From Bacillota bacterium (GTDB taxonomy: Bacteria; Bacillota; Clostridia; Oscillospirales; Oscillospiraceae), in NCBI GenBank assembly GCA_021768085.1, contig JAETOJ010000004.1, positions 62,001-126,000 on the forward strand: DNA of 64,000 nt, written 5' to 3'. The translations under genes were made by a program, and so were the position numbers. The notes below the pieces were generated by a model, which saw only the letters and a list, made by a program, of their open reading frames with translations, searched no databases and was not told where the DNA came from. Positions within the stretch are counted from its first letter, which is position 1; the number at the start of each line of letters is the position of its first letter. Positions 1-64,000 of this stretch are shown one piece after another.

Positions 1-707
1 AGATCCAGATACTCCCCGTTGTACTTCATGGAGATGCAGGAGCACTCGATGTGCCAGCCAGGGTAACCCACCCCCCAGGGGGAGTCCCACTTCAGCGCCT
101 GATCCTCAAACTTGGACTTGGTGAACCAGAGGACGAAGTCGTTCTTGTTGCGTTTGTTGGCGTCCTCCTCCACGCCCTCCCGGACACCCACCGCCAGATC
201 CTCCTCGTCGTGGTCGTTGAACACATAGTAGTGATCCAGTTTGGAGGTGTCAAAATACACGTTGCCCCCCGCCACATAGGCGTACCCCTTGTCGATGAGG
301 CCGGACACCACCTGGATGAACTGGTCGATGAGGCCCGTGGCGGGCTGCACCACGTCGGGGGTTTTGATGTTCAGCTTGGCGCAGTCGTCGAAGAAGGCGT
401 CGGTGTAGAACTTGGCGATCTCCATCACCGACTTGTGCTCCCGCTTGGCCCCCTTGAGCATCTTGTCCTCGCCGGTGTCGGCGTCCGACGCCAGGTGGCC
501 CACGTCGGTGATGTTCATGACGCGGTTCACGGCATAGCCCTCGTACCGCAGGAATTTCTCCAGCACGTCCTCCATGATGTAGGAGCGCAGGTTGCCGATG
601 TGGGCGAAGTGGTAGACAGTGGGGCCGCAGGTATACATCTCCACCCGGCCGGGGGTGTGGGTTTTGAACTCCTCTTTCTTGTGGGTGGCGGAATTGTAAA
701 GATACAT
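1..707 (-). CDS. cysS: Cysteinyl-tRNA synthetase, C-terminal part outside the window
   Basis: This cytoplasmic enzyme charges tRNA-Cys with cysteine. About 235 N-terminal residues are visible and the gene runs off the left edge. The class I signature is clear: a TCGPTVYHFAHIGNLRSY-type segment near residues 26-43 carries the HIGH-like HIGN motif. Further on are an ITDVGH stretch and, near the edge, the GWHIECS zinc/cysteine-binding segment typical of CysRS. The ATG at 707 follows a GGAGGA ribosome-binding site and lies 16 bases after the cysE stop. The two genes therefore share a transcript and the T-box leader upstream, which ties their expression to uncharged tRNA-Cys. Confidence 0.95.
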   Translation of the reverse strand, partial: MYLYNSATHKKEEFKTHTPGRVEMYTCGPTVYHFAHIGNLRSYIMEDVLEKFLRYEGYAVNRVMNITDVGHLASDADTGEDKMLKGAKREHKSVMEIAKFYTDAFFDDCAKLNIKTPDVVQPATGLIDQFIQVVSGLIDKGYAYVAGGNVYFDTSKLDHYYVFNDHDEEDLAVGVREGVEEDANKRNKNDFVLWFTKSKFEDQALKWDSPWGVGYPGWHIECSCISMKYNGEYLD

Positions 708-723
708 GATATTGTCCTCCGTT

Positions 724-1389
724 TCAGGTTTTATCTTGTTCCGGCGTCGGGACGGTACAGACTCTGTCCAGCAGCTTCTCCAGCTGCTCTACCCGGTCGG
801 ATAGCGCCGCCAGCTTTTCCAGCGTGGGATTTTTCACGCTGGTCTGATCCACCTCGTCGGCGTAGTGGGTGGACTGCCCCGCGATGCGCACGATCTGGGC
901 TGGGATGCCCACGGCGGTGGCGTCGGCGGGCACCTCGCTGAGCACCACGGCGTTGGCGGCAATGCGGGCGTTGTCCCCCACCTTGAAGGGACCCAGCACC
1001 TTGGCCCCGGTGGAGATGAGCACGTTGTTGCCGATGGTGGGGTGGCGCTTGCCCTGATCCTTGCCGGTGCCCCCCAGGGTGACGCCGTGGTAGATCAGGC
1101 AGTCGTCCCCCACCTCGGCGGTCTCGCCGATGACGATGCCCATGCCGTGATCAATCACCAGGCGGCGGCCGATTTTCGCCCCCGGGTGGATCTCGATGCC
1201 CGTCCAGAAGCGGCTCCACTGGGAGACACACCGGGCCAGGAATTTCAGGCGATGGCGGTATAAAACGTGGGCCAATCGGTGGTACAGGGTGGCGTGCACC
1301 CCGGGGTAGAGCAGGAAGATCTCCAGCCTGCTCCGGGCCGCCGGATCCCGGGCCTGGTAGGCCCGGAGGGTTTCCCCTAATCGGGTCAT
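724..1389 (-). CDS. cysE: Serine O-acetyltransferase
   Basis: CysE makes O-acetylserine from serine and acetyl-CoA, the first step of cysteine synthesis. The 221-residue protein has an N-terminal helical domain and then left-handed beta-helix hexapeptide repeats from about residue 75, with the expected DHGMGIVIGETA and HPTIGNNV stretches. The open frame extends further upstream into the leader. I chose the ATG at 1389 because AGGAGG sits just upstream and because the longer version would overlap the T-box terminator. It is first in a cysE-cysS operon, a common arrangement in Firmicutes. Confidence 0.95.
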   Translation of the reverse strand: MTRLGETLRAYQARDPAARSRLEIFLLYPGVHATLYHRLAHVLYRHRLKFLARCVSQWSRFWTGIEIHPGAKIGRRLVIDHGMGIVIGETAEVGDDCLIYHGVTLGGTGKDQGKRHPTIGNNVLISTGAKVLGPFKVGDNARIAANAVVLSEVPADATAVGIPAQIVRIAGQSTHYADEVDQTSVKNPTLEKLAALSDRVEQLEKLLDRVCTVPTPEQDKT

Positions 1390-1411
1390 AAAAAGGTTCC
1401 TCCTTGTCCAG

Positions 1412-1688
1412 ATAAAAAACAAAGCCCCCCATGCCCGATGGCATGAGAGGCGGCGGTACCGCGGTTCCACTCTCGTTTGTCGCTTTTGGCCGTGACGTGG
1501 CCGGACGGAGGGCACCCAAGTCCCCCTCGCTCCCGCTTGCAGTTCGTCCGGATCTTCCCCCAGGGCGGCTTTCAGCCCATGGCCGCCCCTCTCTGCCGGT
1601 TCCAAAACGGATTACTTCCAGGCGGCAGCCGGCGGCCCCGCCCGAGCGTTCCCCGCGATATTTGATTTTCACGCTGTTGTTGCGCTGT
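1412..1688 (-). promoter_or_regulatory. T-box leader of cysE-cysS, probably tRNA-Cys specific
   Basis: The roughly 300-base leader between the promoter and cysE carries the highly conserved T-box element, AGAGTGGAACCGCGGTACC on the minus strand (about 1474-1456). It is followed by a terminator hairpin around CATGCC-ATCG-GGCATG and a run of T near 1412-1420. A TGC cysteine codon at 1541-1539 in a GAAC-TGC-AAG context is a good candidate for the specifier. The T-box is certain by motif. The specifier choice is inference, supported by the two cysteine genes downstream. Confidence 0.92.
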
Positions 1689-1694
1689 TTTATT

Positions 1695-1723
1695 ATATTA
1701 TCACGGGGCCCGGGGGGTGTCAA
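1695..1723 (-). promoter_or_regulatory. Promoter of the cysE-cysS T-box transcript
   Basis: TTGACA (1723-1718), a 17-base spacer and TAATAT (1700-1695) on the minus strand. It places the transcription start near 1688, just ahead of the T-box leader. Confidence 0.75.
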
Positions 1724-1779
1724 GCAAAATCGGCAGGCTATTTCCGGCGGAAATTCACATTTTGTTTACGCTTACCCCA

Positions 1780-1808
1780 TTGACGCGGCCAAATTGCCGC
1801 GCTATCAT
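1780..1808 (+). promoter_or_regulatory. Promoter for the zinc-ribbon membrane protein gene
   Basis: TTGACG at 1780-1785, 17 bases, then TATCAT at 1803-1808, about 45 bases ahead of the start codon at 1851. Confidence 0.65.
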
Positions 1809-1850
1809 AGGTATATTCCGAAATTTCCGCCGCGTAGGAGGTGAGCGCCC

Positions 1851-2246
1851 ATGATCCGCCGTTCTCTGGCCCGCTTTATGGCGGGGCGCTATGGAGGGGA
1901 TCAGCTCAACCTGTTCCTGATCCTGCTGTACTGCGTCTTTTATATCGTGTTCCTATTCACCCGGCTGCTGGTCTTTGAGCTGCTGGGCACCGTGGTGCTG
2001 GTGCTCACCCTGTTCCGCACTCTGTCCCGGAATCTGGAGCGCCGCCGGGCGGAGAACAACCGCTTCCTCCAGATCGTCCGCCCCATTTGGCGGAAGTGGG
2101 CCGCCTTCCGGGCCCGGGCCCACGACAAGGAGCACCGCTATTTTAAATGCCCCAACTGCGGCCAGTTGATGCGGGTGCCCAAGGGGAAGGGGCGGATCAC
2201 CGTCCACTGCCGCGCCTGCGGGGCGGCCTTTGAGGAGAAAAGTTGA
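1851..2246 (+). CDS. Small membrane protein with C-terminal zinc ribbon
   Basis: This 131-residue protein has an amphipathic N-terminus and a hydrophobic segment (about residues 20-58, one or two passes). A basic, arginine-rich stretch follows, then a C-terminal zinc ribbon with paired CPNCG and CRACG motifs. The likely topology is membrane-anchored with the ribbon in the cytoplasm. A TAGGAGGTGA ribosome-binding site supports the start. A strong hairpin terminator follows directly, so it is monocistronic. Similar proteins are widespread in Clostridia but I know of no defined function. Confidence 0.8.
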   Translation: MIRRSLARFMAGRYGGDQLNLFLILLYCVFYIVFLFTRLLVFELLGTVVLVLTLFRTLSRNLERRRAENNRFLQIVRPIWRKWAAFRARAHDKEHRYFKCPNCGQLMRVPKGKGRITVHCRACGAAFEEKS

Positions 2247-2250
2247 CAGA

Positions 2251-2283
2251 AACGCGCCCCGCCGGTTGGCGGGGCGCGTTTGT
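2251..2283. terminator. Bidirectional hairpin terminator
   Basis: An AACGCGCCCCGCC / GGCGGGGCGCGTT stem lies between two convergent genes, with T-rich flanks suited to ending transcription from both sides. Confidence 0.8.
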
Positions 2284-2285
2284 CG

Positions 2286-2978
2286 CTACTGCTGTTCACC
2301 GGGGGATTGCTGGGCCAAAACGTCCTCTATTTTCTGAGCCGCGGTCTGGAAGCGGGGATCGCTCCAAGCATTCCGGGCGGCGTCCAACAGGCGCTCCGCC
2401 TGCTCCCGATCTCCCGACTGGAGCGCCGCGAGGATATTCAGAACCGCAATATTACCGCCGTAGGTTTTATCGTTCTCGTACTGCTGGAACAGGGATTGGC
2501 TGTCCCGGTACACCGCCATCGCCTTGTCTGGCTGGGCTGTCTCAAAGTAGCACTGGCACAGATTCACGCGGTGTACCAGCCGCACACCGGTGGTGTTCAG
2601 CCGTTTGTCAGGCAGCTCCTCCAGCATGGGAACCGCCGTGTCAAAGTCCCTGGCCTCCATATAACCGGCGGCCAGATTTAACCGCAGGACGGTTTTTAGG
2701 CTCTGACCCTTCGCTGTTTGCAGGAGCTTTTCTACTTCGCGTATGTATTCCTGGGGCTTTCCAGCCTTCAAAAGCCCGACGAGCGCCTGCATCTTCCGCT
2801 GGTAGGACAGGTTATAAAGGGCATTGACCAGCACCGCTCCAATAACAAGGGCAGGGGCCGCGATCCAATAGGCCCGCAGGAACGTGTCCAGCCCGATTTG
2901 AAGGCTCCGCTGGACAAAAAGGAGCAGCAGCCCCAGGCATACCCCGATGGCGATGATTTTCAACACCCGCTTCACCAT
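2286..2978 (-). CDS. Membrane-anchored TPR-repeat protein
   Basis: The 230-residue protein starts with two hydrophobic segments (about residues 5-25 and 35-55). A soluble, helical, alanine- and leucine-rich region with the spacing of tetratricopeptide repeats follows (for example AAGYMEARDFDTAVPMLEEL and CYFETAQPDKAMAVYRDSQ). TPR domains mediate protein-protein contacts; the partner is not apparent. I start at the ATG at 2978, which follows a G-rich ribosome-binding site. An in-frame ATG at 3050 would add a non-conserved-looking tail running into its own promoter. Confidence 0.75.
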   Translation of the reverse strand: MVKRVLKIIAIGVCLGLLLLFVQRSLQIGLDTFLRAYWIAAPALVIGAVLVNALYNLSYQRKMQALVGLLKAGKPQEYIREVEKLLQTAKGQSLKTVLRLNLAAGYMEARDFDTAVPMLEELPDKRLNTTGVRLVHRVNLCQCYFETAQPDKAMAVYRDSQSLFQQYENDKTYGGNIAVLNILAALQSGDREQAERLLDAARNAWSDPRFQTAAQKIEDVLAQQSPGEQQ

Positions 2979-3006
2979 TTTCGCCCCCCGATTTGAACTG
3001 TGCCCA

Positions 3007-3035
3007 ATTCTACCACAAAGGGCCGCATGGTTCAA
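3007..3035 (-). promoter_or_regulatory. Promoter of the TPR protein gene
   Basis: TTGAAC (3035-3030), 17 bases, TAGAAT (3012-3007) on the minus strand. It stands back to back with the mnmE promoter. Confidence 0.6.
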
Positions 3036-3049
3036 GTTTCCCGCCGACA

Positions 3050-3078
3050 TTGAAAAAGACCGGGGGATGTGCTATCAT
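3050..3078 (+). promoter_or_regulatory. Promoter of mnmE
   Basis: TTGAAA at 3050-3055, 17 bases, TATCAT at 3073-3078. The mnmE start codon at 3110 follows. Confidence 0.65.
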
Positions 3079-3109
3079 TCGGCTATATCAAATTCCCGAG
3101 GTGACCCCC

Positions 3110-4492
3110 ATGACCGACACCATCGCCGCCATCGCCACCCCTCCCATTCCCTCCGCCATCGGCATTCTCCGCCTGTCCGGGCCGGGGGCCGTCGCCGCCG
3201 TGGATCGGGTGTTCACCCCCTTCCACGGCGGACCCATGTCCACCCGTCCCGACCGGACCCTGGTGTACGGCGCCCTCCACGACAAGGACGGTGGGGTCAT
3301 CGACCACTGCCTGTGCACCGTCTCCCGCTCACCCCACAGTTACACCGGCGAGGACACCGCCGAGCTGCAATGCCACGGCTCCCCGGCGGCGTTGGCCCTG
3401 GGGCTGGAGGCCCTCTTTGCCGCCGGGGCCCGGCAGGCTCTCCCCGGGGAGTTCACCAAGCGGGCCTTTTTAAATGGCAAGCTGGATCTCACCGGGGCGG
3501 AGGCGGCGGCGGATCTGATCCACGCCGAGAGCCCTGCCGCCGTCTATCAGGCCGCAGGCCAGCTGGGTGGGGCGCTGACCCGGATCGTGGACGGGATCTA
3601 TGGCCAGCTCACCGACCTGTGCGCCCACTTCCACGCTGTGCTGGACTACCCGGATGAGGACATCGAACCCTTTGAGGCGGCGGAGCTGTCCCAAGCTCTG
3701 GCCCAGGCGGCGGGGGAGTTGGACGCTCTGGCCGACACCTACCGCCGGGGCCGCCTGCTGAACGAGGGACTGCCCTGCGCCATCGTGGGCCGGCCCAACG
3801 CGGGCAAGTCCACCCTGTTCAACGCCCTGCTGGGCCGGGAGCGGGCCATCGTCACCGATATCCCCGGCACCACTCGGGACACGGTGGAGGAGCGGGTCAA
3901 TTTCGGCGGTGTGCTGCTGCGGCTCATCGACACAGCGGGCCTACGGGAGACGGAGGACGCGGTGGAGCGCCTGGGGGTGGAGCGCTCCCGGGCGGCGCTG
4001 GAGGGGGCGGAGCTGATCCTGGCCGTCGCCGACGGAGCAGCGGACTTCACGGCGGAGGACGAGGAGGTGCTCCGGCTGGCCGCCTCCTCCGGCAGGCCTT
4101 GGATCTGGGTGGTGAGCAAGCGGGATCTGACCGGGCCGTGCGCCCTGTGGAGCGTCGTTCCGGACGGGAACGCCCCTGCCGCCTGCGTCTCCCTGTCCGC
4201 CAGGACGGGGGAGGGCCTGGACAAGCTGGAGCAGGCGGTGGCCGCGCTGTTCCCCCAGCCGCCCCGGAGCGAGGCCGGGAGTATGCTCACCAATGCCCGG
4301 CAGGCGGAGGCGGCAAACCGGGCACGGTCGGCTGTCCGCCGGGGGGCTGAGGCGTTGTGCGCCGGGATGCCCCCCGACGCGGTGGTGGCCGACGTGGAGG
4401 AGGCCCTGTCCGCGTTAGGCGAGCTGACCGGCCGCACCGTGCGGGAGGACGTGACCGCTCGGATCTTTGCGCGGTTCTGCGTGGGAAAATAA
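3110..4492 (+). CDS. mnmE: tRNA modification GTPase MnmE
   Basis: MnmE works with MnmG to add carboxymethylaminomethyl groups to wobble uridine 34 of certain tRNAs. The 460-residue protein has the expected order: an N-terminal tetrahydrofolate-binding domain, a helical region, an inserted G domain and a C-terminal tail. Visible GTPase motifs are GRPNAGKS, the DIPGTTRD switch and DTAGLRE. The protein ends in the diagnostic FCVGK, whose cysteine is catalytic. I start at the ATG at 3110, since N-terminal family homology (TDTIAAIATPP) begins there; the open frame upstream crosses the promoter. mnmG and rsmG, frequent neighbours elsewhere, are not next to it. Confidence 0.97.
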   Translation: MTDTIAAIATPPIPSAIGILRLSGPGAVAAVDRVFTPFHGGPMSTRPDRTLVYGALHDKDGGVIDHCLCTVSRSPHSYTGEDTAELQCHGSPAALALGLEALFAAGARQALPGEFTKRAFLNGKLDLTGAEAAADLIHAESPAAVYQAAGQLGGALTRIVDGIYGQLTDLCAHFHAVLDYPDEDIEPFEAAELSQALAQAAGELDALADTYRRGRLLNEGLPCAIVGRPNAGKSTLFNALLGRERAIVTDIPGTTRDTVEERVNFGGVLLRLIDTAGLRETEDAVERLGVERSRAALEGAELILAVADGAADFTAEDEEVLRLAASSGRPWIWVVSKRDLTGPCALWSVVPDGNAPAACVSLSARTGEGLDKLEQAVAALFPQPPRSEAGSMLTNARQAEAANRARSAVRRGAEALCAGMPPDAVVADVEEALSALGELTGRTVREDVTARIFARFCVGK

Positions 4493-4500
4493 TTTTCCCC

Positions 4501-4529
4501 TTTACGTCCTCAAGATGATATGATATAAT
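4501..4529 (+). promoter_or_regulatory. Promoter upstream of the DUF1836 gene
   Basis: TTTACG at 4501-4506, 17 bases, TATAAT at 4524-4529, within the mnmE-DUF1836 gap. Confidence 0.55.
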
Positions 4530-4574
4530 TCCTTATATCACATTGCAGATCACACCAGGATTGGGGGGATCAAC

Positions 4575-5108
4575 ATGGAGGAGCTGGCCGAGCTGAAGCG
4601 GCAGCTGATGGAGGCCCGCCCGGTGGGGTGGGACAGCCTGCCCGATATTCCGCTGTATATGGATCAGGTGGTGGGCTACCTGGCCCGGCAGGCGGCGGTC
4701 TTTGGCGACGGGGACGGGCTTACCTCCGCCATGATCAACAACTATATCAAGGACGGCCTGCTGGAGCGGGCCAACGGCAAGAAATACGGCCAGGAGCACC
4801 TGGCCTACCTCACCGCCATCAGCGCCCTCAAGCAGGTGATGAGCGTGCGGGAGATGAAGGTGCTCACCACCGTGGGCCGGGAGATGCGGGCTCCGGAAAA
4901 GCAGTACGAGTATTTCTGCAAGTACCTGGATCAGGCCATGTCGGACGCCGCCCACCGGCTGGACGAGAACACCACCGACCACGACCTGCCCAAGCTGGTG
5001 CTGGATCTGGCCATGCGCAGCTACGCCAATATGCTGGCCTGCCACCAGGCCCTGGCCATCCTGGCCCGGCGCACCGGCCATGAGGATCTGCTGAACAAGA
5101 AGAAATAA
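4575..5108 (+). CDS. DUF1836 domain protein, probable MerR-like regulator
   Basis: The 177-residue cytoplasmic protein matches the DUF1836 family by its pattern: a short N-terminal helix, a LPDIPLYMDQVVGYL segment, then a helix-turn-helix-like region reading SAMINNYIKDGLL with NGKKYGQEHLAYLTAISALKQV. DUF1836 proteins are usually listed as putative transcription regulators, since this region resembles a winged helix of the MerR class; the target is unknown. A GGGGGATCAAC ribosome-binding site precedes the ATG. It is followed by a degV gene on the same strand after 48 bases, so the two could be co-transcribed. Confidence 0.8.
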   Translation: MEELAELKRQLMEARPVGWDSLPDIPLYMDQVVGYLARQAAVFGDGDGLTSAMINNYIKDGLLERANGKKYGQEHLAYLTAISALKQVMSVREMKVLTTVGREMRAPEKQYEYFCKYLDQAMSDAAHRLDENTTDHDLPKLVLDLAMRSYANMLACHQALAILARRTGHEDLLNKKK

Positions 5109-5156
5109 GCCGCGCGCGGCGCGAAAACCAATTTTGTTGTTTGGAGGAACTGAACC

Positions 5157-6029
5157 ATGAGCAGCTATGTCATCATCACCGATTCGTCCTGCGATCTGCC
5201 CGACAGCATTGTCAAGGAGCTGGAGCTGGAGGTGCTCCCCCTGGCGTTTATCATGGACGGCAAGACCTACCGGAACTACCCGGACAACCGGGAGATGTCC
5301 CCCGAGGAGTTCTACAACAAGGAGCGGGAGGGCCTCATGGCCACCACCAACGCCGTCAACGTGGGCGAGGCCACCGACGCCATTGAGGCCGTGCTCAAGC
5401 AGGGGAAGGACGCGCTGGTGCTGGCCTTCTCCTCCGGGCTGTCCACCACCTACAACTCCTTCCAGATCGCTGCGGACGACCTGGCGGAAAAGTACCCTGA
5501 CCGCAAGGTGTACGCCGTGGACACCCTGTGCGCCTCTCTGGGCCAGGGAATGCTGGTCTACCAGGCGGCCAAGCTGCGCCAGCAGGGCAAGTCCATCGAG
5601 GAGGTGCGGGACTGGGTGGAGGCCAACAAGCTCCACCAGTGCCACTGGTTCACGGTGAACGACCTGTTCTTCCTGAAGAAGGGGGGCCGGGTGTCCGCCG
5701 CCACCGCCGTGGTGGGCACCATGCTCCAGATCAAGCCCGTCATGCACGTGGACAATGACGGCCATCTGATCAAGGTGGACACCGCCCGGGGCCGCAAGGC
5801 GTCCCTGAGGGCCATCATCGACAAGGTGGCCGAGCTGGGGGAGGATCCCGCCTCCCAGACCATGTTCATCTGCCACAGCGACTGCCTGGAGGACGCCCAG
5901 TATATCTCCGATCAGGTAAAGGAGCGCTATGGCGTCAAGGAGATCATCATCAACCCCATCGGCCCGGTGATCGGAGCCCACACCGGCCCGGGATGCGTGT
6001 CGCTATTCTTTACCGGCAAACACCGGTAA
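5157..6029 (+). CDS. DegV family fatty-acid-binding protein
   Basis: DegV proteins bind a fatty acid and, in Firmicutes, act as the FakB subunit that presents it to the fatty-acid kinase FakA. The 290-residue length is typical. The N-terminal ITDSSCDLP motif and the central SFSSGLSTTYNSF motif, whose serine and threonine contact the carboxylate, are present. The C-terminal GPVIGAHTGPG motif is also present. No fakA is next to it, so assignment as a FakB is by family only. A TTGGAGGAAC ribosome-binding site supports the start. Confidence 0.9.
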   Translation: MSSYVIITDSSCDLPDSIVKELELEVLPLAFIMDGKTYRNYPDNREMSPEEFYNKEREGLMATTNAVNVGEATDAIEAVLKQGKDALVLAFSSGLSTTYNSFQIAADDLAEKYPDRKVYAVDTLCASLGQGMLVYQAAKLRQQGKSIEEVRDWVEANKLHQCHWFTVNDLFFLKKGGRVSAATAVVGTMLQIKPVMHVDNDGHLIKVDTARGRKASLRAIIDKVAELGEDPASQTMFICHSDCLEDAQYISDQVKERYGVKEIIINPIGPVIGAHTGPGCVSLFFTGKHR

Positions 6030-6033
6030 TCAA

Positions 6034-6137
6034 ATGCCCCCTGCAGGGTACGCCCCTGTGGGGGGCGTTACTTTCTCTCACGTGGGAAAAGTAACGCCCC
6101 CGCAGGACGCTTCCTGCCCCCTCCCCGGGCCCGGGGA
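6034..6137. repeat. Chain of intergenic hairpins
   Basis: A series of inverted repeats fills the gap after degV. It contains a 14-bp perfect stem (GGGGGCGTTACTTT at 6061-6074 with its complement at 6088-6101), a GCAGGA / TCCTGC hairpin (6102-6117) and the palindrome TCCCCGGGCCCGGGGA (6122-6137). None has a good trailing T run, so only a partial terminator role is likely. The layout resembles other hairpin chains in this window. Confidence 0.6.
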
Positions 6138-6156
6138 AATTTTTTTGCCCACCCCC

Positions 6157-6204
6157 TTGACAAAGGCGTATATACTGTTTATACTGTGTATATCGTATAT
6201 ATAC
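6157..6204 (+). promoter_or_regulatory. Promoter and likely GntR operator for the first ABC operon
   Basis: TTGACA at 6157-6162, 17 bases, TATACT at 6180-6185. TATAC-containing repeats overlap it: GTATATAC at 6168-6175 and GTATATATAC at 6195-6204. These bracket the -10 box and make a plausible binding site for the YtrA-type repressor encoded just downstream (inference). Confidence 0.65.
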
Positions 6205-6248
6205 AAAATACTGGAGCCGCTGACGAGCGGCCCCCAGCGAGGTGCACC

Positions 6249-6623
6249 ATGGACATCATCATCAGCAATTCCGACCGGGCGCCGATCTATGAGCAGATCG
6301 TCCGCCAGCTGAAGGGGCTCATCCTTTCAGGCCAGCTTGCCGAGGGCGAGGCCCTACCCTCCATGCGGCTGCTGGCCCGGGATCTCCGGATCTCGGTGAT
6401 CACCACCAAACGGGCCTATGAGGAGCTGGAACGGGAGGGCTTTCTCACCACCGTCCCCGGCAAGGGCTGCTTTGTGGCCGCCCAGAACCGGGAAACGAGG
6501 CGGGAAGCCGTGCTGTGCCAGGTGGAGGAGCATTTGTCCCAGGCGGTGGATGCGGCGAAGGCCGGGGCCGTGAGCCTGGACGAGCTCACCGAAATGCTTA
6601 ACACGCTGTATAATGAGGAATGA
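6249..6623 (+). CDS. GntR-family (YtrA-type) transcription regulator
   Basis: The 124-residue protein has an N-terminal winged helix of the GntR class: PIYEQIVRQLKGLILSGQL, then LPSMRLLARDLRISVITTKRAYEELEREGFL. Its short C-terminal helical tail, lacking a ligand domain, defines the YtrA subgroup. YtrA-type regulators usually repress the ABC genes in their own operon. Here the ABC ATPase begins three bases after its stop, which fits. I start at the ATG at 6249; in-frame codons upstream lie within the promoter and repeat region. Confidence 0.9.
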   Translation: MDIIISNSDRAPIYEQIVRQLKGLILSGQLAEGEALPSMRLLARDLRISVITTKRAYEELEREGFLTTVPGKGCFVAAQNRETRREAVLCQVEEHLSQAVDAAKAGAVSLDELTEMLNTLYNEE

Positions 6624-6626
6624 CTT

Positions 6627-7475
6627 ATGACAAATTGTATTGAAATCAAAGGGCTTGTCAAGGAGTACAAGACCTTCACCCTGGGGCCCATCGACCTCCA
6701 GGTGCCCGGCGGCACCATTCTGGGCCTCATCGGGGAGAACGGGGCGGGCAAAACCACCCTGATCAAGTCCATGCTGGGCATCACCCGGCCCACCGCCGGC
6801 GCCGTCACCCTGCTGGGCACGGATCCGGATCACGCCAAGGAGGACATCGGCATCGTGCTGGACGACTGTTTCTTCTCCGAGTACCTGCGGATCAAGGACG
6901 TGGAGACGGTGCTGTGCCGGGTGTTCAAGACCTGGGATAAGGGACTGTACCGGGACTATCTGGACAAATTCGGCCTGTCCGGGACGAAGAACATCAAGGA
7001 GCTTTCCCGGGGAATGCGGATGAAGCTGTCCCTGGCGGCGGCGCTGGCCCACCGGCCAAAGCTCCTGCTGCTGGACGAGGCCACAGCGGGGCTTGACCCG
7101 GTGGTGCGGGACGAGATCCTGGACGAGTTCCTGGCCTTCGTCTCCGACGAGGATCACGCTATCCTCATCTCCAGCCACATCACCTCGGATCTGGAGAAGG
7201 TGGCGGACTACATCGCCTATCTCCATCAGGGGAAGCTGCTGCTGTGCGACGAGAAGGATCGCCTGCTGGAGAGCTACGGCCGGCTGGTGTGTGCCAGGGC
7301 GGATCTGGAACAGGTGGATCGGGGCTACCTCGTGTCCACCCGGAAAAGCCAGTTCTCCACCGAGGCCCTCATCCGGCACAAAAGCGATTTTAAGCGGCTC
7401 TATCCCCGCCTGACGGTGGAGCCGGTGACGCTGGACGAGCTGATGGTATTCATCGTAAAGGGGGAGCAAGCATGA
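6627..7475 (+). CDS. ABC transporter ATP-binding protein
   Basis: A 282-residue ABC ATPase with Walker A GENGAGKTT near residue 38, an ABC signature of the form ELSRGMRMKLSLAAALAH, Walker B LLLLDEAT and a switch histidine in ISSHITSD. The C-terminal 70 residues are the usual regulatory tail of this exporter-type group. It sits between its GntR regulator and an ABC-2 permease. That is the YtrAB-like arrangement often induced by cell-wall-active compounds, though the substrate cannot be read from sequence. Confidence 0.93.
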   Translation: MTNCIEIKGLVKEYKTFTLGPIDLQVPGGTILGLIGENGAGKTTLIKSMLGITRPTAGAVTLLGTDPDHAKEDIGIVLDDCFFSEYLRIKDVETVLCRVFKTWDKGLYRDYLDKFGLSGTKNIKELSRGMRMKLSLAAALAHRPKLLLLDEATAGLDPVVRDEILDEFLAFVSDEDHAILISSHITSDLEKVADYIAYLHQGKLLLCDEKDRLLESYGRLVCARADLEQVDRGYLVSTRKSQFSTEALIRHKSDFKRLYPRLTVEPVTLDELMVFIVKGEQA

Positions 7476-8128
7476 CCGGGCTGATTATCAAGGATTTCCT
7501 CATTCTGCGCAAGACTCTGCGTACCTATCTGTTCATCATGATCGTATACACGGCGATCGCCTTCAGCGGGGTGTGGACGGCGGACATCGTGGGGGTTCTC
7601 ATGGTGGTTGTGTTGATGATGCTCCCCACGAACATCTTTGCCTACGACAAGCAGTGCCAGTGGGACACCTACGGTCTGGCCCTGCCGGTGGGCCGCACCA
7701 AAACCGTGGCCGCCCGGTATCTGTGCGTGCTGCTGCTGTGCGTGCTCAGCGTGGCGCTGACCGCCCTTCTGGGCGCGGCGCTGTATGCCGCCGGGCGGAT
7801 GGAGGAACCCACGGAGTTCATGGTGACCTGTTCAGTGATGGGTTTGATGTCTATACTGGTAAACGCCATCATGTTGCCCTTCCTGTACAAGTTCGGCCCG
7901 GAGCGGGCCCGGATGATGTTCTTCGGAATCATGGGCGGGATCTTCCTGCTGTTCGCCGTGATCCTGCTCCCCCTGGGCGGGCTGGACTGGCTCAAGTCCC
8001 TGGAAATCGTCGAGCCCACCTTTGCGCAGGCGATCATCGTTCCCGCTGCGGCGGCCCTGGCGGGTCTGGTTCTGCTGGCCCTGTCCTTCCTGCTGTCCCG
8101 GCACTTCTACGGCAATCAGGATGTTTGA
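7472..8128 (+). CDS. ABC-2 type permease
   Basis: A 218-residue membrane protein with about six hydrophobic segments, matching the ABC-2 permease pattern (for example the first segment after LILRKTLRTYLF and the NIFAYDKQCQWDTY loop with GLALPVGRTKTVAARY). Its ATG overlaps the ATPase stop by four bases, so translation is coupled. It forms the membrane part of the exporter with the preceding ATPase. A strong terminator follows, closing the three-gene operon. Confidence 0.88.
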   Translation: MTGLIIKDFLILRKTLRTYLFIMIVYTAIAFSGVWTADIVGVLMVVVLMMLPTNIFAYDKQCQWDTYGLALPVGRTKTVAARYLCVLLLCVLSVALTALLGAALYAAGRMEEPTEFMVTCSVMGLMSILVNAIMLPFLYKFGPERARMMFFGIMGGIFLLFAVILLPLGGLDWLKSLEIVEPTFAQAIIVPAAAALAGLVLLALSFLLSRHFYGNQDV

Positions 8129-8136
8129 ACGAAGCG

Positions 8137-8170
8137 GCCCCCTCCGTCCACCGGGCGGAGGGGGCGTTTT
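8137..8170. terminator. Hairpin terminator between convergent operons
   Basis: A CCCCCTCCG / CGGAGGGGG stem followed by GCGTTTT on the plus strand. It lies between the end of the ABC operon and the end of the convergent HTH gene. Confidence 0.8.
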
Positions 8171-8174
8171 GCGC

Positions 8175-8381
8175 TCAGAAGTAGAACAGCTCCTCGAACT
8201 TTTTATCCAGCGCCACGCACAAGATCAGCGCCAGCTTGGCGGTGGGGCTGAACTGCCCCGTCTCAATGGAGCTGATGGTGTTCCGGGACACGCCCACCAA
8301 CTCCGCCAGCGCCGCCTGGGACAGGCCCGCCTGGGTGCGGGCTTCCTTCAGGCGGTTTTTCAGCACCAAACTTTCGTCCAT
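8175..8381 (-). CDS. Small XRE-family HTH regulator
   Basis: This 68-residue protein is almost entirely one Cro/C1-type helix-turn-helix (NRLKEARTQAGLSQAALAEL, then VSRNTISSIETG and a C-terminal KLALILCVALDKKFEELF). Such single-domain proteins bind operator DNA as dimers. The ATG at 8381 overlaps the upstream gene's TAA in a TAATG arrangement. The promoter of this two-gene operon holds CCAAGT/ACTTGG palindromes, so autoregulation is likely. Confidence 0.9.
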   Translation of the reverse strand: MDESLVLKNRLKEARTQAGLSQAALAELVGVSRNTISSIETGQFSPTAKLALILCVALDKKFEELFYF

Positions 8382-8710
8382 TACGCCATCCCCAGCAGGT
8401 CGCGCAGGTAAAGCGCGAAAAAGAACACGCAGAACCCCAGGTAGAGCAGGCCCAGCAGCAGCTCGTGGCGGCGGCGCAGCTTGACGAATTTCACCAGCAT
8501 CCCGGCGGACATCATGCCGAACATCACCGTCCACACGGCGGGCTCCGTGCCCTTCTCTGTGAGGAGGCCCCGCAGGATGCTGACGACGCCGCACACCATG
8601 ACGCCCACAGCCAGGGCGATGGCGTTGGCCCGGTTCAGTACCTCCGCCTCCACAAAGTCCCGGTTCTTGTTCTCCTCCCGGCTCTTTTTCAGAATTTCGT
8701 CTTTCTCCAT
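8381..8710 (-). CDS. DUF6442-like small membrane protein
   Basis: This 109-residue protein has a charged N-terminus (MEKDEILKKSREENKNRD) and then about three membrane segments (roughly residues 30-48, 57-75 and 85-105). This is the pattern of the DUF6442 family, which often pairs with a small HTH protein as here. Function is unknown. I start at the ATG at 8710, where a GGAGGG site lies just upstream. The longer in-frame extension crosses the promoter. Confidence 0.75.
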   Translation of the reverse strand: MEKDEILKKSREENKNRDFVEAEVLNRANAIALAVGVMVCGVVSILRGLLTEKGTEPAVWTVMFGMMSAGMLVKFVKLRRRHELLLGLLYLGFCVFFFALYLRDLLGMA

Positions 8711-8721
8711 GTTGGAACCCT

Positions 8722-8785
8722 CCAAGTTCGTGTTGCCAAGTTTACTTGGTGTCCTTATCATAGCACCGCCAAGTTTTCTTGTCAA
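8722..8785 (-). promoter_or_regulatory. Promoter with paired palindromic operators for the DUF6442-XRE operon
   Basis: On the minus strand: TTGACA (8785-8780), 17 bases, TATGAT (8762-8757). The palindrome CCAAGTTTACTTGG lies at 8736-8749, just downstream of the -10 box. A second, near-identical site starting CCAAGTTTTCTTG at 8769-8781 overlaps the -35 box, and a CCAAGTTCG half-site lies at 8722-8730. This arrangement is classic for a repressor that shuts off its own promoter. Confidence 0.8.
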
Positions 8786-8843
8786 TATGCTTTGCAAAAA
8801 AACTGTGCAAAATTTTGCCCGCTTCCCCGCCGGGGGAAAACGG

Positions 8844-8873
8844 TTGCGCCCGCCGCCTTCCGTATGGTATGAT
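8844..8873 (+). promoter_or_regulatory. Promoter of the aromatic acid exporter-like gene
   Basis: TTGCGC at 8844-8849, 18 bases, TATGAT at 8868-8873, about 40 bases upstream of the start at 8913. Confidence 0.5.
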
Positions 8874-8912
8874 AGTCCTATCTTAAATCCTAAACTCAAA
8901 AGGAGGCGCGCC

Positions 8913-9614
8913 ATGGAACACCAGAAACCTGCCGTACCCCCTGAACACCGCCGCCACATCGGAATGCGCATTGTCAAGACGGTCATCGCCGTGTTTGTAT
9001 GCGGCGTGCTGGCCTGGGCCCGGGGGCAGTCCGGCTTTTACTCCATGATCGCCGCCGTGGTGTGCGTGCAGAACACGGCGGGCAAGACCATTGAATCGTC
9101 CATCAACCGGATGATCGGCACCCTCATCGGCGGCGTGGCGGGGGTGCTGATGGTATACGCCATGGACGCGCTGGGGATTCTGTATGTTGAGCTGGCCCGG
9201 TACACCCTGTCCGCCCTGCTGCTTATCCCCATCATCGAGCTGTGCCTGTGGATCAAGAAGCCGGGGTGCGCCGCCATGGCCTGCATCGTGTTTCTGTGCG
9301 TCACCGTCAACCACAGCGTGGACGACACCCCGGTGATCTACTCCATTGAGCGGCTGTTTGAGACGCTGATCGGCGTGGCGCTGGCCTGCGGGGTGGACAT
9401 TCTGCTGCCCTACCATACCCCCGCCCAGACCCCGGCGGCCCCGGAGAACGCCGCCCCGGCGGCCCCGGAGAACGCCGCCCCGGACGCCCCGGCTCCGAGG
9501 GGCCCGGAGGAAGTCCCGGCGGACGCGCCCCCGGTCCCGGAGGGCGAGGAGCCCGTCCCAGAGGACGATGCCCCGGAAGTTCCCCGAGCGGACGGCGGGG
9601 AGCAAGCCCCATGA
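8913..9614 (+). CDS. Aromatic acid exporter (FUSC/ArAE-type) membrane protein
   Basis: The 233-residue protein has an N-terminal membrane domain of about 150 residues with four to six hydrophobic segments, resembling the first half of FUSC/ArAE proteins (RIVKTVIAVFVCG, QNTAGKTIESSINRMIGTLIGG). The last 70 residues are a low-complexity tail rich in Ala, Pro and Glu, including two copies of a AAPENAAP unit. The tail lacks the soluble C-terminal domain of longer family members. AGGAGG precedes the ATG. Its stop overlaps the sfsA start in an ATGA. Confidence 0.8.
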   Translation: MEHQKPAVPPEHRRHIGMRIVKTVIAVFVCGVLAWARGQSGFYSMIAAVVCVQNTAGKTIESSINRMIGTLIGGVAGVLMVYAMDALGILYVELARYTLSALLLIPIIELCLWIKKPGCAAMACIVFLCVTVNHSVDDTPVIYSIERLFETLIGVALACGVDILLPYHTPAQTPAAPENAAPAAPENAAPDAPAPRGPEEVPADAPPVPEGEEPVPEDDAPEVPRADGGEQAP

Positions 9615-10339
9615 CCTATCAGGACATCCACCGGGCGGTGTTCCTGTCCCGGCCCAACCGCTTCATCGCCCAGGTGGCGGTGGGCGGACGGGAGGAGACG
9701 GTGCACGTCAAAAACACCGGCCGCTGCCGGGAGCTGCTGGTGCCGGGGTGCACGGTGTACCTGGAGGGGAGCGCCAACCCGGCCCGCAGGACGAAGTACG
9801 ATCTGGTGGCGGTGGAAAAGGCCCGCCCGGGCCTGCCGCCCCTGCTGATCAACATAGACGCCCAGGCCCCCAACCAGGTGTTTGGGGCGTGGATGGGGGC
9901 GGGGAAGGGCGGGCCGCTGGATCTGCCCAGACCCTCTCTCCTCCGCCCGGAGACAACCTGGGGGAATTCTCGATTCGACTTCTACTGGGAGTTGTCGGGC
10001 GTGGCGGGCAACTTCCCACCCCGGCAGGGGTTTGTGGAGGTCAAAGGCTGCACCCTGGAGGAGGACGGCCTGGCCCTGTTCCCCGATGCCCCCACGGAGC
10101 GGGGGGTGAAGCACCTGCGGGAGCTCATAGCTTGCCGGGGGGCGGGGTATGAGGCGGCGGTGTGCTTTGTGATCCAGATGGCGGGGATGCGGGCCTTCTC
10201 CCCCAACGACCGCACCCACCCGGCCTTCGGCGCGGCCCTGCGGGAGGCGGCGGCAGCGGGGGTGAAGGTGCTGGCGGTGGAGTGCGCCGTCACGGCGGAC
10301 AGTTTGGTCATGACCGCCCCTGTGCCCGTGGTGCTGTAA
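9611..10339 (+). CDS. sfsA: SfsA family DNA/RNA nuclease
   Basis: A 242-residue protein with the standard SfsA plan: an N-terminal OB-like half (RFIAQVAVGGREETVHVKNTGRC) and a C-terminal nuclease-like half with FYWELSG, FVEVKGCTL and a late CAVTAD segment. SfsA was named for sugar fermentation stimulation but carries a PD-(D/E)XK-like nuclease fold. It is translationally coupled to the membrane protein before it and is followed by a terminator. Confidence 0.93.
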   Translation: MTYQDIHRAVFLSRPNRFIAQVAVGGREETVHVKNTGRCRELLVPGCTVYLEGSANPARRTKYDLVAVEKARPGLPPLLINIDAQAPNQVFGAWMGAGKGGPLDLPRPSLLRPETTWGNSRFDFYWELSGVAGNFPPRQGFVEVKGCTLEEDGLALFPDAPTERGVKHLRELIACRGAGYEAAVCFVIQMAGMRAFSPNDRTHPAFGAALREAAAAGVKVLAVECAVTADSLVMTAPVPVVL

Positions 10340-10345
10340 CCGGAG

Positions 10346-10375
10346 AGGGAGGGCTTCCGCCCTCCCTTGATTTTT
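10346..10375 (+). terminator. Terminator after sfsA
   Basis: An AGGGAGGGC-TTCC-GCCCTCCCT stem followed by TTGATTTTT. Confidence 0.85.
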
Positions 10376-10430
10376 ATGCGCCATGGTGATATAGTGGGCA
10401 ATGTTAAAAAATCGGCAGGGGGGTGGCGAT

Positions 10431-10970
10431 ATGACCCAGGAGGACGTGGACAGACTGCTGGCCCGGGCGGTGGCCCAGGCCCGAGCCGTGAGCATCCCCG
10501 TGTCCCCACACATCTGCCCCCGGGTTCAGCTGAACCAAAGGGCCCGCACCCGCTTTGGCTGCTGCGTCCGCCGGGAGGGGCGGTACACCATCGAGCTGTC
10601 CGCCCAGCTGGCCCGGGAGGGCTCGGAGCGGGCGGTGATGCAGGTGCTGTGCCACGAGGTGCTCCATACCTGTTACGGCTGCTCCAACCATGGCCCCCGG
10701 TGGCGGGGATACGCCCAGCGGATGAACGCAGCCTATGGCTACGAGATCCAACGCACCGACAATTATGACGCCCTGGGCATTGAGGATGACCGCCCGGTGC
10801 GGTATTATGTGGTGTGCCAGCGGTGCGGACGGCGGATCCCCCGGATGAAGCGCTCCCCCCTGGTGGATTATCCCGGGCGGTACCGCTGCGCCTGCGGCGG
10901 CACGCTGCGGGTGGAGCCCGTGGCCGGGGTGCGGGCCATAGGCTATGAGAAAGGTGACGAGAGAACATGA
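10431..10970 (+). CDS. SprT-like zinc metalloprotease-domain protein
   Basis: This 179-residue protein has the SprT/Spartan hallmark HEVLHTCYGC...HGPRW, where HExxH and a distal histidine bind zinc. A C-terminal zinc ribbon (CQRCGRR and CACGG) completes the usual SprT-like layout. Spartan proteins cleave proteins cross-linked to DNA; that role for bacterial relatives is extrapolation. I start at the ATG at 10431, preceded by a GGGGGGTGGCGAT site, not at the in-frame ATG at 10401. Its stop overlaps the malQ start (ATGA). Confidence 0.85.
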   Translation: MTQEDVDRLLARAVAQARAVSIPVSPHICPRVQLNQRARTRFGCCVRREGRYTIELSAQLAREGSERAVMQVLCHEVLHTCYGCSNHGPRWRGYAQRMNAAYGYEIQRTDNYDALGIEDDRPVRYYVVCQRCGRRIPRMKRSPLVDYPGRYRCACGGTLRVEPVAGVRAIGYEKGDERT

Positions 10971-12523
10971 AGCGAAGCGCCGGCATTTTGATGCCCATTT
11001 TTTCCCTCCCCTCCCCCTGCGGGATCGGGACGCTGGGACAGGCCGCCCGAGAGTTCCTGGACTTCCTCCAGGCCGGGGGCCAGAGCTATTGGCAGCTCCT
11101 GCCCGTGGGGCCCACCAGCTACGGGGACTCCCCCTACCAGTCCTTTTCCTCCTTCGCGGGCAACCCCTACTTCATCGACCTGGACGACCTGGCGGCGGAC
11201 GGCCTGCTGGAACCGGCGGATTATCAGCGCATAGACTGGGGGGATCCACAACGGGTGGACTACGCCCTGCTGTACGAGAAGCGCTACCCAGTGCTGCGCC
11301 TTGCGGTGGAGCGGCTGCTGGCCGCGCCCCCGGCGGACTACGCCGCCTTTTTGGAGGAGAACGGGGACTGGCTGGAGGACTACGCCCTGTTCATGGCACT
11401 GAAGGGGGAAAACGGCGGTATCTCCTGGGATCAGTGGCCGGAAGGGGAGCGGCTGCGGGAGCCCAACTCCCTGGCCGCCGCCAAAACCCGGCTGGCGAAG
11501 GAGCTGGACTTCTGGCGAGGGGTACAGTATCTGTTTTTCCGCCAGTGGGACGCGCTGAAGGCGCTGGCCGGGGCCAAGGGGATCTCCATCATCGGGGATC
11601 TGCCCATCTACGCCGCCCGGGACAGCGCCGATATGTGGGCCGACCCCAAACAGTTCCAGACCGACGAGGATTTGAACCCGGTGGAGGTGGCGGGCTGCCC
11701 GCCAGACGCCTTTACCGCCGACGGCCAGCTTTGGGGCAACCCCCTCTTTGACTGGGAGCGGATGAAGGAGGACGGCTACCGCTGGTGGCTGCGGCGGATC
11801 GGGTTCCAGTTCCGGCTGTTCGACGTGCTGCGCATCGACCACTTCCGGGGCTTCGACGAGTATTACGCCATCCCCTTTGGGGACAAGACCGCCCGGAACG
11901 GCCGCTGGAAGCCGGGGCCGGGTTTGGAGTTCTTCAAAACCGTCCAGAATGAGCTGGGGAAGCGCCAGATTATCGCCGAGGATCTGGGCTTCCTCACCCC
12001 GTCGGTGCGCAAGCTGCTGCGGGACACGGGCTACCCCGGCATGAAGGTGCTGGAGTTCGCCTTCGACCCCAAGGGCTCGGACAGCGAGTACCTGCCCCAC
12101 AACTACCCCCGCAACTGCGTGGTGTACGCCGGCACCCACGACAACGAGACCATCGAGGGCTGGCTGGCCTCCGCCGCCCCTGGCGCAAGGCGCTACGCCA
12201 AGCGGTACTTCCAGCTCACCCGGCGGGAGGGCTGGGCCTGGGGGGTCATGCGGGGGGCCTGGGCCAGCGTGGCGGATCTGGCGGTGATGCAGATGCAGGA
12301 TCTGCTGTCCATCGGGGCGGAGGGCCGGATCAACATCCCCTCCACTTTAGGCGGCAACTGGCAGTGGCGGATGCTGCCCGGCCAGGCGGACGGGGCTCTG
12401 GCGGCGCGGCTGCGGCAGTCCATGGCCCTCTACCACCGGCTGCCCGCCCCCGCGGCCCCGAAGAAGGCCCAAAATCAGGAAAAAACGCCGGGACGGGCCA
12501 AGCGGAAGGCCGGAACCCGCTGA
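10967..12523 (+). CDS. malQ: 4-alpha-glucanotransferase
   Basis: Amylomaltase transfers alpha-1,4-glucan segments between chains and releases glucose. The 518-residue protein has the GH77 landmarks: an N-terminal SAGILMPIFSLPSPCGIGTLG, the IGDLPIYAARDSAD loop, the nucleophile region RIDHFRGFDEYYAIP, IIAEDLGFLTPSV with the catalytic acid, and GTHDNETIEGW. It stands one gene ahead of glgP, with which it would degrade glycogen or maltodextrins. The last 25 residues are a basic, low-complexity tail. Confidence 0.97.
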   Translation: MKRSAGILMPIFSLPSPCGIGTLGQAAREFLDFLQAGGQSYWQLLPVGPTSYGDSPYQSFSSFAGNPYFIDLDDLAADGLLEPADYQRIDWGDPQRVDYALLYEKRYPVLRLAVERLLAAPPADYAAFLEENGDWLEDYALFMALKGENGGISWDQWPEGERLREPNSLAAAKTRLAKELDFWRGVQYLFFRQWDALKALAGAKGISIIGDLPIYAARDSADMWADPKQFQTDEDLNPVEVAGCPPDAFTADGQLWGNPLFDWERMKEDGYRWWLRRIGFQFRLFDVLRIDHFRGFDEYYAIPFGDKTARNGRWKPGPGLEFFKTVQNELGKRQIIAEDLGFLTPSVRKLLRDTGYPGMKVLEFAFDPKGSDSEYLPHNYPRNCVVYAGTHDNETIEGWLASAAPGARRYAKRYFQLTRREGWAWGVMRGAWASVADLAVMQMQDLLSIGAEGRINIPSTLGGNWQWRMLPGQADGALAARLRQSMALYHRLPAPAAPKKAQNQEKTPGRAKRKAGTR

Positions 12524-12541
12524 TTTTGGTCATTTTGACCG

Positions 12542-12570
12542 TTGACGGGCCGGACAAAGCGGGGTATACT
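12542..12570 (+). promoter_or_regulatory. Promoter of glgP
   Basis: TTGACG at 12542-12547, 17 bases, TATACT at 12565-12570. The 114-base leader to the ATG at 12685 is GC-rich; I see no known riboswitch. Confidence 0.65.
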
Positions 12571-12684
12571 TGCCGCGGAAATTAATAACAGCGCCCCGGC
12601 CGCCGAGAACAGCGCGGGGCACGCAGTACGGTATGTCCGGCCGCGTCCAGCGCGCCGCCACTTTTGGAAAGGAGAACGTTGTCC

Positions 12685-14979
12685 ATGGACGTGAAAAACC
12701 GCCTCCAGGAGATCACCCGGGCCAAATACGGGCTGGAGCTGTCCCAGTGCGGCGACAGCCAGCTCTACCACGCCCTGCTCCAGCTCACCCAGGAGCTGTC
12801 CACCGCCCGCCCCGCCCCCAAGGGGGAGCGCAAGCTGTACTATTTCTCCGCCGAGTTCCTCATTGGCAAGCTGCTGAGCAACAACCTGCTGGCCCTGGGC
12901 GTTTACAATGAGGTGAACAGCCTCCTGGCCCAGTGCGGCAAGTCCCTGTCCGCCATCGAGGACGTGGAGCCCGAGCCCTCTCTGGGCAACGGCGGGCTGG
13001 GCCGTCTGGCCGCCTGCTTCCTGGACTCCATCGCCGCCCTGGGCCTGCCCGGGGACGGGGTGGGCCTCAACTACCACTACGGCCTGTTCAAGCAGGAGTT
13101 TGCCCACCGCCGCCAGTACGAGCAGCCCAACCCCTGGATCGAGGACGAGGGCTGGCTCATCCCCACCGGCGAGGCATTCGAGGTGCCCTTCGGCTTCGGC
13201 CCGGTGAAGGCCAGGCTCTTTGACATCGCCGTGCCCGGGGCCAACAGCGGCGTGGCCAACCGGCTCCACCTGTTCGACGTGGAGCAGCCCGCCCCCGCCC
13301 CCGCCGACGGCATCGACTTCGACAAGACCGATCTGCCCGCCCGGCTGACCTCCTTCCTCTACCCCGACGACAGCGACGAAAGCGGGCGGCTGCTGCGGGT
13401 GTACCAGCAGTATTTCATGGTGTCCGCCGGGGCCCAGCTCATCCTGAAGGAGCTGGAGGAGCGGGGCTTTGCCCTGGACACCATCAGCGAGCACGTAGCC
13501 GTCCAGATCAACGACACCCACCCCTCCATGGTGATTCCGGAGCTGGTGCGGCTGCTGACCCAGCGGGGCCTATCTATGGACGCGGCGGTGGAGCAGGTGT
13601 CCAAGACCTGCGCCTACACCAACCACACCATCCTGGCCGAGGCGCTGGAGAAGTGGCCCCTCACCTTCATTGAGAAGGTGGCCCCCCAACTGGTGCCCAT
13701 CCTCAAGGAGCTGGACGCGCGGGCCAAGGCCGCCCATTCCGATCCCCGGGTCGCCATCCTCCAGGGGGAGGCGGGCAAGGAGATCGTCCACATGGCCCAC
13801 CTGGACATCCACTACGGCTACTCGGTGAACGGCGTGGCCGCCCTCCACACGGAGATCCTGAAGAACTCCGAGCTGCGCCACTTCTACGACATCTACCCCG
13901 CCAAGTTCAACAACAAGACCAACGGCGTCACCCTGCGCCGCTGGCTGGAGGTGTGCAATCCCCGGCTGGCCGCCCTGCTGGACGAGTGCGTGGGGCCTGA
14001 GTGGCGCACCGATCCCACCCGGCTGAACAAGCTGATGGACTTCTACAACGACAGCGCGGTGCTGGACAAACTGCTGGACATCAAGGCGGACAACAAGCAC
14101 CGGGCCTCCGATCTGTTCGCCCGGGATCAGTACGGCATCCGGCTGGATCCCGACGCCGTGTTCGACATTCAGGTGAAGCGGCTCCACGAGTACAAGCGCC
14201 AGCAGATGAACGCCCTGTACGTCATCCAGAAGTACCTGGAGATCAAGGCCGGCAAGCTGCCGGCCCGGCCCGTCACCGTCATCTTCGGCGCCAAGGCCGC
14301 CCCGGCCTACGTGATGGCCAAGCACATCATCCACCTGATCCTGTGCCTGCGGCGGCTCATTGAGAACGACCCCCAGGTGCGGCCCTGGCTCCATGTGGCC
14401 ATGGTGGAGAACTACAACGTCACCTGGGCGGAGCGGCTCATCCCCGCCTGTGACATTTCCGAACAGATCTCCCTGGCGTCCAAGGAGGCCAGCGGCACCG
14501 GCAACATGAAGTTCATGGCCAACGGCGCGGTGACCCTGGGCACCCTGGATGGGGCCAACGTGGAGATCGCCGAGCTGGTGGGCCCGGACAATATCTACAC
14601 CTTCGGCGCGGCCAGCAACTACGTCATCGAGCTGTACGACCAGAAGGCCAAGGACAGCAAGAAGGGCTACCAGTCCAAGGTGTACTATGAGCGCCCGGCA
14701 GTGAAGCCGCTGGTGGACTTCCTGCTGGATCCCGCCCTCACCGCCCTGGGGGACGAGGCGGCGCTAAAGGCCCTGTGGACGGATCTCACCACCAAGGACT
14801 GGTTCATGGCCCTGCTGGACGTGGAGGCGTACAGCGCCGCCCGGGACCGGGCCATCGCCGACTACGGCGACCGCGCTGCCTGGGCTCGGAAGATGCTGGT
14901 GAACACCGCCCGGAGCGGCTACTTCTCCAGCGACCGCACCATCGCGCAGTATAACGAGGATATCTGGCACCTGAGCTGA
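12685..14979 (+). CDS. glgP: Glycogen/starch phosphorylase
   Basis: GlgP releases glucose-1-phosphate from the non-reducing ends of alpha-1,4-glucans using pyridoxal phosphate. The 764-residue protein shows the family core: YFSAEFLIGKLLSNN, EPSLGNGGLGRLAACF, AVQINDTHP, the RLHEYKRQ segment, and the pyridoxal-lysine region EASGTGNMKFMANG ahead of TLDGANVEI. AAGGAGAAC precedes the ATG at 12685. Paired with malQ just upstream it forms a glycogen-use module, and the phosphoglucomutase at 17.3-19.0 kb would route its product. No glycogen synthesis genes lie in the window. Confidence 0.97.
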   Translation: MDVKNRLQEITRAKYGLELSQCGDSQLYHALLQLTQELSTARPAPKGERKLYYFSAEFLIGKLLSNNLLALGVYNEVNSLLAQCGKSLSAIEDVEPEPSLGNGGLGRLAACFLDSIAALGLPGDGVGLNYHYGLFKQEFAHRRQYEQPNPWIEDEGWLIPTGEAFEVPFGFGPVKARLFDIAVPGANSGVANRLHLFDVEQPAPAPADGIDFDKTDLPARLTSFLYPDDSDESGRLLRVYQQYFMVSAGAQLILKELEERGFALDTISEHVAVQINDTHPSMVIPELVRLLTQRGLSMDAAVEQVSKTCAYTNHTILAEALEKWPLTFIEKVAPQLVPILKELDARAKAAHSDPRVAILQGEAGKEIVHMAHLDIHYGYSVNGVAALHTEILKNSELRHFYDIYPAKFNNKTNGVTLRRWLEVCNPRLAALLDECVGPEWRTDPTRLNKLMDFYNDSAVLDKLLDIKADNKHRASDLFARDQYGIRLDPDAVFDIQVKRLHEYKRQQMNALYVIQKYLEIKAGKLPARPVTVIFGAKAAPAYVMAKHIIHLILCLRRLIENDPQVRPWLHVAMVENYNVTWAERLIPACDISEQISLASKEASGTGNMKFMANGAVTLGTLDGANVEIAELVGPDNIYTFGAASNYVIELYDQKAKDSKKGYQSKVYYERPAVKPLVDFLLDPALTALGDEAALKALWTDLTTKDWFMALLDVEAYSAARDRAIADYGDRAAWARKMLVNTARSGYFSSDRTIAQYNEDIWHLS

Positions 14980-14990
14980 GCAAAAAATGA

Positions 14991-15023
14991 GGCCCCCGCT
15001 CTCACGAGCGGGGGCCGTTCTCT
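14991..15023. terminator. Terminator between glgP and the AIM24 gene
   Basis: A GGCCCCCGCTC-TCAC-GAGCGGGGGCC stem between convergent genes with short T-rich flanks. Confidence 0.8.
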
Positions 15024-15697
15024 TATTTCGAGGGCAGAATCGCCGCGATGGCCCCGGCGAAATTGCTGATGGGCATGGTCTGGAGCACCACCCGGCCCGG
15101 GCCGGTCACCACGGTGTTGAACAGGCCCTCCCCGCCGAACAGCACGTTCTTGACCCCCTTCACCGACTTCACGTCCACCGAGCAGGTGGCGTCGATCATG
15201 GCCAGGTTGCCGGTGTCGATGACGATCTGCTGGCCCGGAGCGAGGTCGTATTCCACCGCGGAGCCGTCGATCTCCAAAAACGCGGTGCCGTGGCCGGACA
15301 GCTTCTGCAAAATAAAGCCCTCGCCGCTGAAGAAGCCGGACATTCCCTTCTTTTGGAAGAAGATGGACAGCTCCACCCCGGCCTCAGAGGCCAGGAAGCC
15401 GGACTTCTGCACCACGATGGGGTGCTCCGGGGTGATCTCCACCGCCCGGATGGAGCCGGGGAAGCTGGACGCAAAGGCGATCATCCCCGGGCCGCCTTTG
15501 GCGGTGTAAATATTCTGGAACATGGACTCGCCGGAAAACATCCGGCCGAAGGCTTTGCCGATGCCGCCGGCGCTGGTCTGCATCTCCATGTTGGGGGACA
15601 TCCACACCATGGAACCCTTCTCGGTGATCATGGACTCGTTGGCCTCCACGTCGCAGATGACGACGGGCATGGGCTCGCCGGTAATATTATAGCGCAT
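15023..15697 (-). CDS. AIM24/TIGR00266 family protein
   Basis: This 224-residue beta-rich protein matches the AIM24 family (TIGR00266), with glycine-rich turns such as EKGSMVWMSPNMEMQTS, GPGMIAFASSFPGSI and LQKLSGHGTAFLEI, and the closing GRVVLQTMPISNFA. The bacterial function is not established; the yeast namesake is mitochondrial. An AAGGAGGAATACTT site precedes the ATG. Its mRNA leader contains the whole 109-bp repeat described separately. Confidence 0.88.
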   Translation of the reverse strand: MRYNITGEPMPVVICDVEANESMITEKGSMVWMSPNMEMQTSAGGIGKAFGRMFSGESMFQNIYTAKGGPGMIAFASSFPGSIRAVEITPEHPIVVQKSGFLASEAGVELSIFFQKKGMSGFFSGEGFILQKLSGHGTAFLEIDGSAVEYDLAPGQQIVIDTGNLAMIDATCSVDVKSVKGVKNVLFGGEGLFNTVVTGPGRVVLQTMPISNFAGAIAAILPSK

Positions 15698-15716
15698 AAG
15701 TATTCCTCCTTCTCAT

Positions 15717-15824
15717 CGTCGGGGCAAGCTCCATATCCCCTGCTTCCGCCTTCGGCGAAAGCAGGCTCATTACGCTGCCCCTCCTCTCCCCACAAAGCCT
15801 GGGGGCGGCTTTGCGGGGCCCCTT
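15717..15824 (-). repeat. Dispersed 109-bp intergenic repeat, copy 1
   Basis: Read on the minus strand it starts AAGGGGCCCCGCAAAGCC and ends CCCGACG. It contains a hairpin (CCCCGCAAAGCC / GGCTTTGTGGGG), the constant stretch AGAGGAGGGGC and a second, sequence-variable hairpin (CCTGCTTTCGCC / GGCGGAAGCAGG). A copy of nearly equal length sits at 58694-58802 in the other orientation. Confidence 0.85.
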
Positions 15825-15831
15825 TCAAACT

Positions 15832-15860
15832 ATCATACACCCTTTGGGGGCGAAATACAA
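15832..15860 (-). promoter_or_regulatory. Promoter of the AIM24 gene
   Basis: TTGTAT (15860-15855), 17 bases, TATGAT (15837-15832). It predicts a start near 15825, exactly where the 109-bp repeat begins. Confidence 0.6.
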
Positions 15861-15883
15861 TTTAAAATTTGCGAAAAGCGCCC

Positions 15884-16417
15884 TCAGCCCAGTCCCCGCA
15901 GGCATTCCGCCAGCGGGGCGATGTATTTTGGATCGCTGATGTCGTAGGATTGGCGGATGGCCCCCTGGAACGCCTCGTCCTCCGGGGTTTTGGCCTTTTT
16001 GCGGGACATGGCCCAGGCGGCGAATTTCATCATGGCCCGATCCACGCCGCCCATCTTCTCGTAGCACAGCCCCGCCTGTAAATAGAAGTGGGGGATGGCC
16101 TCCTGCTCCGCCGGGGTGAGGTTCTGCTCCCACACCGTCCGGATCCGCTCCTCCGCCTCGTTGGGCATGGCCCCGGTGGCGAACACCACCAGCCGCTTCG
16201 CCCCCCGGCTTTGCAGCAGCTTCTGGGCCTTCTTCCAGCCGTCGAATATGCCGGCGTGGAGCCGGGATCCGAACACCACGGCGGCATAGCCGGACAGGTC
16301 GGCGGGGGCCCGGGACAGGGGCAGGGCAGTGCAGCCCAGCTCCAGGGCCAGCAGCTCGGCGTACTTGCGGGTGAAGCCGGTTTTGCTGTTATAGAGGATG
16401 ATGAGATTATTTGTCAT
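15884..16417 (-). CDS. Flavodoxin-domain protein
   Basis: This 177-residue protein has a flavodoxin-like fold: LIILYNSKTGFTRKYAELLA gives the phosphate-binding loop for FMN, followed by AAVVFGSRLHAGIFDGWKK and LVVFATGAMPN. It resembles the short HemG/flavodoxin_5 group used in electron transfer or protoporphyrinogen oxidation; the substrate is unclear. It is the last gene of a TetR-XRE-flavodoxin operon, and its ATG (16417) overlaps the XRE gene's end. Confidence 0.82.
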   Translation of the reverse strand: MTNNLIILYNSKTGFTRKYAELLALELGCTALPLSRAPADLSGYAAVVFGSRLHAGIFDGWKKAQKLLQSRGAKRLVVFATGAMPNEAEERIRTVWEQNLTPAEQEAIPHFYLQAGLCYEKMGGVDRAMMKFAAWAMSRKKAKTPEDEAFQGAIRQSYDISDPKYIAPLAECLRGLG

Positions 16418-16625
16418 TGGATGGTTCCTCCTCGATGTATTCCAGAATGTCCTCCACCCGGCAGTGGAGGATCTTGCACAGCAGGTTGATGGTGTAGGTG
16501 CTGATGTTCTGATTTTTGCGCAGGCGGTCAAGCTGGCCGTTGCTGAATTGGTACTCCCGGATCAGGCGGTATTGGGAGACGCCCCGTTCCTTCATGGTGG
16601 CCCACAGCTTGTCATAGACGATCAT
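16407..16625 (-). CDS. XRE-family HTH protein
   Basis: A 72-residue single-domain helix-turn-helix protein (LWATMKERGVSQYRLIREY, FSNGQLDRLRKNQNISTYTI, LLCKILHCRVEDILEYIEE), in the small Cro/C1-type group common in Clostridia. It overlaps the TetR gene end upstream and the flavodoxin start downstream, so all three are co-translated. Confidence 0.88.
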   Translation of the reverse strand: MIVYDKLWATMKERGVSQYRLIREYQFSNGQLDRLRKNQNISTYTINLLCKILHCRVEDILEYIEEEPSNDK

Positions 16626-17190
16626 GTCCTGTTTCCCCCCTCGCGTGGTTCAAAAACGCCTGATAGGCCCGCTCCTGGCGGGCCAGGATCTCGTCCGCCG
16701 GAATCCCCGGCGTGGTGACGGAAAAAATCGTCCCCAGCCCCACAGTGTAGATCAGCAGATCCAGATGAAGCTGGCGGGCCGCCGCCTCGTCCAGCCCCAG
16801 CTGGGCGGCGATGGCCCCCGCCATGTCCGGGCTCGCCTCCTGTCGGTACAGCTCGTCCAGGGTGGACGCCCCCTCCCGGCGGCGGAGGATGAAGATCTTA
16901 AACAGCTCCGGCTCGTCCCGGGCGAACTGGACATGGGCCCGCCCGGTGCTCTGGAACAGGTTGTCCGGTTCAAGGCGGGCGGACAGGTAGTCCGCCATGA
17001 AGTCCGCCGTCCGCCGCTCCACCGCGCGGCGCAGCTCCTCCATATTCCGGAAGCAGCTATAGATGGGCTGGACGGAGCAGCCCAGACGGGCGGCGATGTC
17101 CTTTACCAGCACCCGCTCCATGCCGCCCTCCCGGGCCAGCTGGAAGGCGGCGTCCACCACCATTTCCCGTGTGATTTTCTGCTTCGGCAC
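16612..17190 (-). CDS. TetR-family transcription regulator
   Basis: A 192-residue TetR protein. The N-terminal domain reads KITREMVVDAAFQLAREGGM with the recognition helix in DIAARLGCSVQPIYSCFRNMEELRRAV. The C-terminal domain is helical and would bind an unknown ligand. I chose the GTG at 17190, which follows AGGAGGTGAGCG at a proper distance; the in-frame ATG at 17211 lies before that ribosome-binding site. It heads the operon and probably regulates it through the AT-rich palindrome at its promoter. Confidence 0.9.
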   Translation of the reverse strand: MPKQKITREMVVDAAFQLAREGGMERVLVKDIAARLGCSVQPIYSCFRNMEELRRAVERRTADFMADYLSARLEPDNLFQSTGRAHVQFARDEPELFKIFILRRREGASTLDELYRQEASPDMAGAIAAQLGLDEAAARQLHLDLLIYTVGLGTIFSVTTPGIPADEILARQERAYQAFLNHARGETGHDRL

Positions 17191-17211
17191 CCGCTCACCT
17201 CCTGGCTCCAT

Positions 17212-17266
17212 TTAATATAAATAGTTTATATAAATCGATTATAATACAAGGCGGCGCGGTTGTCAA
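17212..17266 (-). promoter_or_regulatory. Promoter and probable TetR operator
   Basis: TTGACA (17266-17261), 17 bases, TATAAT (17243-17238) on the minus strand. The AT-rich TTTATATAAA palindrome at 17225-17234, with flanking ATAAT/ATTTA repeats, covers the expected start site. It is the likely TetR operator (inference). Confidence 0.7.
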
Positions 17267-17302
17267 GCAAAAAGGCGGCGGACGCACCGCGTCCGCCGCC
17301 TT
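17267..17302 (-). terminator. Terminator after the phosphosugar mutase gene
   Basis: On the minus strand a GGCGGCGGACGC / GCGTCCGCCGCC stem is followed by TTTTTGC. It lies immediately before the TetR operon promoter. Confidence 0.85.
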
Positions 17303-17322
17303 CCCGCAAAACAAAGGGAAAC

Positions 17323-19047
17323 TCAGTTCTTCAGCCCCTCCGCCCAGGCGGAGTACCGCGCCACCTTGTCGTCGCAGTCCGCCCGGCTGGCCCCCTGGGC
17401 CAGTATGTATACCTTCACCTTGGGCTCGGTGCCGGAGGGCCGGACGATCACCGAGGTGCCGTCCGCCAGCTCGTACCGCAGCACGTTGGAGCCGGACAGC
17501 TCCATGGAGGTCTTGTCCCCGGTGGCGGCGTCCACCACGCTGCCGTCCTTGTAGTCCTTCCAGGTCTTGACGGTCTCGCCGCCGATCTCCTTGGGGGGAT
17601 TGGCCCGCAGGCCCGCCATCAGGTCGGCCATCTTCTTCAGGCCGTCCAGCCCGGGCATCACCAGGTTCAGGGTGCGCTCGCCGTAGTTACCATACTTCTC
17701 GTACAGGGCCATCAGCGCGTCATACAGGGTCATGCCCTTGCCGGCGTAGTAGGCCGCCATCTCGGTGAGGGCCACGGCGGCGGTGACGGCGTCCTTGTCC
17801 CGCACGTAATCGCCCAGCATATAGCCGTAGCTCTCCTCGTAAGACATGATGACGTTGCCCTCACCGCTGCCCTCCAGCTGATCCTTCTTCTGGGCCAGGA
17901 ACTTGAAGCCGGTGAAGGTGTCGAAGCACTTGAGGCCGTTGACCTCCGCCACCTTACGGGCCATCTCGGTGGTGACGATGGTTTTCAGGGCCACGGGGTT
18001 GGCGGGCATCTTGCCGGTGCGCTGCTTGGCCCCGATGAGGTAGTCCAGCAGCAGCACGCCGGTCTGGTTGCCGGTGAGCACCTTGAACTCGCCGTCGGCG
18101 GTGCGCACCATGATGCCCACCCGGTCGGCGTCGGGGTCGGAGCCCAGAATGAAGTCCGCCCCCTCCTTCTTGGCCAGGTCAACGGCCAGGTAGAAGCCCT
18201 CCGGGTTCTCCGGGTTGGGGGAGGCCACAGTGGGGAAGTTGCCGTCGATGACCATCTGCTCGGGGACGCAGATCACGTGCTTCATGCCCAGTCGCTTCAG
18301 GGCCTCGGGGATGAGCTTGTAGCCGGTACCGTGGAAGGGGGTATACACCATCTTGAAGGTGTCGGCCACCGCGTCCACCGCCGCCTGATCGTTGACCTGG
18401 GCCATCACGTTGGCCAGGAACTTCTCGTCGGTCTCGGCGCCCATGAGGGTGATGAGGCCGTCGGCCACCGCCTTGTCGTAGTCGGCCACGGTCACATCGA
18501 ACACGTCGGACTCGCGCATGATCTTGGCCACCTGATCGGCATGGTTGGGGGGAAGCTGGGCGCCGTCAGACCAGTACACCTTGTAGCCGTTGTACTCCTT
18601 GGGATTGTGGCTGGCGGTGATGTTGATGCCGGCGATGCAGCCGTACTCCCGGATGGCGAAGGACAGCTCCGGGGTAGGCCGCAGGGATTCAAACAGGCGC
18701 ACCGGTATGCCCGCCGCAGCCATGATGCAGGCGGCCTCCTTGGCGAACACGTCGGAGTTGTTCCGGCAGTCGAAGCAGACGGCGATGCCCTTTTTCGCCG
18801 CCTCGGGGCCCTCGTTCAGGATGACCTTGGCGAAGGCCTGGGTGGCGTGACGGATGACGTGGATGTTCATCCGGTACAGGCCCACCCCCATCGTGCCCCG
18901 AAGACCGGCGGTGCCGAACTCCAGCTGGGAGAAAAACCGGGATTCGATCTCCTTCTCGTCCCCGGCGATGGCGGCCAGCTCCGCCTTTTCCGCCTCAGAC
19001 AGGGCAGGGGAGTTGAGCCATTGTTCATACGCTTTTTTGTAGTCCAT
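17323..19047 (-). CDS. Phospho-sugar mutase (phosphoglucomutase type)
   Basis: A 574-residue alpha-D-phosphohexomutase that interconverts glucose-1-phosphate and glucose-6-phosphate or a similar pair. It shows FGTAGLRGTMGVG, the phosphoserine loop ITASHNPKEYNGYK, the metal-binding DPDADRVG, the sugar-binding SYEESYGY, and the C-terminal phosphate-binding RPSGTEPKVKVY. The length and EESYGY loop fit the PgcA-like group. AGGAGGACGATCCC precedes the ATG at 19047. The nearby glgP would supply glucose-1-phosphate. Confidence 0.95.
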   Translation of the reverse strand: MDYKKAYEQWLNSPALSEAEKAELAAIAGDEKEIESRFFSQLEFGTAGLRGTMGVGLYRMNIHVIRHATQAFAKVILNEGPEAAKKGIAVCFDCRNNSDVFAKEAACIMAAAGIPVRLFESLRPTPELSFAIREYGCIAGINITASHNPKEYNGYKVYWSDGAQLPPNHADQVAKIMRESDVFDVTVADYDKAVADGLITLMGAETDEKFLANVMAQVNDQAAVDAVADTFKMVYTPFHGTGYKLIPEALKRLGMKHVICVPEQMVIDGNFPTVASPNPENPEGFYLAVDLAKKEGADFILGSDPDADRVGIMVRTADGEFKVLTGNQTGVLLLDYLIGAKQRTGKMPANPVALKTIVTTEMARKVAEVNGLKCFDTFTGFKFLAQKKDQLEGSGEGNVIMSYEESYGYMLGDYVRDKDAVTAAVALTEMAAYYAGKGMTLYDALMALYEKYGNYGERTLNLVMPGLDGLKKMADLMAGLRANPPKEIGGETVKTWKDYKDGSVVDAATGDKTSMELSGSNVLRYELADGTSVIVRPSGTEPKVKVYILAQGASRADCDDKVARYSAWAEGLKN

Positions 19048-19076
19048 TGGGATCGTCCTCCTCAATTATTATTTCC

Positions 19077-19104
19077 GTTACCCGCCCCGGAAGGAGCGGG
19101 TAAC
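19077..19104 (-). terminator. Hairpin between the aminopeptidase and mutase genes
   Basis: A GTTACCCGC / GCGGGTAAC stem follows the aminopeptidase stop but lacks a strong T run. It may only attenuate read-through into the mutase gene. Confidence 0.5.
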
Positions 19105-19110
19105 ACAGAA

Positions 19111-20352
19111 TTAAAATGCGAAATTGCCGTTGACAAACACGGGGATTTCTTTGCCGTCGCGGGTGGTACCCACGATGGACAGATCCTTCGTCCCCACCAT
19201 GAAGTCCACATGGGTCATGGACTGGTTCAACCCCGCCGCCTTCTGTTCCGCCTCGCTCATCTCCTCGCCGCCCTTCACGCAGCTGGGATAGGCCGCGCCG
19301 AAGGCCAGGTGGCACGAGGCGTTCTCGTCGAACAGGGTGTTGTAGAACAGCAGCCCCGTATTGCGGATGGGGGAGTCGTAGGGCACCAGGGCCACCTCGC
19401 CCAGGTAGTGGGCGCCCTCGTCCACCTCGATGCCGTGGCGGAGGAATTCCTCGCCCTCTCCGGCGTGCACGTCCACAATGCGGCCATCCTTGAAGTCCAG
19501 GTAAAAGTCCCGGATCACGTTGCCGTCCATGGCCAGGGGCAGGGCGGAGTACACCCGGCCGTCCACCCCGTCCCAGCGGGGGGCGGTGAAGATCTCCTCG
19601 GTGGGGATGTTGGGCAGGAACTCCACCCCCTCGGGGGTGTGGTCGGTGGCCCCGGCCCAGACGTGGTTGTCCGGCAGGCGCACCGTCAGGTCGGTGCCCA
19701 GGGAATTGGTGTAGTGGAGGGAGGCGAACTGGTACTCGTTGAGCAGCGCCACCCGGCGGCCCACGGCGGCGGCGTGGTTTTTCCACCGCTCCACCGCCTT
19801 GCCGTCCCCGGTGATCCGGCACACGGAGAAGATGGCGTCCCACAGCGCGTCCATGGCTTCCTCGCCCTTCTTGTCCGGAAACACCTTCTCCGCCCAGGCC
19901 AGGGTGGGGTGGGCACCCACGCACCACTGGAAGCGGTTGGCCATCATGGCGTCGAAATAGGGTTTGGTGGGCTGGTTGCTGGCCTTCCGGCGGGCCTGTA
20001 TGCGGGCGGGGTCAACCCCCTTGAGCAGCTCCGGGTTGGAGCCGGTGAAGGACAGCCGGGGGCTTTTCTGCTCCAGGAACCAGTCCACCCGGGCCTTCAT
20101 ATAGCTGGGGTACTCGTCAAACACGGCGGCGTCCGCCCGCAGAAACGCCTCCCGGGTGGTGAAGTCGTCCCCGAAGTAGGGCACCACGTTCCGGGCCCCG
20201 CAGTCGAAGCAGGCGGACACGCACTGGCGCATGAGGGGGGCGTACTCCACGTTGCCCTCGATGCTGGGGGTCTGCCCCGGCTGGACGTTCAGGCCCACCT
20301 CCACCAGCAGATGGGCGTACTCGCTAAGTTTGGCATCAAACTCTGGAACCAT
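19111..20352 (-). CDS. M29-family aminopeptidase
   Basis: This 413-residue protein matches the M29 (aminopeptidase T/PepS) family of cytoplasmic metallo-aminopeptidases. It shows LLVEVGLNVQPGQ at the N-terminus and, in the catalytic half, NIPTEEIFTAPRWDGVDG, FKDGRIVDVHAGEGEEFL, EVALVPYDSPI and the closing MTHVDFMVGT with metal-binding His and Asp. I start at the ATG at 20352 after AAGGAGACGATACCG. The open frame continues upstream through the promoter but with no family-like sequence. Confidence 0.93.
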   Translation of the reverse strand: MVPEFDAKLSEYAHLLVEVGLNVQPGQTPSIEGNVEYAPLMRQCVSACFDCGARNVVPYFGDDFTTREAFLRADAAVFDEYPSYMKARVDWFLEQKSPRLSFTGSNPELLKGVDPARIQARRKASNQPTKPYFDAMMANRFQWCVGAHPTLAWAEKVFPDKKGEEAMDALWDAIFSVCRITGDGKAVERWKNHAAAVGRRVALLNEYQFASLHYTNSLGTDLTVRLPDNHVWAGATDHTPEGVEFLPNIPTEEIFTAPRWDGVDGRVYSALPLAMDGNVIRDFYLDFKDGRIVDVHAGEGEEFLRHGIEVDEGAHYLGEVALVPYDSPIRNTGLLFYNTLFDENASCHLAFGAAYPSCVKGGEEMSEAEQKAAGLNQSMTHVDFMVGTKDLSIVGTTRDGKEIPVFVNGNFAF

Positions 20353-20491
20353 CGGTATCGTCTCCTTTACGCTTTCCTTGCGGCGCTTTGGCCAGCGGCG
20401 CGTCCGGCAGATCCGGCCCGCTCCGAGGATCCCGCACCCCGACCTGGGCAGTCTGCCAGAAATTTTCCGCCCTGTTCCATGATATATGGAA

Positions 20492-20520
20492 AGTATACCA
20501 TATTCAAGGGGGAAACACAA
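20492..20520 (-). promoter_or_regulatory. Promoter of the M29 aminopeptidase gene
   Basis: TTGTGT (20520-20515), 17 bases, TATACT (20497-20492) on the minus strand. Confidence 0.55.
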
Positions 20521-20526
20521 TTCGAT

Positions 20527-20555
20527 TTGCATTTTTTTCTGGAGTGGAGTATAAT
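20527..20555 (+). promoter_or_regulatory. Promoter of asnA
   Basis: TTGCAT at 20527-20532, 17 bases, TATAAT at 20550-20555, 35 bases ahead of the asnA start. It is divergent from the aminopeptidase promoter. Confidence 0.65.
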
Positions 20556-20589
20556 GGCTTATCTTTTTTAGAGTAAAGGGGTAAAGCAT

Positions 20590-21603
20590 ATGCTCACCAC
20601 CGTCATTCCCCAGGGGTACGCCCCCCTACTGAACCTATACGACACCCAGAAGGCCATCGGCCTGCTGAAGCGGCTCTTTGAGGACGACCTGGGCGGTGCG
20701 CTGAACCTGCGCCGGGTGTCCGCCCCCCTGTTTGTAGAGGCGTCCACCGGGCTCAACGACGACCTAAACGGCGTGGAGCGGGCGGTGTCCTTCGACGTGC
20801 CCGACGCAGGGCGGGAGGCCCAGGTGGTGCACTCCCTGGCAAAATGGAAGCGCATGGCTCTCCACCGCTACCAGTTCTCCGTGGGGGAGGGGCTGTATAC
20901 AGACATGAACGCCATCCGCCGGGATGAGGAGCTGGACAACCTCCACTCCGTCTATGTGGATCAGTGGGACTGGGAGAAGGTCATCGCCCCTCGAGATCGG
21001 ACGGTGGAGTACTTAAAGTCAGTGGTGAGTACCATCATCACCGCCCTGGCCAACACCCAGGCCACCCTGCGCTCGGTGTACCCCCAGCTCACCCCCCTGG
21101 CGCTGATCGATAGGGAGGTGGCCTTCGTCACCGCCCAGGAGCTGGAGGACAAGTGGCCCGAGCTGTCCCCCAGGGAGCGGGAGGACGCCTGGGTGAAGGA
21201 TCACCCCACCACCTTCCTGATGGGCATCGGCGGGGCGCTGAAGTCGGGCAGGCCCCACGACGGCCGGGCCCCGGACTATGACGACTGGGGGCTGAACGGG
21301 GACATCCTGCTGTGGAACCCCCTGCTGGGCCGCGCCTTTGAGATCTCGTCCATGGGCATCCGGGTGAGCCCGGAGTCGCTGGACAAACAGCTGTCCCTGT
21401 CCGGCCACGACGAGCGCCGGGAGCTGCCCTTCCACCGCGCCCTGCTGGCGGGGGAGCTGCCCCTGACCATCGGCGGCGGCATCGGCCAGAGCCGGGTGTC
21501 CATGTACCTGCTGGGCAAGGCCCACATCGGCGAGGTGCAGGCGTCCATCTGGGATCCCCGCACCAGGGAGGCCTGCAAGGAGGCGGGCGTGATCCTGCTG
21601 TAA
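20590..21603 (+). CDS. asnA: Aspartate--ammonia ligase (asparagine synthetase A)
   Basis: AsnA makes asparagine from aspartate, ammonia and ATP. The 337-residue protein has the class II synthetase-like fold and clear family motifs: NLRRVSAPLFV, SLAKWKRMALHRY, GEGLYTDMNAIRRDE, LHSVYVDQWDWE, WNPLLGRAFEISSMGIRV, and the closing GGGIGQSRVSMYLL. AsnRS (asnS) is encoded 2.7 kb downstream on the same strand, so both asparagine steps lie in this region, though not in one operon. Confidence 0.97.
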   Translation: MLTTVIPQGYAPLLNLYDTQKAIGLLKRLFEDDLGGALNLRRVSAPLFVEASTGLNDDLNGVERAVSFDVPDAGREAQVVHSLAKWKRMALHRYQFSVGEGLYTDMNAIRRDEELDNLHSVYVDQWDWEKVIAPRDRTVEYLKSVVSTIITALANTQATLRSVYPQLTPLALIDREVAFVTAQELEDKWPELSPREREDAWVKDHPTTFLMGIGGALKSGRPHDGRAPDYDDWGLNGDILLWNPLLGRAFEISSMGIRVSPESLDKQLSLSGHDERRELPFHRALLAGELPLTIGGGIGQSRVSMYLLGKAHIGEVQASIWDPRTREACKEAGVILL

Positions 21604-21613
21604 AGGGGGCGGA

Positions 21614-21790
21614 ATGATGGAGGATAAAAAAGGAAGCCTGAACGCAGGCAGCGCGGCAAAGGCTGGCATCAGCTTTGGCAGCGCGCTGGCCATGGTGATC
21701 AGCTATACCACCTGGCACTCCGTGGGCTGGGCCATCATCCACGGGCTGTTGAGCTGGGTGTATGTGATCTACTTCATCATCCGATACTGA
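21614..21790 (+). CDS. 58-aa conserved small membrane protein
   Basis: This short gene lies 10 bases after asnA, and the GGGGGCGG before its ATG can serve as ribosome-binding site. Translation gives a charged N-terminus (MMEDKKGSLNAG), a first hydrophobic segment around GISFGSALAMVISYTTWHS, and a second reading AIIHGLLSWVYVIYFIIRY at the C-terminus. Small proteins with this SYTxxHSxxWAIIHGLxxWxYVIY pattern recur in Clostridia, as I recall them. The function is unknown. A terminator follows directly, so it forms a two-gene transcript with asnA. Confidence 0.85.
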   Translation: MMEDKKGSLNAGSAAKAGISFGSALAMVISYTTWHSVGWAIIHGLLSWVYVIYFIIRY

Positions 21791-21797
21791 GAACAGG

Positions 21798-21829
21798 GGC
21801 CCCGCTCGTTCGAGCGGGGCCTGGTTTTT
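21798..21829 (+). terminator. Terminator after the asnA transcript
   Basis: A GGCCCCGCTC / GAGCGGGGCC stem with a TTCG-type loop, followed by TGGTTTTT. Confidence 0.9.
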
Positions 21830-21869
21830 GCCGTCCGTCCGCCCAAAACGACCGTCCGTCCCGGATCGC

Positions 21870-21898
21870 TGGACATTTGGGGACGGGTTGGGTATACT
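21870..21898 (+). promoter_or_regulatory. Promoter of the LytTR operon
   Basis: TGGACA at 21870-21875, 17 bases, TATACT at 21893-21898. The predicted start near 21905 falls after the ATG at 21903, which supports the TTG at 21927 as the true start of the LytTR gene. Confidence 0.65.
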
Positions 21899-21926
21899 GG
21901 GCATGACAAGAGGGGAGGGGATACCG

Positions 21927-22370
21927 TTGAAGGTGGAGGTGCAGATCGATCCGGCCCTGGAGGAACCGGTGGTGGTGCTCCGGGCCCCCATGCCCACCGC
22001 GGAGGTGGAGGAGCTGGCCCGCCGCCTCCGGACGGAGGCCGTCCCCCAGCCCTTCACCGTCTACACCGAGCGGGAGGCGGTGCGGGTGAGCCGGGCCATG
22101 GTGCTGCGGTTCTACACCGAGGACAAGGGCGTGTTCTGCCAGACGGGGAAGGGGATCTTCACCGTCCGGGCGCGGCTGTACGAGCTGGAGGAGGAGCTGG
22201 CGGGGACGAAATTCGTCCGGGTGTCCAACTCGGAGATTGTCAACCTTGACCGGGTGACGGCGCTGGATCTGACCCTGGCGGGCACCATCAAGATGACCCT
22301 GGAGGGCGGGACGGTGTGTTGGGTGTCCCGCCGGTACGTGAAGAAGATCAAAGCGGCTTTGGGATTGTAA
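21927..22370 (+). CDS. LytTR-domain transcription regulator
   Basis: This 147-residue protein carries a C-terminal LytTR DNA-binding domain: VSRAMVLRFYTEDKGVFCQTGKGIFTVRARLYELEEEL, FVRVSNSEIVNLDRV, and the MTLEGGTVCWVSRRYVKKIKAAL ending. Its N-terminus (KVEVQIDPALEEPVVVL) is typical of stand-alone LytTR proteins without a receiver domain. I favour the TTG start at 21927 because AGGGGAGGGG lies just upstream. Such proteins are often held inactive by a membrane protein encoded next to them, and a four-gene operon with membrane proteins follows. Confidence 0.9.
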   Translation: MKVEVQIDPALEEPVVVLRAPMPTAEVEELARRLRTEAVPQPFTVYTEREAVRVSRAMVLRFYTEDKGVFCQTGKGIFTVRARLYELEEELAGTKFVRVSNSEIVNLDRVTALDLTLAGTIKMTLEGGTVCWVSRRYVKKIKAALGL

Positions 22371-22383
22371 AGGAGGGAGAACC

Positions 22384-23259
22384 ATGACCGACACAAAGAG
22401 ACAATGGCTGATCCGGGCCGCGGTGGGCGCGGTAGCGGGTGTCGCCGCCCACGTCCTGCTGGGCTACCTGCTGGGCTGCTTCAGCCTGTTCGGCCCCGCC
22501 CGTTTCAGCGGCTTTCACTTCCCGGACTGCAACCTGTACCGCTTCTTTGGCCTGGGCCGGGGGTGGGAGCTGGCGGGGATCGCGCTGTCCTTCGCCCTGT
22601 TCGCCCTGTTCGGGGCGGAGGTGGGCGTGGCCACCCTCCCCTTCGCCGACAGCGGCAGGGAGCTGGTGACCCGCTCGCTGATCCACTACGCCGTCACCGC
22701 CGCCACCGCCTGCCTGTGGGCAGGGCTGAACATCTGCTCCACCCCGGCGGACTACCTGGCCGTTCTCGTGCCCCTAACGCTGGTGTACCTCATCGTCTGG
22801 CTGGGCCGCTGGGTGGGGTGGTACACGGAGGTGGCCGCCATCCGGGAGAAGCTGGGGCTGGCCCCCGGCCCCTCCCCCCTCCACTGGCGGGAGTCCCTGC
22901 CCTATGTGGGCTTTGCGTGCCTGTTCTGCCTGGTGGCGCCTGCGCTGGTGTGGCTCTGCGACGATCACCGCATTCCCCTGCTCAGCATCCTGTACGCGGC
23001 GCTGATTCTGCCCATTGTAGGGTTCCTGTCCGGGCTGTCCCTGGGGCGGCGGCATGGGCTCTGCCCGCTGTACCCCATTGCCTGCGGAGCGGTTATCCTG
23101 GTGTTTCTCGCGGCGGCCTGGCTTTTTTATGACTTCCATCTGGGCTGGAGCCGGATCCCCATCGCGATGCTCTCCACGCTGGCCGGCAACCTGGCCGGGG
23201 CGGCCTGCCACCGGCAGAAGCAGCGGGCGGAAAACGCGGTTGACAAGGAGGCGTCTTAA
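22384..23259 (+). CDS. Polytopic membrane protein, DUF3021-like N-terminal half
   Basis: The 291-residue protein has about eight hydrophobic segments. The first four (residues 10-140) resemble DUF3021, the membrane partner seen with LytTR regulators. The second half adds about four more segments beyond the usual family length. The likely role is to sense a membrane signal and restrain the LytTR protein encoded upstream, by analogy with LytTR regulatory systems. The start follows AGGAGGGAGAACC. Confidence 0.7.
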   Translation: MTDTKRQWLIRAAVGAVAGVAAHVLLGYLLGCFSLFGPARFSGFHFPDCNLYRFFGLGRGWELAGIALSFALFALFGAEVGVATLPFADSGRELVTRSLIHYAVTAATACLWAGLNICSTPADYLAVLVPLTLVYLIVWLGRWVGWYTEVAAIREKLGLAPGPSPLHWRESLPYVGFACLFCLVAPALVWLCDDHRIPLLSILYAALILPIVGFLSGLSLGRRHGLCPLYPIACGAVILVFLAAAWLFYDFHLGWSRIPIAMLSTLAGNLAGAACHRQKQRAENAVDKEAS

Positions 23260-23577
23260 ATGAGCGGTGTTTCTTATCTGGCCCTGGTGGGGCTGGTTGT
23301 GGTGTTCGGCGTGCCCACCGCCCTGATGGCGGCCTGCGGGCTGGCTCAGCTCCGGCTGGCTCAGCGGCTCAACCCCTGCGCCTTCGCCCTGCCCGCCTCC
23401 TCCGGGCTGGCGCTGGGGCTGGCCCTGTATGTGAAGTCCCGGCAGTCCGGGCTGGCCCTGCTGGCGGCCCAGGTGCTGGTGTACTGGGCGGAGGGGGCCT
23501 TCGCCGGGTCGGCGGCGGGCTGGGCGGCAGTGTACGTGGCCCGGTATCAAAAGCGAAAGGGGTTGAAACTCCTGTGA
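23260..23577 (+). CDS. Small membrane protein in the LytTR operon
   Basis: A 105-residue protein with three hydrophobic segments (about residues 5-28, 45-58 and 66-92) and a basic C-terminus. Its ATG directly follows the preceding stop, and its own end overlaps the next gene. I do not recognise the family. Its position suggests it belongs to the LytTR-linked membrane module. Confidence 0.7.
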   Translation: MSGVSYLALVGLVVVFGVPTALMAACGLAQLRLAQRLNPCAFALPASSGLALGLALYVKSRQSGLALLAAQVLVYWAEGAFAGSAAGWAAVYVARYQKRKGLKLL

Positions 23578-24086
23578 AAAAGCAGACCCGGATTTACAAC
23601 GTGATCTTTCCCATCTGGATCCTGATCCTGTTCCCGCAGCTCCTGGTGTTCGTCATCCCCGGCAACCTGATCGTGGACTGCGCCGTGCTGTGGTTCACCC
23701 TGCTGGCCCTGAAGCACGCCCAGAAGGGGGCGGTGGTGAAGAAGCTGTGGTGGAAGTTCTGGCTGCTGGGCTTCGCCGCCGACGCGATAGGGATCGTGTG
23801 GATGATCCTGGGCTGGTTCTCCTCCGCCTATGCCTACGACTGGATGGGAGCGGATGCCGAGTGGATCTGGGAGATGGGCCACTCCCTGATGACGAACGCC
23901 TTCCGCCATCCCGTGGCCTTCCTGTGGACGCTGGCAGGGGTGGCGCTGGCGGGTGTGTGCATCTACTTCTTCGACAAGCGGGCCATGGGCTCCTGCGAGC
24001 TGCTGGACGGCAGGCAGCGGCACATCATCGCCCTGGCGATGGCCATCGTCACCGCGCCCTGGCTGTTCTTCATCCCGCTGTATTGA
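23574..24086 (+). CDS. Membrane protein in the LytTR operon
   Basis: The 170-residue protein starts at a GTG that overlaps the upstream stop (GTGA). It has about four hydrophobic segments (near residues 10-30, 30-48, 62-82, 110-132) and a final one at 150-168. The basic N-terminus MKKQTR fits an inside-facing start. I do not recognise the family. It is the last gene of the operon and is followed by a terminator. Confidence 0.72.
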   Translation: MKKQTRIYNVIFPIWILILFPQLLVFVIPGNLIVDCAVLWFTLLALKHAQKGAVVKKLWWKFWLLGFAADAIGIVWMILGWFSSAYAYDWMGADAEWIWEMGHSLMTNAFRHPVAFLWTLAGVALAGVCIYFFDKRAMGSCELLDGRQRHIIALAMAIVTAPWLFFIPLY

Positions 24087-24088
24087 GA

Positions 24089-24115
24089 AAAGGGAGGCTT
24101 CGGCCTCCTTTTTTC
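24089..24115 (+). terminator. Terminator after the LytTR operon
   Basis: A GGAGGC-TTCG-GCCTCC stem, then TTTTTT. Confidence 0.9.
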
Positions 24116-24124
24116 TGTGCGCCC

Positions 24125-24152
24125 TTGCAAATCCCGGAAAAAATGATATACT
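24125..24152 (+). promoter_or_regulatory. Promoter of asnS
   Basis: TTGCAA at 24125-24130, 16 bases, TATACT at 24147-24152. A GC-rich leader of about 105 bases follows, with one clear hairpin (CCCCGCCT / AGGCGGGG). I see no T-box element in it. Confidence 0.6.
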
Positions 24153-24263
24153 ATATCCACGTTTGATCCCCGCCTCCCCAGGCGGGGCCGGGGAACCCCC
24201 TGCCGGCCGCGCCCGCCCCAGCGCCGGCGGCTCCCCAGACTATCAGGAATTGAGGGAACGCAT

Positions 24264-25658
24264 ATGGAACGCATCACCATCGCCTCCGTTTTCGCCGACG
24301 CCGATCGCCTGGACGGCCAGACTATCACCGTCATGGGCTGGGCCCGCACCATCCGGGACATGAAAACCTTCGGCTTTATCGAGCTCAACGACGGCTCCTG
24401 CTTCAAGAACCTCCAGGTGGTCATGGACGCAAACACCTTGGACAACTATAAGGACATCGCCGGCCAGAACGTGGGCGCGGCCCTCATCGTCACCGGCACG
24501 GTGGTGCTCACCCCGGAGGCGAAGCAGCCCCTGGAGGTGAAGGCCGCCTCCATCGCGGTGGAGGGCCCCTCCGCCCCGGAATACCCCCTGCAAAAGAAGC
24601 GCCACAGCGTGGAGTACCTGCGCACCATCCAGCACCTGCGGCCCCGCACCAACCTGTTCTCCGCCGCCTTCCGGGTGCGCTCCGTGGCCGCCCACGCCAT
24701 CCACTGCTTCTTCCAGGATCGGGGCTTTGTGTATATCCACACCCCCATCATCACCGCCTCTGACTGCGAGGGCGCGGGGGAGATGTTCCAGGTCACCACC
24801 CTGGACATGAACAACCCGCCCCGGCTGGAGGACGGATCCGTGGACTGGTCGAAGGACTTCTTCGGCAAGCGGGCCAACCTCACCGTGTCCGGCCAGCTCA
24901 ACGCGGAGAACTTCGCCATGGCCTTCGGCAGCGTTTACACCTTCGGCCCCACCTTCCGGGCGGAGAACTCCAACACCCAGCGCCACGCCGCCGAGTTCTG
25001 GATGATCGAGCCGGAGATGGCCTTCGCCGACCTGGCGGACGACATGGACATGGCCGAGGCCATGATCAAGCACATCATCAACTACGTGATGGAGCGCTGC
25101 CCCGACGAGATGGCCTTCTTTAACTCTTTCGTGGATAAGGGACTGGTGGAGCGCTTACAACACGTGGCCTCCTCCGATTTCGCCCGGGTGAGCTACACCG
25201 ACGCGGTGGAAATACTCAAAAAGAATAACGACAAGTTCGACTACAAGGTGGAGTGGGGCTGCGACCTCCAGACCGAGCACGAGCGCTACCTCACCGAGCA
25301 GGTGTACCAGAAGCCCGTGTTCGTCACCGACTACCCCAAGGACATCAAAGCGTTCTATATGCGGCTGAACGACGACGGGAAAACGGTGGCAGCGGCGGAC
25401 TGCCTGGTGCCGGGGATCGGGGAGATCATCGGCGGCTCCCAGCGCGAGGAGCGCATCGACATACTGGAAAAGCGTATGGCGGAGCTGGGCCTCAATCCCG
25501 AGGATTACTGGTGGTACCTGGATCTGCGGCGGTACGGCTCCTGCCGCCACGCGGGTTTCGGCCTGGGCTTCGAGCGGATGGTGATGTACCTGACGGGCAT
25601 CAGCAACATCCGGGACGTGGAGCTCCACCCCCGCACTGTGGGCAACGCGGAGTTTTAA
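24264..25658 (+). CDS. asnS: Asparaginyl-tRNA synthetase
   Basis: AsnRS charges tRNA-Asn. The 464-residue protein has an N-terminal OB-fold anticodon-binding domain ([25 protein letters not shown]) and a class II catalytic domain with motif 2 ([26 protein letters not shown]) and motif 3 ([18 protein letters not shown]). It ends in the usual RTVGNAEF. The last 40 bases of the gene recur 223 bases downstream (see the repeat entry). Confidence 0.97.
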
Positions 25659-25841
25659 TTCACGCCAGCGGCCTGGCGGCGCAAATGCTGACGGCTCCAC
25701 GTCGGGGCCCCATCGCAGATGGGCGCGCGTCAGCGCGTCCAAGGGTTTGGCCATGCCAAACCCTTGCCGCAGGCGGAATTCACTTCCGCCGAGGAGTTCA
25801 ATCACAAAGGGAACCCCAGCGAATGGAACATTCGCTGGGGA
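25659..25841. repeat. Chain of perfect hairpins after asnS
   Basis: The segment holds at least five inverted repeats in a row: CGCCAG / CTGGCG (25663-25678), CCCATC / GATGGG (25708-25722), AAGGGTTTGG / CCAAACCCTT (25741-25765), GGCGGAA / TTCCGCC (25772-25790) and a 12-bp stem starting CCCCAGCGAATG (25814-25840). No coding potential is evident. It is bounded by the two copies of the asnS 3' end. Confidence 0.8.
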
Positions 25842-25881
25842 GGAGCTCCACCCACGCACCGTGGGCAACGCGGCGTTTTAA
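25842..25881 (+). repeat. Partial duplicate of the asnS 3' end
   Basis: Forty bases that match 25619-25658, the last codons and stop of asnS, at 37 positions. In the same frame they encode [12 protein letters not shown] plus stop. Two of the three differences are silent, so this copy looks like the end of another asnS allele, not a random match. Confidence 0.85.
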
Positions 25882-25928
25882 GCCTATAAAGCGAGCCCCG
25901 GCATTCAAGCAGTTTCCGTAAAGAAGTT

Positions 25929-25966
25929 AACGCCCGCTGAGAAGCATTTGCTTTTCAGCGGGCGTT
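25929..25966. terminator. Hairpin terminator between asnS and the flavin reductase gene
   Basis: An AACGCCCGCTGA / TCAGCGGGCGTT stem between convergent genes. T-rich sequence follows on the plus strand. Confidence 0.7.
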
Positions 25967-25970
25967 GCCT

Positions 25971-26537
25971 TCACTTTTTCAATTTCAGGCCATCCTTGAA
26001 CGCTTCCCCGACGCGTTCCGTCACCTTGTAATACCCATGGGTGTATGGATCAAAGGCAATGGCGTTCACCAGCGACATATTGAGCTTGCCGTCTGCCATG
26101 ACCTTTTCGTCCGCGGTGACATTGACGACCTTTCCGATCACGCCGCAGCCGTATTTGCCATCCTGATACTCCACAAATTCACACTCGAGACACAGTGGAA
26201 ACTCGTTGATCACCGGGGCATCCACCGCTTCGGCTTTGCTGGCGGTAAGGCCGCTGCGGGCGAATTTATCCGCAGCCGTGTTTCCGGATTCCACGCCGAA
26301 ATAGTCCGCCTCCGCCACATGGGCGGCATCGGCTATGCTGACGGTAAAAGCGCCCCGCGCCTTAATGTTTTTCACCGTCTTATGGGTCTCGGTCAAATTG
26401 AGGGCCACGGTTCCCCGCTCTTGCATGGTGCCCCAGGCGGCGTTCATCACATTCACGCTGCCATCCTCATTGTAGGTGGCAACCATCAGAACCGGCATTG
26501 GGAAAATGCCCTCTGTGATGTTCAGCTTTGTTCTCAT
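25971..26537 (-). CDS. Flavin reductase family protein
   Basis: The 188-residue protein belongs to the FMN-binding split-barrel flavin reductases: FPMPVLMVATYNEDGSVNVMNAAWGTMQ, LNLTETHKTVKNIKARGAFTVSIAD and a C-terminal FDPYTHGYYKV. It would reduce free flavin with NAD(P)H or act as an FMN-bound electron carrier. Three ATGs stand in a row at 26543, 26540 and 26537. The last is best spaced from the GAGG ribosome-binding site. It is divergent from an hxlR-type gene, the usual pairing in which HxlR controls the reductase. Confidence 0.9.
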   Translation of the reverse strand: MRTKLNITEGIFPMPVLMVATYNEDGSVNVMNAAWGTMQERGTVALNLTETHKTVKNIKARGAFTVSIADAAHVAEADYFGVESGNTAADKFARSGLTASKAEAVDAPVINEFPLCLECEFVEYQDGKYGCGVIGKVVNVTADEKVMADGKLNMSLVNAIAFDPYTHGYYKVTERVGEAFKDGLKLKK

Positions 26538-26564
26538 CATCATTACCTCACTTTTTCGATAGAG

Positions 26565-26643
26565 TTGACAGGATCAGCTATCCTGTGTATGATTATAGTG
26601 CTGCTGATAAATAATTCAAGTACTGTCATTTTTGATAGGTACT
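26565..26643. promoter_or_regulatory. Overlapping divergent promoters with a palindromic operator
   Basis: Plus strand: TTGACA (26565-26570), 17 bases, TATGAT (26588-26593). Minus strand: TTGAAT (26619-26614), 16 bases, TATAAT (26597-26592). The two -10 boxes overlap. A 7-bp perfect inverted repeat, ACAGGAT / ATCCTGT at 26568-26586, lies in the plus-strand spacer. A looser AGTAC / GTACT repeat at 26619-26643 flanks the other -35 box. These are candidate HxlR sites. Confidence 0.75.
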
Positions 26644-26663
26644 ATTCGGAAGGATAGCGTACT

Positions 26664-26999
26664 ATGATAAAGAACTATATTGAGAACGCGAATTTTGAGG
26701 ATACCGGATTCAGCTATACGCTGTCTCTCATATCCGGCAAGCATAAAATGGTCATTCTGTACTGCCTTATGGAGTACGAGGTCGTGCGGTTCAACGAGTT
26801 GAAACGGTATCTGAAGAACATATCGGACAAAACCCTCAGTACAAACCTGAAAGAGCTGGAGGCAGACCGGCTGATTATCAGAACAGAGTATCCGCAAATC
26901 CCGCCAAAGGTAGAATACAGGCTCAGTGACCGGGGAAAATCCCTGATGGTTGTTCTGGATCAACTGTGTGTCTGGGGCGAACAGAACAGATTGGTCTGA
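26664..26999 (+). CDS. HxlR-family transcription regulator
   Basis: A 111-residue winged-helix protein with the HxlR pattern: LSLISGKHKMVILYCLMEYEVVRFNELKRYLKNISDKTLSTNLKELEADRLI and RTEYPQIPPKVEYRLSDRGKSL. HxlR proteins often sense reactive aldehydes or redox change. It is divergent from the flavin reductase and likely controls both through the shared region. Base composition is clearly lower in GC than its neighbours, which hints at acquisition together with the reductase gene. Confidence 0.93.
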   Translation: MIKNYIENANFEDTGFSYTLSLISGKHKMVILYCLMEYEVVRFNELKRYLKNISDKTLSTNLKELEADRLIIRTEYPQIPPKVEYRLSDRGKSLMVVLDQLCVWGEQNRLV

Positions 27000-27079
27000 A
27001 CAGCAGCTATCTCCCCGCTTTATCGCACTCTCCCGCTGGCGCTTTCGCTGAAAGGTCATAAGTTGGTGACGCAGAATAA

Positions 27080-27116
27080 AAGGGCGGGACAAGCCTTTGT
27101 GGCCTGTCCTGCCCTT
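27080..27116. terminator. Terminator after the HxlR gene
   Basis: A 12-bp stem, AAGGGCGGGACA / TGTCCTGCCCTT, extended by GCC / GGC, followed by AATTTCTT. Confidence 0.8.
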
Positions 27117-27209
27117 AATTTCTTAATGGGTTCTCGCCCCGCCAGGGGTTGTTTTGCATCCCTTGGCCGGCGGCTGGGAAAAATTATTATATTGTTTTTA
27201 ATTTGGGGG

Positions 27210-27263
27210 TTGACTTTTCCGCCGTTCTGGATAAAATAGAGAGCACGCTAATCATTAGTGTGC
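27210..27263 (+). promoter_or_regulatory. Promoter and operator of the MarR-ABC operon
   Basis: TTGACT at 27210-27215, 16 bases, TAAAAT at 27232-27237. An inverted repeat at 27243-27263 with arms GCACGCTAAT and ATTAGTGTGC covers the expected start site and is the probable MarR operator. Confidence 0.8.
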
Positions 27264-27285
27264 GAACGATTTAGGAGGGTTCCCT

Positions 27286-27816
27286 ATGGACGATCCGTCC
27301 GGCCTGCTGCTCCACCAGCTCATGCGGGCCCACCACAACGCCTGCACCGCCGCCCTCAACGCCCTGGGCCTGCGGGACATCGGCTCGCCCCGGCTGCTGC
27401 TGGAGCTGTTCCGTCTCCCCGACGACCCGGATCAGGCCCCCACCCAGAAGGAGCTGGCCGACCGGCTTCACAGCGCGCCGCCCACCATTGCCGCCTCGCT
27501 GAAGGTGCTGGAGCGGCAGGGCTACGTAGAGCGCCGCACCGACGAGAAGGACACCCGGCGCAACCGGATCTCCATCACCCGGAAGGGGCGGGACGCCATC
27601 ACCCAGGGGATGGACGCCTTCCGGCAGGTGGACGCCCATATGTACGCGGGCTTCACCCAGGAGGAGCGGGCGCTGATGCGGCAGCTTCACAGCCGGATGC
27701 TGGCCAATCTGTACCAGATCGGCGGGGACAAGCGGCAGGATCCGCCCCACGATCCCCTGGGCCCGCCAACCGACCCTCCTCCAGACCCCTTTGAAAGGAA
27801 GTGCAGGACTTGTTAA
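27286..27816 (+). CDS. MarR-family transcription regulator
   Basis: A 176-residue MarR protein with the winged helix PTQKELADRLHSAPPTIAASLKVLERQGYVERRTDEKDTRRNRISITRKG. The C-terminal 30 residues are a proline-rich tail (DPLGPPTDPPPDPFERK), unusual for MarR. Read against the operon it probably represses the two ABC half-exporters that follow; its end overlaps the start of the first. Confidence 0.93.
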   Translation: MDDPSGLLLHQLMRAHHNACTAALNALGLRDIGSPRLLLELFRLPDDPDQAPTQKELADRLHSAPPTIAASLKVLERQGYVERRTDEKDTRRNRISITRKGRDAITQGMDAFRQVDAHMYAGFTQEERALMRQLHSRMLANLYQIGGDKRQDPPHDPLGPPTDPPPDPFERKCRTC

Positions 27817-29546
27817 AACGCATCGCCTCTTACATGAAGGGCTATGAGCGGTATGTCATCGGCTCCCCTGTGCTGGTGATTGTGGAGACCATCTGCCAGC
27901 TGATCATCCCCCTGCTCATGGCCCGCATCATCAACGAGGGCATCCTGAAGGAGGACATGGCCCCCATCTGGCAGTCCGGGGCGCTGATGGTGGTGGTGGC
28001 CTTGGCCGCTACCATTACCGGCGCTGCGGCGGCCAAGTGCGCCACCAACGCCGCTCAGGGCCTGGGCGCCAACCTGCGCCGGGCGGAGTTTGAGCGGGTG
28101 GCCTCCTTCTCCTTTGCCGACATCGACAAATTTTCCTCCTCCTCCCTCATCACCCGGATGACCAACGACGTGACCAACATCCAGAACACGTCCATGATCT
28201 GCCTGCGCATCCTCATCCGGGCGGTGACCATGCTCATCGCCAGCGTGGTGCTCACCCTGTCCATCAACCCGCGCCTGGCCCTGGTGGTGTTGGTGATCCT
28301 GCCCATCATGGCGGTGGCGCTGCTGATCCTGATGAAGATCTGCTTCCCCCTGTTCGAGAGGATGCAGAAGGCCCTGGATCACCTCAACGAGCAGGTGCAG
28401 GAAAACCTCATCGCCGTGCGGGTGGTGAAGTCCTACGTCCGGGAGGATCGGGAGCGGGAGAAGTTCATCGACGCCAACGACGGCTTCACCGCCGCCGGCC
28501 TGCGGGCGGTGCTGCGCATGGTGGCCATCCAGCCCGTGATGATGATCTGTATGTCCGCCGCCACCGTGCTGGTGCTCTATTTCGGCGGGCAGATGGTGCT
28601 GGGCCTGGAGATGGATCTGGGCTACCTCCAGACCGTGTTGGACTATATCATGCAGATCCTCATGTCCATCATGATGGTGGGCATGGCCGTCCTCCAGCTC
28701 ACCCGCACCCAGGCCTCCATCCGCCGGGTGTTTGAGGTCATCGACGCCCAGCCCTCCGTCACCGACGGGGAGCGGCAGAGCCTGCCCGCCCCCCAGGGCC
28801 GGGTGGAGTTCAAGGACGTGTCCTTCCGCTACCAGACCGAGGGGGCCGGGGAGGACGTGCTGAGGCACATCAACCTGACGGTGGAGCCCGGCCAGTTCGT
28901 GGCCATCGTGGGCGGCACCGGCACGGGCAAGTCCTCCCTGGTGAACCTGATCCCCCGGTTCTACGATGTGCACAAGGGCCAGGTGCTGGTGGACGGGCTG
29001 GACGTGCGGGACTACCCGCTGGACGGCCTCCGGGGCCGCATCGGCATGGTGCTGCAAAACAACGTGCTGTTCTCCGGCACCATCCGGGAGAACCTCCTCT
29101 GGGGCAACGAGAACGCCACCGAGGAGGAGCTGATCCAGGCCGCCAAGGACGCCCAGGCCTACGACTTCATCATGTCCTTCCCCGAGGGCTTCGACACCTA
29201 TCTGGAGCAGGGGGGCGTCAACGTGTCCGGCGGGCAGAAGCAGCGCCTTTGCATCGCCCGGGCCATGGTGCGCAGGCCGGCGGTGCTCATTCTGGACGAC
29301 TCCACCTCCGCCGTGGACTCCGCCACCGAGAGCCGCATCCGGGAGTCCTTCCGGGACAACCTGCGGGGCACCACTGTCATCATCATCGCCCAGCGGATCA
29401 GCTCGGTGCAGTACGCCGACAAGATCGTGGTGCTGGACGAGGGCACGGTGGCCGACGTGGGCACCCACGACGAGCTGATGGAGAGCAGCAAAATCTATCG
29501 CGAGATCTACGACTCCCAGCAGGAAGGAGGGGACGGCAATGGCTGA
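27810..29546 (+). CDS. ABC exporter half-transporter, first of a pair
   Basis: A 578-residue fused membrane-ATPase protein of the type I multidrug exporter group. About six membrane segments fill residues 15-300. The ATPase has Walker A GGTGTGKSS, Q-loop VLQNNVLFSGTI, signature VSGGQKQR, Walker B VLILDDSTSAVD and switch IAQRIS. The D-D-S in Walker B replaces the usual D-E, so its catalytic glutamate is lacking, as in degenerate heterodimer partners. I favour the TTG at 27810, well spaced from AAAGGA; a GTG at 27801 is the alternative. It pairs with the next gene. Confidence 0.92.
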   Translation: MLKRIASYMKGYERYVIGSPVLVIVETICQLIIPLLMARIINEGILKEDMAPIWQSGALMVVVALAATITGAAAAKCATNAAQGLGANLRRAEFERVASFSFADIDKFSSSSLITRMTNDVTNIQNTSMICLRILIRAVTMLIASVVLTLSINPRLALVVLVILPIMAVALLILMKICFPLFERMQKALDHLNEQVQENLIAVRVVKSYVREDREREKFIDANDGFTAAGLRAVLRMVAIQPVMMICMSAATVLVLYFGGQMVLGLEMDLGYLQTVLDYIMQILMSIMMVGMAVLQLTRTQASIRRVFEVIDAQPSVTDGERQSLPAPQGRVEFKDVSFRYQTEGAGEDVLRHINLTVEPGQFVAIVGGTGTGKSSLVNLIPRFYDVHKGQVLVDGLDVRDYPLDGLRGRIGMVLQNNVLFSGTIRENLLWGNENATEEELIQAAKDAQAYDFIMSFPEGFDTYLEQGGVNVSGGQKQRLCIARAMVRRPAVLILDDSTSAVDSATESRIRESFRDNLRGTTVIIIAQRISSVQYADKIVVLDEGTVADVGTHDELMESSKIYREIYDSQQEGGDGNG

Positions 29547-31740
29547 GCACAAAGGCCCTCACGGCCCCGGCGGGCCCCATGGCGGGCCCCGCGGCGGCTA
29601 CGGCAAACCCAAGGATCTGCGCCGCACCATGCTGCGCACCGTGAAGTATATCGCCAACCGGCCCGTCCTGCTCATCGCGGCGCTGGTCAGCGTGGTGGCG
29701 TCCGCCCTGCTGGGTGTGGCGGCCACCTACCTGCAAAAGCCCATCATCGACGGCATCACCAGCGCCTGGGCGGCAGGGGAGGCCCAGTGGCCTGAGCTTG
29801 CCGCCTGCTGCCTGCGGCTCATGGCCGCCTATGTGCTGGCGTCGGTGTGTTCCTACGTCCAGTCCAACCTGATGGCCCAGCTGGCCCAGAAGGGCTGCAA
29901 CCGGATGCGCAAGGAGCTGTTCGACAAGCTCCAGGAGCTGCCCCTGAGCTACTTTGACGCCCACACCCACGGCGAGCTCATGAGCCGCTTCACCAACGAC
30001 GCGGACAACGTGCAGCTGGCCCTGGAGCAGTCGGTGGTGCAGCTCATCTCCAGCGCCGTCACCTTTGTGGGCGTGGTGGCCATGATGATCACCCTGTCCC
30101 CGCTGCTGTTTTTGGCCTCGGTGGTGATGCTGGCCGCCGTCATGTCGGTGTTCACCGTGTTCGGCAAGCGCAGCCGGAAGTATTTCTCCAAACAGCAGGC
30201 CGCTTTAGGCGCGGTGAACGGCAACATCCAGGAGATGATCGAGGGCATGAAGGTGGTCAAGGCCTTCAACCACGAGGAGCAGGCCAAGGCCCAGTTCCAG
30301 GCCCTCAACGAGGAGTACCGCTCGGCGGCCAGCCAGGCGGGGTTCTACTCCTCCGCCATCATGCCTGTGGCCTCCAACCTGACCTATATCGGCTACGCCG
30401 TCACCGCCGTCTTAGGCGCCGCCCTGGCCATGAGCGCCGGCGTGAACGTGGGCTTCACCCTGGGCTCCCTGGTAACCTACCTGAAGTACAATCAGCAGGT
30501 CACCCAGCCCATCAACCAGATCTCCATGCAGATGAACTCCCTGCTGTCCGCCATGGCGGGGGCGGAGCGCATCTTCGCCGTCATGGACACCGATCCCGAG
30601 GTGGATCGGGGCCAGGTCACCCTGGTGCCGGTGGAGAAGGACGCCAACGGCTCCCTGTCCAAGTTCACCGGCCAGGGCCGGCCCAAGAACTGGGCCTGGA
30701 AGGTGCCCCGGAACTGCGGGCTCATCCTGGCCCCCGTGCTGGTGGGGGCGGAGGAGGCCGTCACCGAGCTGGGCCAGGCGGACGAGGAAAACGGCGCGCT
30801 GAAGCTGCTGCCCCCCGGCGCGGAGTCCAAAACCGGCCTGTGGGTGCGGATCGGCCCCGACGGGGCCCTCACCCCCATCACAGCGGAGGAGATGGCCTCC
30901 CACCGCTGGGCCTGGAAGTACCCCGGCCCCAACGGGGCCATGGGCTACCACCTCATCCGGGGCGCCGTGCGCAACGTGCCCGGCGAGGAATTCTGCTATA
31001 CCGAGCTGCGGGGCGCGGTGCGGCTGAGCCATGTGGACTTCTCCTACGTGGAGGGCAAGCCGGTGCTGAAGGATATGTCCGTCTACGCCGACCCCGGGCA
31101 GAAGATCGCCTTCGTGGGCTCCACCGGCGCGGGTAAAACCACCGTCACCAACCTGATCAACCGCTTCTATGAGATCCAGGGAGGCCTTATCACCTGCGAC
31201 GGCATCGACGTGCGGGACATTGAGAAGGACTCCCTGCGGCTGAGCCAGGGCGCGGTGCTCCAGGACACCCACCTGTTCACCGGCACGGTGATGGACAACA
31301 TCCGTTACGGCCGGCTGGACGCCACCGACGAGGAGTGTATCTCCGCCGCCAAGACCGCCAACGCCGACGGCTTCATCCGCCGCCTGCCAGAGGGTTATCA
31401 GACGATGCTCACCGGGGACGGGGCCAATCTGTCCCAGGGCCAGCGGCAGCTGCTGTCCATCGCCCGAGCAGCGGTGAAAGATCCCCCCATCATGGTGCTG
31501 GACGAGGCCACGTCCTCCATCGACACCCGCACCGAGCGGCACATCCAGCAGGGCATGGACGCCCTGATGGAGGGGCGGACGGTGTTTGTCATCGCCCACC
31601 GGCTGTCTACCGTGCGCAACGCGGACTGTATCGTGGTCATTGAGCACGGCGAGATCATGGAGAAGGGCAGCCACGCCCAGCTCATGGAGGAGCAGGGGCG
31701 GTACTACCAGCTCTACACCGGGCAGTTTGAATTGGACTAA
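29539..31740 (+). CDS. ABC exporter half-transporter with inserted domain, second of a pair
   Basis: The 733-residue protein begins with a glycine- and histidine-rich leader, then six membrane segments and an ATPase (Walker A GSTGAGKTT, signature LSQGQRQLL, Walker B IMVLDEATSSID with the catalytic Glu, switch IAHRLS). Between membrane and ATPase domains lies an extra 120-130 residues (about 360-490) with two WAWK-P motifs. The complete catalytic site here matches the degenerate one in its partner, as in asymmetric heterodimeric exporters. It overlaps the previous gene and is followed by a terminator. Confidence 0.93.
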   Translation: MAEHKGPHGPGGPHGGPRGGYGKPKDLRRTMLRTVKYIANRPVLLIAALVSVVASALLGVAATYLQKPIIDGITSAWAAGEAQWPELAACCLRLMAAYVLASVCSYVQSNLMAQLAQKGCNRMRKELFDKLQELPLSYFDAHTHGELMSRFTNDADNVQLALEQSVVQLISSAVTFVGVVAMMITLSPLLFLASVVMLAAVMSVFTVFGKRSRKYFSKQQAALGAVNGNIQEMIEGMKVVKAFNHEEQAKAQFQALNEEYRSAASQAGFYSSAIMPVASNLTYIGYAVTAVLGAALAMSAGVNVGFTLGSLVTYLKYNQQVTQPINQISMQMNSLLSAMAGAERIFAVMDTDPEVDRGQVTLVPVEKDANGSLSKFTGQGRPKNWAWKVPRNCGLILAPVLVGAEEAVTELGQADEENGALKLLPPGAESKTGLWVRIGPDGALTPITAEEMASHRWAWKYPGPNGAMGYHLIRGAVRNVPGEEFCYTELRGAVRLSHVDFSYVEGKPVLKDMSVYADPGQKIAFVGSTGAGKTTVTNLINRFYEIQGGLITCDGIDVRDIEKDSLRLSQGAVLQDTHLFTGTVMDNIRYGRLDATDEECISAAKTANADGFIRRLPEGYQTMLTGDGANLSQGQRQLLSIARAAVKDPPIMVLDEATSSIDTRTERHIQQGMDALMEGRTVFVIAHRLSTVRNADCIVVIEHGEIMEKGSHAQLMEEQGRYYQLYTGQFELD

Positions 31741-31744
31741 ATTG

Positions 31745-31777
31745 GAAGGGGAGGCCCCGCGGGGCTTCCCCTTCTCC
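31745..31777 (+). terminator. Terminator after the ABC exporter operon
   Basis: A GAAGGGGAGGCCCC / GGGGCTTCCCCTTC stem with short loop. Confidence 0.8.
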
Positions 31778-31824
31778 GTTCTCTGTGGTAAAATGGGGAA
31801 AAACGGGGAAAGGGGGCTTTGCCC

Positions 31825-33066
31825 ATGTCCGTGGTCAGCCGTCAATTTCAGATGGTGTACCTGCTGCTGGAGCGGGGCCGCATGACCGCCGCCGAGCTGG
31901 CCCAACGGCTGGAGGTGTCCCAGCGCACGGTGCTGCGGGACGTGGACGCTTTATCCGCCGCCGGGGTGCCCGTCTACACCGCCCAGGGGGCCGGGGGCGG
32001 GGTGGCCCTGCTCCCCGGCCACGTGCTGGACAAGGCCGCCCTGTCCGACGAGGAGCAGCGGCAGCTCCTGCTGGCCCTGCAAAGCCTGCCCGGCGGGGAG
32101 GGGGATCAGGCCCTTACCAAGCTGTCTGCCCTGTTCCGCCGGGAGCCGGAGGACTGGCTCCAGGTGAACCTGTCCCGCTGGGGGGCGGGTACGGCGGACA
32201 GCTATAAGTTCCAGCTTCTGAAGCGGGCGGTGCTGGAGCGGCGGGTGCTCCGTTTTGACTACGCCAGCTCCTACGGCTCCACCCGGCCCCGGCGGGTGCT
32301 GCCCGCCCGGCTGGTGTTCAAGGGCCAGGGGTGGTACTTGCAGGCCTACGACCCGGAGCGGGAGGGCTACCGCACCTTCCGCCTGTCCCGCATCCTGTCC
32401 CCGGAGTTCACCGGGGAGGGGTTTCACCAGCCGCTGAACCCCCCGGAGGTGGACTATTCCGGCGAGATCCCGCCCCTGTTCCGGGTGTCCGTCCGGCTGC
32501 GCTTTGCCCGCTGCATGGCCTACCGGGTGTACGACGAGTTTGATCAGAGCTGCGTGTCCGTCCAGCCGGACGGCTCGCTGATCGTGGAGACGGTGTTCCC
32601 CGAGGATCAGTGGCTGTACGGCTACCTGCTCAGCTTCGGGGCGGCGGTGGAGGTGCTCTCGCCGGACACCCTGCGCCGACGGCTGGCCGCCCTGGGTCGG
32701 GAAATTTATTTTGCCCACACGTCGGAACCTGACACACCCTGTCAGGTTTTAGATGATACCATGGAACCATCCCAAACAGAGGAGGTTCCAACCATGGAAC
32801 AATACAAAGACATGAAGTTCTGCCAGTCCTGCGGGATGCCCCTGGGCCCCGACACCGCCCACGGCACCGAGGCGGACGGCTCCCCCAGCGCGGACTACTG
32901 CTCCTACTGCTACAAGGACGGGAAGTTCGCGGGGGAGATGACCATGGACGAGATGATCGACTTCTGCGCCCCCATGATGGCCCAGGCCAACCCCGGCATG
33001 ACCCAGGAGCAGGCCAAGGCCCAGATGCACCAGTTCTTCCCCATGCTGAAGCGGTGGAAGCGGTAG
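31825..33066 (+). CDS. WYL-domain regulator fused to a zinc-ribbon protein
   Basis: The 413-residue frame joins two known parts. Residues 1-60 are an HTH of the YafY/DeoR type (LLERGRMTAAELAQRLEVSQRTVLRDVDAL); residues about 130-305 are a WYL ligand domain (RAVLERRVLRFDYASSYG, GWYLQAYDPEREGYRTFRLSRI). From about residue 324 the sequence switches to a zinc-ribbon protein (FCQSCGMPLG, then YCSYCYKDGKF) of the PF12674 kind. In relatives I recall these as separate neighbours. An ATG at 32794 with AGGAGG in front could still start the ribbon alone. The WYL start at 31825 follows AAAGGGGG. Confidence 0.85.
   Translation: MSVVSRQFQMVYLLLERGRMTAAELAQRLEVSQRTVLRDVDALSAAGVPVYTAQGAGGGVALLPGHVLDKAALSDEEQRQLLLALQSLPGGEGDQALTKLSALFRREPEDWLQVNLSRWGAGTADSYKFQLLKRAVLERRVLRFDYASSYGSTRPRRVLPARLVFKGQGWYLQAYDPEREGYRTFRLSRILSPEFTGEGFHQPLNPPEVDYSGEIPPLFRVSVRLRFARCMAYRVYDEFDQSCVSVQPDGSLIVETVFPEDQWLYGYLLSFGAAVEVLSPDTLRRRLAALGREIYFAHTSEPDTPCQVLDDTMEPSQTEEVPTMEQYKDMKFCQSCGMPLGPDTAHGTEADGSPSADYCSYCYKDGKFAGEMTMDEMIDFCAPMMAQANPGMTQEQAKAQMHQFFPMLKRWKR
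32728..32793 (+). promoter_or_regulatory. Vestigial or active promoter, operator and RBS inside the WYL-zinc ribbon ORF
   Basis: The palindrome CCTGACA-CACCC-TGTCAGG (32728-32746) overlaps a possible -35 (CTGACA). It is followed after 17 bases by GATGAT as a poor -10, then GAGGAGG and an ATG at 32794 in frame with the ribbon domain. Confidence 0.55.
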
Positions 33067-33076
33067 CCTCGAAATT

Positions 33077-33108
33077 GCCCCCGGATTTGCTCCGGGGGCT
33101 TCCCTTTT
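33077..33108 (+). terminator. Terminator after the WYL/zinc-ribbon gene
   Basis: A GCCCCCGGA / TCCGGGGGC stem followed by TTCCCTTTT. Confidence 0.85.
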
Positions 33109-33164
33109 CCCAGTTCCTGTGCTATAATAAATCCTCACTTTCGTAGGATAGCGAGGGAAAGCAA

Positions 33165-33953
33165 ATGAGGATTGTGGTGAAGATCGGCACCTCCACCCTG
33201 GCCCACGCCGCCGGGCGGCTGAACATCCGTCGGGTGGAGGGGCTGGTGAAGGTGCTGTCTGATCTGAAGAATCAGGGGGAGCAGCTCATTTTGGTGTCCT
33301 CCGGGGCCATCGGCATGGGAGTGGGCAAACTCAACCTCCCCGGCCGCCCGGCGGATATGCCCACCAAGCAGGCCGCCGCCGCGGTGGGCCAGTGCGAGCT
33401 GATGTATACCTACGACAAGCTGTTCGGCGAGTACAACCACGCCGTGGCCCAGCTCTTGCTCACCGGGGAGGACGTGCGCTTCCCCCACCGGCGGCAGAAC
33501 TTTGTCAACGCCATGGAGCGCCTGCTGGAGCTGGGCGTGCTGCCCATCGTCAACGAGAACGACGCGGTGGCCACCGACGAGGTGGGGGAGGCCACCACCA
33601 TCGGGGAGAACGACACCCTGGCCGCCATTGTGGCCGAGTGCGTAGGGGCGGATCTACTGGTGCTGCTCAGCGACATCGACGGGCTGTATACCGCCGACCC
33701 CCACCGGAGCACAGACGCCGCCCTCATTCCGGAGGTGCAGGAGATCACAGCGGATCTGCGGGCGCTGGCAGGGGATCCCGGCTCCGCCCTGGGCACCGGG
33801 GGCATGGCCACCAAGCTGAAGGCGGCGGACATCGCCATGGCCTGCGGCTGCGACATGGTGATCGCCAACGGCCGGCAGCCAGAGCTGCTGTATGACATCG
33901 CGGCAGGACTGCCTGTGGGCACCCGCTTTGTGGGAAGGAGGGAGGACGCATGA
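33165..33953 (+). CDS. proB: Glutamate 5-kinase
   Basis: ProB phosphorylates glutamate in the first step of proline synthesis. The 262-residue form has the amino-acid kinase domain ([63 protein letters not shown]) but no C-terminal PUA domain, a known shorter version. A TATAAT at 33123-33128 may be its -10 box; the start at 33165 follows AGGATAGCGAGGGAAAGC. It overlaps proA by four bases. Confidence 0.97.
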
Positions 33954-35206
33954 CAACCCGAGAACTGCTGGAGCGGGCTAAGGGGGCCAAAGCCGCTATG
34001 GCCCTGGCGGACACCCTGATAAAAAACCGGGCGCTGCTGGCCATGGCCGACGCGCTGGTGGACAACACTCAGGCCGTCCTCACCGCCAACGGCCTGGATC
34101 TCATCGAGGCCAAGGGCACCGTGTCCAATGTGATGCTGGATCGCCTTGCCCTCAATGAGGAACGGATCCTCAGCATGGCTCAGGGGGTGCGGGAGGTGGC
34201 CGCCCTCCCCGACCCGGTGGGGGCGGTACTCACCCGCCGCAAGCGCCCCAACGGCCTGGTCATCGACAAAACCGCCGTCCCCATGGGGGTCATCGCCATC
34301 ATCTACGAGAGCCGGCCCAACGTCACGTCGGACGCGGCGGCCCTGGCCCTGAAGGCGGGCTCCGCCTGCGTACTGCGCTGCGGGAAGGAGGCCCACCGCT
34401 CCGCCGCCGCCATCGTGTCCGCCCTGCGGGAGGGCTTGTCCGCCGCGGGTCTGCCCCAGGACGCGCTGGGGCTGGTGGACGACATCTCCCGGCAGTCCGC
34501 CGTGGAGCTGATGCAGGCGTCCGGGCTGGTGGATCTGCTCATACCCCGGGGGGGCGCTGGGCTCATCCGGGCCTGCGTGGAGCAGGCCACCGTCCCCGTC
34601 ATTGAGACGGGCACCGGCATCTGCCACATCTACGTGGACCGGGACGCGGATCTGGACATGGCGCTGTCCATCGTGGAGAACGCCAAGTGTTCCCGCCCCA
34701 GCGTGTGCAACGCCGCCGAGGTGTGCCTGGTGCACCGGGACGTGGCGGCCGCCTTCCTGCCCCGGCTGCGGGAGCGGCTGGTGGAGGGCAGGAGGGGGAA
34801 GGGCCTGCCCCCGGTGGAGCTGCGGCTGGACGAACAGGCCGCCGCCCTCATCCCGGGCAAGCCCGCCGGGGACGAGGACTTCGACACGGAGTTCCTGGAC
34901 TACATCCTGGCGGTGAAGGTGGTGGACGGCGTGGACGGGGCCTGTGCCCACATCGCCGCCCACTCCACCGGCCACAGCGAGGCCATCGTCACGGAAAACG
35001 CGGAAGCGGCCAAGCGGTTCACCGCCCTGGTGGACTCGGCGGCGGTGTACTGGAACGCCTCCACCCGGTTCACCGACGGCGGGGAGTTCGGCCTGGGCTG
35101 CGAGATGGGCATTTCCACCCAGCGGCTCCACGCCCGGGGCCCCATGGGGCTGGCGGAGCTGTGCAGCTACAAATACATTATCCAAGGGAACGGGCAAATC
35201 CGGTAA
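33950..35206 (+). CDS. proA: Gamma-glutamyl phosphate reductase
   Basis: ProA reduces gamma-glutamyl phosphate to the semialdehyde using NADPH, the second step of proline synthesis. The 418-residue protein carries the family marks [37 protein letters not shown], the catalytic cysteine in [14 protein letters not shown] and the C-terminal [23 protein letters not shown]. Start and proB stop overlap (ATGA), so the two are coupled. Confidence 0.97.
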
Positions 35207-35207
35207 C

Positions 35208-35249
35208 AAAAAACGCAGACCCGCGGCAGTTTTGCAGGTCTGCGTTTTT
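35208..35249 (+). terminator. Terminator after proBA
   Basis: An AAACGCAGACC / GGTCTGCGTTT stem with a T run. Confidence 0.85.
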
Positions 35250-35379
35250 ATGTTTCATCAAGCACCCTGTTTCGTCACCGTCGCAAAACGCAAAGGTCTG
35301 CACCTGTTGGAAGCGAGCTTCAAGTTCGCGGGTCTAAGACCCTTTTCGGTTCCTTTTTCTTTCAAGAAAAAGGAACAAA
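35250..35379. repeat. Hairpin-bearing spacer after proBA
   Basis: It includes GGGTC-TA-AGACCC near 35334-35346 and a 13-bp hairpin with arms GTTCCTTTTTCTT and AAGAAAAAGGAAC at 35349-35376, just past the end of the DUF6512 gene, where it may stop transcription. No gene is seen. Confidence 0.5.
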
Positions 35380-35901
35380 CTACACCGGAATGGTCAAAAA
35401 CGTCCGCAGCCCCTGACTGAGATCGGCGAACAGCGCCGCGTCCGGCGGGAAGAAGGTGAACCACACGATGAGCGCCCCCAGCAGGCCCGTCAGGATCCAC
35501 GCCGCTGTGGACGTACCCGGCCACTCGCACAGCAGCCACAGCGTCCGGGGCAGCAGGAACCCCAGAGCCAGGGGCAGGAAAAACAGGATCAGATCCACGA
35601 TCATGGACTCCCCCCGGAACACCACGTGGTACAGGTAGCCCGCCCCCAGCATCACCGCGCAGGCCACCACCGTGGACAGCAGCCAGGCGGGCAGGCCCAG
35701 CCCCTTGCCCCGGCCCAGGATCAGGGAGACGGCCAGCAGGGGGAAATAGATCAGCTTCACGTGCTCCCACACGCTCTCCCGCACCGGGGAGATGAGGGCG
35801 AACACCGGGTTGGGCAGCCACTGGTACAGGAAGTGGAGCAGCACCCCGGCCACGGCGGCCAGGGCGTAGGCCAGCAGCATTTTTTTGGTTGTTTTTTCCA
35901 T
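35380..35901 (-). CDS. DUF6512 family membrane protein
   Basis: A 173-residue membrane protein with about five hydrophobic segments. It carries the conserved LPNPVFALISPVRESVWEHVKLIYFPLL motif that marks DUF6512. Function is unknown. The ATG at 35901 follows a GAGGTGTGTTT site; the frame continues upstream to 36045 but without membrane or family features. Confidence 0.82.
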   Translation of the reverse strand: MEKTTKKMLLAYALAAVAGVLLHFLYQWLPNPVFALISPVRESVWEHVKLIYFPLLAVSLILGRGKGLGLPAWLLSTVVACAVMLGAGYLYHVVFRGESMIVDLILFFLPLALGFLLPRTLWLLCEWPGTSTAAWILTGLLGALIVWFTFFPPDAALFADLSQGLRTFLTIPV

Positions 35902-36366
35902 AAACACACCTCGCTTTGGTATTAAGGATATGCCCAAGATGGGGCAAACTATGTTTGTCCCATTGAAAAAACGCGGGAAATCGCCGCGATTCAAATTTTG
36001 ACACAGACAGGAAACCCTGCTAAATGCCGGGGAACTCCCACACATTTCCCAGCATAGAACCGAAAATGCGCCCAGTCATGGCACTGGTTCCGCCGCCCTT
36101 GTCAAACCCGCCTTACTTTGCCACGGTGAAAATCCGTCCCCGCCGCCATATTAAAAGGGCGGGCGCTGAGACGGCGGCGGTTCTTTTTTCCGCCGCTGTC
36201 CCTCCGCCCACCGGTTTCAAAAACGCGCGGTCAAGTTCGGTTCCGTCCCCGCAGGGAGCGAAACCGCCGGCCGGCCGCACGGAACCAAACGGCGCGGTCA
36301 AGCGTATTCCCGCCCCGACAGGGGCGGGAATACCGGCCAAACCCGCGTAAAAACAGAAGGCGGTGA
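35902..36366. other. 465-bp gap before spoIVB
   Basis: I see no convincing gene. The second half contains strong inverted repeats: GGTTCCGT (about 36239) with ACGGAACC (about 36279), and TATTCCCGCCCC / GGGGCGGGAATA around 36304-36332. The first half is AT-richer and may hold promoters of both neighbours; a sporulation-sigma promoter for spoIVB is likely but I could not assign boxes. Confidence 0.5.
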
Positions 36367-37419
36367 ATGGATTTGAATGAAGAAGCAAGACCATTTGTGG
36401 GGGCGGCGGCGCTGCGGGGCGCGGCGCTGCTGCTGGCGGCGGTGCTGACCCTGTGGCCCACCGTGGCCACGGCCTGGGCCAGCCCAGCTATTGTGGTGCC
36501 CGTGGGCCGGGCGGTGGGCATCAAGCTCTTTTCCGACGGCGTGGTGGTGGTGGGCACCTCCGAGGTGGCGTCGGAGGGCGGCAACGTGAACCCGGCCAAG
36601 GACTGCGGCCTGCGGGAAGGGGACATCATCACCCACATCAACGCCACCGAGGTGGACACCATCGAGGAGGTATCCGCCCTCCTCCAGGAGCTGGAGGGCC
36701 AGACCATGAGCATCCGGGCCATCCGGGACGAGAAGCAGGTGCAGCTCACCGCCACGCCGGTGCTGTGCCCTGCGGACGGGGCCTATAAGCTGGGCGCCTG
36801 GATCCGGGACTCCATGGCGGGCATCGGCACGGTGACCTTCTACGACCCGGCCACCGGCGCCTTCGGCGCCCTGGGCCACGGCATCAACGACACGGACACC
36901 GCCCTGCTCATGCCCCTGGAGAGCGGCTCCATCCTGCCGGCCACCGTGGCCGGGGTGGAGAAGGGCAGAAGCGGCGCACCGGGACAGCTCAAGGGCGTGT
37001 TTGACACCGCGTCCACCCTGGGCCTGCTCCGGGCCAATACCGCCGGCGGCGTGTTCGGCACCCTCACCGACGGCCATTGGGTAGACGGCGCGGCGGTGGA
37101 GGTGGCGGCCCGGGACGAGGTCTGCCCCGGCCCCGCCCAGATCCTCTGCAACATCTCCGGCGACCGGGTGGACAGGTTTGACGTGGAGATCGCCAAGGTG
37201 TTCGCTGAGCGGGAGGACGACTGCCGGGACTACCTGATCAAGGTGACCGATCAGCGGCTGCTGGACGCCACCGGCGGCATCGTCCAAGGGATGAGCGGCA
37301 GCCCCATCCTGCAAAACGGGAAAATTGTGGGGGCGGTGACCCACGTGATGGTGGACGACCCCACCAGCGGCTACGGCATCTACGTGGGCCGTATGCTGAA
37401 CCTGGACGGGGCGGCGTAA
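36367..37419 (+). CDS. spoIVB: SpoIVB-type sporulation serine peptidase
   Basis: SpoIVB is secreted from the forespore and cleaves SpoIVFA to let the mother cell process pro-sigma K. The 350-residue protein has an N-terminal membrane segment (residues 13-37), a PDZ domain (about 90-145, with GLREGDIITHINATEV), and an S55 peptidase domain with catalytic His in GALGHGIND and Ser in VQGMSGSPILQNGKI. Its presence argues the organism, or a recent ancestor, makes spores. spo0A, often next to it, is not here. Confidence 0.95.
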   Translation: MDLNEEARPFVGAAALRGAALLLAAVLTLWPTVATAWASPAIVVPVGRAVGIKLFSDGVVVVGTSEVASEGGNVNPAKDCGLREGDIITHINATEVDTIEEVSALLQELEGQTMSIRAIRDEKQVQLTATPVLCPADGAYKLGAWIRDSMAGIGTVTFYDPATGAFGALGHGINDTDTALLMPLESGSILPATVAGVEKGRSGAPGQLKGVFDTASTLGLLRANTAGGVFGTLTDGHWVDGAAVEVAARDEVCPGPAQILCNISGDRVDRFDVEIAKVFAEREDDCRDYLIKVTDQRLLDATGGIVQGMSGSPILQNGKIVGAVTHVMVDDPTSGYGIYVGRMLNLDGAA

Positions 37420-37422
37420 GCC

Positions 37423-37451
37423 TTGACAAGGGCCGGGGCGGGTAGTATGAT
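37423..37451 (+). promoter_or_regulatory. Promoter of the HD-domain gene at 37.5 kb
   Basis: TTGACA at 37423-37428, 17 bases, TATGAT at 37446-37451. It starts three bases after the spoIVB stop. Confidence 0.7.
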
Positions 37452-37483
37452 CCTTCTATCATCTTAAAAAGGAGAGATCCGCC

Positions 37484-38041
37484 ATGATACCCACTCCGGA
37501 ACAGGCCTGGGAGCTTTTGTGCGACTACAACGAGGGGAACTTCCACCGCAAGCACGCCCGCACGGTGGGGGACGTGCTGCGCTGGTACGCCGTGGAGCTG
37601 GGCCACGGGGACGAGGCCGACTACTGGGAGGCCGTGGGCATTCTCCACGACCTGGACTTTGAGCGCTGGCCCGACCAGCACTGCGTCAAGTGCCAGGAGC
37701 TCATGCGGGACAAGGGCATTGACGAGTCCCTGATCCGGGCGGTGGCCTGCCACGGCTGGCCCGACTGCGTGGACCTTGAACCCCAGCTGGAGATGGAAAA
37801 GGTGCTCTTTGCCGTGGACGAGCTCACCGGTCTCATCGGGGCGGCGGCCATGATGCGCCCCTCCAAGAGCGTGGACGACATGGAGCTCAAGTCGCTGAAG
37901 AAGAAGTTCAAGGACAAAAAATTCGCGGCGGGCTGCTCCCGGGACGTGATCCAGAAGGGCGCGGAGCTGCTGGGCTGGGAGCTGGACGACCTGATGGATC
38001 GCACCCTCCAGGCCATGCGGGCCAGCCCCAACGTGGACTGA
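37484..38041 (+). CDS. HD-domain phosphohydrolase
   Basis: The 185-residue protein is an HDIG-type hydrolase: the first His is in RKHARTVGDVL, the HD pair in GILHDLDFERWPDQH, and later residues in VACHGW and VDELTGLIGA. Such proteins hydrolyse phosphate esters or nucleotides; the substrate is unknown. AAAGGAGAGATCC precedes the ATG. Confidence 0.88.
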   Translation: MIPTPEQAWELLCDYNEGNFHRKHARTVGDVLRWYAVELGHGDEADYWEAVGILHDLDFERWPDQHCVKCQELMRDKGIDESLIRAVACHGWPDCVDLEPQLEMEKVLFAVDELTGLIGAAAMMRPSKSVDDMELKSLKKKFKDKKFAAGCSRDVIQKGAELLGWELDDLMDRTLQAMRASPNVD

Positions 38042-38042
38042 G

Positions 38043-38750
38043 ATGGAGCCATCTGCGATGGAACCATCTGCGATGGAGCCCGTCGCCCACATCCGGACGG
38101 AGTTCCCCGGGAAATTCGGCGTACCCCGGCAGGCGGGGCTGGTGCCCGAGCTGCGGGGGAGGGTGGTGTTTACGCCCCCCTTCCGCCGGCCGGAGGCCCT
38201 GCGGGGCATGGAGGGCTTTTCCCACCTGTGGCTGATCTGGGAGTTTTCCGAAAATAAAGAGGCGGGCTGGTCGCCCACGGTGCGGCCGCCCCGGCTGGGG
38301 GGGAACCAGCGGGTGGGGGTGTTCGCCACCCGCTCCCCCTTCCGGCCCAACCCCATCGGCCTGTCCTGCGTCCGGCTGGAACAGGTGGAGCTGTCCACGC
38401 CGGACGGCCCGGTGCTTCACGTGTCCGGGGCGGATCTGGTGGACGGCACCCCCATCCTGGACCTCAAGCCCTACCTGCCCTACACCGACTGCCGCCCGGA
38501 GGCGGTGGGCGGCTTCGCCGGACAGGCCCCGGAGCCCCGCCTGCGGGTGGACTTTCCCCCCGCCCTGCTGGAGCGGGTTCCCCAGGGGGAGCGGTCGGCG
38601 CTGCTGGCGGTGCTGGCCCAGGATCCCCGGCCGCCCTACCAGCGGGATCCGCAGCGTGTGTACGGCTTCGGCTTCGCCGGGCTGGAGGTGCGCTTTACCG
38701 CCGGGGACGAGGTGCTGACGGTGGTGGCGGTGGAGCCTGCCGCCCGGTGA
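38043..38750 (+). CDS. trmO: tRNA (adenine-N6)-methyltransferase TrmO (TsaA/YaeB)
   Basis: TrmO methylates the N6 of t6A37 in tRNA-Thr. The 235-residue protein has the TsaA marks PVAHIRTEFPGKFGVPRQ, VFATRSPFRPNPIGLSCV, the VSGADLVDGTPILDLKPYLPY segment and a C-terminal domain ending in RDPQRVYGF. The 5' end carries a 15-bp tandem duplication, giving three in-frame ATGs at 38043, 38058 and 38073. The last gives the family-typical MEPVAHIRTEF, and I see no ribosome-binding site before the first. Confidence 0.92.
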   Translation: MEPSAMEPSAMEPVAHIRTEFPGKFGVPRQAGLVPELRGRVVFTPPFRRPEALRGMEGFSHLWLIWEFSENKEAGWSPTVRPPRLGGNQRVGVFATRSPFRPNPIGLSCVRLEQVELSTPDGPVLHVSGADLVDGTPILDLKPYLPYTDCRPEAVGGFAGQAPEPRLRVDFPPALLERVPQGERSALLAVLAQDPRPPYQRDPQRVYGFGFAGLEVRFTAGDEVLTVVAVEPAAR

Positions 38751-38945
38751 GTAGGGGCTCTTGCCCCTACCTGCTTCCTCGGAAAACGAGCTTTTGACGA
38801 TTCCGCTGCCCCCGGCCTCCGCCGGGGGCGGTTCAGCGTGGCGAAAAAGTCTTTTCGCCACGCTGAATGCAGATTTTTGGAACAAAGGACGTTCCAAAAA
38901 TCCGTTGATTGAACGTGAAAGACACCCCTCCTGGGTTTCTTTCAC
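38751..38945. repeat. Chain of near-perfect hairpins after trmO
   Basis: In order: GTAGGGGC / GCCCCTAC (38751-38770), GCCCCCGGC / GCCGGGGGC (38808-38829), a 16-bp perfect stem starting TTCAGCGTGGCG (38832-38867), a 12-bp perfect stem GATTTTTGGAAC / GTTCCAAAAATC (38872-38902), and GTGAAAGACACCC / GGGTTTCTTTCAC with one mismatch (38915-38945). No gene is seen in 38751-39098. The first hairpin may end the trmO transcript. Confidence 0.8.
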
Positions 38946-39031
38946 ACTATCTTCCTTCCCGGAATCGGAGCAGAAGCGGCTTTTGGGACGGTTCCTTCTT
39001 TGAAAAAAGCAGTTTGTTCGGAAATTCGCCC

Positions 39032-39060
39032 TTGACGGTCCGATTTTGCTATGGTATAAT
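39032..39060 (+). promoter_or_regulatory. Promoter of the str operon
   Basis: TTGACG at 39032-39037, 17 bases, TATAAT at 39055-39060, ahead of the L7Ae-like gene and rpsL. Confidence 0.8.
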
Positions 39061-39098
39061 TCAACATTGCGTTGGTATGCGAAAGGGGGGCCGTTTTG

Positions 39099-39338
39099 AT
39101 GCGGAACGATTTGGAGCATTCGTCCAAGGTCGTGGGCGTCAAGCAGGTTCGCCGGGCTCTGGCCAACGGCACAGCCCAGCGGCTGTACCTGGCCCGGGAC
39201 GCCGACCCCCACCTCACCCAGGCCCTGGAGGAGCAGGCCGGTCACCAGGGCGTGGAGACAGTCTGGGCCGACTCCATGCGGGAGCTGGGCCGTGCGTGCG
39301 GCATTGCCGTGGGCGCGGCGGCTGCGGCTGAACTTTGA
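39099..39338 (+). CDS. L7Ae/YbxF-like ribosomal protein
   Basis: The 79-residue protein is an L7Ae-family kink-turn-binding protein: SSKVVGVKQVRRALANGTAQRLYLARDADPHLTQALEEQA and the final CGIAVGAAAAAEL. In Bacillus the related YbxF (RplGB) lies at the same place, just before rpsL. The ATG at 39099 follows a GGGGGG site; an in-frame ATG at 39072 is less likely because no ribosome-binding site precedes it. Confidence 0.88.
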   Translation: MRNDLEHSSKVVGVKQVRRALANGTAQRLYLARDADPHLTQALEEQAGHQGVETVWADSMRELGRACGIAVGAAAAAEL

Positions 39339-39419
39339 AACCCGCCAACTTTTTCCGATTTTAGCGAATAATCCCCGGATCATTCGTTAAAATATATATT
39401 TATTGAAAGGAGGAACATC

Positions 39420-39845
39420 ATGCCTACTTTTAACCAACTGGTTCGCAAGGGCCGGGAGAAGGCCACCTATAAGTCCAACTCCCCCGCCATGCAGCACGGT
39501 CTGAACACCCTGAAGAACAAGGAGACCGATCTGCCCTCTCCCCAGAAGCGGGGCGTGTGCACCGCCGTTCGTACTTCCACCCCGAAGAAGCCGAACTCCG
39601 CGCTGCGTAAGATCGCCCGTGTGCGCCTGACCAACGGCTACGAGGTCACCGCCTATATCCCCGGCGTGGGCCACAACCTGCAGGAGCACTCCGTGGTGAT
39701 GATCCGCGGCGGCCGTGTGAAGGATCTGCCCGGCGTGCGTTACCACATCATCCGCGGCACTCTGGACACCCAGGGCGTCAACGGCCGGATGCAGGCCCGC
39801 TCCAAGTACGGCGCCAAGCGGCCCAAGGCTGCCAAGAAGAAATAA
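39420..39845 (+). CDS. rpsL: 30S ribosomal protein S12
   Basis: S12 lies at the decoding centre. The 141-residue protein has the expected [11 protein letters not shown] start, the KSPALQ-region equivalent, the [21 protein letters not shown] loop and the [14 protein letters not shown] segment where streptomycin-resistance changes occur. AAAGGAGGAACATC precedes the ATG. It begins the S12-S7-EF-G-EF-Tu order. Confidence 0.99.
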
Positions 39846-40104
39846 TTTTCCTTGAACATTATTTCTATGGACTGCACTAAGCGGCCCAAGCAGCTGAGAA
39901 GAAGCAGCCTGCTTCTTCATCCATCACGAGTTTTGCGCACACGCGCAAGGCCGAAAGCCTTGCCGGGCGTTTACCTAATATTGAATGGGTTCGCGCCTCG
40001 GACAGGCATTGTACGGAGATGTTTTTGAGCCCGCGCACCGCGCGGCGCTTGAAAAACTTCGAGTACCTGTGAATTCTAATTCTATATAGAAGGAGGGAAG
40101 CGAA
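39846..40104 (+). promoter_or_regulatory. Structured spacer between rpsL and rpsG
   Basis: The 259-base gap has no gene but several inverted repeats: GAAGAAGCA / TGCTTCTTC (39898-39918), TTGCGC / GCGCAA (39933-39948), CAAGGC / GCCTTG (39946-39962, sharing CAA with the previous stem) and an extended stem joining GTTTTTGAGC at 40021-40030 to GCTTGAAAAAC at 40047-40057. In E. coli the S7 autoregulatory site lies in the same intergenic region, so a control role is plausible. Confidence 0.6.
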
Positions 40105-40575
40105 GTGCCCAGACGTGGTAACGTACCCAAGCGGGAGGTTTTGCCCGACCCGCTGTATAATTCCGTCTTAGTCACTAAGCTCGTCAACAGCATCATGCTG
40201 GACGGCAAGAAGGGTGTGGCCCAGAAGGTCGTCTACGGTGCCTTTGACATCATCAAGGATAAGACCGGCAAAGAGCCTCTGGAGGTGTTCACCACCGCCA
40301 TTGAGAACATCATGCCGTCTCTGGAAACCAAGTCCCGCCGTGTGGGCGGCTCCACCTACCAGGTTCCCATGGAGGTTCGGCCCGAGCGCCGGCAGACCCT
40401 GGGTCTGCGGTGGCTGACCACCTACTCCCGCAACCGCGGCGAGAAGACCATGAAGGAGCGCCTCGCCGGCGAAATCATGGACGCGGCCAACAACACCGGC
40501 TCCGCCGTGAAGAAGCGCGAGGATACCCACAAGATGGCCGAGGCCAACAAGGCGTTCGCCCACTACCGCTGGTAA
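40105..40575 (+). CDS. rpsG: 30S ribosomal protein S7
   Basis: A 156-residue S7 with [43 protein letters not shown], the [24 protein letters not shown] segment and the AHYRW ending. It starts with a GTG after AGGAGGGAAGCGA. S7 nucleates head assembly of the 30S subunit and can repress its own message. Confidence 0.99.
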
Positions 40576-40596
40576 GGACGGAGGACACAGACCAAC

Positions 40597-42702
40597 ATGG
40601 CGAGAAAAGTTTCTCTGGAAAATACCAGAAATATCGGCATCATGGCCCACATCGACGCCGGTAAAACCACCACGACCGAGCGTATTTTGTACTACACCGG
40701 CGTGAACTACAAGATCGGCGAGACCCATGACGGCACCGCCACCATGGACTGGATGGCCCAGGAGCAGGAGCGGGGCATCACCATCACCTCCGCCGCCACC
40801 ACCTGCTATTGGAAGGGCACCAAGGATCAGTTCCCCCAGACCCGGATCAACATCATCGACACCCCGGGTCACGTGGACTTCACCGTGGAGGTGGAGCGCT
40901 CCCTGCGGGTGCTGGACGGCTCTGTCACCGTCATGTGCGCCAAGGGTGGCGTGGAGCCCCAGTCTGAGACGGTGTGGCGTCAGGCGGATCACTACAAGGT
41001 GCCCCGCATGATCTACGTCAACAAGATGGACATCATGGGTGCCGACTTCTACAACGTGCTGCACATGATCCACGACCGGCTCAAGGCCAACGCCGTGCCC
41101 ATCCAGCTCCCCATCGGCAAGGAGGAGACCTTCAAGGGGATCATCGACCTGGTGGAGATGGACGCCGACGTCTACTATGACGAGATGGGCAAGGATATGC
41201 GGGTGGAGCCCATCCCGGAGGACATGATGGAGCTGGCTCAGGAGTACCGCACCAAGCTGGTGGACGCCTGCGCTGACATCGACGAGGAGATCATGGAGCT
41301 GGCCCTGGACGAGAAGCCCATTCCCCAAGAGCTGCTGCGCCGCGCGCTGCGCAAGGGCACTATCGACAACCTGATCGTGCCCGTCACCTGCGGCACCTCT
41401 TACCGCAACAAGGGCGTGCAGAAGCTGCTGGACGCGATTGTGGACTTTATGCCCTCCCCCGTGGACATCCCGCCCATCAAGGGCGTGAACCCGGACACCG
41501 AGGAGGAGGAGGACCGCCCGTCCTCCGATGACGAGCCCTTCTCCGCCCTGGCCTTCAAGATCGCCACCGACCCGTTTGTGGGCCGGCTGTCCTTCATCCG
41601 GGTCTATTCCGGCACGCTGAACACCGGCACCCAGGTGCTCAACTCCACCAAGAAGCAGAAGGAGCGCATCGGCCGCATTCTTCAAATGCACGCCAACCAC
41701 CGGGAGGATATCGAGACCGTGTACGCCGGCGACATCGCCGCCGTCATCGGCCTGAAGAATTCCACCACCGGCGACACGCTGTGCGATGAGAAGCACCCGG
41801 TGATCCTGGAGTCCATGGAGTTCCCTGAGCCCGTCATCCGGGTGGCCATTGAGCCCAAGACCAAGGCCGGCCAGGAGAAGATGGGCATTGCCCTGATGAA
41901 GCTGGCCGAGGAGGATCCCACCTTCAAGACCTACACCGACGAGGAGACCGGCCAGACCATCATCGCCGGCATGGGCGAGCTCCACCTGGAGATCATCGTG
42001 GATCGCCTGCTCCGCGAGTACAAGGTGGAGGCCAACGTGGGCGCCCCCCAGGTGGCCTACAAGGAGACCATCAAGTCCGCCGTCAAGCAGGACACCAAGT
42101 ACGCCCGCCAGTCCGGCGGCAAGGGCCAGTACGGCCACGTCGTCCTGGAGGTGGAGCCCAACGAGCCCGGCAAGGGCTATGAGTTCCTCAATGAGATCAC
42201 CGGCGGCGTGATTCCCAAGGAGTTCATCCCCGCCGTGGACGCGGGCATCCAGGGGGCCATGCAGGCCGGCGTGCTGGCCGGCTATCCGGTGGTGGACGTG
42301 AAGGTTCATCTGGTGTTCGGCTCCTACCATGAGGTGGACTCCTCTGAGATGGCGTTTAAGATCGCCGGCTCCATGGCCTTCAAGGAGGCCTGCCGCAAGG
42401 CCGGGGCCTGCCTGCTGGAGCCCATCATGAAGGTGTCCGTCATCACCCCCGAGGACTACCTGGGCAATGTCATCGGCGACCTCACCAGCCGCCGGGGCCA
42501 GGTTCTGGGCCAGGAAGCCCGGCCCGGCGCCCAGCAGATCGACGCGCTTGTCCCCCTGTCCGAGATGTTCGGCTACGCTACCGACCTGCGCTCCCGCACC
42601 CAGGGCCGCGGCCAGTACACCATGGAGCCCCACAGCTACGTGGAGATCCCCAAGAGCATCGCGGAAAAGATCATCGCTCAGCGCGGGCGGAAAGAGGACT
42701 AA
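40597..42702 (+). CDS. fusA: Elongation factor G
   Basis: EF-G drives translocation. The 701-residue protein has the G motifs [33 protein letters not shown] and NKMD. Domains II-V are complete, with the C-terminal [16 protein letters not shown]. It lies 21 bases after rpsG. Confidence 0.99.
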
Positions 42703-42710
42703 AATAGTAG

Positions 42711-42739
42711 TTGCAATTTCCGCCGCTATGGGATAGAAT
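42711..42739 (+). promoter_or_regulatory. Internal promoter for tuf
   Basis: TTGCAA at 42711-42716, 17 bases, TAGAAT at 42734-42739 in the fusA-tuf gap. An ATGGGAT / ATCCCAT hairpin (42728-42747) overlaps the -10 box. The gene is also reached from the str promoter. Confidence 0.55.
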
Positions 42740-42803
42740 AATCCCATCATAGTTTTTTCTTTCACAAATTTAAACTTTAACCAGATTAAGGAGGAAACCC
42801 AAA

Positions 42804-44006
<1,203 letters not shown>

Positions 44007-44026
44007 TCTGACGCACAACGCAAACC

Positions 44027-44056
44027 AATCCCCCGCCCATCTGGGCGGGGGATTTT
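44027..44056 (+). terminator. Terminator after tuf
   Basis: An ATCCCCCGCCCA / TGGGCGGGGGAT stem followed by TTTTTT. Confidence 0.95.
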
Positions 44057-44099
44057 TTGTCCCTTTGTCACTTCCTCCGAAACTGTCAGCCCGCCCCCC

Positions 44100-44128
44100 T
44101 TGACAGCCGCCCCAGTTTCTGGTATGAT
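44100..44128 (+). promoter_or_regulatory. Promoter of the riboswitch-controlled ATPase
   Basis: TTGACA at 44100-44105, 17 bases, TATGAT at 44123-44128. Transcription would start near 44136, two bases ahead of the aptamer. Confidence 0.85.
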
Positions 44129-44137
44129 CCTTTTTGC

Positions 44138-44229
44138 GATAAGGGAGTAATCAGCGGGGCTTCCCCGTTACCTGCGCCAACAGCATGGCGGCATTCCGTC
44201 TGGCCTGGTATGAAATGATGAGACTTATC
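44138..44229 (+). ncRNA. yybP-ykoY manganese riboswitch aptamer
   Basis: The region matches the yybP-ykoY class: a P1 stem GATAAG / CTTATC encloses the conserved GGGAGTA and the distal GATGAGAC segment, with a central multi-helix region between. The class senses Mn2+ and turns on exporters. The gene downstream, a P2-type cation ATPase, is a classic target. Motif identity is strong; the folding model was made by eye. Confidence 0.88.
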
Positions 44230-44260
44230 CGCAGTTTAGGGCTGCGGGTAGGTCTTTTTT
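44222..44260 (+). terminator. Riboswitch expression-platform terminator
   Basis: A stem with 5' arm ATCCGCAG and 3' arm CTGCGGGT, flanked by GAC / GTC, then TTTTTT. Its 5' side includes the CTTATC that closes P1 of the aptamer, so ligand-stabilised P1 would prevent termination. Confidence 0.88.
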
Positions 44261-44338
44261 CTTTATCGCTTGTCCCTTCCCGATCATTCGACCCGGTTCT
44301 TTGGTATCATTAGATGGATCAAAAGGAGTGTTGCCCAC

Positions 44339-46957
44339 ATGAGCCAATGGTACGCCAAGTCCGACCGGCAGGTGCTGTCGGAGCTCAACACCAACCGCCA
44401 GTCCGGCCTATCTCCCCGGCAGGCCCAGGAGCGGCTGGAGCAGTACGGCCCCAACAAGCTGTCCGGGGCCAAAAAGGAACCCCTCTGGCTCCGCTTCCTC
44501 AACCAGCTCCGGGATCCCATGATTCTGGTGCTGCTGGCGGCGGCGGTGCTGTCCCTTATCTCCTCCGGCGGGGAGGACTGGGTGGAGGCGGTGATCATTC
44601 TGGTCATCGTGCTGGTAAACGCCGTCATCTCCATCTCCCAGGAGAACAGCGCGGAAAAGGCGCTGGAGGCCCTGCAAAAAATGTCCGCCCCCTTGGCCAA
44701 GGTCATCCGGGGCGGGGAGCAGATCCGGCTGGAAACGGACGCCCTGGTGCCCGGGGATATCATCGTGCTGGAGGCGGGGGATCTGGTGCCCGCCGACGCC
44801 CGGATTCTGGAGTGCGCCAACCTGAAGGCGGACGAGTCCGCCATGACCGGCGAGTCCGTGCCTGTGAACAAGCAGGCGGCGGACGCCCTGCCCGAGGGCA
44901 CCGTGCTGGGGGATCGGGTGAACATGGTGATCTCGTCCACGGTGATCACCAACGGCCGGGCCGTCTGCGTGGTGACGGACACCGGCATGAACACCGAGGT
45001 GGGCCGCATCGCCGGAATGCTGCTGGGGGAAAAGGACGGGGACACCCCCCTCCAGCGGAAGATGGCGGAGATCTCCAAGACCCTGTCCTTTGTGTGTTTA
45101 GCGGTGTGCGCCGTCATGTTCGGGGTGGGCCTGCTCTACCACCGGCCCATCCTGGAGATGCTGATGGCCGCCGTCTCCCTGGCGGTGGCCGCCATCCCGG
45201 AGGGCCTGCCCGCCATCGTCACCATCGTGCTGGCGTTAGGCGTGCAGCGGATGGTGAAACACAACGCCATTGTGAAGAAGCTGCCCGCCGTGGAGACTCT
45301 GGGCTGCGCCGGGGTGATCTGCTCGGACAAGACGGGCACCCTGACCCAGAACCGCATGACCGTCCAGCGGGTGTGGACGCCTGGGGACAGATACCGCCGG
45401 GACGCGCTGACCATCGGGGCGCTGTGCAATGACACGGTGCTCTCCCCCGACGGCAAGACCGCCGGCGACCCCACCGAGACCGCCTTTGTGGACGCGGCCC
45501 TGGCGGAGGGGCTGGACAAAAACGCCCTGGAGCGGGAACTGCCCCGGGTGGCGGAGCTGCCCTTTGACTCTGACCGGAAGCTGATGAGCACGGTGCACCC
45601 TCTGAACGGGAAGTACCGGGTGATGGTGAAAGGGGCCCCCGACGTGCTGCTGTCCCGGTGCACCCGGGCGCTGTCCGGCGGGGAGGTATCCCTGAACGCA
45701 GCCCTGGCCCGAGACGCCGCCGCCGCCAACGCCGACATGGCTGAGCACGCCCTGCGGGTGCTGGCCTGCGCCTACAAGGACCTGGACGCGCTGCCCGGGG
45801 ATCTGACCTCGGAGACGCTGGAGACGGAGCTGACCTTCGTGGGGCTGGTGGGCATGATCGACCCGCCCCGGATGGAGGTCAAGGACGCAGTGGCCCAGTG
45901 CTACGGGGCGGGCATCCGCCCGGTGATGATCACCGGGGATCACAAGCTCACCGCCGTGGCCATCGCCAAGGAGCTGGACATCTTCCGGGACGGCGACCTG
46001 GCCATCACCGGGGAGGATCTGGACTTCATGCCCCAGGAGCTGCTGGAGCAAGACGTGGACAAATTCTCCGTCTATGCCCGGGTGTCCCCGGAGCACAAGA
46101 TGCGGATTGTAAAGGCGTGGCAGAAGAAGGGCATGGTGGTGGCCATGACCGGGGACGGGGTGAACGACGCCCCCGCCCTGAAGGCCGCCGACATCGGCTG
46201 CGCCATGGGTATCACCGGCACCGACGTGGCCAAGGGCGCGGCGGACATGATCCTCACCGACGACAACTTCGCCACCATCGTCAGCGCCGTGGAGCAGGGC
46301 CGGGGGATCTACTCCAACATCAAAAAGGCCATCCACTACCTGTTGTCCTGCAACATCGGGGAGATCATCACCCTGTTCCTGGCCACCCTGTTCAACTTCC
46401 ACCAGCAGCCCCTGGTGGCGGTGCAGCTGCTGTGGCTCAACCTGGTGACCGACTCCCTGCCCGCCCTGGCCCTGGGCATGGAGCCGGTGGAGCCCACCGT
46501 CATGGAGGAAAAGCCCCGGCCGGCCTCCCAGCCCCTGTTTGACAAAGCGTTCTCCTTCCGGCTGGCCTGGCAGGGGGTGATGGTGGGCCTGCTCACCCTG
46601 GCGGCCTACTGGCTGGGGGAGTACGTGCTCAGCGACCCCAATCTGGCGGACGCCACCGCCAACACCATGGCCTTTGCCACGCTGACCTTCTGTCAGTTGT
46701 TCCATGCCTTCGACGTGCGCAGCGAGACCCAGTCCATCGCCCACCTGGGCCTGCTGTCCAACCCGGCCATGAACAAGGCGTTCCTGGTGGGCATGGGCTT
46801 ACAGCTCCTGGTGCTGCTGGTGCCCCCCCTTCAGGCCATCTTCCGGGTATGCGCCCTCACCGGGGTGGAGTGGCTGGTGGTGCTGGGCCTGTCCCTGACG
46901 CCGCTGGTGATCTGTGAGATCGAGAAGGCCGTCCGGCGGGCCAGCGCCCGTAAATAG
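44339..46957 (+). CDS. P-type cation-transporting ATPase (P2A, probably Ca2+/Mn2+)
   Basis: An 872-residue integral membrane ATPase. An N-terminal cation-ATPase domain (GLSPRQAQERLEQYGPNKL), the actuator with DESAMTGESVPV, the fourth membrane helix with AAIPEGLPAIVT, the phosphorylation site CSDKTGTLTQNRMT, MITGDHKLTAVAIA and AMTGDGVNDAPALKAADIG are all seen. The membrane NLVTDSLPALALGMEP fits the SERCA-like group. Riboswitch control by manganese indicates an export role. The ATG at 44339 follows AAAGGAGTG. Confidence 0.95.
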   Translation: MSQWYAKSDRQVLSELNTNRQSGLSPRQAQERLEQYGPNKLSGAKKEPLWLRFLNQLRDPMILVLLAAAVLSLISSGGEDWVEAVIILVIVLVNAVISISQENSAEKALEALQKMSAPLAKVIRGGEQIRLETDALVPGDIIVLEAGDLVPADARILECANLKADESAMTGESVPVNKQAADALPEGTVLGDRVNMVISSTVITNGRAVCVVTDTGMNTEVGRIAGMLLGEKDGDTPLQRKMAEISKTLSFVCLAVCAVMFGVGLLYHRPILEMLMAAVSLAVAAIPEGLPAIVTIVLALGVQRMVKHNAIVKKLPAVETLGCAGVICSDKTGTLTQNRMTVQRVWTPGDRYRRDALTIGALCNDTVLSPDGKTAGDPTETAFVDAALAEGLDKNALERELPRVAELPFDSDRKLMSTVHPLNGKYRVMVKGAPDVLLSRCTRALSGGEVSLNAALARDAAAANADMAEHALRVLACAYKDLDALPGDLTSETLETELTFVGLVGMIDPPRMEVKDAVAQCYGAGIRPVMITGDHKLTAVAIAKELDIFRDGDLAITGEDLDFMPQELLEQDVDKFSVYARVSPEHKMRIVKAWQKKGMVVAMTGDGVNDAPALKAADIGCAMGITGTDVAKGAADMILTDDNFATIVSAVEQGRGIYSNIKKAIHYLLSCNIGEIITLFLATLFNFHQQPLVAVQLLWLNLVTDSLPALALGMEPVEPTVMEEKPRPASQPLFDKAFSFRLAWQGVMVGLLTLAAYWLGEYVLSDPNLADATANTMAFATLTFCQLFHAFDVRSETQSIAHLGLLSNPAMNKAFLVGMGLQLLVLLVPPLQAIFRVCALTGVEWLVVLGLSLTPLVICEIEKAVRRASARK

Positions 46958-47035
46958 AGCCCTGCCGGTTCCAACGGGCGGCGGGCCGGGGCCCGTCCCG
47001 CCCTGCGGCCGCCACATATCGAACGCTGCGTCAAA

Positions 47036-47078
47036 AAGCGGCGGGAGGAAAAATCCTCCCGCCGCTCTGCTGTTTTTG
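47036..47078. terminator. Terminator between the ATPase and the SLH protein gene
   Basis: An AGCGGCGGGAGGA / TCCTCCCGCCGCT stem with an AAAAT loop, between convergent genes; a TTTTT run follows on the plus strand. Confidence 0.85.
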
Positions 47079-47088
47079 TGCCTCCCGC

Positions 47089-49290
47089 TTACTTTACGCG
47101 AACCTCCTCCACAAAGGCACGGTGGAGGAAGGTGACAATGGTGCCCCGGTTGCAAACCGTGTCTGGGCTGAATTTGCCGCCGCCGGTGCCGTTGGTGACG
47201 CCCAGATCCACCGCCCAGGACACCGCTTCGGCGTAGTACATACTGGCGGGAATGTCGGAGAAGCTGGCGCTGCCGCCGCCGGGCCGACCAAAGGCCCCCC
47301 AGATGTAATCCATGGCCTGGGCCCGGGTGCAGGGCCCGTCGGGGCCGCCGTTGGCGCTCAGGTTGGTGAGCATCCCTTTGGCGTAGGCCCAACCCAGGGC
47401 GTCATAGGCAAAATTCCCGGGCTGGACACCCACCCAGGCGGGAGGCACGTACTGGGAATTCCTGGGTTCTCCCATGGCCCGCCACAGGAAGGTGATGATC
47501 TGGGCGTGGGTGCAGTTCTGGGTAGGGGAGAACTTGGTGTCGGAGGTACCGGTGGTGATATTGCCGGATACCGCCCAGTTCACCGCCTTGTTGTAGAACG
47601 CCCCGGCGTCCACGTCGCTAAACGTGCCGGCATAGCCGGACAGGGCGGCACGGAGTCTGCCCTGATCAAAGGTCTTGTAGGAGGCGTAGTAGACGGGCCG
47701 GCAGTTTTTGTCCAGCACCACCAAGGCGGGCATGGTGGCGGTGGCGCCTTGGGCGTAAACTCCGTCGCTACTGTCGCTGACATCCCAGAAAGCCAAGTCA
47801 TAGGGGTTTGGATCCGCGCTGGTGGCGGCCACATGGACATAGGAAGGATTGGCCTCCACATACTCCCGCACCTGACGGATCCCTGCCGCATCATTTAGCC
47901 TGACCTCCATCAGGTAGATTCTGCCGCCGCGCACGCCCAGATCCGCCATCTCCGTCTGGACGGTCTTGAGGGTGGACAGGGTAGTGGTGCTCTCCACGCT
48001 ACCCAGCACCAGCACTGACACGTCCGCCCCAATGGAGCCCAGGGTGTACTCCCGGTCGTCAAGGCTGCGGCCGCTGGGGGCGATCTCGTGAACCGTGAGG
48101 CCGGCAAAATCGGTTTCCAGTCCGGAGGCCGGATCGGGGGTGGGCTCCGGCGTCGGGGTAGGTGTCGGGGTGGGCCCGGACAGGTCGGCCGGCTTCAGCC
48201 CGGTGGAAGTTAGGGTGAGGATACTGCTGTCATAGACGGATCTGGTGTCGCTATCATAGGTGTAGGTGCCGGTGGTGGCGTTATAGTACCACCCGTTGGG
48301 CAGATCGTACCGCGGAGCGTAGATGGTGAAGCCGCTCCCCGTGGCGTTGGGTGATCCGGCCAGGAACCAGTCCCCCGACTGGCCCCGTTCACTGTCACAG
48401 GCCGTCAGATCCGCCATGTAGCTCCGGCCGTTGACGCGGACGGTGTTCCACATATGATCGCCGGTGGTGCGGCCGGTGGCCTGATAGCACTCAATATCAT
48501 TAGAGAAGGACGACAGGTCGCACAGGTACTGAAATGCCTTGGAATAACCCTCACAGACAACGTTGGTTTGGGGGTTGTTGTCGAACACATTGATCAGCTG
48601 CCAAGGTGCACCGTAATAACCGTTCGCATCGCTGTACTTGACGGCGTCATGATCGTACTCCACCTGGCCGCAGATGTAGTCCTTGTAGGCCACCAGCTTC
48701 TCATAGTCGGATTTCCCGCTGTTCTGCTGCACCAGGTTCCGGGCATTGCCCATGGCGGCGGCCGCCGCCTTCGTTTTGTTGGTGTCGGGCTTGTAAATGT
48801 AATAGCGGTTCTCCCCGGGGACACTCTGGGCATAGTCCTGAGCAGTGTGGCATTCAAAGATCATCGAGCTCACCCTGTTGCTGCTGTTGTAGTGAAAACT
48901 ACTTACCCAGCCCTCTGTCTTGTCAAACCAGTACTGCTCGTAGGGGCACTCCAGCAGCAAGGCCAGCTGAATGTTGTAGTCGTTGACCGAGAGCTGGCCC
49001 GGCCCTGTGCGATAAATGCCCAAGCTGGTGACGTCGAAGGTGAATACCGAGCTGTCTAACTGCCCATCGGCCACCTGGCGAAATTTTTCTTTCAGTAAAT
49101 TGTAAAGGCCCCGCTCTGCGGCGCTCAGTTTCCCGCTGGCGTGGGTTGTGCTGTCCTTCCGGTCTATGCAGACTATGCCGCAGGACTCGGTGAAGGTTTC
49201 TTCTTCGGGCTCCCAGGCGGCGAAGGCCTGTCCGCTCAGTCCAAGGCACAGGGTGAACGCCAGGAAAAATGCCAGAATCCGTTTTTTCAT
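47089..49290 (-). CDS. Surface protein: transglutaminase-like, thioredoxin-like and SLH domains
   Basis: The 733-residue protein starts with a signal peptide (KKRILAFFLAFTLCLGLSGQAFA). Residues about 200-330 form a transglutaminase-like domain with Cys in NVVCEGYSKAFQYL, His in GDHMWNTVRVNG and Asp in MADLTACD. A TPTPTPTPEPTPDP linker (about 375-390) follows, then a thioredoxin-like region (about 400-555; ALVVLDKNCRPVYY) lacking a CxxC. Three SLH repeats end the protein and would hold it to the cell wall. The ATG at 49290 follows GAGGAGAAGAGC. The substrate is unknown. Confidence 0.9.
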   Translation of the reverse strand: MKKRILAFFLAFTLCLGLSGQAFAAWEPEEETFTESCGIVCIDRKDSTTHASGKLSAAERGLYNLLKEKFRQVADGQLDSSVFTFDVTSLGIYRTGPGQLSVNDYNIQLALLLECPYEQYWFDKTEGWVSSFHYNSSNRVSSMIFECHTAQDYAQSVPGENRYYIYKPDTNKTKAAAAAMGNARNLVQQNSGKSDYEKLVAYKDYICGQVEYDHDAVKYSDANGYYGAPWQLINVFDNNPQTNVVCEGYSKAFQYLCDLSSFSNDIECYQATGRTTGDHMWNTVRVNGRSYMADLTACDSERGQSGDWFLAGSPNATGSGFTIYAPRYDLPNGWYYNATTGTYTYDSDTRSVYDSSILTLTSTGLKPADLSGPTPTPTPTPEPTPDPASGLETDFAGLTVHEIAPSGRSLDDREYTLGSIGADVSVLVLGSVESTTTLSTLKTVQTEMADLGVRGGRIYLMEVRLNDAAGIRQVREYVEANPSYVHVAATSADPNPYDLAFWDVSDSSDGVYAQGATATMPALVVLDKNCRPVYYASYKTFDQGRLRAALSGYAGTFSDVDAGAFYNKAVNWAVSGNITTGTSDTKFSPTQNCTHAQIITFLWRAMGEPRNSQYVPPAWVGVQPGNFAYDALGWAYAKGMLTNLSANGGPDGPCTRAQAMDYIWGAFGRPGGGSASFSDIPASMYYAEAVSWAVDLGVTNGTGGGKFSPDTVCNRGTIVTFLHRAFVEEVRVK

Positions 49291-49378
49291 GCTCTTCTCC
49301 TCTTTTCCCATACAGTCAGGGCCTCGGCCCCCATCCCCGCGTCCGATGACGCGGCGGTAGCTGGCGCCCGCTGCCATT

Positions 49379-49407
49379 ATTATACGTGATCGGATCGGTG
49401 GATACAA
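49379..49407 (-). promoter_or_regulatory. Promoter of the SLH protein gene
   Basis: TTGTAT (49407-49402), 17 bases, TATAAT (49384-49379) on the minus strand. Confidence 0.7.
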
Positions 49408-49467
49408 GAAGTTTTTTACCCAACCCCCTCTGGATGGTTTTTTTTCACAAAAGCACCCGTTTTCCTG

Positions 49468-49496
49468 TTGATTTTTTGGGCGGATGAGTATATACT
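49468..49496 (+). promoter_or_regulatory. Promoter of the thiolase/CoA-transferase operon
   Basis: TTGATT at 49468-49473, 17 bases, TATACT at 49491-49496, about 55 bases ahead of the thl start. Confidence 0.75.
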
Positions 49497-49550
49497 TTTG
49501 TATGGTTCTTTCCATCCCTAATTTACATTTCTGTTTGGAGGTCAACGTTC

Positions 49551-50810
49551 ATGAAAGATTTATACGTCGTAAGCTGCTGCCGCACGGCGGTGGGCTCCTT
49601 CCAGGGCTCCCTGGCCAACACCCCCGCGTCCGACCTGGGCGCCGTGGTGGTGAAGGCCGCTTTGGAGCGCGCGGGGCTCAAACCCGAGCAGGTGGACGAG
49701 CTGATGTTCGGCTGCATCCTCACCGCCGGCCAGGGCCAGAATCCCGCCCGTCAGGTGGGCGTGAAGGCCGGCCTGCCCTTCTCCGTGCCCGCCTACACCG
49801 TGGGCATGGTGTGCGGCTCCGGCATGAAGTCTGTCATCGAGGGCGCCCGGGCCATCCTGGCCGGGGACGCGGACGTCATCGTCTGCGGCGGCACCGAGAA
49901 CATGACCATGGCCCCCTATTCCGTTCCCGCCGCCCGCATGGGCGCCCGCATGGGCAACACCAAGATGGTGGACACCATGGTGAACGACGGTCTGTGGGAC
50001 GCCTATAACAACTACCACATGGGCACCACCGCCGAGAACATCTGCGACATCTGGGGCATCACCCGGGAGGAGCTGGACGAGTTCGCCGCTTCTTCTCAGC
50101 AGAAGACCGAGGCCGCCCAGGCCGCGGGCAAGTTCGTGGACGAGATCGTCCCCGTGATGGTGAAGAAGAAGAAGGAAATGGTGGAGTTCAAGGTGGACGA
50201 GTACCCCAAGGCGGGCGTCACCAAGGAGTCCGTGTCCAAGCTGCGGGGCGCCTTCCCCGTGGGCCCCGACGGCGTGGAGGACGAGGTCGTCCACACCTTC
50301 GAGCTCACTGGCGTCCATGAGGCCGACGCCCACAAGCACGTCCAGCGGGTCACCGCCGCCAACGCCTCCGGCATCAACGACGGCGCGGCCGCCATCGTGC
50401 TGTGCTCCGGCGAGGCGGTGGAGAAGTACGGCCTGAAGCCCATGGCCAAGTTGGTGAGCTGGGGCCAGGGCGGCGTGGATCCCAAGATCATGGGCGTGGG
50501 CCCGGTGCCCGCCTCCCGTGAGGCTATGAAGAAGGCCGGCCTGACCATCGACGACATCGATCTGGTGGAGGCCAACGAGGCCTTCGCCGCCCAGTCCATC
50601 GCCGTGGCCCGGGAGCTGCACTTCGATATGTCCAAGGTCAACGTGAACGGCGGCGCCATCTCCCTGGGCCACCCCGTGGGCGCGTCCGGCGCGCGGATCA
50701 TCGTCACCCTGCTCCACGAGATGCAGAAGCGGCCCGAAGCCAAGCGCGGCCTGGCCACCCTGTGCATCGGCGGCGGCATGGGCGTCGCCACCATCTTCGA
50801 GAAGGTGTAA
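49551..50810 (+). CDS. thl: Acetyl-CoA C-acetyltransferase (thiolase)
   Basis: The enzyme condenses two acetyl-CoA to acetoacetyl-CoA or runs in reverse. The 419-residue protein has the nucleophile Cys88 in VCGSGMKSV, NEAFAAQS, the catalytic His in GHPVGASGAR and the closing CIGGGMGVATIFE. It is about 25 residues longer than the usual 392. The extra sequence lies around residues 237-266 (GPDGVEDEVVHTFELTGVHE), just ahead of VTAANASGINDGAA. It is first in an operon with a two-subunit CoA-transferase. Confidence 0.95.
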   Translation: MKDLYVVSCCRTAVGSFQGSLANTPASDLGAVVVKAALERAGLKPEQVDELMFGCILTAGQGQNPARQVGVKAGLPFSVPAYTVGMVCGSGMKSVIEGARAILAGDADVIVCGGTENMTMAPYSVPAARMGARMGNTKMVDTMVNDGLWDAYNNYHMGTTAENICDIWGITREELDEFAASSQQKTEAAQAAGKFVDEIVPVMVKKKKEMVEFKVDEYPKAGVTKESVSKLRGAFPVGPDGVEDEVVHTFELTGVHEADAHKHVQRVTAANASGINDGAAAIVLCSGEAVEKYGLKPMAKLVSWGQGGVDPKIMGVGPVPASREAMKKAGLTIDDIDLVEANEAFAAQSIAVARELHFDMSKVNVNGGAISLGHPVGASGARIIVTLLHEMQKRPEAKRGLATLCIGGGMGVATIFEKV

Positions 50811-50823
50811 TCCGGTTCCCCTC

Positions 50824-50853
50824 GGCCTGGGCGGGCGCAGGCCCGCCCAGGCC
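50824..50853 (+). terminator. Hairpin between thl and the CoA-transferase genes
   Basis: A 13-bp perfect stem, GGCCTGGGCGGGC / GCCCGCCCAGGCC. It lacks a T run, so it is more likely an mRNA stabiliser or partial attenuator. Confidence 0.6.
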
Positions 50854-50888
50854 GCAATAAAATATATTTTGGGAGGTAAGTTTCAATC

Positions 50889-51572
50889 ATGGCTAAAATT
50901 ACATCTATCACCGAAGCCGCTGCCCTGATCAAGGACGGTATGACCGTTATGGTGGGCGGCTTTTTGGGCTGCGGCGGCCCGGACAAGCTGATGCACGCTC
51001 TGGCTCTGTCCGGCGTGAAGGATCTGACCGTCATCTGCAACGACGGCGGACTGCCCGGCGGCCGTCTGCTGGGCGTGCAGGAGCTGATCCACAACGGCCA
51101 GGTCAAGCACCTCATCGCCACCCACATCGGCATGAACAAGGAAGTGGGCCAGATGATGAACGAGGGCACCATGAAGGTCACCCTGGTGCCCCAGGGCTCC
51201 CTGGCGGAGAAGATCCGCGCCGGCGGCTACGGCCTGGGCGGCGTGCTCACCCCCACCGGCCTGGGCACCCCCGTGGGCGTGGGCGCTGAGGACGCCTCCG
51301 GCACCGGCACCAAGGAAGCCATCACCATCGACGGCAAGGAGTACCTGCTGGAGCGGCCCATCCGCGCCGATGTGGCCTGCATCTACGGCTCTGTGGCCGA
51401 CAAGTACGGCAACGTGAAGATCCACGGCACCGCCCGCAACTTCAACACCGTGATGGCCGCCGCCGCCGACACCGTCATCTGCCAGGCCGACGAGGTGGTC
51501 GAGATGATCGATCCCGACGAGGTTCTGATCCAGGGCGTCCTGGTGGACTATATTGTGGGAGGTAAGAACTAA
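50889..51572 (+). CDS. CoA-transferase subunit alpha (acetate/acetoacetate type)
   Basis: A 227-residue family I CoA-transferase alpha subunit: EAAALIKDGMTVMVGGFLGCGGPDKLM, LTVICNDGG, the VTLVPQGSLAEKIRAGG stretch and RADVACIYGSVADKYGNV. With the beta subunit it moves CoA between acyl groups such as acetoacetyl-CoA and acetate or butyrate. The start follows GGGAGGTAAGTTTCAATC. Its stop overlaps the beta start (TAATG). Confidence 0.92.
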   Translation: MAKITSITEAAALIKDGMTVMVGGFLGCGGPDKLMHALALSGVKDLTVICNDGGLPGGRLLGVQELIHNGQVKHLIATHIGMNKEVGQMMNEGTMKVTLVPQGSLAEKIRAGGYGLGGVLTPTGLGTPVGVGAEDASGTGTKEAITIDGKEYLLERPIRADVACIYGSVADKYGNVKIHGTARNFNTVMAAAADTVICQADEVVEMIDPDEVLIQGVLVDYIVGGKN

Positions 51573-52225
51573 TGGAAAAGGGAATGATTAAGGGCTTTAT
51601 CGCCAAGCGGGCCGCCAAGGAGTTCAAGGATGGCGATTTCGTCAACCTGGGCATCGGCCTGCCCACCATGATCCCCTCTTATTTGCCCGACGACGTGCAC
51701 GTGATCCTGGAGGCCGAGCTGGGCATGGCCGGCGCGGGCACCAAGCCCGAGATCAATGACTTCAACGTCTGCGACGCGGGCGGCTCCTCCTCCTCCGTGG
51801 CGGTGGGCGGCGCCTTTATCGACTCCGCCACCTCCTTCGGCCTGATCCGCGGCGGCCACGTCAACGCCACCGTGCTGGGCGCCCTCCAGGTGGACGAGAA
51901 GGGCAACCTGGCCAACTGGATCATCCCCGGCAAGATGGTGCCCGGCATGGGCGGCGCCATGGATCTGTGCGCCGGCGCCAAGAAGGTCATCGTCACCATG
52001 GAGCACACCCAGAAGGGTGCCCCCAAGATTCTGAAGGAGTGCACCCTGCCCCTGACTACCCAGACCTGCGTCACCAAGATCATCACCGAGATGTGCGTCA
52101 TCGACGTCACCCCCGAGGGCCTGGAGCTGGTGGAGATCAACCCCGAGTTCACCGTGGAGCAGGTGCAGGCCGCCACCGAGGCCACCCTCATTGTCAAGGG
52201 CGAGCCCAAGAGCATGATTGATTAA
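51572..52225 (+). CDS. CoA-transferase subunit beta (acetate/acetoacetate type)
   Basis: A 217-residue beta subunit with GDFVNLGIGLPTMIPSYL, the GAMDLCAGAKKVIVTMEHTQKGAPKIL segment and LTTQTCVTKIITEMCVIDVT. The catalytic glutamate is Glu49 in an EAELGMAGAG context, where family members usually have SENG. The Asn-to-Leu change beside it may alter specificity. It closes the thl-CoA-transferase operon, which could make acetoacetate or feed butyrate production. Confidence 0.92.
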   Translation: MEKGMIKGFIAKRAAKEFKDGDFVNLGIGLPTMIPSYLPDDVHVILEAELGMAGAGTKPEINDFNVCDAGGSSSSVAVGGAFIDSATSFGLIRGGHVNATVLGALQVDEKGNLANWIIPGKMVPGMGGAMDLCAGAKKVIVTMEHTQKGAPKILKECTLPLTTQTCVTKIITEMCVIDVTPEGLELVEINPEFTVEQVQAATEATLIVKGEPKSMID

Positions 52226-52235
52226 CATTTTCCGC

Positions 52236-52273
52236 AAAAACGCCCCCACCTGATATGGTGAGGGCGTTTTTTT
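52236..52273 (+). terminator. Terminator after the CoA-transferase operon
   Basis: An AAAACGCCCCCACC / GGTGAGGGCGTTTT stem with a long T run. Confidence 0.9.
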
Positions 52274-52276
52274 ATT

Positions 52277-52403
52277 GTAGGGGAGGAGGCGCTGTGTACC
52301 CGTGGCACACGCCCGGCGCCGGCCGAACCGAAGGTGAGTATTACCCCTCCCGGGGAAAGGGTTTCTGACCCTTCAAGACGGGAGGGGCAAGCCCCTCCCC
52401 TAC
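52277..52403. repeat. 127-bp element with terminal inverted repeats (MITE-like)
   Basis: It is bounded by GTAGGGGAGG (52277-52286) and its perfect complement CCTCCCCTAC (52394-52403). Inside are the hairpins AAGGGT / ACCCTT (52357-52373) and GGGAGGGGC / GCCCCTCCC (52380-52399). No ORF is present. The 10-bp ends suggest a small non-autonomous element or one of the hairpin-chain repeats of this genome; I cannot see a target duplication. Confidence 0.6.
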
Positions 52404-52434
52404 CGTGCGGCCGGTTACGGCGCCGAGTGCGTTG

Positions 52435-53226
52435 TCATTTGGGGATATGTATGGTCAGGGTGATCTCGCTGTCCGTCTCCTCCCGGCCGCATTTCGCGTC
52501 CACCCCGGCGGACTTCATCACCGCCAGCCCCCGGTTCACCGTGTTCAGGAACAGCCGCACGTCCCGGATTTTATACACCGGCGCCGCCTTCCGGGGCAGC
52601 TTCCGTCCGCCGCACAGGCGGTCGATGTACTCCTCCGTCTTGGCCACGTTGAGCTGATGCTTCAGAATGTATTCCACCGCCAGACGCTGCCGCTCCGGGC
52701 TGTCCAGCCGGAGCAGCGCCCGGGCGTGGCGCTCGGTGAGGTGGTGGGCGCGGAGGGTGTCGATGACGTCCTGGGGCAGCTTGAGCAGCCGCAACTTGTT
52801 GGCCACCGCCGACTGGCTCTTGCCCACCCGCCGGGCCGCCTCCTCCTGGGTGAGCCCGCCCTGATCCATCAGGCGGCGCAGGGCGGCGGCCTCCTCCCAC
52901 ACGTCCAGATCCTTGCGCTGGAGGTTTTCCACCAGGGCCAACAGCGCCGACGTCTCCCCGTCCGCCTCCACCGGCAGGCAGGGCACCGCCGGCAGGCCCG
53001 CCAGCTTGGCCGCCCGCAGGCGGCGCTCTCCCGCCACCAGCTCCCAGCCGGTGGATGTGCGCCGGACGGACAGGGGCTGGAGCACCCCCACCTGCCGGAT
53101 GGACTGGGCCAGCTCCGCCAGCTCGTCGGGCTGGAACTCCCGTCGGGGCTGGCCCGGGTTGGGCCGGATGGCCCCCACCGGCAGATCCAGCACCTGTCGT
53201 TTGGACGTCTTGGGAAAGAGGGACAT
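52435..53226 (-). CDS. ParB/Noc-like partition protein
   Basis: The 263-residue protein has a ParB N-terminal domain (AIRPNPGQPRREFQPDELAELAQSIRQVGVLQPLSVR, GERRLRAAKLAGLPAVPC) and a central HTH (GLTQEEAARRVGKSQSAVANKLRLLKLP), then a dimer domain. Noc and Spo0J share this plan. The C-terminus (RDVRLFLNTVNRGLAVMKSAG) leads me to favour a Noc-like protein, which links chromosome origin regions to the division site. No parA or rsmG is next to it. It starts at the ATG at 53226. Confidence 0.88.
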   Translation of the reverse strand: MSLFPKTSKRQVLDLPVGAIRPNPGQPRREFQPDELAELAQSIRQVGVLQPLSVRRTSTGWELVAGERRLRAAKLAGLPAVPCLPVEADGETSALLALVENLQRKDLDVWEEAAALRRLMDQGGLTQEEAARRVGKSQSAVANKLRLLKLPQDVIDTLRAHHLTERHARALLRLDSPERQRLAVEYILKHQLNVAKTEEYIDRLCGGRKLPRKAAPVYKIRDVRLFLNTVNRGLAVMKSAGVDAKCGREETDSEITLTIHIPK

Positions 53227-53336
53227 AAAAACCGCCTCCCTGCTTTAGTATGTGGGCTTGTCCCCATCATACCGCCCACAGGGAGGCGGATTCCATCGAA
53301 GGAGGGCGCGCCCCCGCAAAAAGGGGCGCGGGGGCC

Positions 53337-54539
53337 TTACCCCACCCCGTCGCTCTCCACGGGGCCGGGGGTGGACTGGGGCTGGCGCTGGGCCGCCAGC
53401 GCGCTCTGGTAGGCGGAGTATTTGCTGTAGAAATCCACCACGTCCAGCCCGTCCATGGCGGGGGCCCAGGTGAGCTCCGCCCCCTCCGCCAGGGGGGCCA
53501 GCTCCTGATCCAGCAGGTACTGGCGGCACTCGTCGGCGTAGCTCTGGAGATCCGCCACCTCCCCCCGGAGGATGATGTGGTAGCCGTAGCTGGACTCCAC
53601 CAGCCCGGACATCTCCCCGGGCTTCAGGGCAAAGGACGCCTTCTCAAACTCGGGCACCATATCGCCGGGGACGGCGGTGTACCCGTCGGGGGCACCCAGG
53701 GCGCCGCTCTCGTCCCGCCCGTCCTCGCTGAGCTCGTTCATCAGCCGGTCAAACTCGGCGGCCAGATCCTCCGCCCCCTGGAGCTGGGCCAGGATCTCCT
53801 CCGCCTGCTTCTTTTTCTCCGCCACCTGCTCCGCGGGAAGGGGCTGGCGGTTGTCGTCCACCGTTTTGATCAGGATATGCTTCACCTGGTAGACGTAATT
53901 GTTCAGCATCTCGTCGGTGGCGGCGGGTATGATGGCCTCCTCCACGTTGTCATAGTAGGTGTCGGTGAGAAACAGGTACTCCAGCGATTCATCGGACAGA
54001 CCGAAGGCGTCCTTCAGCAGCTGGTAGTTGTCCTCGCCGTCCTGTTTCATGGCGTCCCTGGCCGCCTGCACCTGGGCGTCGGTGGGCAGGCAGCCCAGCT
54101 CCGCCGCCCGCTGCCGTAGGACGGTGTAGTAGGCGGCAATATTGGCGGTGCTGTTTACCATGAGATCCGCGAAGGTATCCTCCCCGTTGGGGTCGGGCTT
54201 GTCGGTGAGCTGGAGGCCGAACATCCCGTACTGGGACACAAAGTTGCCGCAGCTCATGCCCAGCCAGTACAAAACCAGATCCGCGGGCAGCTGGGTGCCG
54301 TTGATGGTGAGCAGGGTGTCCGAGCCGGACAGTCCGGCGGAGAAGGCCAGCACGTCCTGGGACAGATCCACCTCCACGGTGGGCGTGGGGTCGGGATCCC
54401 CCGAGGGCTGGGCGGAGGGCAGGCCGGGGGAGCCGGTGGGCTCGCCGCCCGTGGGCTTGCCGGCCAGATCGCAGGCGCACAGGGTCAGGGCCAGAGCTCC
54501 GGACAGAGCCAGGGCCATAAGACGTTTCCAGTTTTTCAT
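53337..54539 (-). CDS. PrsA-like lipoprotein peptidyl-prolyl isomerase
   Basis: The 400-residue protein has a lipoprotein signal (LMALALSGALALTLCAC, with the lipobox cysteine) and a Pro/Gly-rich linker. An N-terminal chaperone-like domain follows, then a parvulin rotamase domain (about residues 235-335; YQVKHILIKTVDD, SSYGYHIILRGEV). It would sit outside the membrane and fold exported proteins. The ATG at 54539 is inferred from TTGGAGC; an earlier in-frame TTG is not needed. Confidence 0.88.
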   Translation of the reverse strand: MKNWKRLMALALSGALALTLCACDLAGKPTGGEPTGSPGLPSAQPSGDPDPTPTVEVDLSQDVLAFSAGLSGSDTLLTINGTQLPADLVLYWLGMSCGNFVSQYGMFGLQLTDKPDPNGEDTFADLMVNSTANIAAYYTVLRQRAAELGCLPTDAQVQAARDAMKQDGEDNYQLLKDAFGLSDESLEYLFLTDTYYDNVEEAIIPAATDEMLNNYVYQVKHILIKTVDDNRQPLPAEQVAEKKKQAEEILAQLQGAEDLAAEFDRLMNELSEDGRDESGALGAPDGYTAVPGDMVPEFEKASFALKPGEMSGLVESSYGYHIILRGEVADLQSYADECRQYLLDQELAPLAEGAELTWAPAMDGLDVVDFYSKYSAYQSALAAQRQPQSTPGPVESDGVG

Positions 54540-54622
54540 TTCATGCTCCAATCGTGAGATCTAAAATTCGTCAGGTGTCAGCCATACAGGGGATTATACA
54601 CCACCGGGCCCTGAAATGCAAC

Positions 54623-57600
54623 TCAGGATCCAGGGGCGGCCAGCAGGGCTGCGTACCGCTCCACCGCCTGGGCGGCGACGCGCAGGGGATCCTCCCCCTT
54701 CCTCAGCTTCAGGCTGAGGGCGGGCTTCTCCTCCGGGAGGAACACCATCCGCCCGGGGTACTGCCCCGCCAAGGCGGCGATGGCCTCCAGGCTGAAGCTG
54801 TCCAGCAGGAAGGACAGCGCCCCCGCCTTCTGGGTGATCTCGGTGATGGCGCACGCCGCCGCCTGCCCCCGGAGCAGGGCCACGGAGATCAGGTTGTTCA
54901 CCTGCCGGGGCGGGTCGCCGAAGCGGTCGATGAGCTCGTCGGTCATGTCGTCCGCGTCCTCCGGGGTGCGGATGCGGGCGATGCGGCGGTAGAGATCCAT
55001 GCGCTGCTCCGGGGAGGGCACGTATCTGTCCGGGATGGAGGCCGCCACCGTCAGATCCACTGCGCACTCCACCGGTCGGGCGGGGGCCTCTCCCTTCTCC
55101 TCCAGCACCGCCTCCTCCAGCAGCTTCAGGTACAGGTCGTAGCCCACGCTCATGAGGAAGCCGGACTGCTCCGGGCCCAGCAGGTTGCCCGCCCCCCGGA
55201 TCTCCAGATCCCGCATGGCGATCTTGAAGCCGGAGCCGAATTCGGCGTACTCCCGAATGGCGGACAGCCGCTTGGCCGCCACCTCGGTGAGCACCTTGCC
55301 CTGGCGGTAGGTCATATAGGCGTAGGCCCGCCGGGGGGAGCGGCCCACCCGGCCCCGGATCTGGTGGAGCTGGGCCAGCCCCATCTTGTCCGCGTCCTCG
55401 ATGATGAGGGTGTTCACATTGGCGATGTCGATACCCGTCTCGATGATGGTGGTGCACACTAAAATGTCCACCTCGCCGTCGGAGACCCGGGTCATCACGT
55501 CGTTGAGCTCCTCCTGGCTCATCTTGCCGTGGCCCACGGCGATCTCCACATCGTCTCCCAGCATCTCGCGTATGCGGGCAGCGGTGCGGCCGATGGTGTC
55601 CACCCGGTTGTGGAGGTAGTACACCTGCCCGCCCCGCTCCAGCTCCCGGCGCATGGCGTCGCACAGCACCGACCAGTCGTGCTCCAGCACATAGGTCTGC
55701 ACCGGCTGGCGGCTGGCGGGGGGCTCCTCGATGGCGGACATATCCCGTATGCCGCTTAGGGCCATATTCAGCGTCCGAGGAATGGGGGTGGCGGACAGGG
55801 TGAGCACGTCCACCTGCCGGGAGATCTCCTTCAGCCGCTCCTTGTGGGTGACGCCGAACCGCTGCTCCTCGTCCACCACCAGCAGGCCCAAGTCCTTGAA
55901 CCGCACGTCCTTTTGCAGCAGCCGGTGGGTGCCGATGAGCACGTCCACCGAGCCGTCCTCCACCCCGGTTAGGGTCTTTTTGATCTGGGCGGGGGTGCGA
56001 AAGCGGCTCACCAGGTCGATCTCCACCGGGTACTTGGCGAACCGCCCCCGGGCGGTGAGGTAGTGCTGCCGGGCCAGCACGGTGGTGGGCACCAGAATGG
56101 CCGCTTGCTTGCCGTCCAGCACGCACTTCATGACGGCCCGGAGGGCCACCTCCGTCTTGCCGTAGCCTACGTCGCCGCACAGCAGGCGATCCATGGGCCG
56201 GGGGGCCTCCATGTCCCGCTTGATCTCGGTGACGGAGCGGAGCTGATCCTCCGTCTCGTCATAGGGGAAGTCCTCCTCGAACTCCTTTTGCCAGGGGGAG
56301 TCGGGGGCGAAGGCGTACCCCGGCTGGCGCTGCCGCTGGGCGTAGAGCTGGATCAGGCCGCGGGCCAGATCCTTGACCGCCTTCCGGGTGCGGGCCTTGG
56401 CCTTTTCCCAGTCGGTGCCGCCCAGCTTGGACAGCTTTTTCTTTTCCGGGTCGTCCCCGCCGCCGATGTACTTGGAGATGGCGTCCAGTTGGGTGGCGGG
56501 GACGTAGAGGGTGTCGGTGCCGGCGTAGGCCAGCTTCACGTAGTCCTTGTCCACCCCGTCCACCTGCATCTTCACCATGCCCACAAAGCGGCCGATGCCG
56601 TGGTGCTCATGCACCACCAGATCCCCGGGGGTCAGATCGGTGAAGGAGTCCACCTTCCGCCGGTCTGCGGCGTGCTTTAAGCGCCTGCCCTTCCGCCGGG
56701 GCTCGTTCCCCCCCTCGGTGAGCACGGCGTAGGGGCAGCCGATGTAGTCAAACCCGGCGGACAGCCCCCCCACGGCGATGGTGATCCCACCCGGCTGGGG
56801 CAGGGCGTGGAGCTGGAAGTCCACGGCGGAGCGGATCTTCCGCTCCCGGAGGAGGGCCTGCAAATTCAGCGCCCGCTGCTCGCTGCCCACCAGCACCACC
56901 GACCCGGTGTTGGCCGACTGGAGCTGGGTGAGGTCGGCGGCCGCCGCGTCCAGGCTGGCCCCAAAGGAGGGGAGCTGCCGCCCCTGGGCGGTGAGCACCG
57001 CCTTGGGGGGCAGGGGGGTGGCGGAGGTGGTGAAGGAGTCCAGGAAGCACAGGGCGTGGTTGGAAAGTTCCGCCATCAGGTCGTCCATGCCGGCGGCAAA
57101 GACGGCGTGCTTCCCCTCCACCTTCCCGCTCTCCAGCAGGGTTTTCACGTCCTCATTGAGCTGCCACAGCCAGTTTTTGCCCCGCTCCGCCACCCGGCTG
57201 GACTCGGACAGGCACACAATGGCGTCCGAGGGCAGGTGGTGGGCGGCGGTGGCCAGGGTCTTGTACCGGGCGGGGAGGCGGCCGTCCCCCAGCCGCTGCC
57301 ACTGTCCGTTTTCATCCTTCACGGGGAGCAGCTCGCTCACCGGCAGGAACTCCGCTTTGTCCAGCCTGCCCGTCCGCCGCTGGGAGGACACGTCAAACAG
57401 ACCCATGGAGTCCACATCCCGATCCCAGAACTCCACCCGCACCGGGCTGTCCAGGCCGGGGGAGAACACGTCCAAAATGCCCCCCCGCAGGGCAAACTGG
57501 CCGGGGCCCTCCACCTGCTGGCACCGGGTATAGCCCAGGGCCGCCAGCCGGTCGGCCAGCTCCTCCGGGTCGTAGCTGCCGGACACGTCGATCTCCACCA

Positions 57601-58012
57601 CGTGGGCGGCCAGCTCCTCGGGGGGCAGGGTGCGCTGGAGCAGCCCCTCCACCGTGGCGGCAATGAGGGGGGCCTTCCCCCGGGCCATGGCCCGGAAGGC
57701 GGCAATGCGCTGGTGCTCCCACTGGCGGGAGGCCACCGCACCCTCGTGGAATAAAAACTCCCGGGCGCAGATCAGGGTGGCGGGCGCGCCGGTCAGCGCC
57801 GTCACGTCGGCGGCGAGACGCTGGCATTCCCCCTCGTCGGCGCACACCAGCACCACGGGCGCACCCAGCCGGGTGAGCAGCCCGGCGGCGAAGTGGGCCC
57901 GGTGGACGGGGGACAGGCCGGACACCTCCACCGGCGAGCGCCCGCCCTCCAGGGCGGCCTCCAGCCGCTGGTACTCCGGCACTGTCTCTAAAATTTTGAG
58001 AAGTTCTTTCAT
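54623..58012 (-). CDS. mfd: Transcription-repair coupling factor
   Basis: Mfd removes stalled RNA polymerase and recruits UvrA. The 1129-residue protein has the UvrB-like N-terminal region, the RNA-polymerase-interacting part (LTPGDLVVHEHHGIGRFVGM) and the RecG-like helicase with Walker A LLCGDVGYGKTEVALRA, DEEQRFGVTHKE, LSATPIPRTLNMAL and RGRVGRSPRRAYAYM. It runs in the prs-pth-mfd-prsA-like order. The start at 58012 is nine bases from the pth end. Confidence 0.98.
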   Translation of the reverse strand: MKELLKILETVPEYQRLEAALEGGRSPVEVSGLSPVHRAHFAAGLLTRLGAPVVLVCADEGECQRLAADVTALTGAPATLICAREFLFHEGAVASRQWEHQRIAAFRAMARGKAPLIAATVEGLLQRTLPPEELAAHVVEIDVSGSYDPEELADRLAALGYTRCQQVEGPGQFALRGGILDVFSPGLDSPVRVEFWDRDVDSMGLFDVSSQRRTGRLDKAEFLPVSELLPVKDENGQWQRLGDGRLPARYKTLATAAHHLPSDAIVCLSESSRVAERGKNWLWQLNEDVKTLLESGKVEGKHAVFAAGMDDLMAELSNHALCFLDSFTTSATPLPPKAVLTAQGRQLPSFGASLDAAAADLTQLQSANTGSVVLVGSEQRALNLQALLRERKIRSAVDFQLHALPQPGGITIAVGGLSAGFDYIGCPYAVLTEGGNEPRRKGRRLKHAADRRKVDSFTDLTPGDLVVHEHHGIGRFVGMVKMQVDGVDKDYVKLAYAGTDTLYVPATQLDAISKYIGGGDDPEKKKLSKLGGTDWEKAKARTRKAVKDLARGLIQLYAQRQRQPGYAFAPDSPWQKEFEEDFPYDETEDQLRSVTEIKRDMEAPRPMDRLLCGDVGYGKTEVALRAVMKCVLDGKQAAILVPTTVLARQHYLTARGRFAKYPVEIDLVSRFRTPAQIKKTLTGVEDGSVDVLIGTHRLLQKDVRFKDLGLLVVDEEQRFGVTHKERLKEISRQVDVLTLSATPIPRTLNMALSGIRDMSAIEEPPASRQPVQTYVLEHDWSVLCDAMRRELERGGQVYYLHNRVDTIGRTAARIREMLGDDVEIAVGHGKMSQEELNDVMTRVSDGEVDILVCTTIIETGIDIANVNTLIIEDADKMGLAQLHQIRGRVGRSPRRAYAYMTYRQGKVLTEVAAKRLSAIREYAEFGSGFKIAMRDLEIRGAGNLLGPEQSGFLMSVGYDLYLKLLEEAVLEEKGEAPARPVECAVDLTVAASIPDRYVPSPEQRMDLYRRIARIRTPEDADDMTDELIDRFGDPPRQVNNLISVALLRGQAAACAITEITQKAGALSFLLDSFSLEAIAALAGQYPGRMVFLPEEKPALSLKLRKGEDPLRVAAQAVERYAALLAAPGS

Positions 58013-58021
58013 GAAGCGACC

Positions 58022-58609
58022 TCAATTAAACCGGTTCATAGCCTTCTGGGCGCCGTCCTTCAGCAGGCAGGCCGCGGCCTCCGCCGCCCGCTCCGCCGCC
58101 TCGTCCAGCACCTTCCGATCCTCCCCCCGGAGCTTGCCCAGCACCCAGTCCGCCATGTCGTAGTCCGGGTGGGGCTTGCCTCCCACGCCGATCTTGATCC
58201 GGGGGAACTGATCCGTGCCCAGGTGCTGAATGATGCTTTTCAGGCCGTTGTGGCCTCCGGCGGAGCCCCCCGTCCGGATGCGCAGCTTGCCCAGGGGCAG
58301 ATCCACGTCGTCCGAGATGACCAGCACATTGGCCGGGGGGATGTGGTAAAACCGGGCGGCCTCGCCCACCGCCTCGCCGGACAGGTTCATATAGGTGGTG
58401 GGCTTCATCACCAGCGCCCCCTGGCCCCCCACCGACCCCTGGGCGGTGAGGGCCTTGAACTTCACCCGGCTGATCCGGAACCGCCCTTTGTCCGCCAGAG
58501 CGTCCACGGCCAGAAAGCCCGCGTTGTGGCGGGTGCCGTCATACTTGTCCCCCGGGTTGCCCAGGCCCACAATGAGCCAGGACACCGGGAGCTTTTTTTG
58601 AAACAGCAT
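58022..58609 (-). CDS. pth: Peptidyl-tRNA hydrolase
   Basis: Pth frees peptide from tRNA that has dropped off the ribosome. The 195-residue protein has LIVGLGNPGDKYDGTRHNAGFLAVD with the catalytic His, ALVMKPTTYMNLSGEAV and SDDVDLPLGKLRIRTGGSAGGHNGLKSI. The ATG at 58609 follows AGGAGGTTGATTCCC. The gene lies next to mfd, as in Bacillus. Confidence 0.97.
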   Translation of the reverse strand: MLFQKKLPVSWLIVGLGNPGDKYDGTRHNAGFLAVDALADKGRFRISRVKFKALTAQGSVGGQGALVMKPTTYMNLSGEAVGEAARFYHIPPANVLVISDDVDLPLGKLRIRTGGSAGGHNGLKSIIQHLGTDQFPRIKIGVGGKPHPDYDMADWVLGKLRGEDRKVLDEAAERAAEAAACLLKDGAQKAMNRFN

Positions 58610-58637
58610 GGGAATCAACCTCCTGAAAAGGGCACAA

Positions 58638-58667
58638 CCGCTCCGGGGCACGCTGGCCCCGGAGCGG
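58638..58667 (-). terminator. Hairpin terminator between prs and pth
   Basis: A 12-bp perfect stem CCGCTCCGGGGC / GCCCCGGAGCGG. The minus-strand continuation (TTGTGCCCTTTT) has only a weak T run. Confidence 0.65.
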
Positions 58668-58693
58668 GTTTTCTCTCTATATTATGAGCGGTG

Positions 58694-58802
58694 AAGGGGC
58701 CCCCGCAAAGCCGTCCTTTGGCTTTGTGGGGAGAGGAGGGGCGGCGGAGCGGGCGAGCTTTCCCGCTTGCGGGGAAGCGAGTGAGCACAACCTGTCCCGA
58801 CG
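58694..58802 (+). repeat. Dispersed 109-bp intergenic repeat, copy 2
   Basis: It starts AAGGGGCCCCCGCAAAGCC and ends CCCGACG. It has a hairpin CCCCGCAAAGCC / GGCTTTGTGGGG, then AGAGGAGGGGC, then a variable stem GCTTTCCCGC / GCGGGGAAGC. It matches copy 1 at 15717-15824 in layout and length, and its end touches the prs stop codon. Confidence 0.85.
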
Positions 58803-59768
58803 TCAGCACCACAGCTTGGACACGGAGCGCTCCTCGTAGATCCGCTCGATGGCCTCGGCGAACAGGTGGGCCACGGACAGGTACTTGATTTTGGGGCACA
58901 GCTCCGCGATGTTCTCCTTGGGCTGGATGGTGTCCAGGAACACCACCTCGTCCAGCACGGAGTCGTTGATGCGCTGGAGGGCGGGGCCGGACAGCACGCC
59001 GTGGCTGGCGCAGGCGGTGACGGACTGGGCGTGGCCGATCTCCACCAGGGCCTTGGCCGCGTGGCACAGGGAGCCGCCGGTGTCCACCATGTCGTCCAGC
59101 AGGATGACGTTCTTGCCCGTCACGTCGCCGATGATGTTCATCACCTCGGAGGAGTTGGCCTTCTGGCGGCGCTTGTCCACGATGGCCATGGGCATATCCA
59201 GCTTCTGGGCGAAGGAGCGGGCCCGGGCCACGCTGCCCACGTCGGGGGACACCACCATGGTCTGCTCATGCACCGGGGCGAAGCGGCGGAAGAAGTGATC
59301 CACAAACACGGGGGAGCCCATCAGGTTGTCCACCGGGATGTCGAAGAAGCCCTGGATCTGGTTGGCGTGTAAGTCCATCGTCAGCACCCGATCCGCTCCC
59401 GCCCGGGTGATCAGGTTGGCCACCAGCTTGGCGGAGATGGGATCCCGGGGCTTGGTCTTGCGATCCTGCCGGGCGTAGCCGAAGTAGGGCACCACGGCGG
59501 TGATCCGGCCGGCGCTGGCCCGCCGGAGGGCGTCAATCATGATCAGCAGCTCCATCAGGTTGTCGTTCACCGGGGTGCTGGTGGACTGCACCACGAACAC
59601 GTCGGAGCCCCGAACCGTCTCAAAGATGGAGACAAAATTTTCCCCGTCGGAGAACGCGCCGGTCTCGGCATTGCCCAGAGGGATGCTGAGCTCCTTACAG
59701 ATGCCCTGGGCCAGGGCCTTGTTGGAGCTGCCGGAAAAAATTTTCAAATCCTTGCCGTGTGAGATCAT
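58803..59768 (-). CDS. prs: Ribose-phosphate pyrophosphokinase
   Basis: Prs makes PRPP from ribose-5-phosphate and ATP. The 321-residue protein has [66 protein letters not shown], the PRPP loop [18 protein letters not shown] and TIQPKENI. The ATG at 59768 follows AGAGGAAG. A TATAAT at 59877-59872 on the minus strand is its likely -10 box. Confidence 0.97.
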
Positions 59769-59992
59769 GCTTCGCAACTTCCTCTCTTAAATCAGTCGTC
59801 TTTGTTGAGTGGGAATATTGTCAATCCAAGCCGGATTTCAGCACAAAAGCAGGTTGGGTGCCGTCGGAAGCATTATATCAGATATCCAGAAGTTTTGAAA
59901 GGTTTTTTCAGATTTTGGCTAAAATGTCCCATTTCACCAAAATCCCGTCGAAAAAAGGGGAGGAAGCAGTGAAAATGTCGAGATTCCGGGGA

Positions 59993-60490
59993 TCAGCCCC
60001 GGGCGGGGGCGGGCAGCCACCGCTGGATGCGCCGTATCCGGTGGAGGTGCACTACCTCCAAGGTGGCGCAGAACTTGTCCGCCAGATTCACCGCCACCGC
60101 CACCCGGGAGCGGGGCAGGTGGACCGCCAAGGGGAACATATGGGACACGATGGCGTTTTTCTCCTTCTCGCTCAGATCGGGGCATAGGGCAGCGGCGTTA
60201 CGCAGGGCAAACTCCGGGTGATCCAGGCACTGGTTGCCCGGGTGGGCGGAGCGGTCGGCGGGGTCGTAGAGGTACAGATCGTGAAGCAGGCCCGCCCGGG
60301 CGGCGGCCCGGTAGTCCCAGCCGAAGTACCGGGCCAGCCGGAAGGCCACATAGGACACGAACAAGCAGTGGTCAAAGCAGGTGGTGGAATAGTGCCGCGC
60401 CCACTGCTTCATGGAGGCCACCTCCCGGGTCTCCAGCAGGGGGGCCACGCAGTCCAGGAAAGCGGCGGTATTCAAATCGTGTTTGGACAT
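59993..60490 (-). CDS. HD-domain phosphohydrolase
   Basis: The 165-residue protein is a small HD hydrolase: STTCFDHCLFVSYVAFRLA contributes the first His, AARAGLLHDLYLYD the HD pair, and KNAIVSHMFPLAVHLP and AVNLADKFCATLE the later ligands. It resembles uncharacterised HD proteins of Clostridia. AAAGGAGTC precedes the ATG at 60490, and a promoter lies at 60592-60620. Confidence 0.85.
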   Translation of the reverse strand: MSKHDLNTAAFLDCVAPLLETREVASMKQWARHYSTTCFDHCLFVSYVAFRLARYFGWDYRAAARAGLLHDLYLYDPADRSAHPGNQCLDHPEFALRNAAALCPDLSEKEKNAIVSHMFPLAVHLPRSRVAVAVNLADKFCATLEVVHLHRIRRIQRWLPAPARG

Positions 60491-60591
60491 AGAAAAAGAC
60501 TCCTTTATTGGTGTCACATAAAGCCGTCCCTTGGGGGGAGGGCTGATTCCGTTCTTGACGACCGGCCCATTCTGTCAGGCCGTACATTGAC

Positions 60592-60620
60592 ATTATAGCA
60601 GGCCCGATCCGTTTTGTCAG
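60592..60620 (-). promoter_or_regulatory. Promoter of the HD-domain gene at 60 kb
   Basis: CTGACA (60620-60615), 17 bases, TATAAT (60597-60592) on the minus strand. Confidence 0.65.
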
Positions 60621-60669
60621 CAGTCTTTTCCCATGTTTTAAAAGGAATTTTTGACGAAAATTTCCTCCC

Positions 60670-60714
60670 TTGACAGGTCAGTGCTTCTATGATATGATAA
60701 CTGTACTAATACAG
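60670..60714 (+). promoter_or_regulatory. Promoter and likely operator of the second GntR-ABC operon
   Basis: TTGACA at 60670-60675, 17 bases, TATGAT at 60693-60698, with the inverted repeat CTGTA-CTAA-TACAG at 60701-60714 over the start site. It is a plausible binding site for the YtrA-type regulator downstream. Confidence 0.75.
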
Positions 60715-60743
60715 ATAGGACACTACGGAAGGGAGGCGGAGCC

Positions 60744-61115
60744 ATGCTCAGCCTAAACTACCGGGACAGCCGCCCCATCTACGAACAGGTGCGGGACGGG
60801 CTGCGCCGTCTCATCATCACGGGGGCCATCCCGGCGGGGGATAAGCTGCCCTCGGTGCGGGCCATGGCGGGCCAGCTGGCCATCAACCCTAACACCATCC
60901 AGCGGGCCTACGAGTCGTTGGAGCAGGAGGGCTACGCCTACTCGGTGCCGGGGAAGGGAAGCTTCGCCGCCCTGCCCCGGGACGTCACCGACAAGCGCCG
61001 GGAGGAGCTGCTGGAAAAGCTGGACGCCATCGTGCAGGAATTGGACTACCTGGGGATGAGCCGGGAGGACGTGGCCCGGCGGTGTACGCGGCAAGGGAAG
61101 GAGGAACCGCAATGA
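60744..61115 (+). CDS. GntR-family (YtrA-type) transcription regulator
   Basis: A 123-residue winged-helix protein: RPIYEQVRDGLRRLIITGAIPAGDKLPSVRAMAGQLAINPNTIQRAYESLEQEGYAYSVPGKGSFAAL, with a short C-terminal helical tail. It is a paralogue-type partner to the protein at 6249-6623 and likewise heads an ABC operon. Its stop overlaps the ATPase start. Confidence 0.93.
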   Translation: MLSLNYRDSRPIYEQVRDGLRRLIITGAIPAGDKLPSVRAMAGQLAINPNTIQRAYESLEQEGYAYSVPGKGSFAALPRDVTDKRREELLEKLDAIVQELDYLGMSREDVARRCTRQGKEEPQ

Positions 61116-62014
61116 TTGAGGTAAAAAACGTGGTCAAGAGCTTTGACGGCTTCCACGCCCTGGATGGGCTCACCATGACGGTGCCCCGAGGGGCCATCTA
61201 CGGCCTGGTGGGCCCCAATGGGGCGGGCAAGTCTACCATCCTGCGCCACCTCACCGGGGCCTACCGGCAGGATTCCGGCGAGATCCTGCTGGAGGGGGCC
61301 CCCATCTACGAAAACCCCGCCGTGAAGCGGCGCATGGCGGGCATACCCGACGAGCTGTACTACTTCACCTCCGCCTCCACCCGGGACATGATGAAGTTTT
61401 ACCGGGGCATTTACCCCTCCTTCGACGGGGAGCGGTATGAAAAGCTGAAGGCGGCCTTCCCGGAGGTGGACGAGAAGCGGCCCATCCGCCGCCTGTCCAA
61501 GGGGATGCAGAAGCAGGCCGCCTTCTGGCTGGCCCTGAGCTGCAAGCCGGACTACCTGCTGCTGGACGAGCCGGTGGACGGGCTGGATCCGGTGATGCGG
61601 CGGCAGGTGTGGTCGCTGCTCATGGGGGACGTGGCGGAGCGGGGCACCACGGTGGTGGTGTCCTCCCACAACCTGCGGGAGCTGGAGGACGTGTGCGATC
61701 ACGTGGGCATCCTGAACCACGGCAGGGTGGCGCTGGAGCGCTCCCTGTCCGAATTGCAGGGGGGCACGGTGAAGCTGCAAATTGCCTTCCCCACGGATGA
61801 TCCCCCCGCCCTGCCCGAGGGGGTGCAGGTGCTCCACACCGATCACACGGGGCGGGTGTATACCTACATCGTCCGGGGGAATCCGGAGGAGGTGGAGGCC
61901 CGGTTCAAGCCCCTGAACCCGCTGTTCCTGGAGGCCCTGCCCCTGACGCTGGAGGAGATCTTTATCTATGAACTGGGAGGTGAGGACTATGCGGTCCGGG
62001 ACATCGTTCTTTAA
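61112..62014 (+). CDS. ABC transporter ATP-binding protein
   Basis: A 300-residue ABC ATPase with Walker A GPNGAGKST, the signature segment RLSKGMQKQAAFWLAL, Walker B YLLLDEPVDGLDP and switch VSSHNLRELEDV. The C-terminal tail is about 80 residues. The ATG at 61112 overlaps the regulator stop. It would energise the permease that follows, which is truncated in this genome. Confidence 0.94.
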   Translation: MIEVKNVVKSFDGFHALDGLTMTVPRGAIYGLVGPNGAGKSTILRHLTGAYRQDSGEILLEGAPIYENPAVKRRMAGIPDELYYFTSASTRDMMKFYRGIYPSFDGERYEKLKAAFPEVDEKRPIRRLSKGMQKQAAFWLALSCKPDYLLLDEPVDGLDPVMRRQVWSLLMGDVAERGTTVVVSSHNLRELEDVCDHVGILNHGRVALERSLSELQGGTVKLQIAFPTDDPPALPEGVQVLHTDHTGRVYTYIVRGNPEEVEARFKPLNPLFLEALPLTLEEIFIYELGGEDYAVRDIVL

Positions 62015-62504
62015 CGGGACTGTGTTCAAGAAAACCGTCCTGCGGTTCTGGCCCCTGTGGGGGGTGTACTTTGTCATCTGGCTGGTACTGCTGCCTCTGA
62101 ACGGGCTGATGACCCTCCAGTACAGCACCGGGATGGGCTTCAACGGCGCCATGGGGAATTTCGCCATCGACACCGTGCCCGCCACGGCCCAGGGCTTTGG
62201 CCTGGGCCTCATGGTGGTGTTCGGCGCACTGTGCGCCATGGCGGTGTTCGGCCACCTCTACAACCCCCGGTCGGCCAACTTCTTCGGTTCCCTGCCGGTG
62301 CGGCGGGAGGGGCTGTTCCTCACCCACTACCTGGCGGGGCTGGCCTTCCTCCTCGTGCCCAACCTGGTGATCTGCCTGCTCACCCTGCTGGTGGAGCTGG
62401 CGGGGGGCGTGATGTGCTGGGCCGGCCTGGGGTTCTGGCTGGCGGTGATGTGCGGGGAGGGGTTCTTCTTCTACTCCCTGGCTGTAGCGCGACGAGATTT
62501 TTGA
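61989..62504 (+). pseudogene. ABC permease truncated at a prophage junction
   Basis: Translation gives about 165 residues of an ABC-2-like permease with four hydrophobic segments (TVLRFWPLWGVYFVIWLVLL, GFGLGLMVVFGALCAMAVFGH, NFFGSLPVRREGLF, LVPNLVICLLTLLVELAGG), then FFFYSLAVARRDF and a stop. Full-length relatives go on for several hundred residues after FFYSLAV, so the last six residues are foreign. The start at 61989 follows GGGAGGTGAGGACT and overlaps the ATPase end by 26 bases. The exporter is probably inactive unless the element excises. Confidence 0.85.
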
Positions 62505-62688
62505 GAAATGCGGACAAGATAAATGAGAAAAAATAGCGCCGTTCTTAGAAGTAAATCCGAGCTCGCCCACTTGCGCCGACCGCCCCCAGCGAGGGGAGCG
62601 GCCCGAGCGAGAGGGCGGGCTTTTTAAGGCTCCGGGAGGGAGCGGCTTTTGCCGCCCCTCCCTTGCCTTTTAGCCCGCTGTAGGGTAG

Positions 62689-63228
62689 TTACTCCCCCGG
62701 CTCCTCCGAGGCCCCACCCTGGGCCTCCTGGGGGGCTTCCTGGGGCTCCGGCTCACTGTACTCCGCCCAGCCGTAGACGCCGGGCTCCCATACGTTGCCG
62801 TCCACCTCGGAGACCCACTTCTTTCCGTTGTGGGAGGTCTTCGCGTCCTTGCTGTAGGCGTCATGCGCTCCGATGGGCTGAACCCACTCCGGGAACTCCT
62901 CGAGGGGGTTGCCGATGGGCGTCCACATCGAGGGTGTCTCCGAGGGCTTGCGGTTCTGCCCGGCGTCCTTGACGTCGTGGATGGAGCGGTAGAGCTGGCC
63001 CTCGTCCTCGACGATGTCGCCCGCCTTGCCTCTCCAGTTCTCGTCCCATTGGACAAAGAGGTCGGGGTGCTCCGCGATTGTCGTCTCGTCGAGCTGTTCC
63101 TCCTGGGCCATCTTGACGAACATGAGGGCCGCGACCTCCTGGGCCGAGGCGCTGCGCCGGGCCTCCCGCTGGATTTCAGAGACAGGCCGGGGCGGCGTCA
63201 AATAGCTAATTCCGTTTTGTTCGCTCAT
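62689..63228 (-). CDS. Phage tail-associated protein with carbohydrate-binding-like domain
   Basis: The 179-residue protein has a helical N-terminus and a C-terminal repeat of tryptophan-rich segments (DLFVQWDENW, SMWTPIG, EFPEWVQPIGAHDAYSKDAKTSHNGKKWVSEVDGNVWEPGVYGWAEY) of the chitin-binding/CBM5-12 kind seen in phage tail fibres. The end is a PEPQEAPQEAQGG low-complexity tail. Its ATG overlaps the upstream stop (ATGA), so it is co-translated with the next tail gene. A host-surface recognition role is inferred. Confidence 0.8.
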   Translation of the reverse strand: MSEQNGISYLTPPRPVSEIQREARRSASAQEVAALMFVKMAQEEQLDETTIAEHPDLFVQWDENWRGKAGDIVEDEGQLYRSIHDVKDAGQNRKPSETPSMWTPIGNPLEEFPEWVQPIGAHDAYSKDAKTSHNGKKWVSEVDGNVWEPGVYGWAEYSEPEPQEAPQEAQGGASEEPGE

Positions 63229-64000
63229 TCAAAAGCACCTCCGAAGCCGGAGACGGAGATTTCCCCGTCATACCCCTCATTCTTGACGAGCTTGAAGCGG
63301 ACGTTCACGCCCCACTTGTCCGCCGTCTTTGTCGTGTTGGTGAAGTTGAAGACCCGGTTGAGGAAGACCATCGCCGTGATGTCCTCCCACGTCGGAACCT
63401 CATCGAAGGCATTGTTGCAAGCCTCCACGAGAACGGTCGCGCCCTCGGTCTTCCAGGTGGGCGTGATGAGGATTTTTGAGGCCCTCGCGTCGGTCTCCTC
63501 GGGGGCGGCGAGCTGGAACTCGATGATCTTCTCATCCTTGGAGAAGTTCCAGACCCTCACGCTCGTCGCGAAGTTGCCGTCGACGGCCTCGACCCGGAGC
63601 TGGTGGGCCCCATTGGTGAGGGTGAGCCACTCATTCCGCGAGAGTACGATCGTTTCCGTCTGCCCGAGGGTCGCTTGATAGCTCCTGATCTGCTTATCGT
63701 CCACGAACTCGGTGACGACCACGTTGTCGCCCTCGACGTCGGTGACGACGTACTCCTCGGCAAAGTTTCCCGTTTGAAGCCCGAGGTCGGTGTCCTGCCC
63801 GGAGATACTCGGCGCGGAGTTGGTGCGCTTGAAGGTGACGCGGCGGTAGGCCGTGCCGCCCTTGCCGTCTGTGACGGTGATCTTGAGGGTGTTGACCGAA
63901 TTGAGGCCCAGGTTGTAGAGCTGCTCCGCTGTGATGGAGATGGAGAGCGTCTCACCCTTCGGGGCGTTGTTGATCGTGCGGAGCTCCTGATCGTTGAGCT
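63225..64000 (-). CDS. Phage structural or tail protein with Ig-like repeats, N-terminus outside the window
   Basis: The frame is open to the right edge, giving about 257 residues. It contains beta-sandwich repeats (ETLSISITAEQLYNLGLN, NTLKITVTDGKGGTAYRRVTFKRTNSAPSISG, LTLTNGAHQLRVEAVDGN) and a C-terminal globular part (KTEGATVLVEACNNAFDEVPTWEDITAMVFLNR). Ig-like repeats are common in phage tail and adhesion proteins. It is the gene directly upstream of the carbohydrate-binding protein. Confidence 0.78.
   Translation of the reverse strand, partial: LNDQELRTINNAPKGETLSISITAEQLYNLGLNSVNTLKITVTDGKGGTAYRRVTFKRTNSAPSISGQDTDLGLQTGNFAEEYVVTDVEGDNVVVTEFVDDKQIRSYQATLGQTETIVLSRNEWLTLTNGAHQLRVEAVDGNFATSVRVWNFSKDEKIIEFQLAAPEETDARASKILITPTWKTEGATVLVEACNNAFDEVPTWEDITAMVFLNRVFNFTNTTKTADKWGVNVRFKLVKNEGYDGEISVSGFGGAFE

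Follow-up and report, generated by a model that had tools for sequence, protein, structure and literature searches.

An ABC transporter permease gene of this genome almost certainly contains an inserted transposable prophage, Mu-type and akin to Mushu, whose insertion duplicated 5 bp and placed its right end toward the 5′ half of the gene. Both junctions were recovered, together with the duplicated target, a gene content and gene order colinear with Faecalibacterium phage FP_Mushu, and the corresponding empty sites in related genomes. The window, i.e. the whole stretch of 64,000 nucleotides that was analysed, comprises bases 62001-126000 of a contig of 130,331 bases (C33), which belongs to a genome of 110 contigs with a completeness of 90.6%. 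The relevant features of the window are the following:

60744..61115, plus strand: GntR-family regulator, with which the interrupted operon begins (Pfam GntR, 1.2e-15)
61112..62014, plus strand: ABC transporter ATPase with an intact ORF, listed from 61082 (Pfam ABC_tran, 2.2e-24)
61989..62482, plus strand: N-terminal part of an ABC-2-type permease, 164 complete codons and two bases, the remainder being on contig C25 from base 339
62478..62482, plus strand: target-site duplication CTGGC, repeated at C25:339-343 and present as a single copy in relatives
62483..62569, minus strand: right terminus of the prophage, TGTAGCGCGACGAGATTTTTGAGAAAT..., 87.5% identical to the right end of Mushu, with homologous ends beside unrelated flanks in nine other genomes
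62483..64000, no strand assigned: right-hand portion of the transposable Mushu-like prophage, which goes on past the window to the end of C33 (5849 bases on C33)
62689..63228, minus strand: 179-aa ORF with a CBM5/12 match of 23.8 bits, below the Pfam cut-off of 26.2
63225..64000, minus strand: C-terminal part of a Hoc-like Ig-domain protein, the retroelement target gene, which continues outside the window

The permease ORF opens with the ATG at 61989 and reads ...GEGFFFYSLA followed by VARRDF and a stop codon (62502-62504). Its N-terminal part scored 20 bits against Pfam ABC2_membrane_5, under the cut-off of 25, and its best match among the closest named relatives found showed 86% identity, in uncultured Oscillospiraceae genomes. 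The host sequence ends at base 62482 and the element starts at 62483, the T of TGTAGCGCGAC; the break that the original prediction had placed at 62484 is real, but about a base off. The permease keeps 164 intact codons, after which a short tail is encoded by phage DNA. Since it is truncated, the GntR-ABC operon is most likely left without a working membrane subunit, which would entail a loss of transport.

The missing 3′ half, which was expected at the other end of the element, begins at C25:339 in the same genome (match C25:339-1727); from base 342 its frame is uninterrupted for 480 codons, and C25:1-338 is phage sequence. A TPP riboswitch was also observed on the minus strand of C25, a few kb past this second half (L038:4598-4715). 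The junction on C33 reads ...TACTCC-CTGGC-TGTAGCGCGAC..., the junction on C25 reads ...CCCCTTACA-CTGGC-GGTGTTCTG, and the uninterrupted gene of one relative (L007) reads CTCCCTGGCGGTGTTCTG; CTGGC is found on both sides of the element and once in the relatives. The termini of the element are TGTA...TACA, i.e. TG...CA ends, and this Mu-type combination of TG/CA termini with a 5-bp target duplication occurs here with CTGGC and in two relatives with ATAGG and GATAC. A wrong joining of phage DNA to the permease, by chimeric assembly or binning, had been raised as an alternative, and it would fit a fragmented assembly in which the element is spread over four contigs. Such a chimera is very improbable, because the two halves of the permease complement each other on separate contigs, and at the exact point of each join the same five bases adjoin a different phage terminus.

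Further evidence for a genuine insertion comes from the uninterrupted gene. We searched 41 relatives of the same genus and fetched 29 loci, one best match each; in most of the 12 unfetched relatives the ATPase gave a match, and the permease was matched over a short stretch only. In 26 of the 29 the best match stopped at window 62485, base 1386 of the query, and the agreement past 62482 in these last bases is due to chance. The three exceptions were L022, ending at 1302 at a contig end, L034, ending at 1378, and L029, in which the match ended at 911 and a second piece at 1386. Because 26 of 29 matches end at the same base, the break at 62482 is not a matter of chance. In all 29 loci the N- and C-terminal parts of the permease share a reading frame, their alignments being separated by 0 or 3 nt, and 28 of them contain no stop across the aligned range; in the remaining one (L028) a single stop follows 591 open codons, at a point well beyond the site, and L022 and L029 run off the ends of their loci. 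It had been proposed that an intact permease in a related strain would speak against an insertion, but the inference runs the other way: these intact genes represent the empty site and support the insertion of a prophage-like element into the permease gene.

The element is distributed over contigs C25, C48, C84 and C33, which align to positions 6-275, 5437-23799, 23840-31083 and 31026-36636 of Mushu, respectively, with unaligned stretches inside the alignment and four small matches among internal repeats. The ends of C33 and C84 overlap exactly over 76 bases; exact overlaps were searched among the other element contig ends and none was found, and the C25-C48 and C48-C84 links are drawn because these contigs are colinear with Mushu. 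The equivalent of Mushu 276-5436, comprising the repressor region and the N-terminus of MuA, was not seen on the four contigs, except for a 174-base stretch of C48 aligning, out of order, with Mushu 2061-2231. The C25 end is 68% identical to the left end of Mushu over 290 bases, and the 87.5% identity of the C33 end to the right end extends over 88 bases. The genes follow the order MuA, MuB, Gam, Mu-type head genes and contractile tail, followed by a diversity-generating retroelement next to the right end. Twenty-three element proteins were chosen from C48 and C33 for a tblastn search against Mushu, and C84 was compared as DNA only. Twenty-two of them matched, with 51-90% identity and in the order of Mushu; the 179-aa right-end ORF was the only one of the 23 without a match.

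Several transposition and head genes were recognised by Pfam models over their cut-offs (Mu-transpos_C, DDE_2, Phage_Mu_Gam, Portal_Mu, Phage_Mu_F, Mu-like_Pro and Mu-like_gpT). The MuA gene on C48 encodes the DDE and C-terminal Mu domains (PF02914, 9e-12; PF09299, 4.2e-16), its N-terminus being missing at the contig end, and the PF09299 match is the only one in the whole genome. An AAA_22 ATPase with 81% identity to the MuB of Mushu occupies the MuB position. The terminase had no match in Pfam and is 89.8% identical to that of Mushu and 90.2% identical to that of an unannotated faecal phage record. Two further contigs, C93 and C75, were considered as parts of the element on account of rve matches (PF00665; over the cut-off for C93, below it for C75) and were rejected; the fetched stretches of these two contigs and of C88 gave no blastn match to Mushu.

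Integration by a large serine recombinase, which the original prediction had considered alongside a Mu-like phage, would be compatible with an insertion inside an ORF and with the 15 PF00239 matches present elsewhere in the genome. C25, C48 and C84 contain none of these 15, and neither does the part of C33 that belongs to the element; the single match on C33 is about 116 kb away, and the element encodes MuA, MuB and Gam. Moreover, the 5-bp duplications differ between copies, and homologous ends occur beside unrelated flanks in nine other genomes. This reading retains a practically negligible probability, and it was the Mu-like option that held, with its duplication, its TG...CA ends, its transposition genes and its colinearity with Mushu. 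Strand transfer by a Mu-type phage, presumably with MuA as the agent, would have duplicated CTGGC within the permease gene and left the right end facing the 5′ half.

The comparison with other genomes was based on the 200-base right end, which was searched in 400 genomes of the family and matched in 15, its own included. Five of these (G266, G329, G340, G410 and G423) gave weak matches starting away from the terminus, and in nine (G361, G055, G108, G186, G126, G309, G114, G424 and G115) the match opened with TGTAGCGCGAC. The 1000 host bases before the right end showed no pairwise blastn match among the ten genomes. For two genomes of other genera both termini were found on one contig, 36,429 bp apart with the 5-bp duplication ATAGG in G055, and 37,055 bp apart with GATAC in G114; these lengths were worked out by hand, and genes were read inside the left end. 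There, MuA relatives of 70% (G055) and 55% (G114) identity were accompanied in both cases by relatives of MuB and Gam. As a side observation, the second base of the 5 bp beside the right end is a pyrimidine in nine of the ten genomes (own included), a small sample. The target consensus of Mu likewise has a pyrimidine at its second base.

The right end of the element carries a diversity-generating retroelement (L004:5226-8985, on C33 and mostly past the window), consisting of Avd, a template, an RT-9 RNA, a reverse transcriptase and the Hoc-like target. Phage tail-type genes had been expected beyond the break, which is only roughly right: the first two genes are the ORF with the weak carbohydrate-binding-module match and the Hoc-like decoration protein. 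Pfam RVT_1 and bAvd were over the cut-off, and the Rfam RT-9 RNA was found beside the template with 82.7 bits. Template (L004:8459-8560) and variable region (L004:6404-6506, outside the window) differ by 13 mismatches in the first 94 ungapped aligned bases, all at the 21 template adenines, for which random placement gives a chance of 7e-11; the last 8-9 aligned bases, where there is a single gap and, at a template T, a single mismatch, were left out of this count. A reverse transcriptase, Avd and template/variable repeats differing at template adenines, which define a retroelement of this type, are all present. The variable region corresponds to residues 193-226 of a 618-aa ORF, and that of Mushu, judged by alignment, is internal too (34819-34869 within gene 34375-36099). 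As listed, this 618-aa ORF overlaps with the gene of the reverse transcriptase, so the real start of the Hoc-like target probably lies further in. As read from these genes, the retroelement of the phage may be able to vary the Hoc-like surface protein, provided that both phage and retroelement are active.

The 179-aa ORF gave 0 matches in a PDB sequence search (E up to 1). It is present in G361, G055, G108 and one IMG/VR contig (L046), and six IMG/VR contigs encode the reverse transcriptase of the retroelement with 83-98% identity. The retroelement genes were found together with the ORF in G055 and G108. Neither Avd, reverse transcriptase, target nor 179-aa ORF was found in about 4.2 kb inside the right end of G114 or in about 1.5 kb of G115, and the right-end module is therefore not common to all such elements. 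Elsewhere in the genome under study, contig C88 (L041 = G000:C88:10000-25000, about 4682-7647) contains a second reverse transcriptase (33%), a Hoc-like stretch (43%) and an ORF related to the 179-aa one (44%), adjoining one another, and C93 contains a further relative of the 179-aa ORF (50%; L039 12405-12782).

Multicopy sequence was identified where C48 and C84 face each other (L043, C48, 1-131; L074, C84, about 7970-8090), which suggests that an insertion sequence probably separates the sheath gene of the prophage from its tube gene. The C84 end has copies at C51:1-117 (98%) and C46:19647-19744 (94%), and the C48 start at C34:1-116 (100%) and C46:1-108 (72%), all of them at a contig end or close to one. 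In the annotation of Mushu the sheath and tube genes are 16 bp apart. No transposase was recognised by eye in the ORF lists of the C46 and C51 stretches, and on C46 a fragment resembling a tyrosine recombinase was noticed by eye. These multicopy stretches, together with the left-end genes that were not seen, would be expected if the insertion were real but the prophage a decaying remnant, unable to transpose or make particles. We regard this as a possibility of some weight, yet the less likely one, given that the examined element genes are open and 51-90% identical to those of Mushu, that the interrupting sequence appears between genes and that the unseen part coincides with contig ends.

Among known phages, the Mu-type prophage described here is closest in organisation to FP_Mushu (Mushuvirus mushu; NC_047913, BK063464), with which it shares gene order, Mu-type head and transposition genes, termini, the 5-bp repeat, and, at the right end, Avd and a reverse transcriptase with a Hoc-like Ig-domain protein as their target. 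It differs in the gp53-gp54 genes found at the right end of Mushu, where the 179-aa ORF lies here, in the probable insert between sheath and tube, and presumably in its host genus. A colinear genome and homologous termini, as expected for Mushuvirus, were found, and DNA identity is about 75% in the long aligned blocks, about 5 kb being unseen and parts not aligning. Phage genera are delimited at about 70% nucleotide identity over the whole genome. The element may belong to Mushuvirus itself or to a sister genus.

With phage Mu the element shares MuA, Gam, the 5-bp duplication and, by Pfam, a Mu-like portal, protease and major head protein; it differs in the retroelement near its right end, whereas Mu varies its fibres through an invertible segment. 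Bacillus phage BalMu-1 is likewise a transposable phage with a retroelement reverse transcriptase, which is 28% identical, its terminase being 38% identical. Mu-like phages with retroelements in Firmicutes were reportedly described by Toussaint in 2013. The Bacteroides hankyphage carries a retroelement as well, and excerpts of its description present it as a transposable phage.

The retroelement, transposition and 5-bp repeat of Mushu are already published. Passages of one study describe replication by transposition with a 5-bp direct repeat at the integration site, and a retroelement aimed at the Hoc-like protein with a variable region that varies in virion reads (PMC5883640). Sections of a second study confirm transposition across the host genome, and these sections report no clear variation peak at the variable region of Mushu, a peak being shifted to its 3′ side in three of four experiments, for which the authors considered a temporary inactivation (PMC11792537). 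Parts of a third study mention prophages found in several hosts, as well as an identity of 97.7% to an ancient genome (PMC10805732). The novelty is limited to the member itself, a relative of Mushu that has another gene at its right end and probably an insertion sequence separating the sheath gene from the tube gene.

It is conceivable, though rather doubtful, that the element represents a sister genus of Mushuvirus spreading among Oscillospiraceae genera, and that the 179-aa protein partners the retroelement-varied Hoc-like protein, perhaps as a second carbohydrate-binding surface module travelling with such targets, as the adjoining reverse transcriptase, Hoc-like stretch and ORF relative on C88 would suggest. 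For this relative of Mushu, found in a genome of an uncultured member of the Oscillospiraceae, the analysis provides the exact integration site with both junctions and the target duplication; it also adds two relatives from other genera, each with a target site of its own. The insertion offers an example of a Mushu-type phage interrupting a host transporter gene and leaves the current understanding of these phages unchanged.
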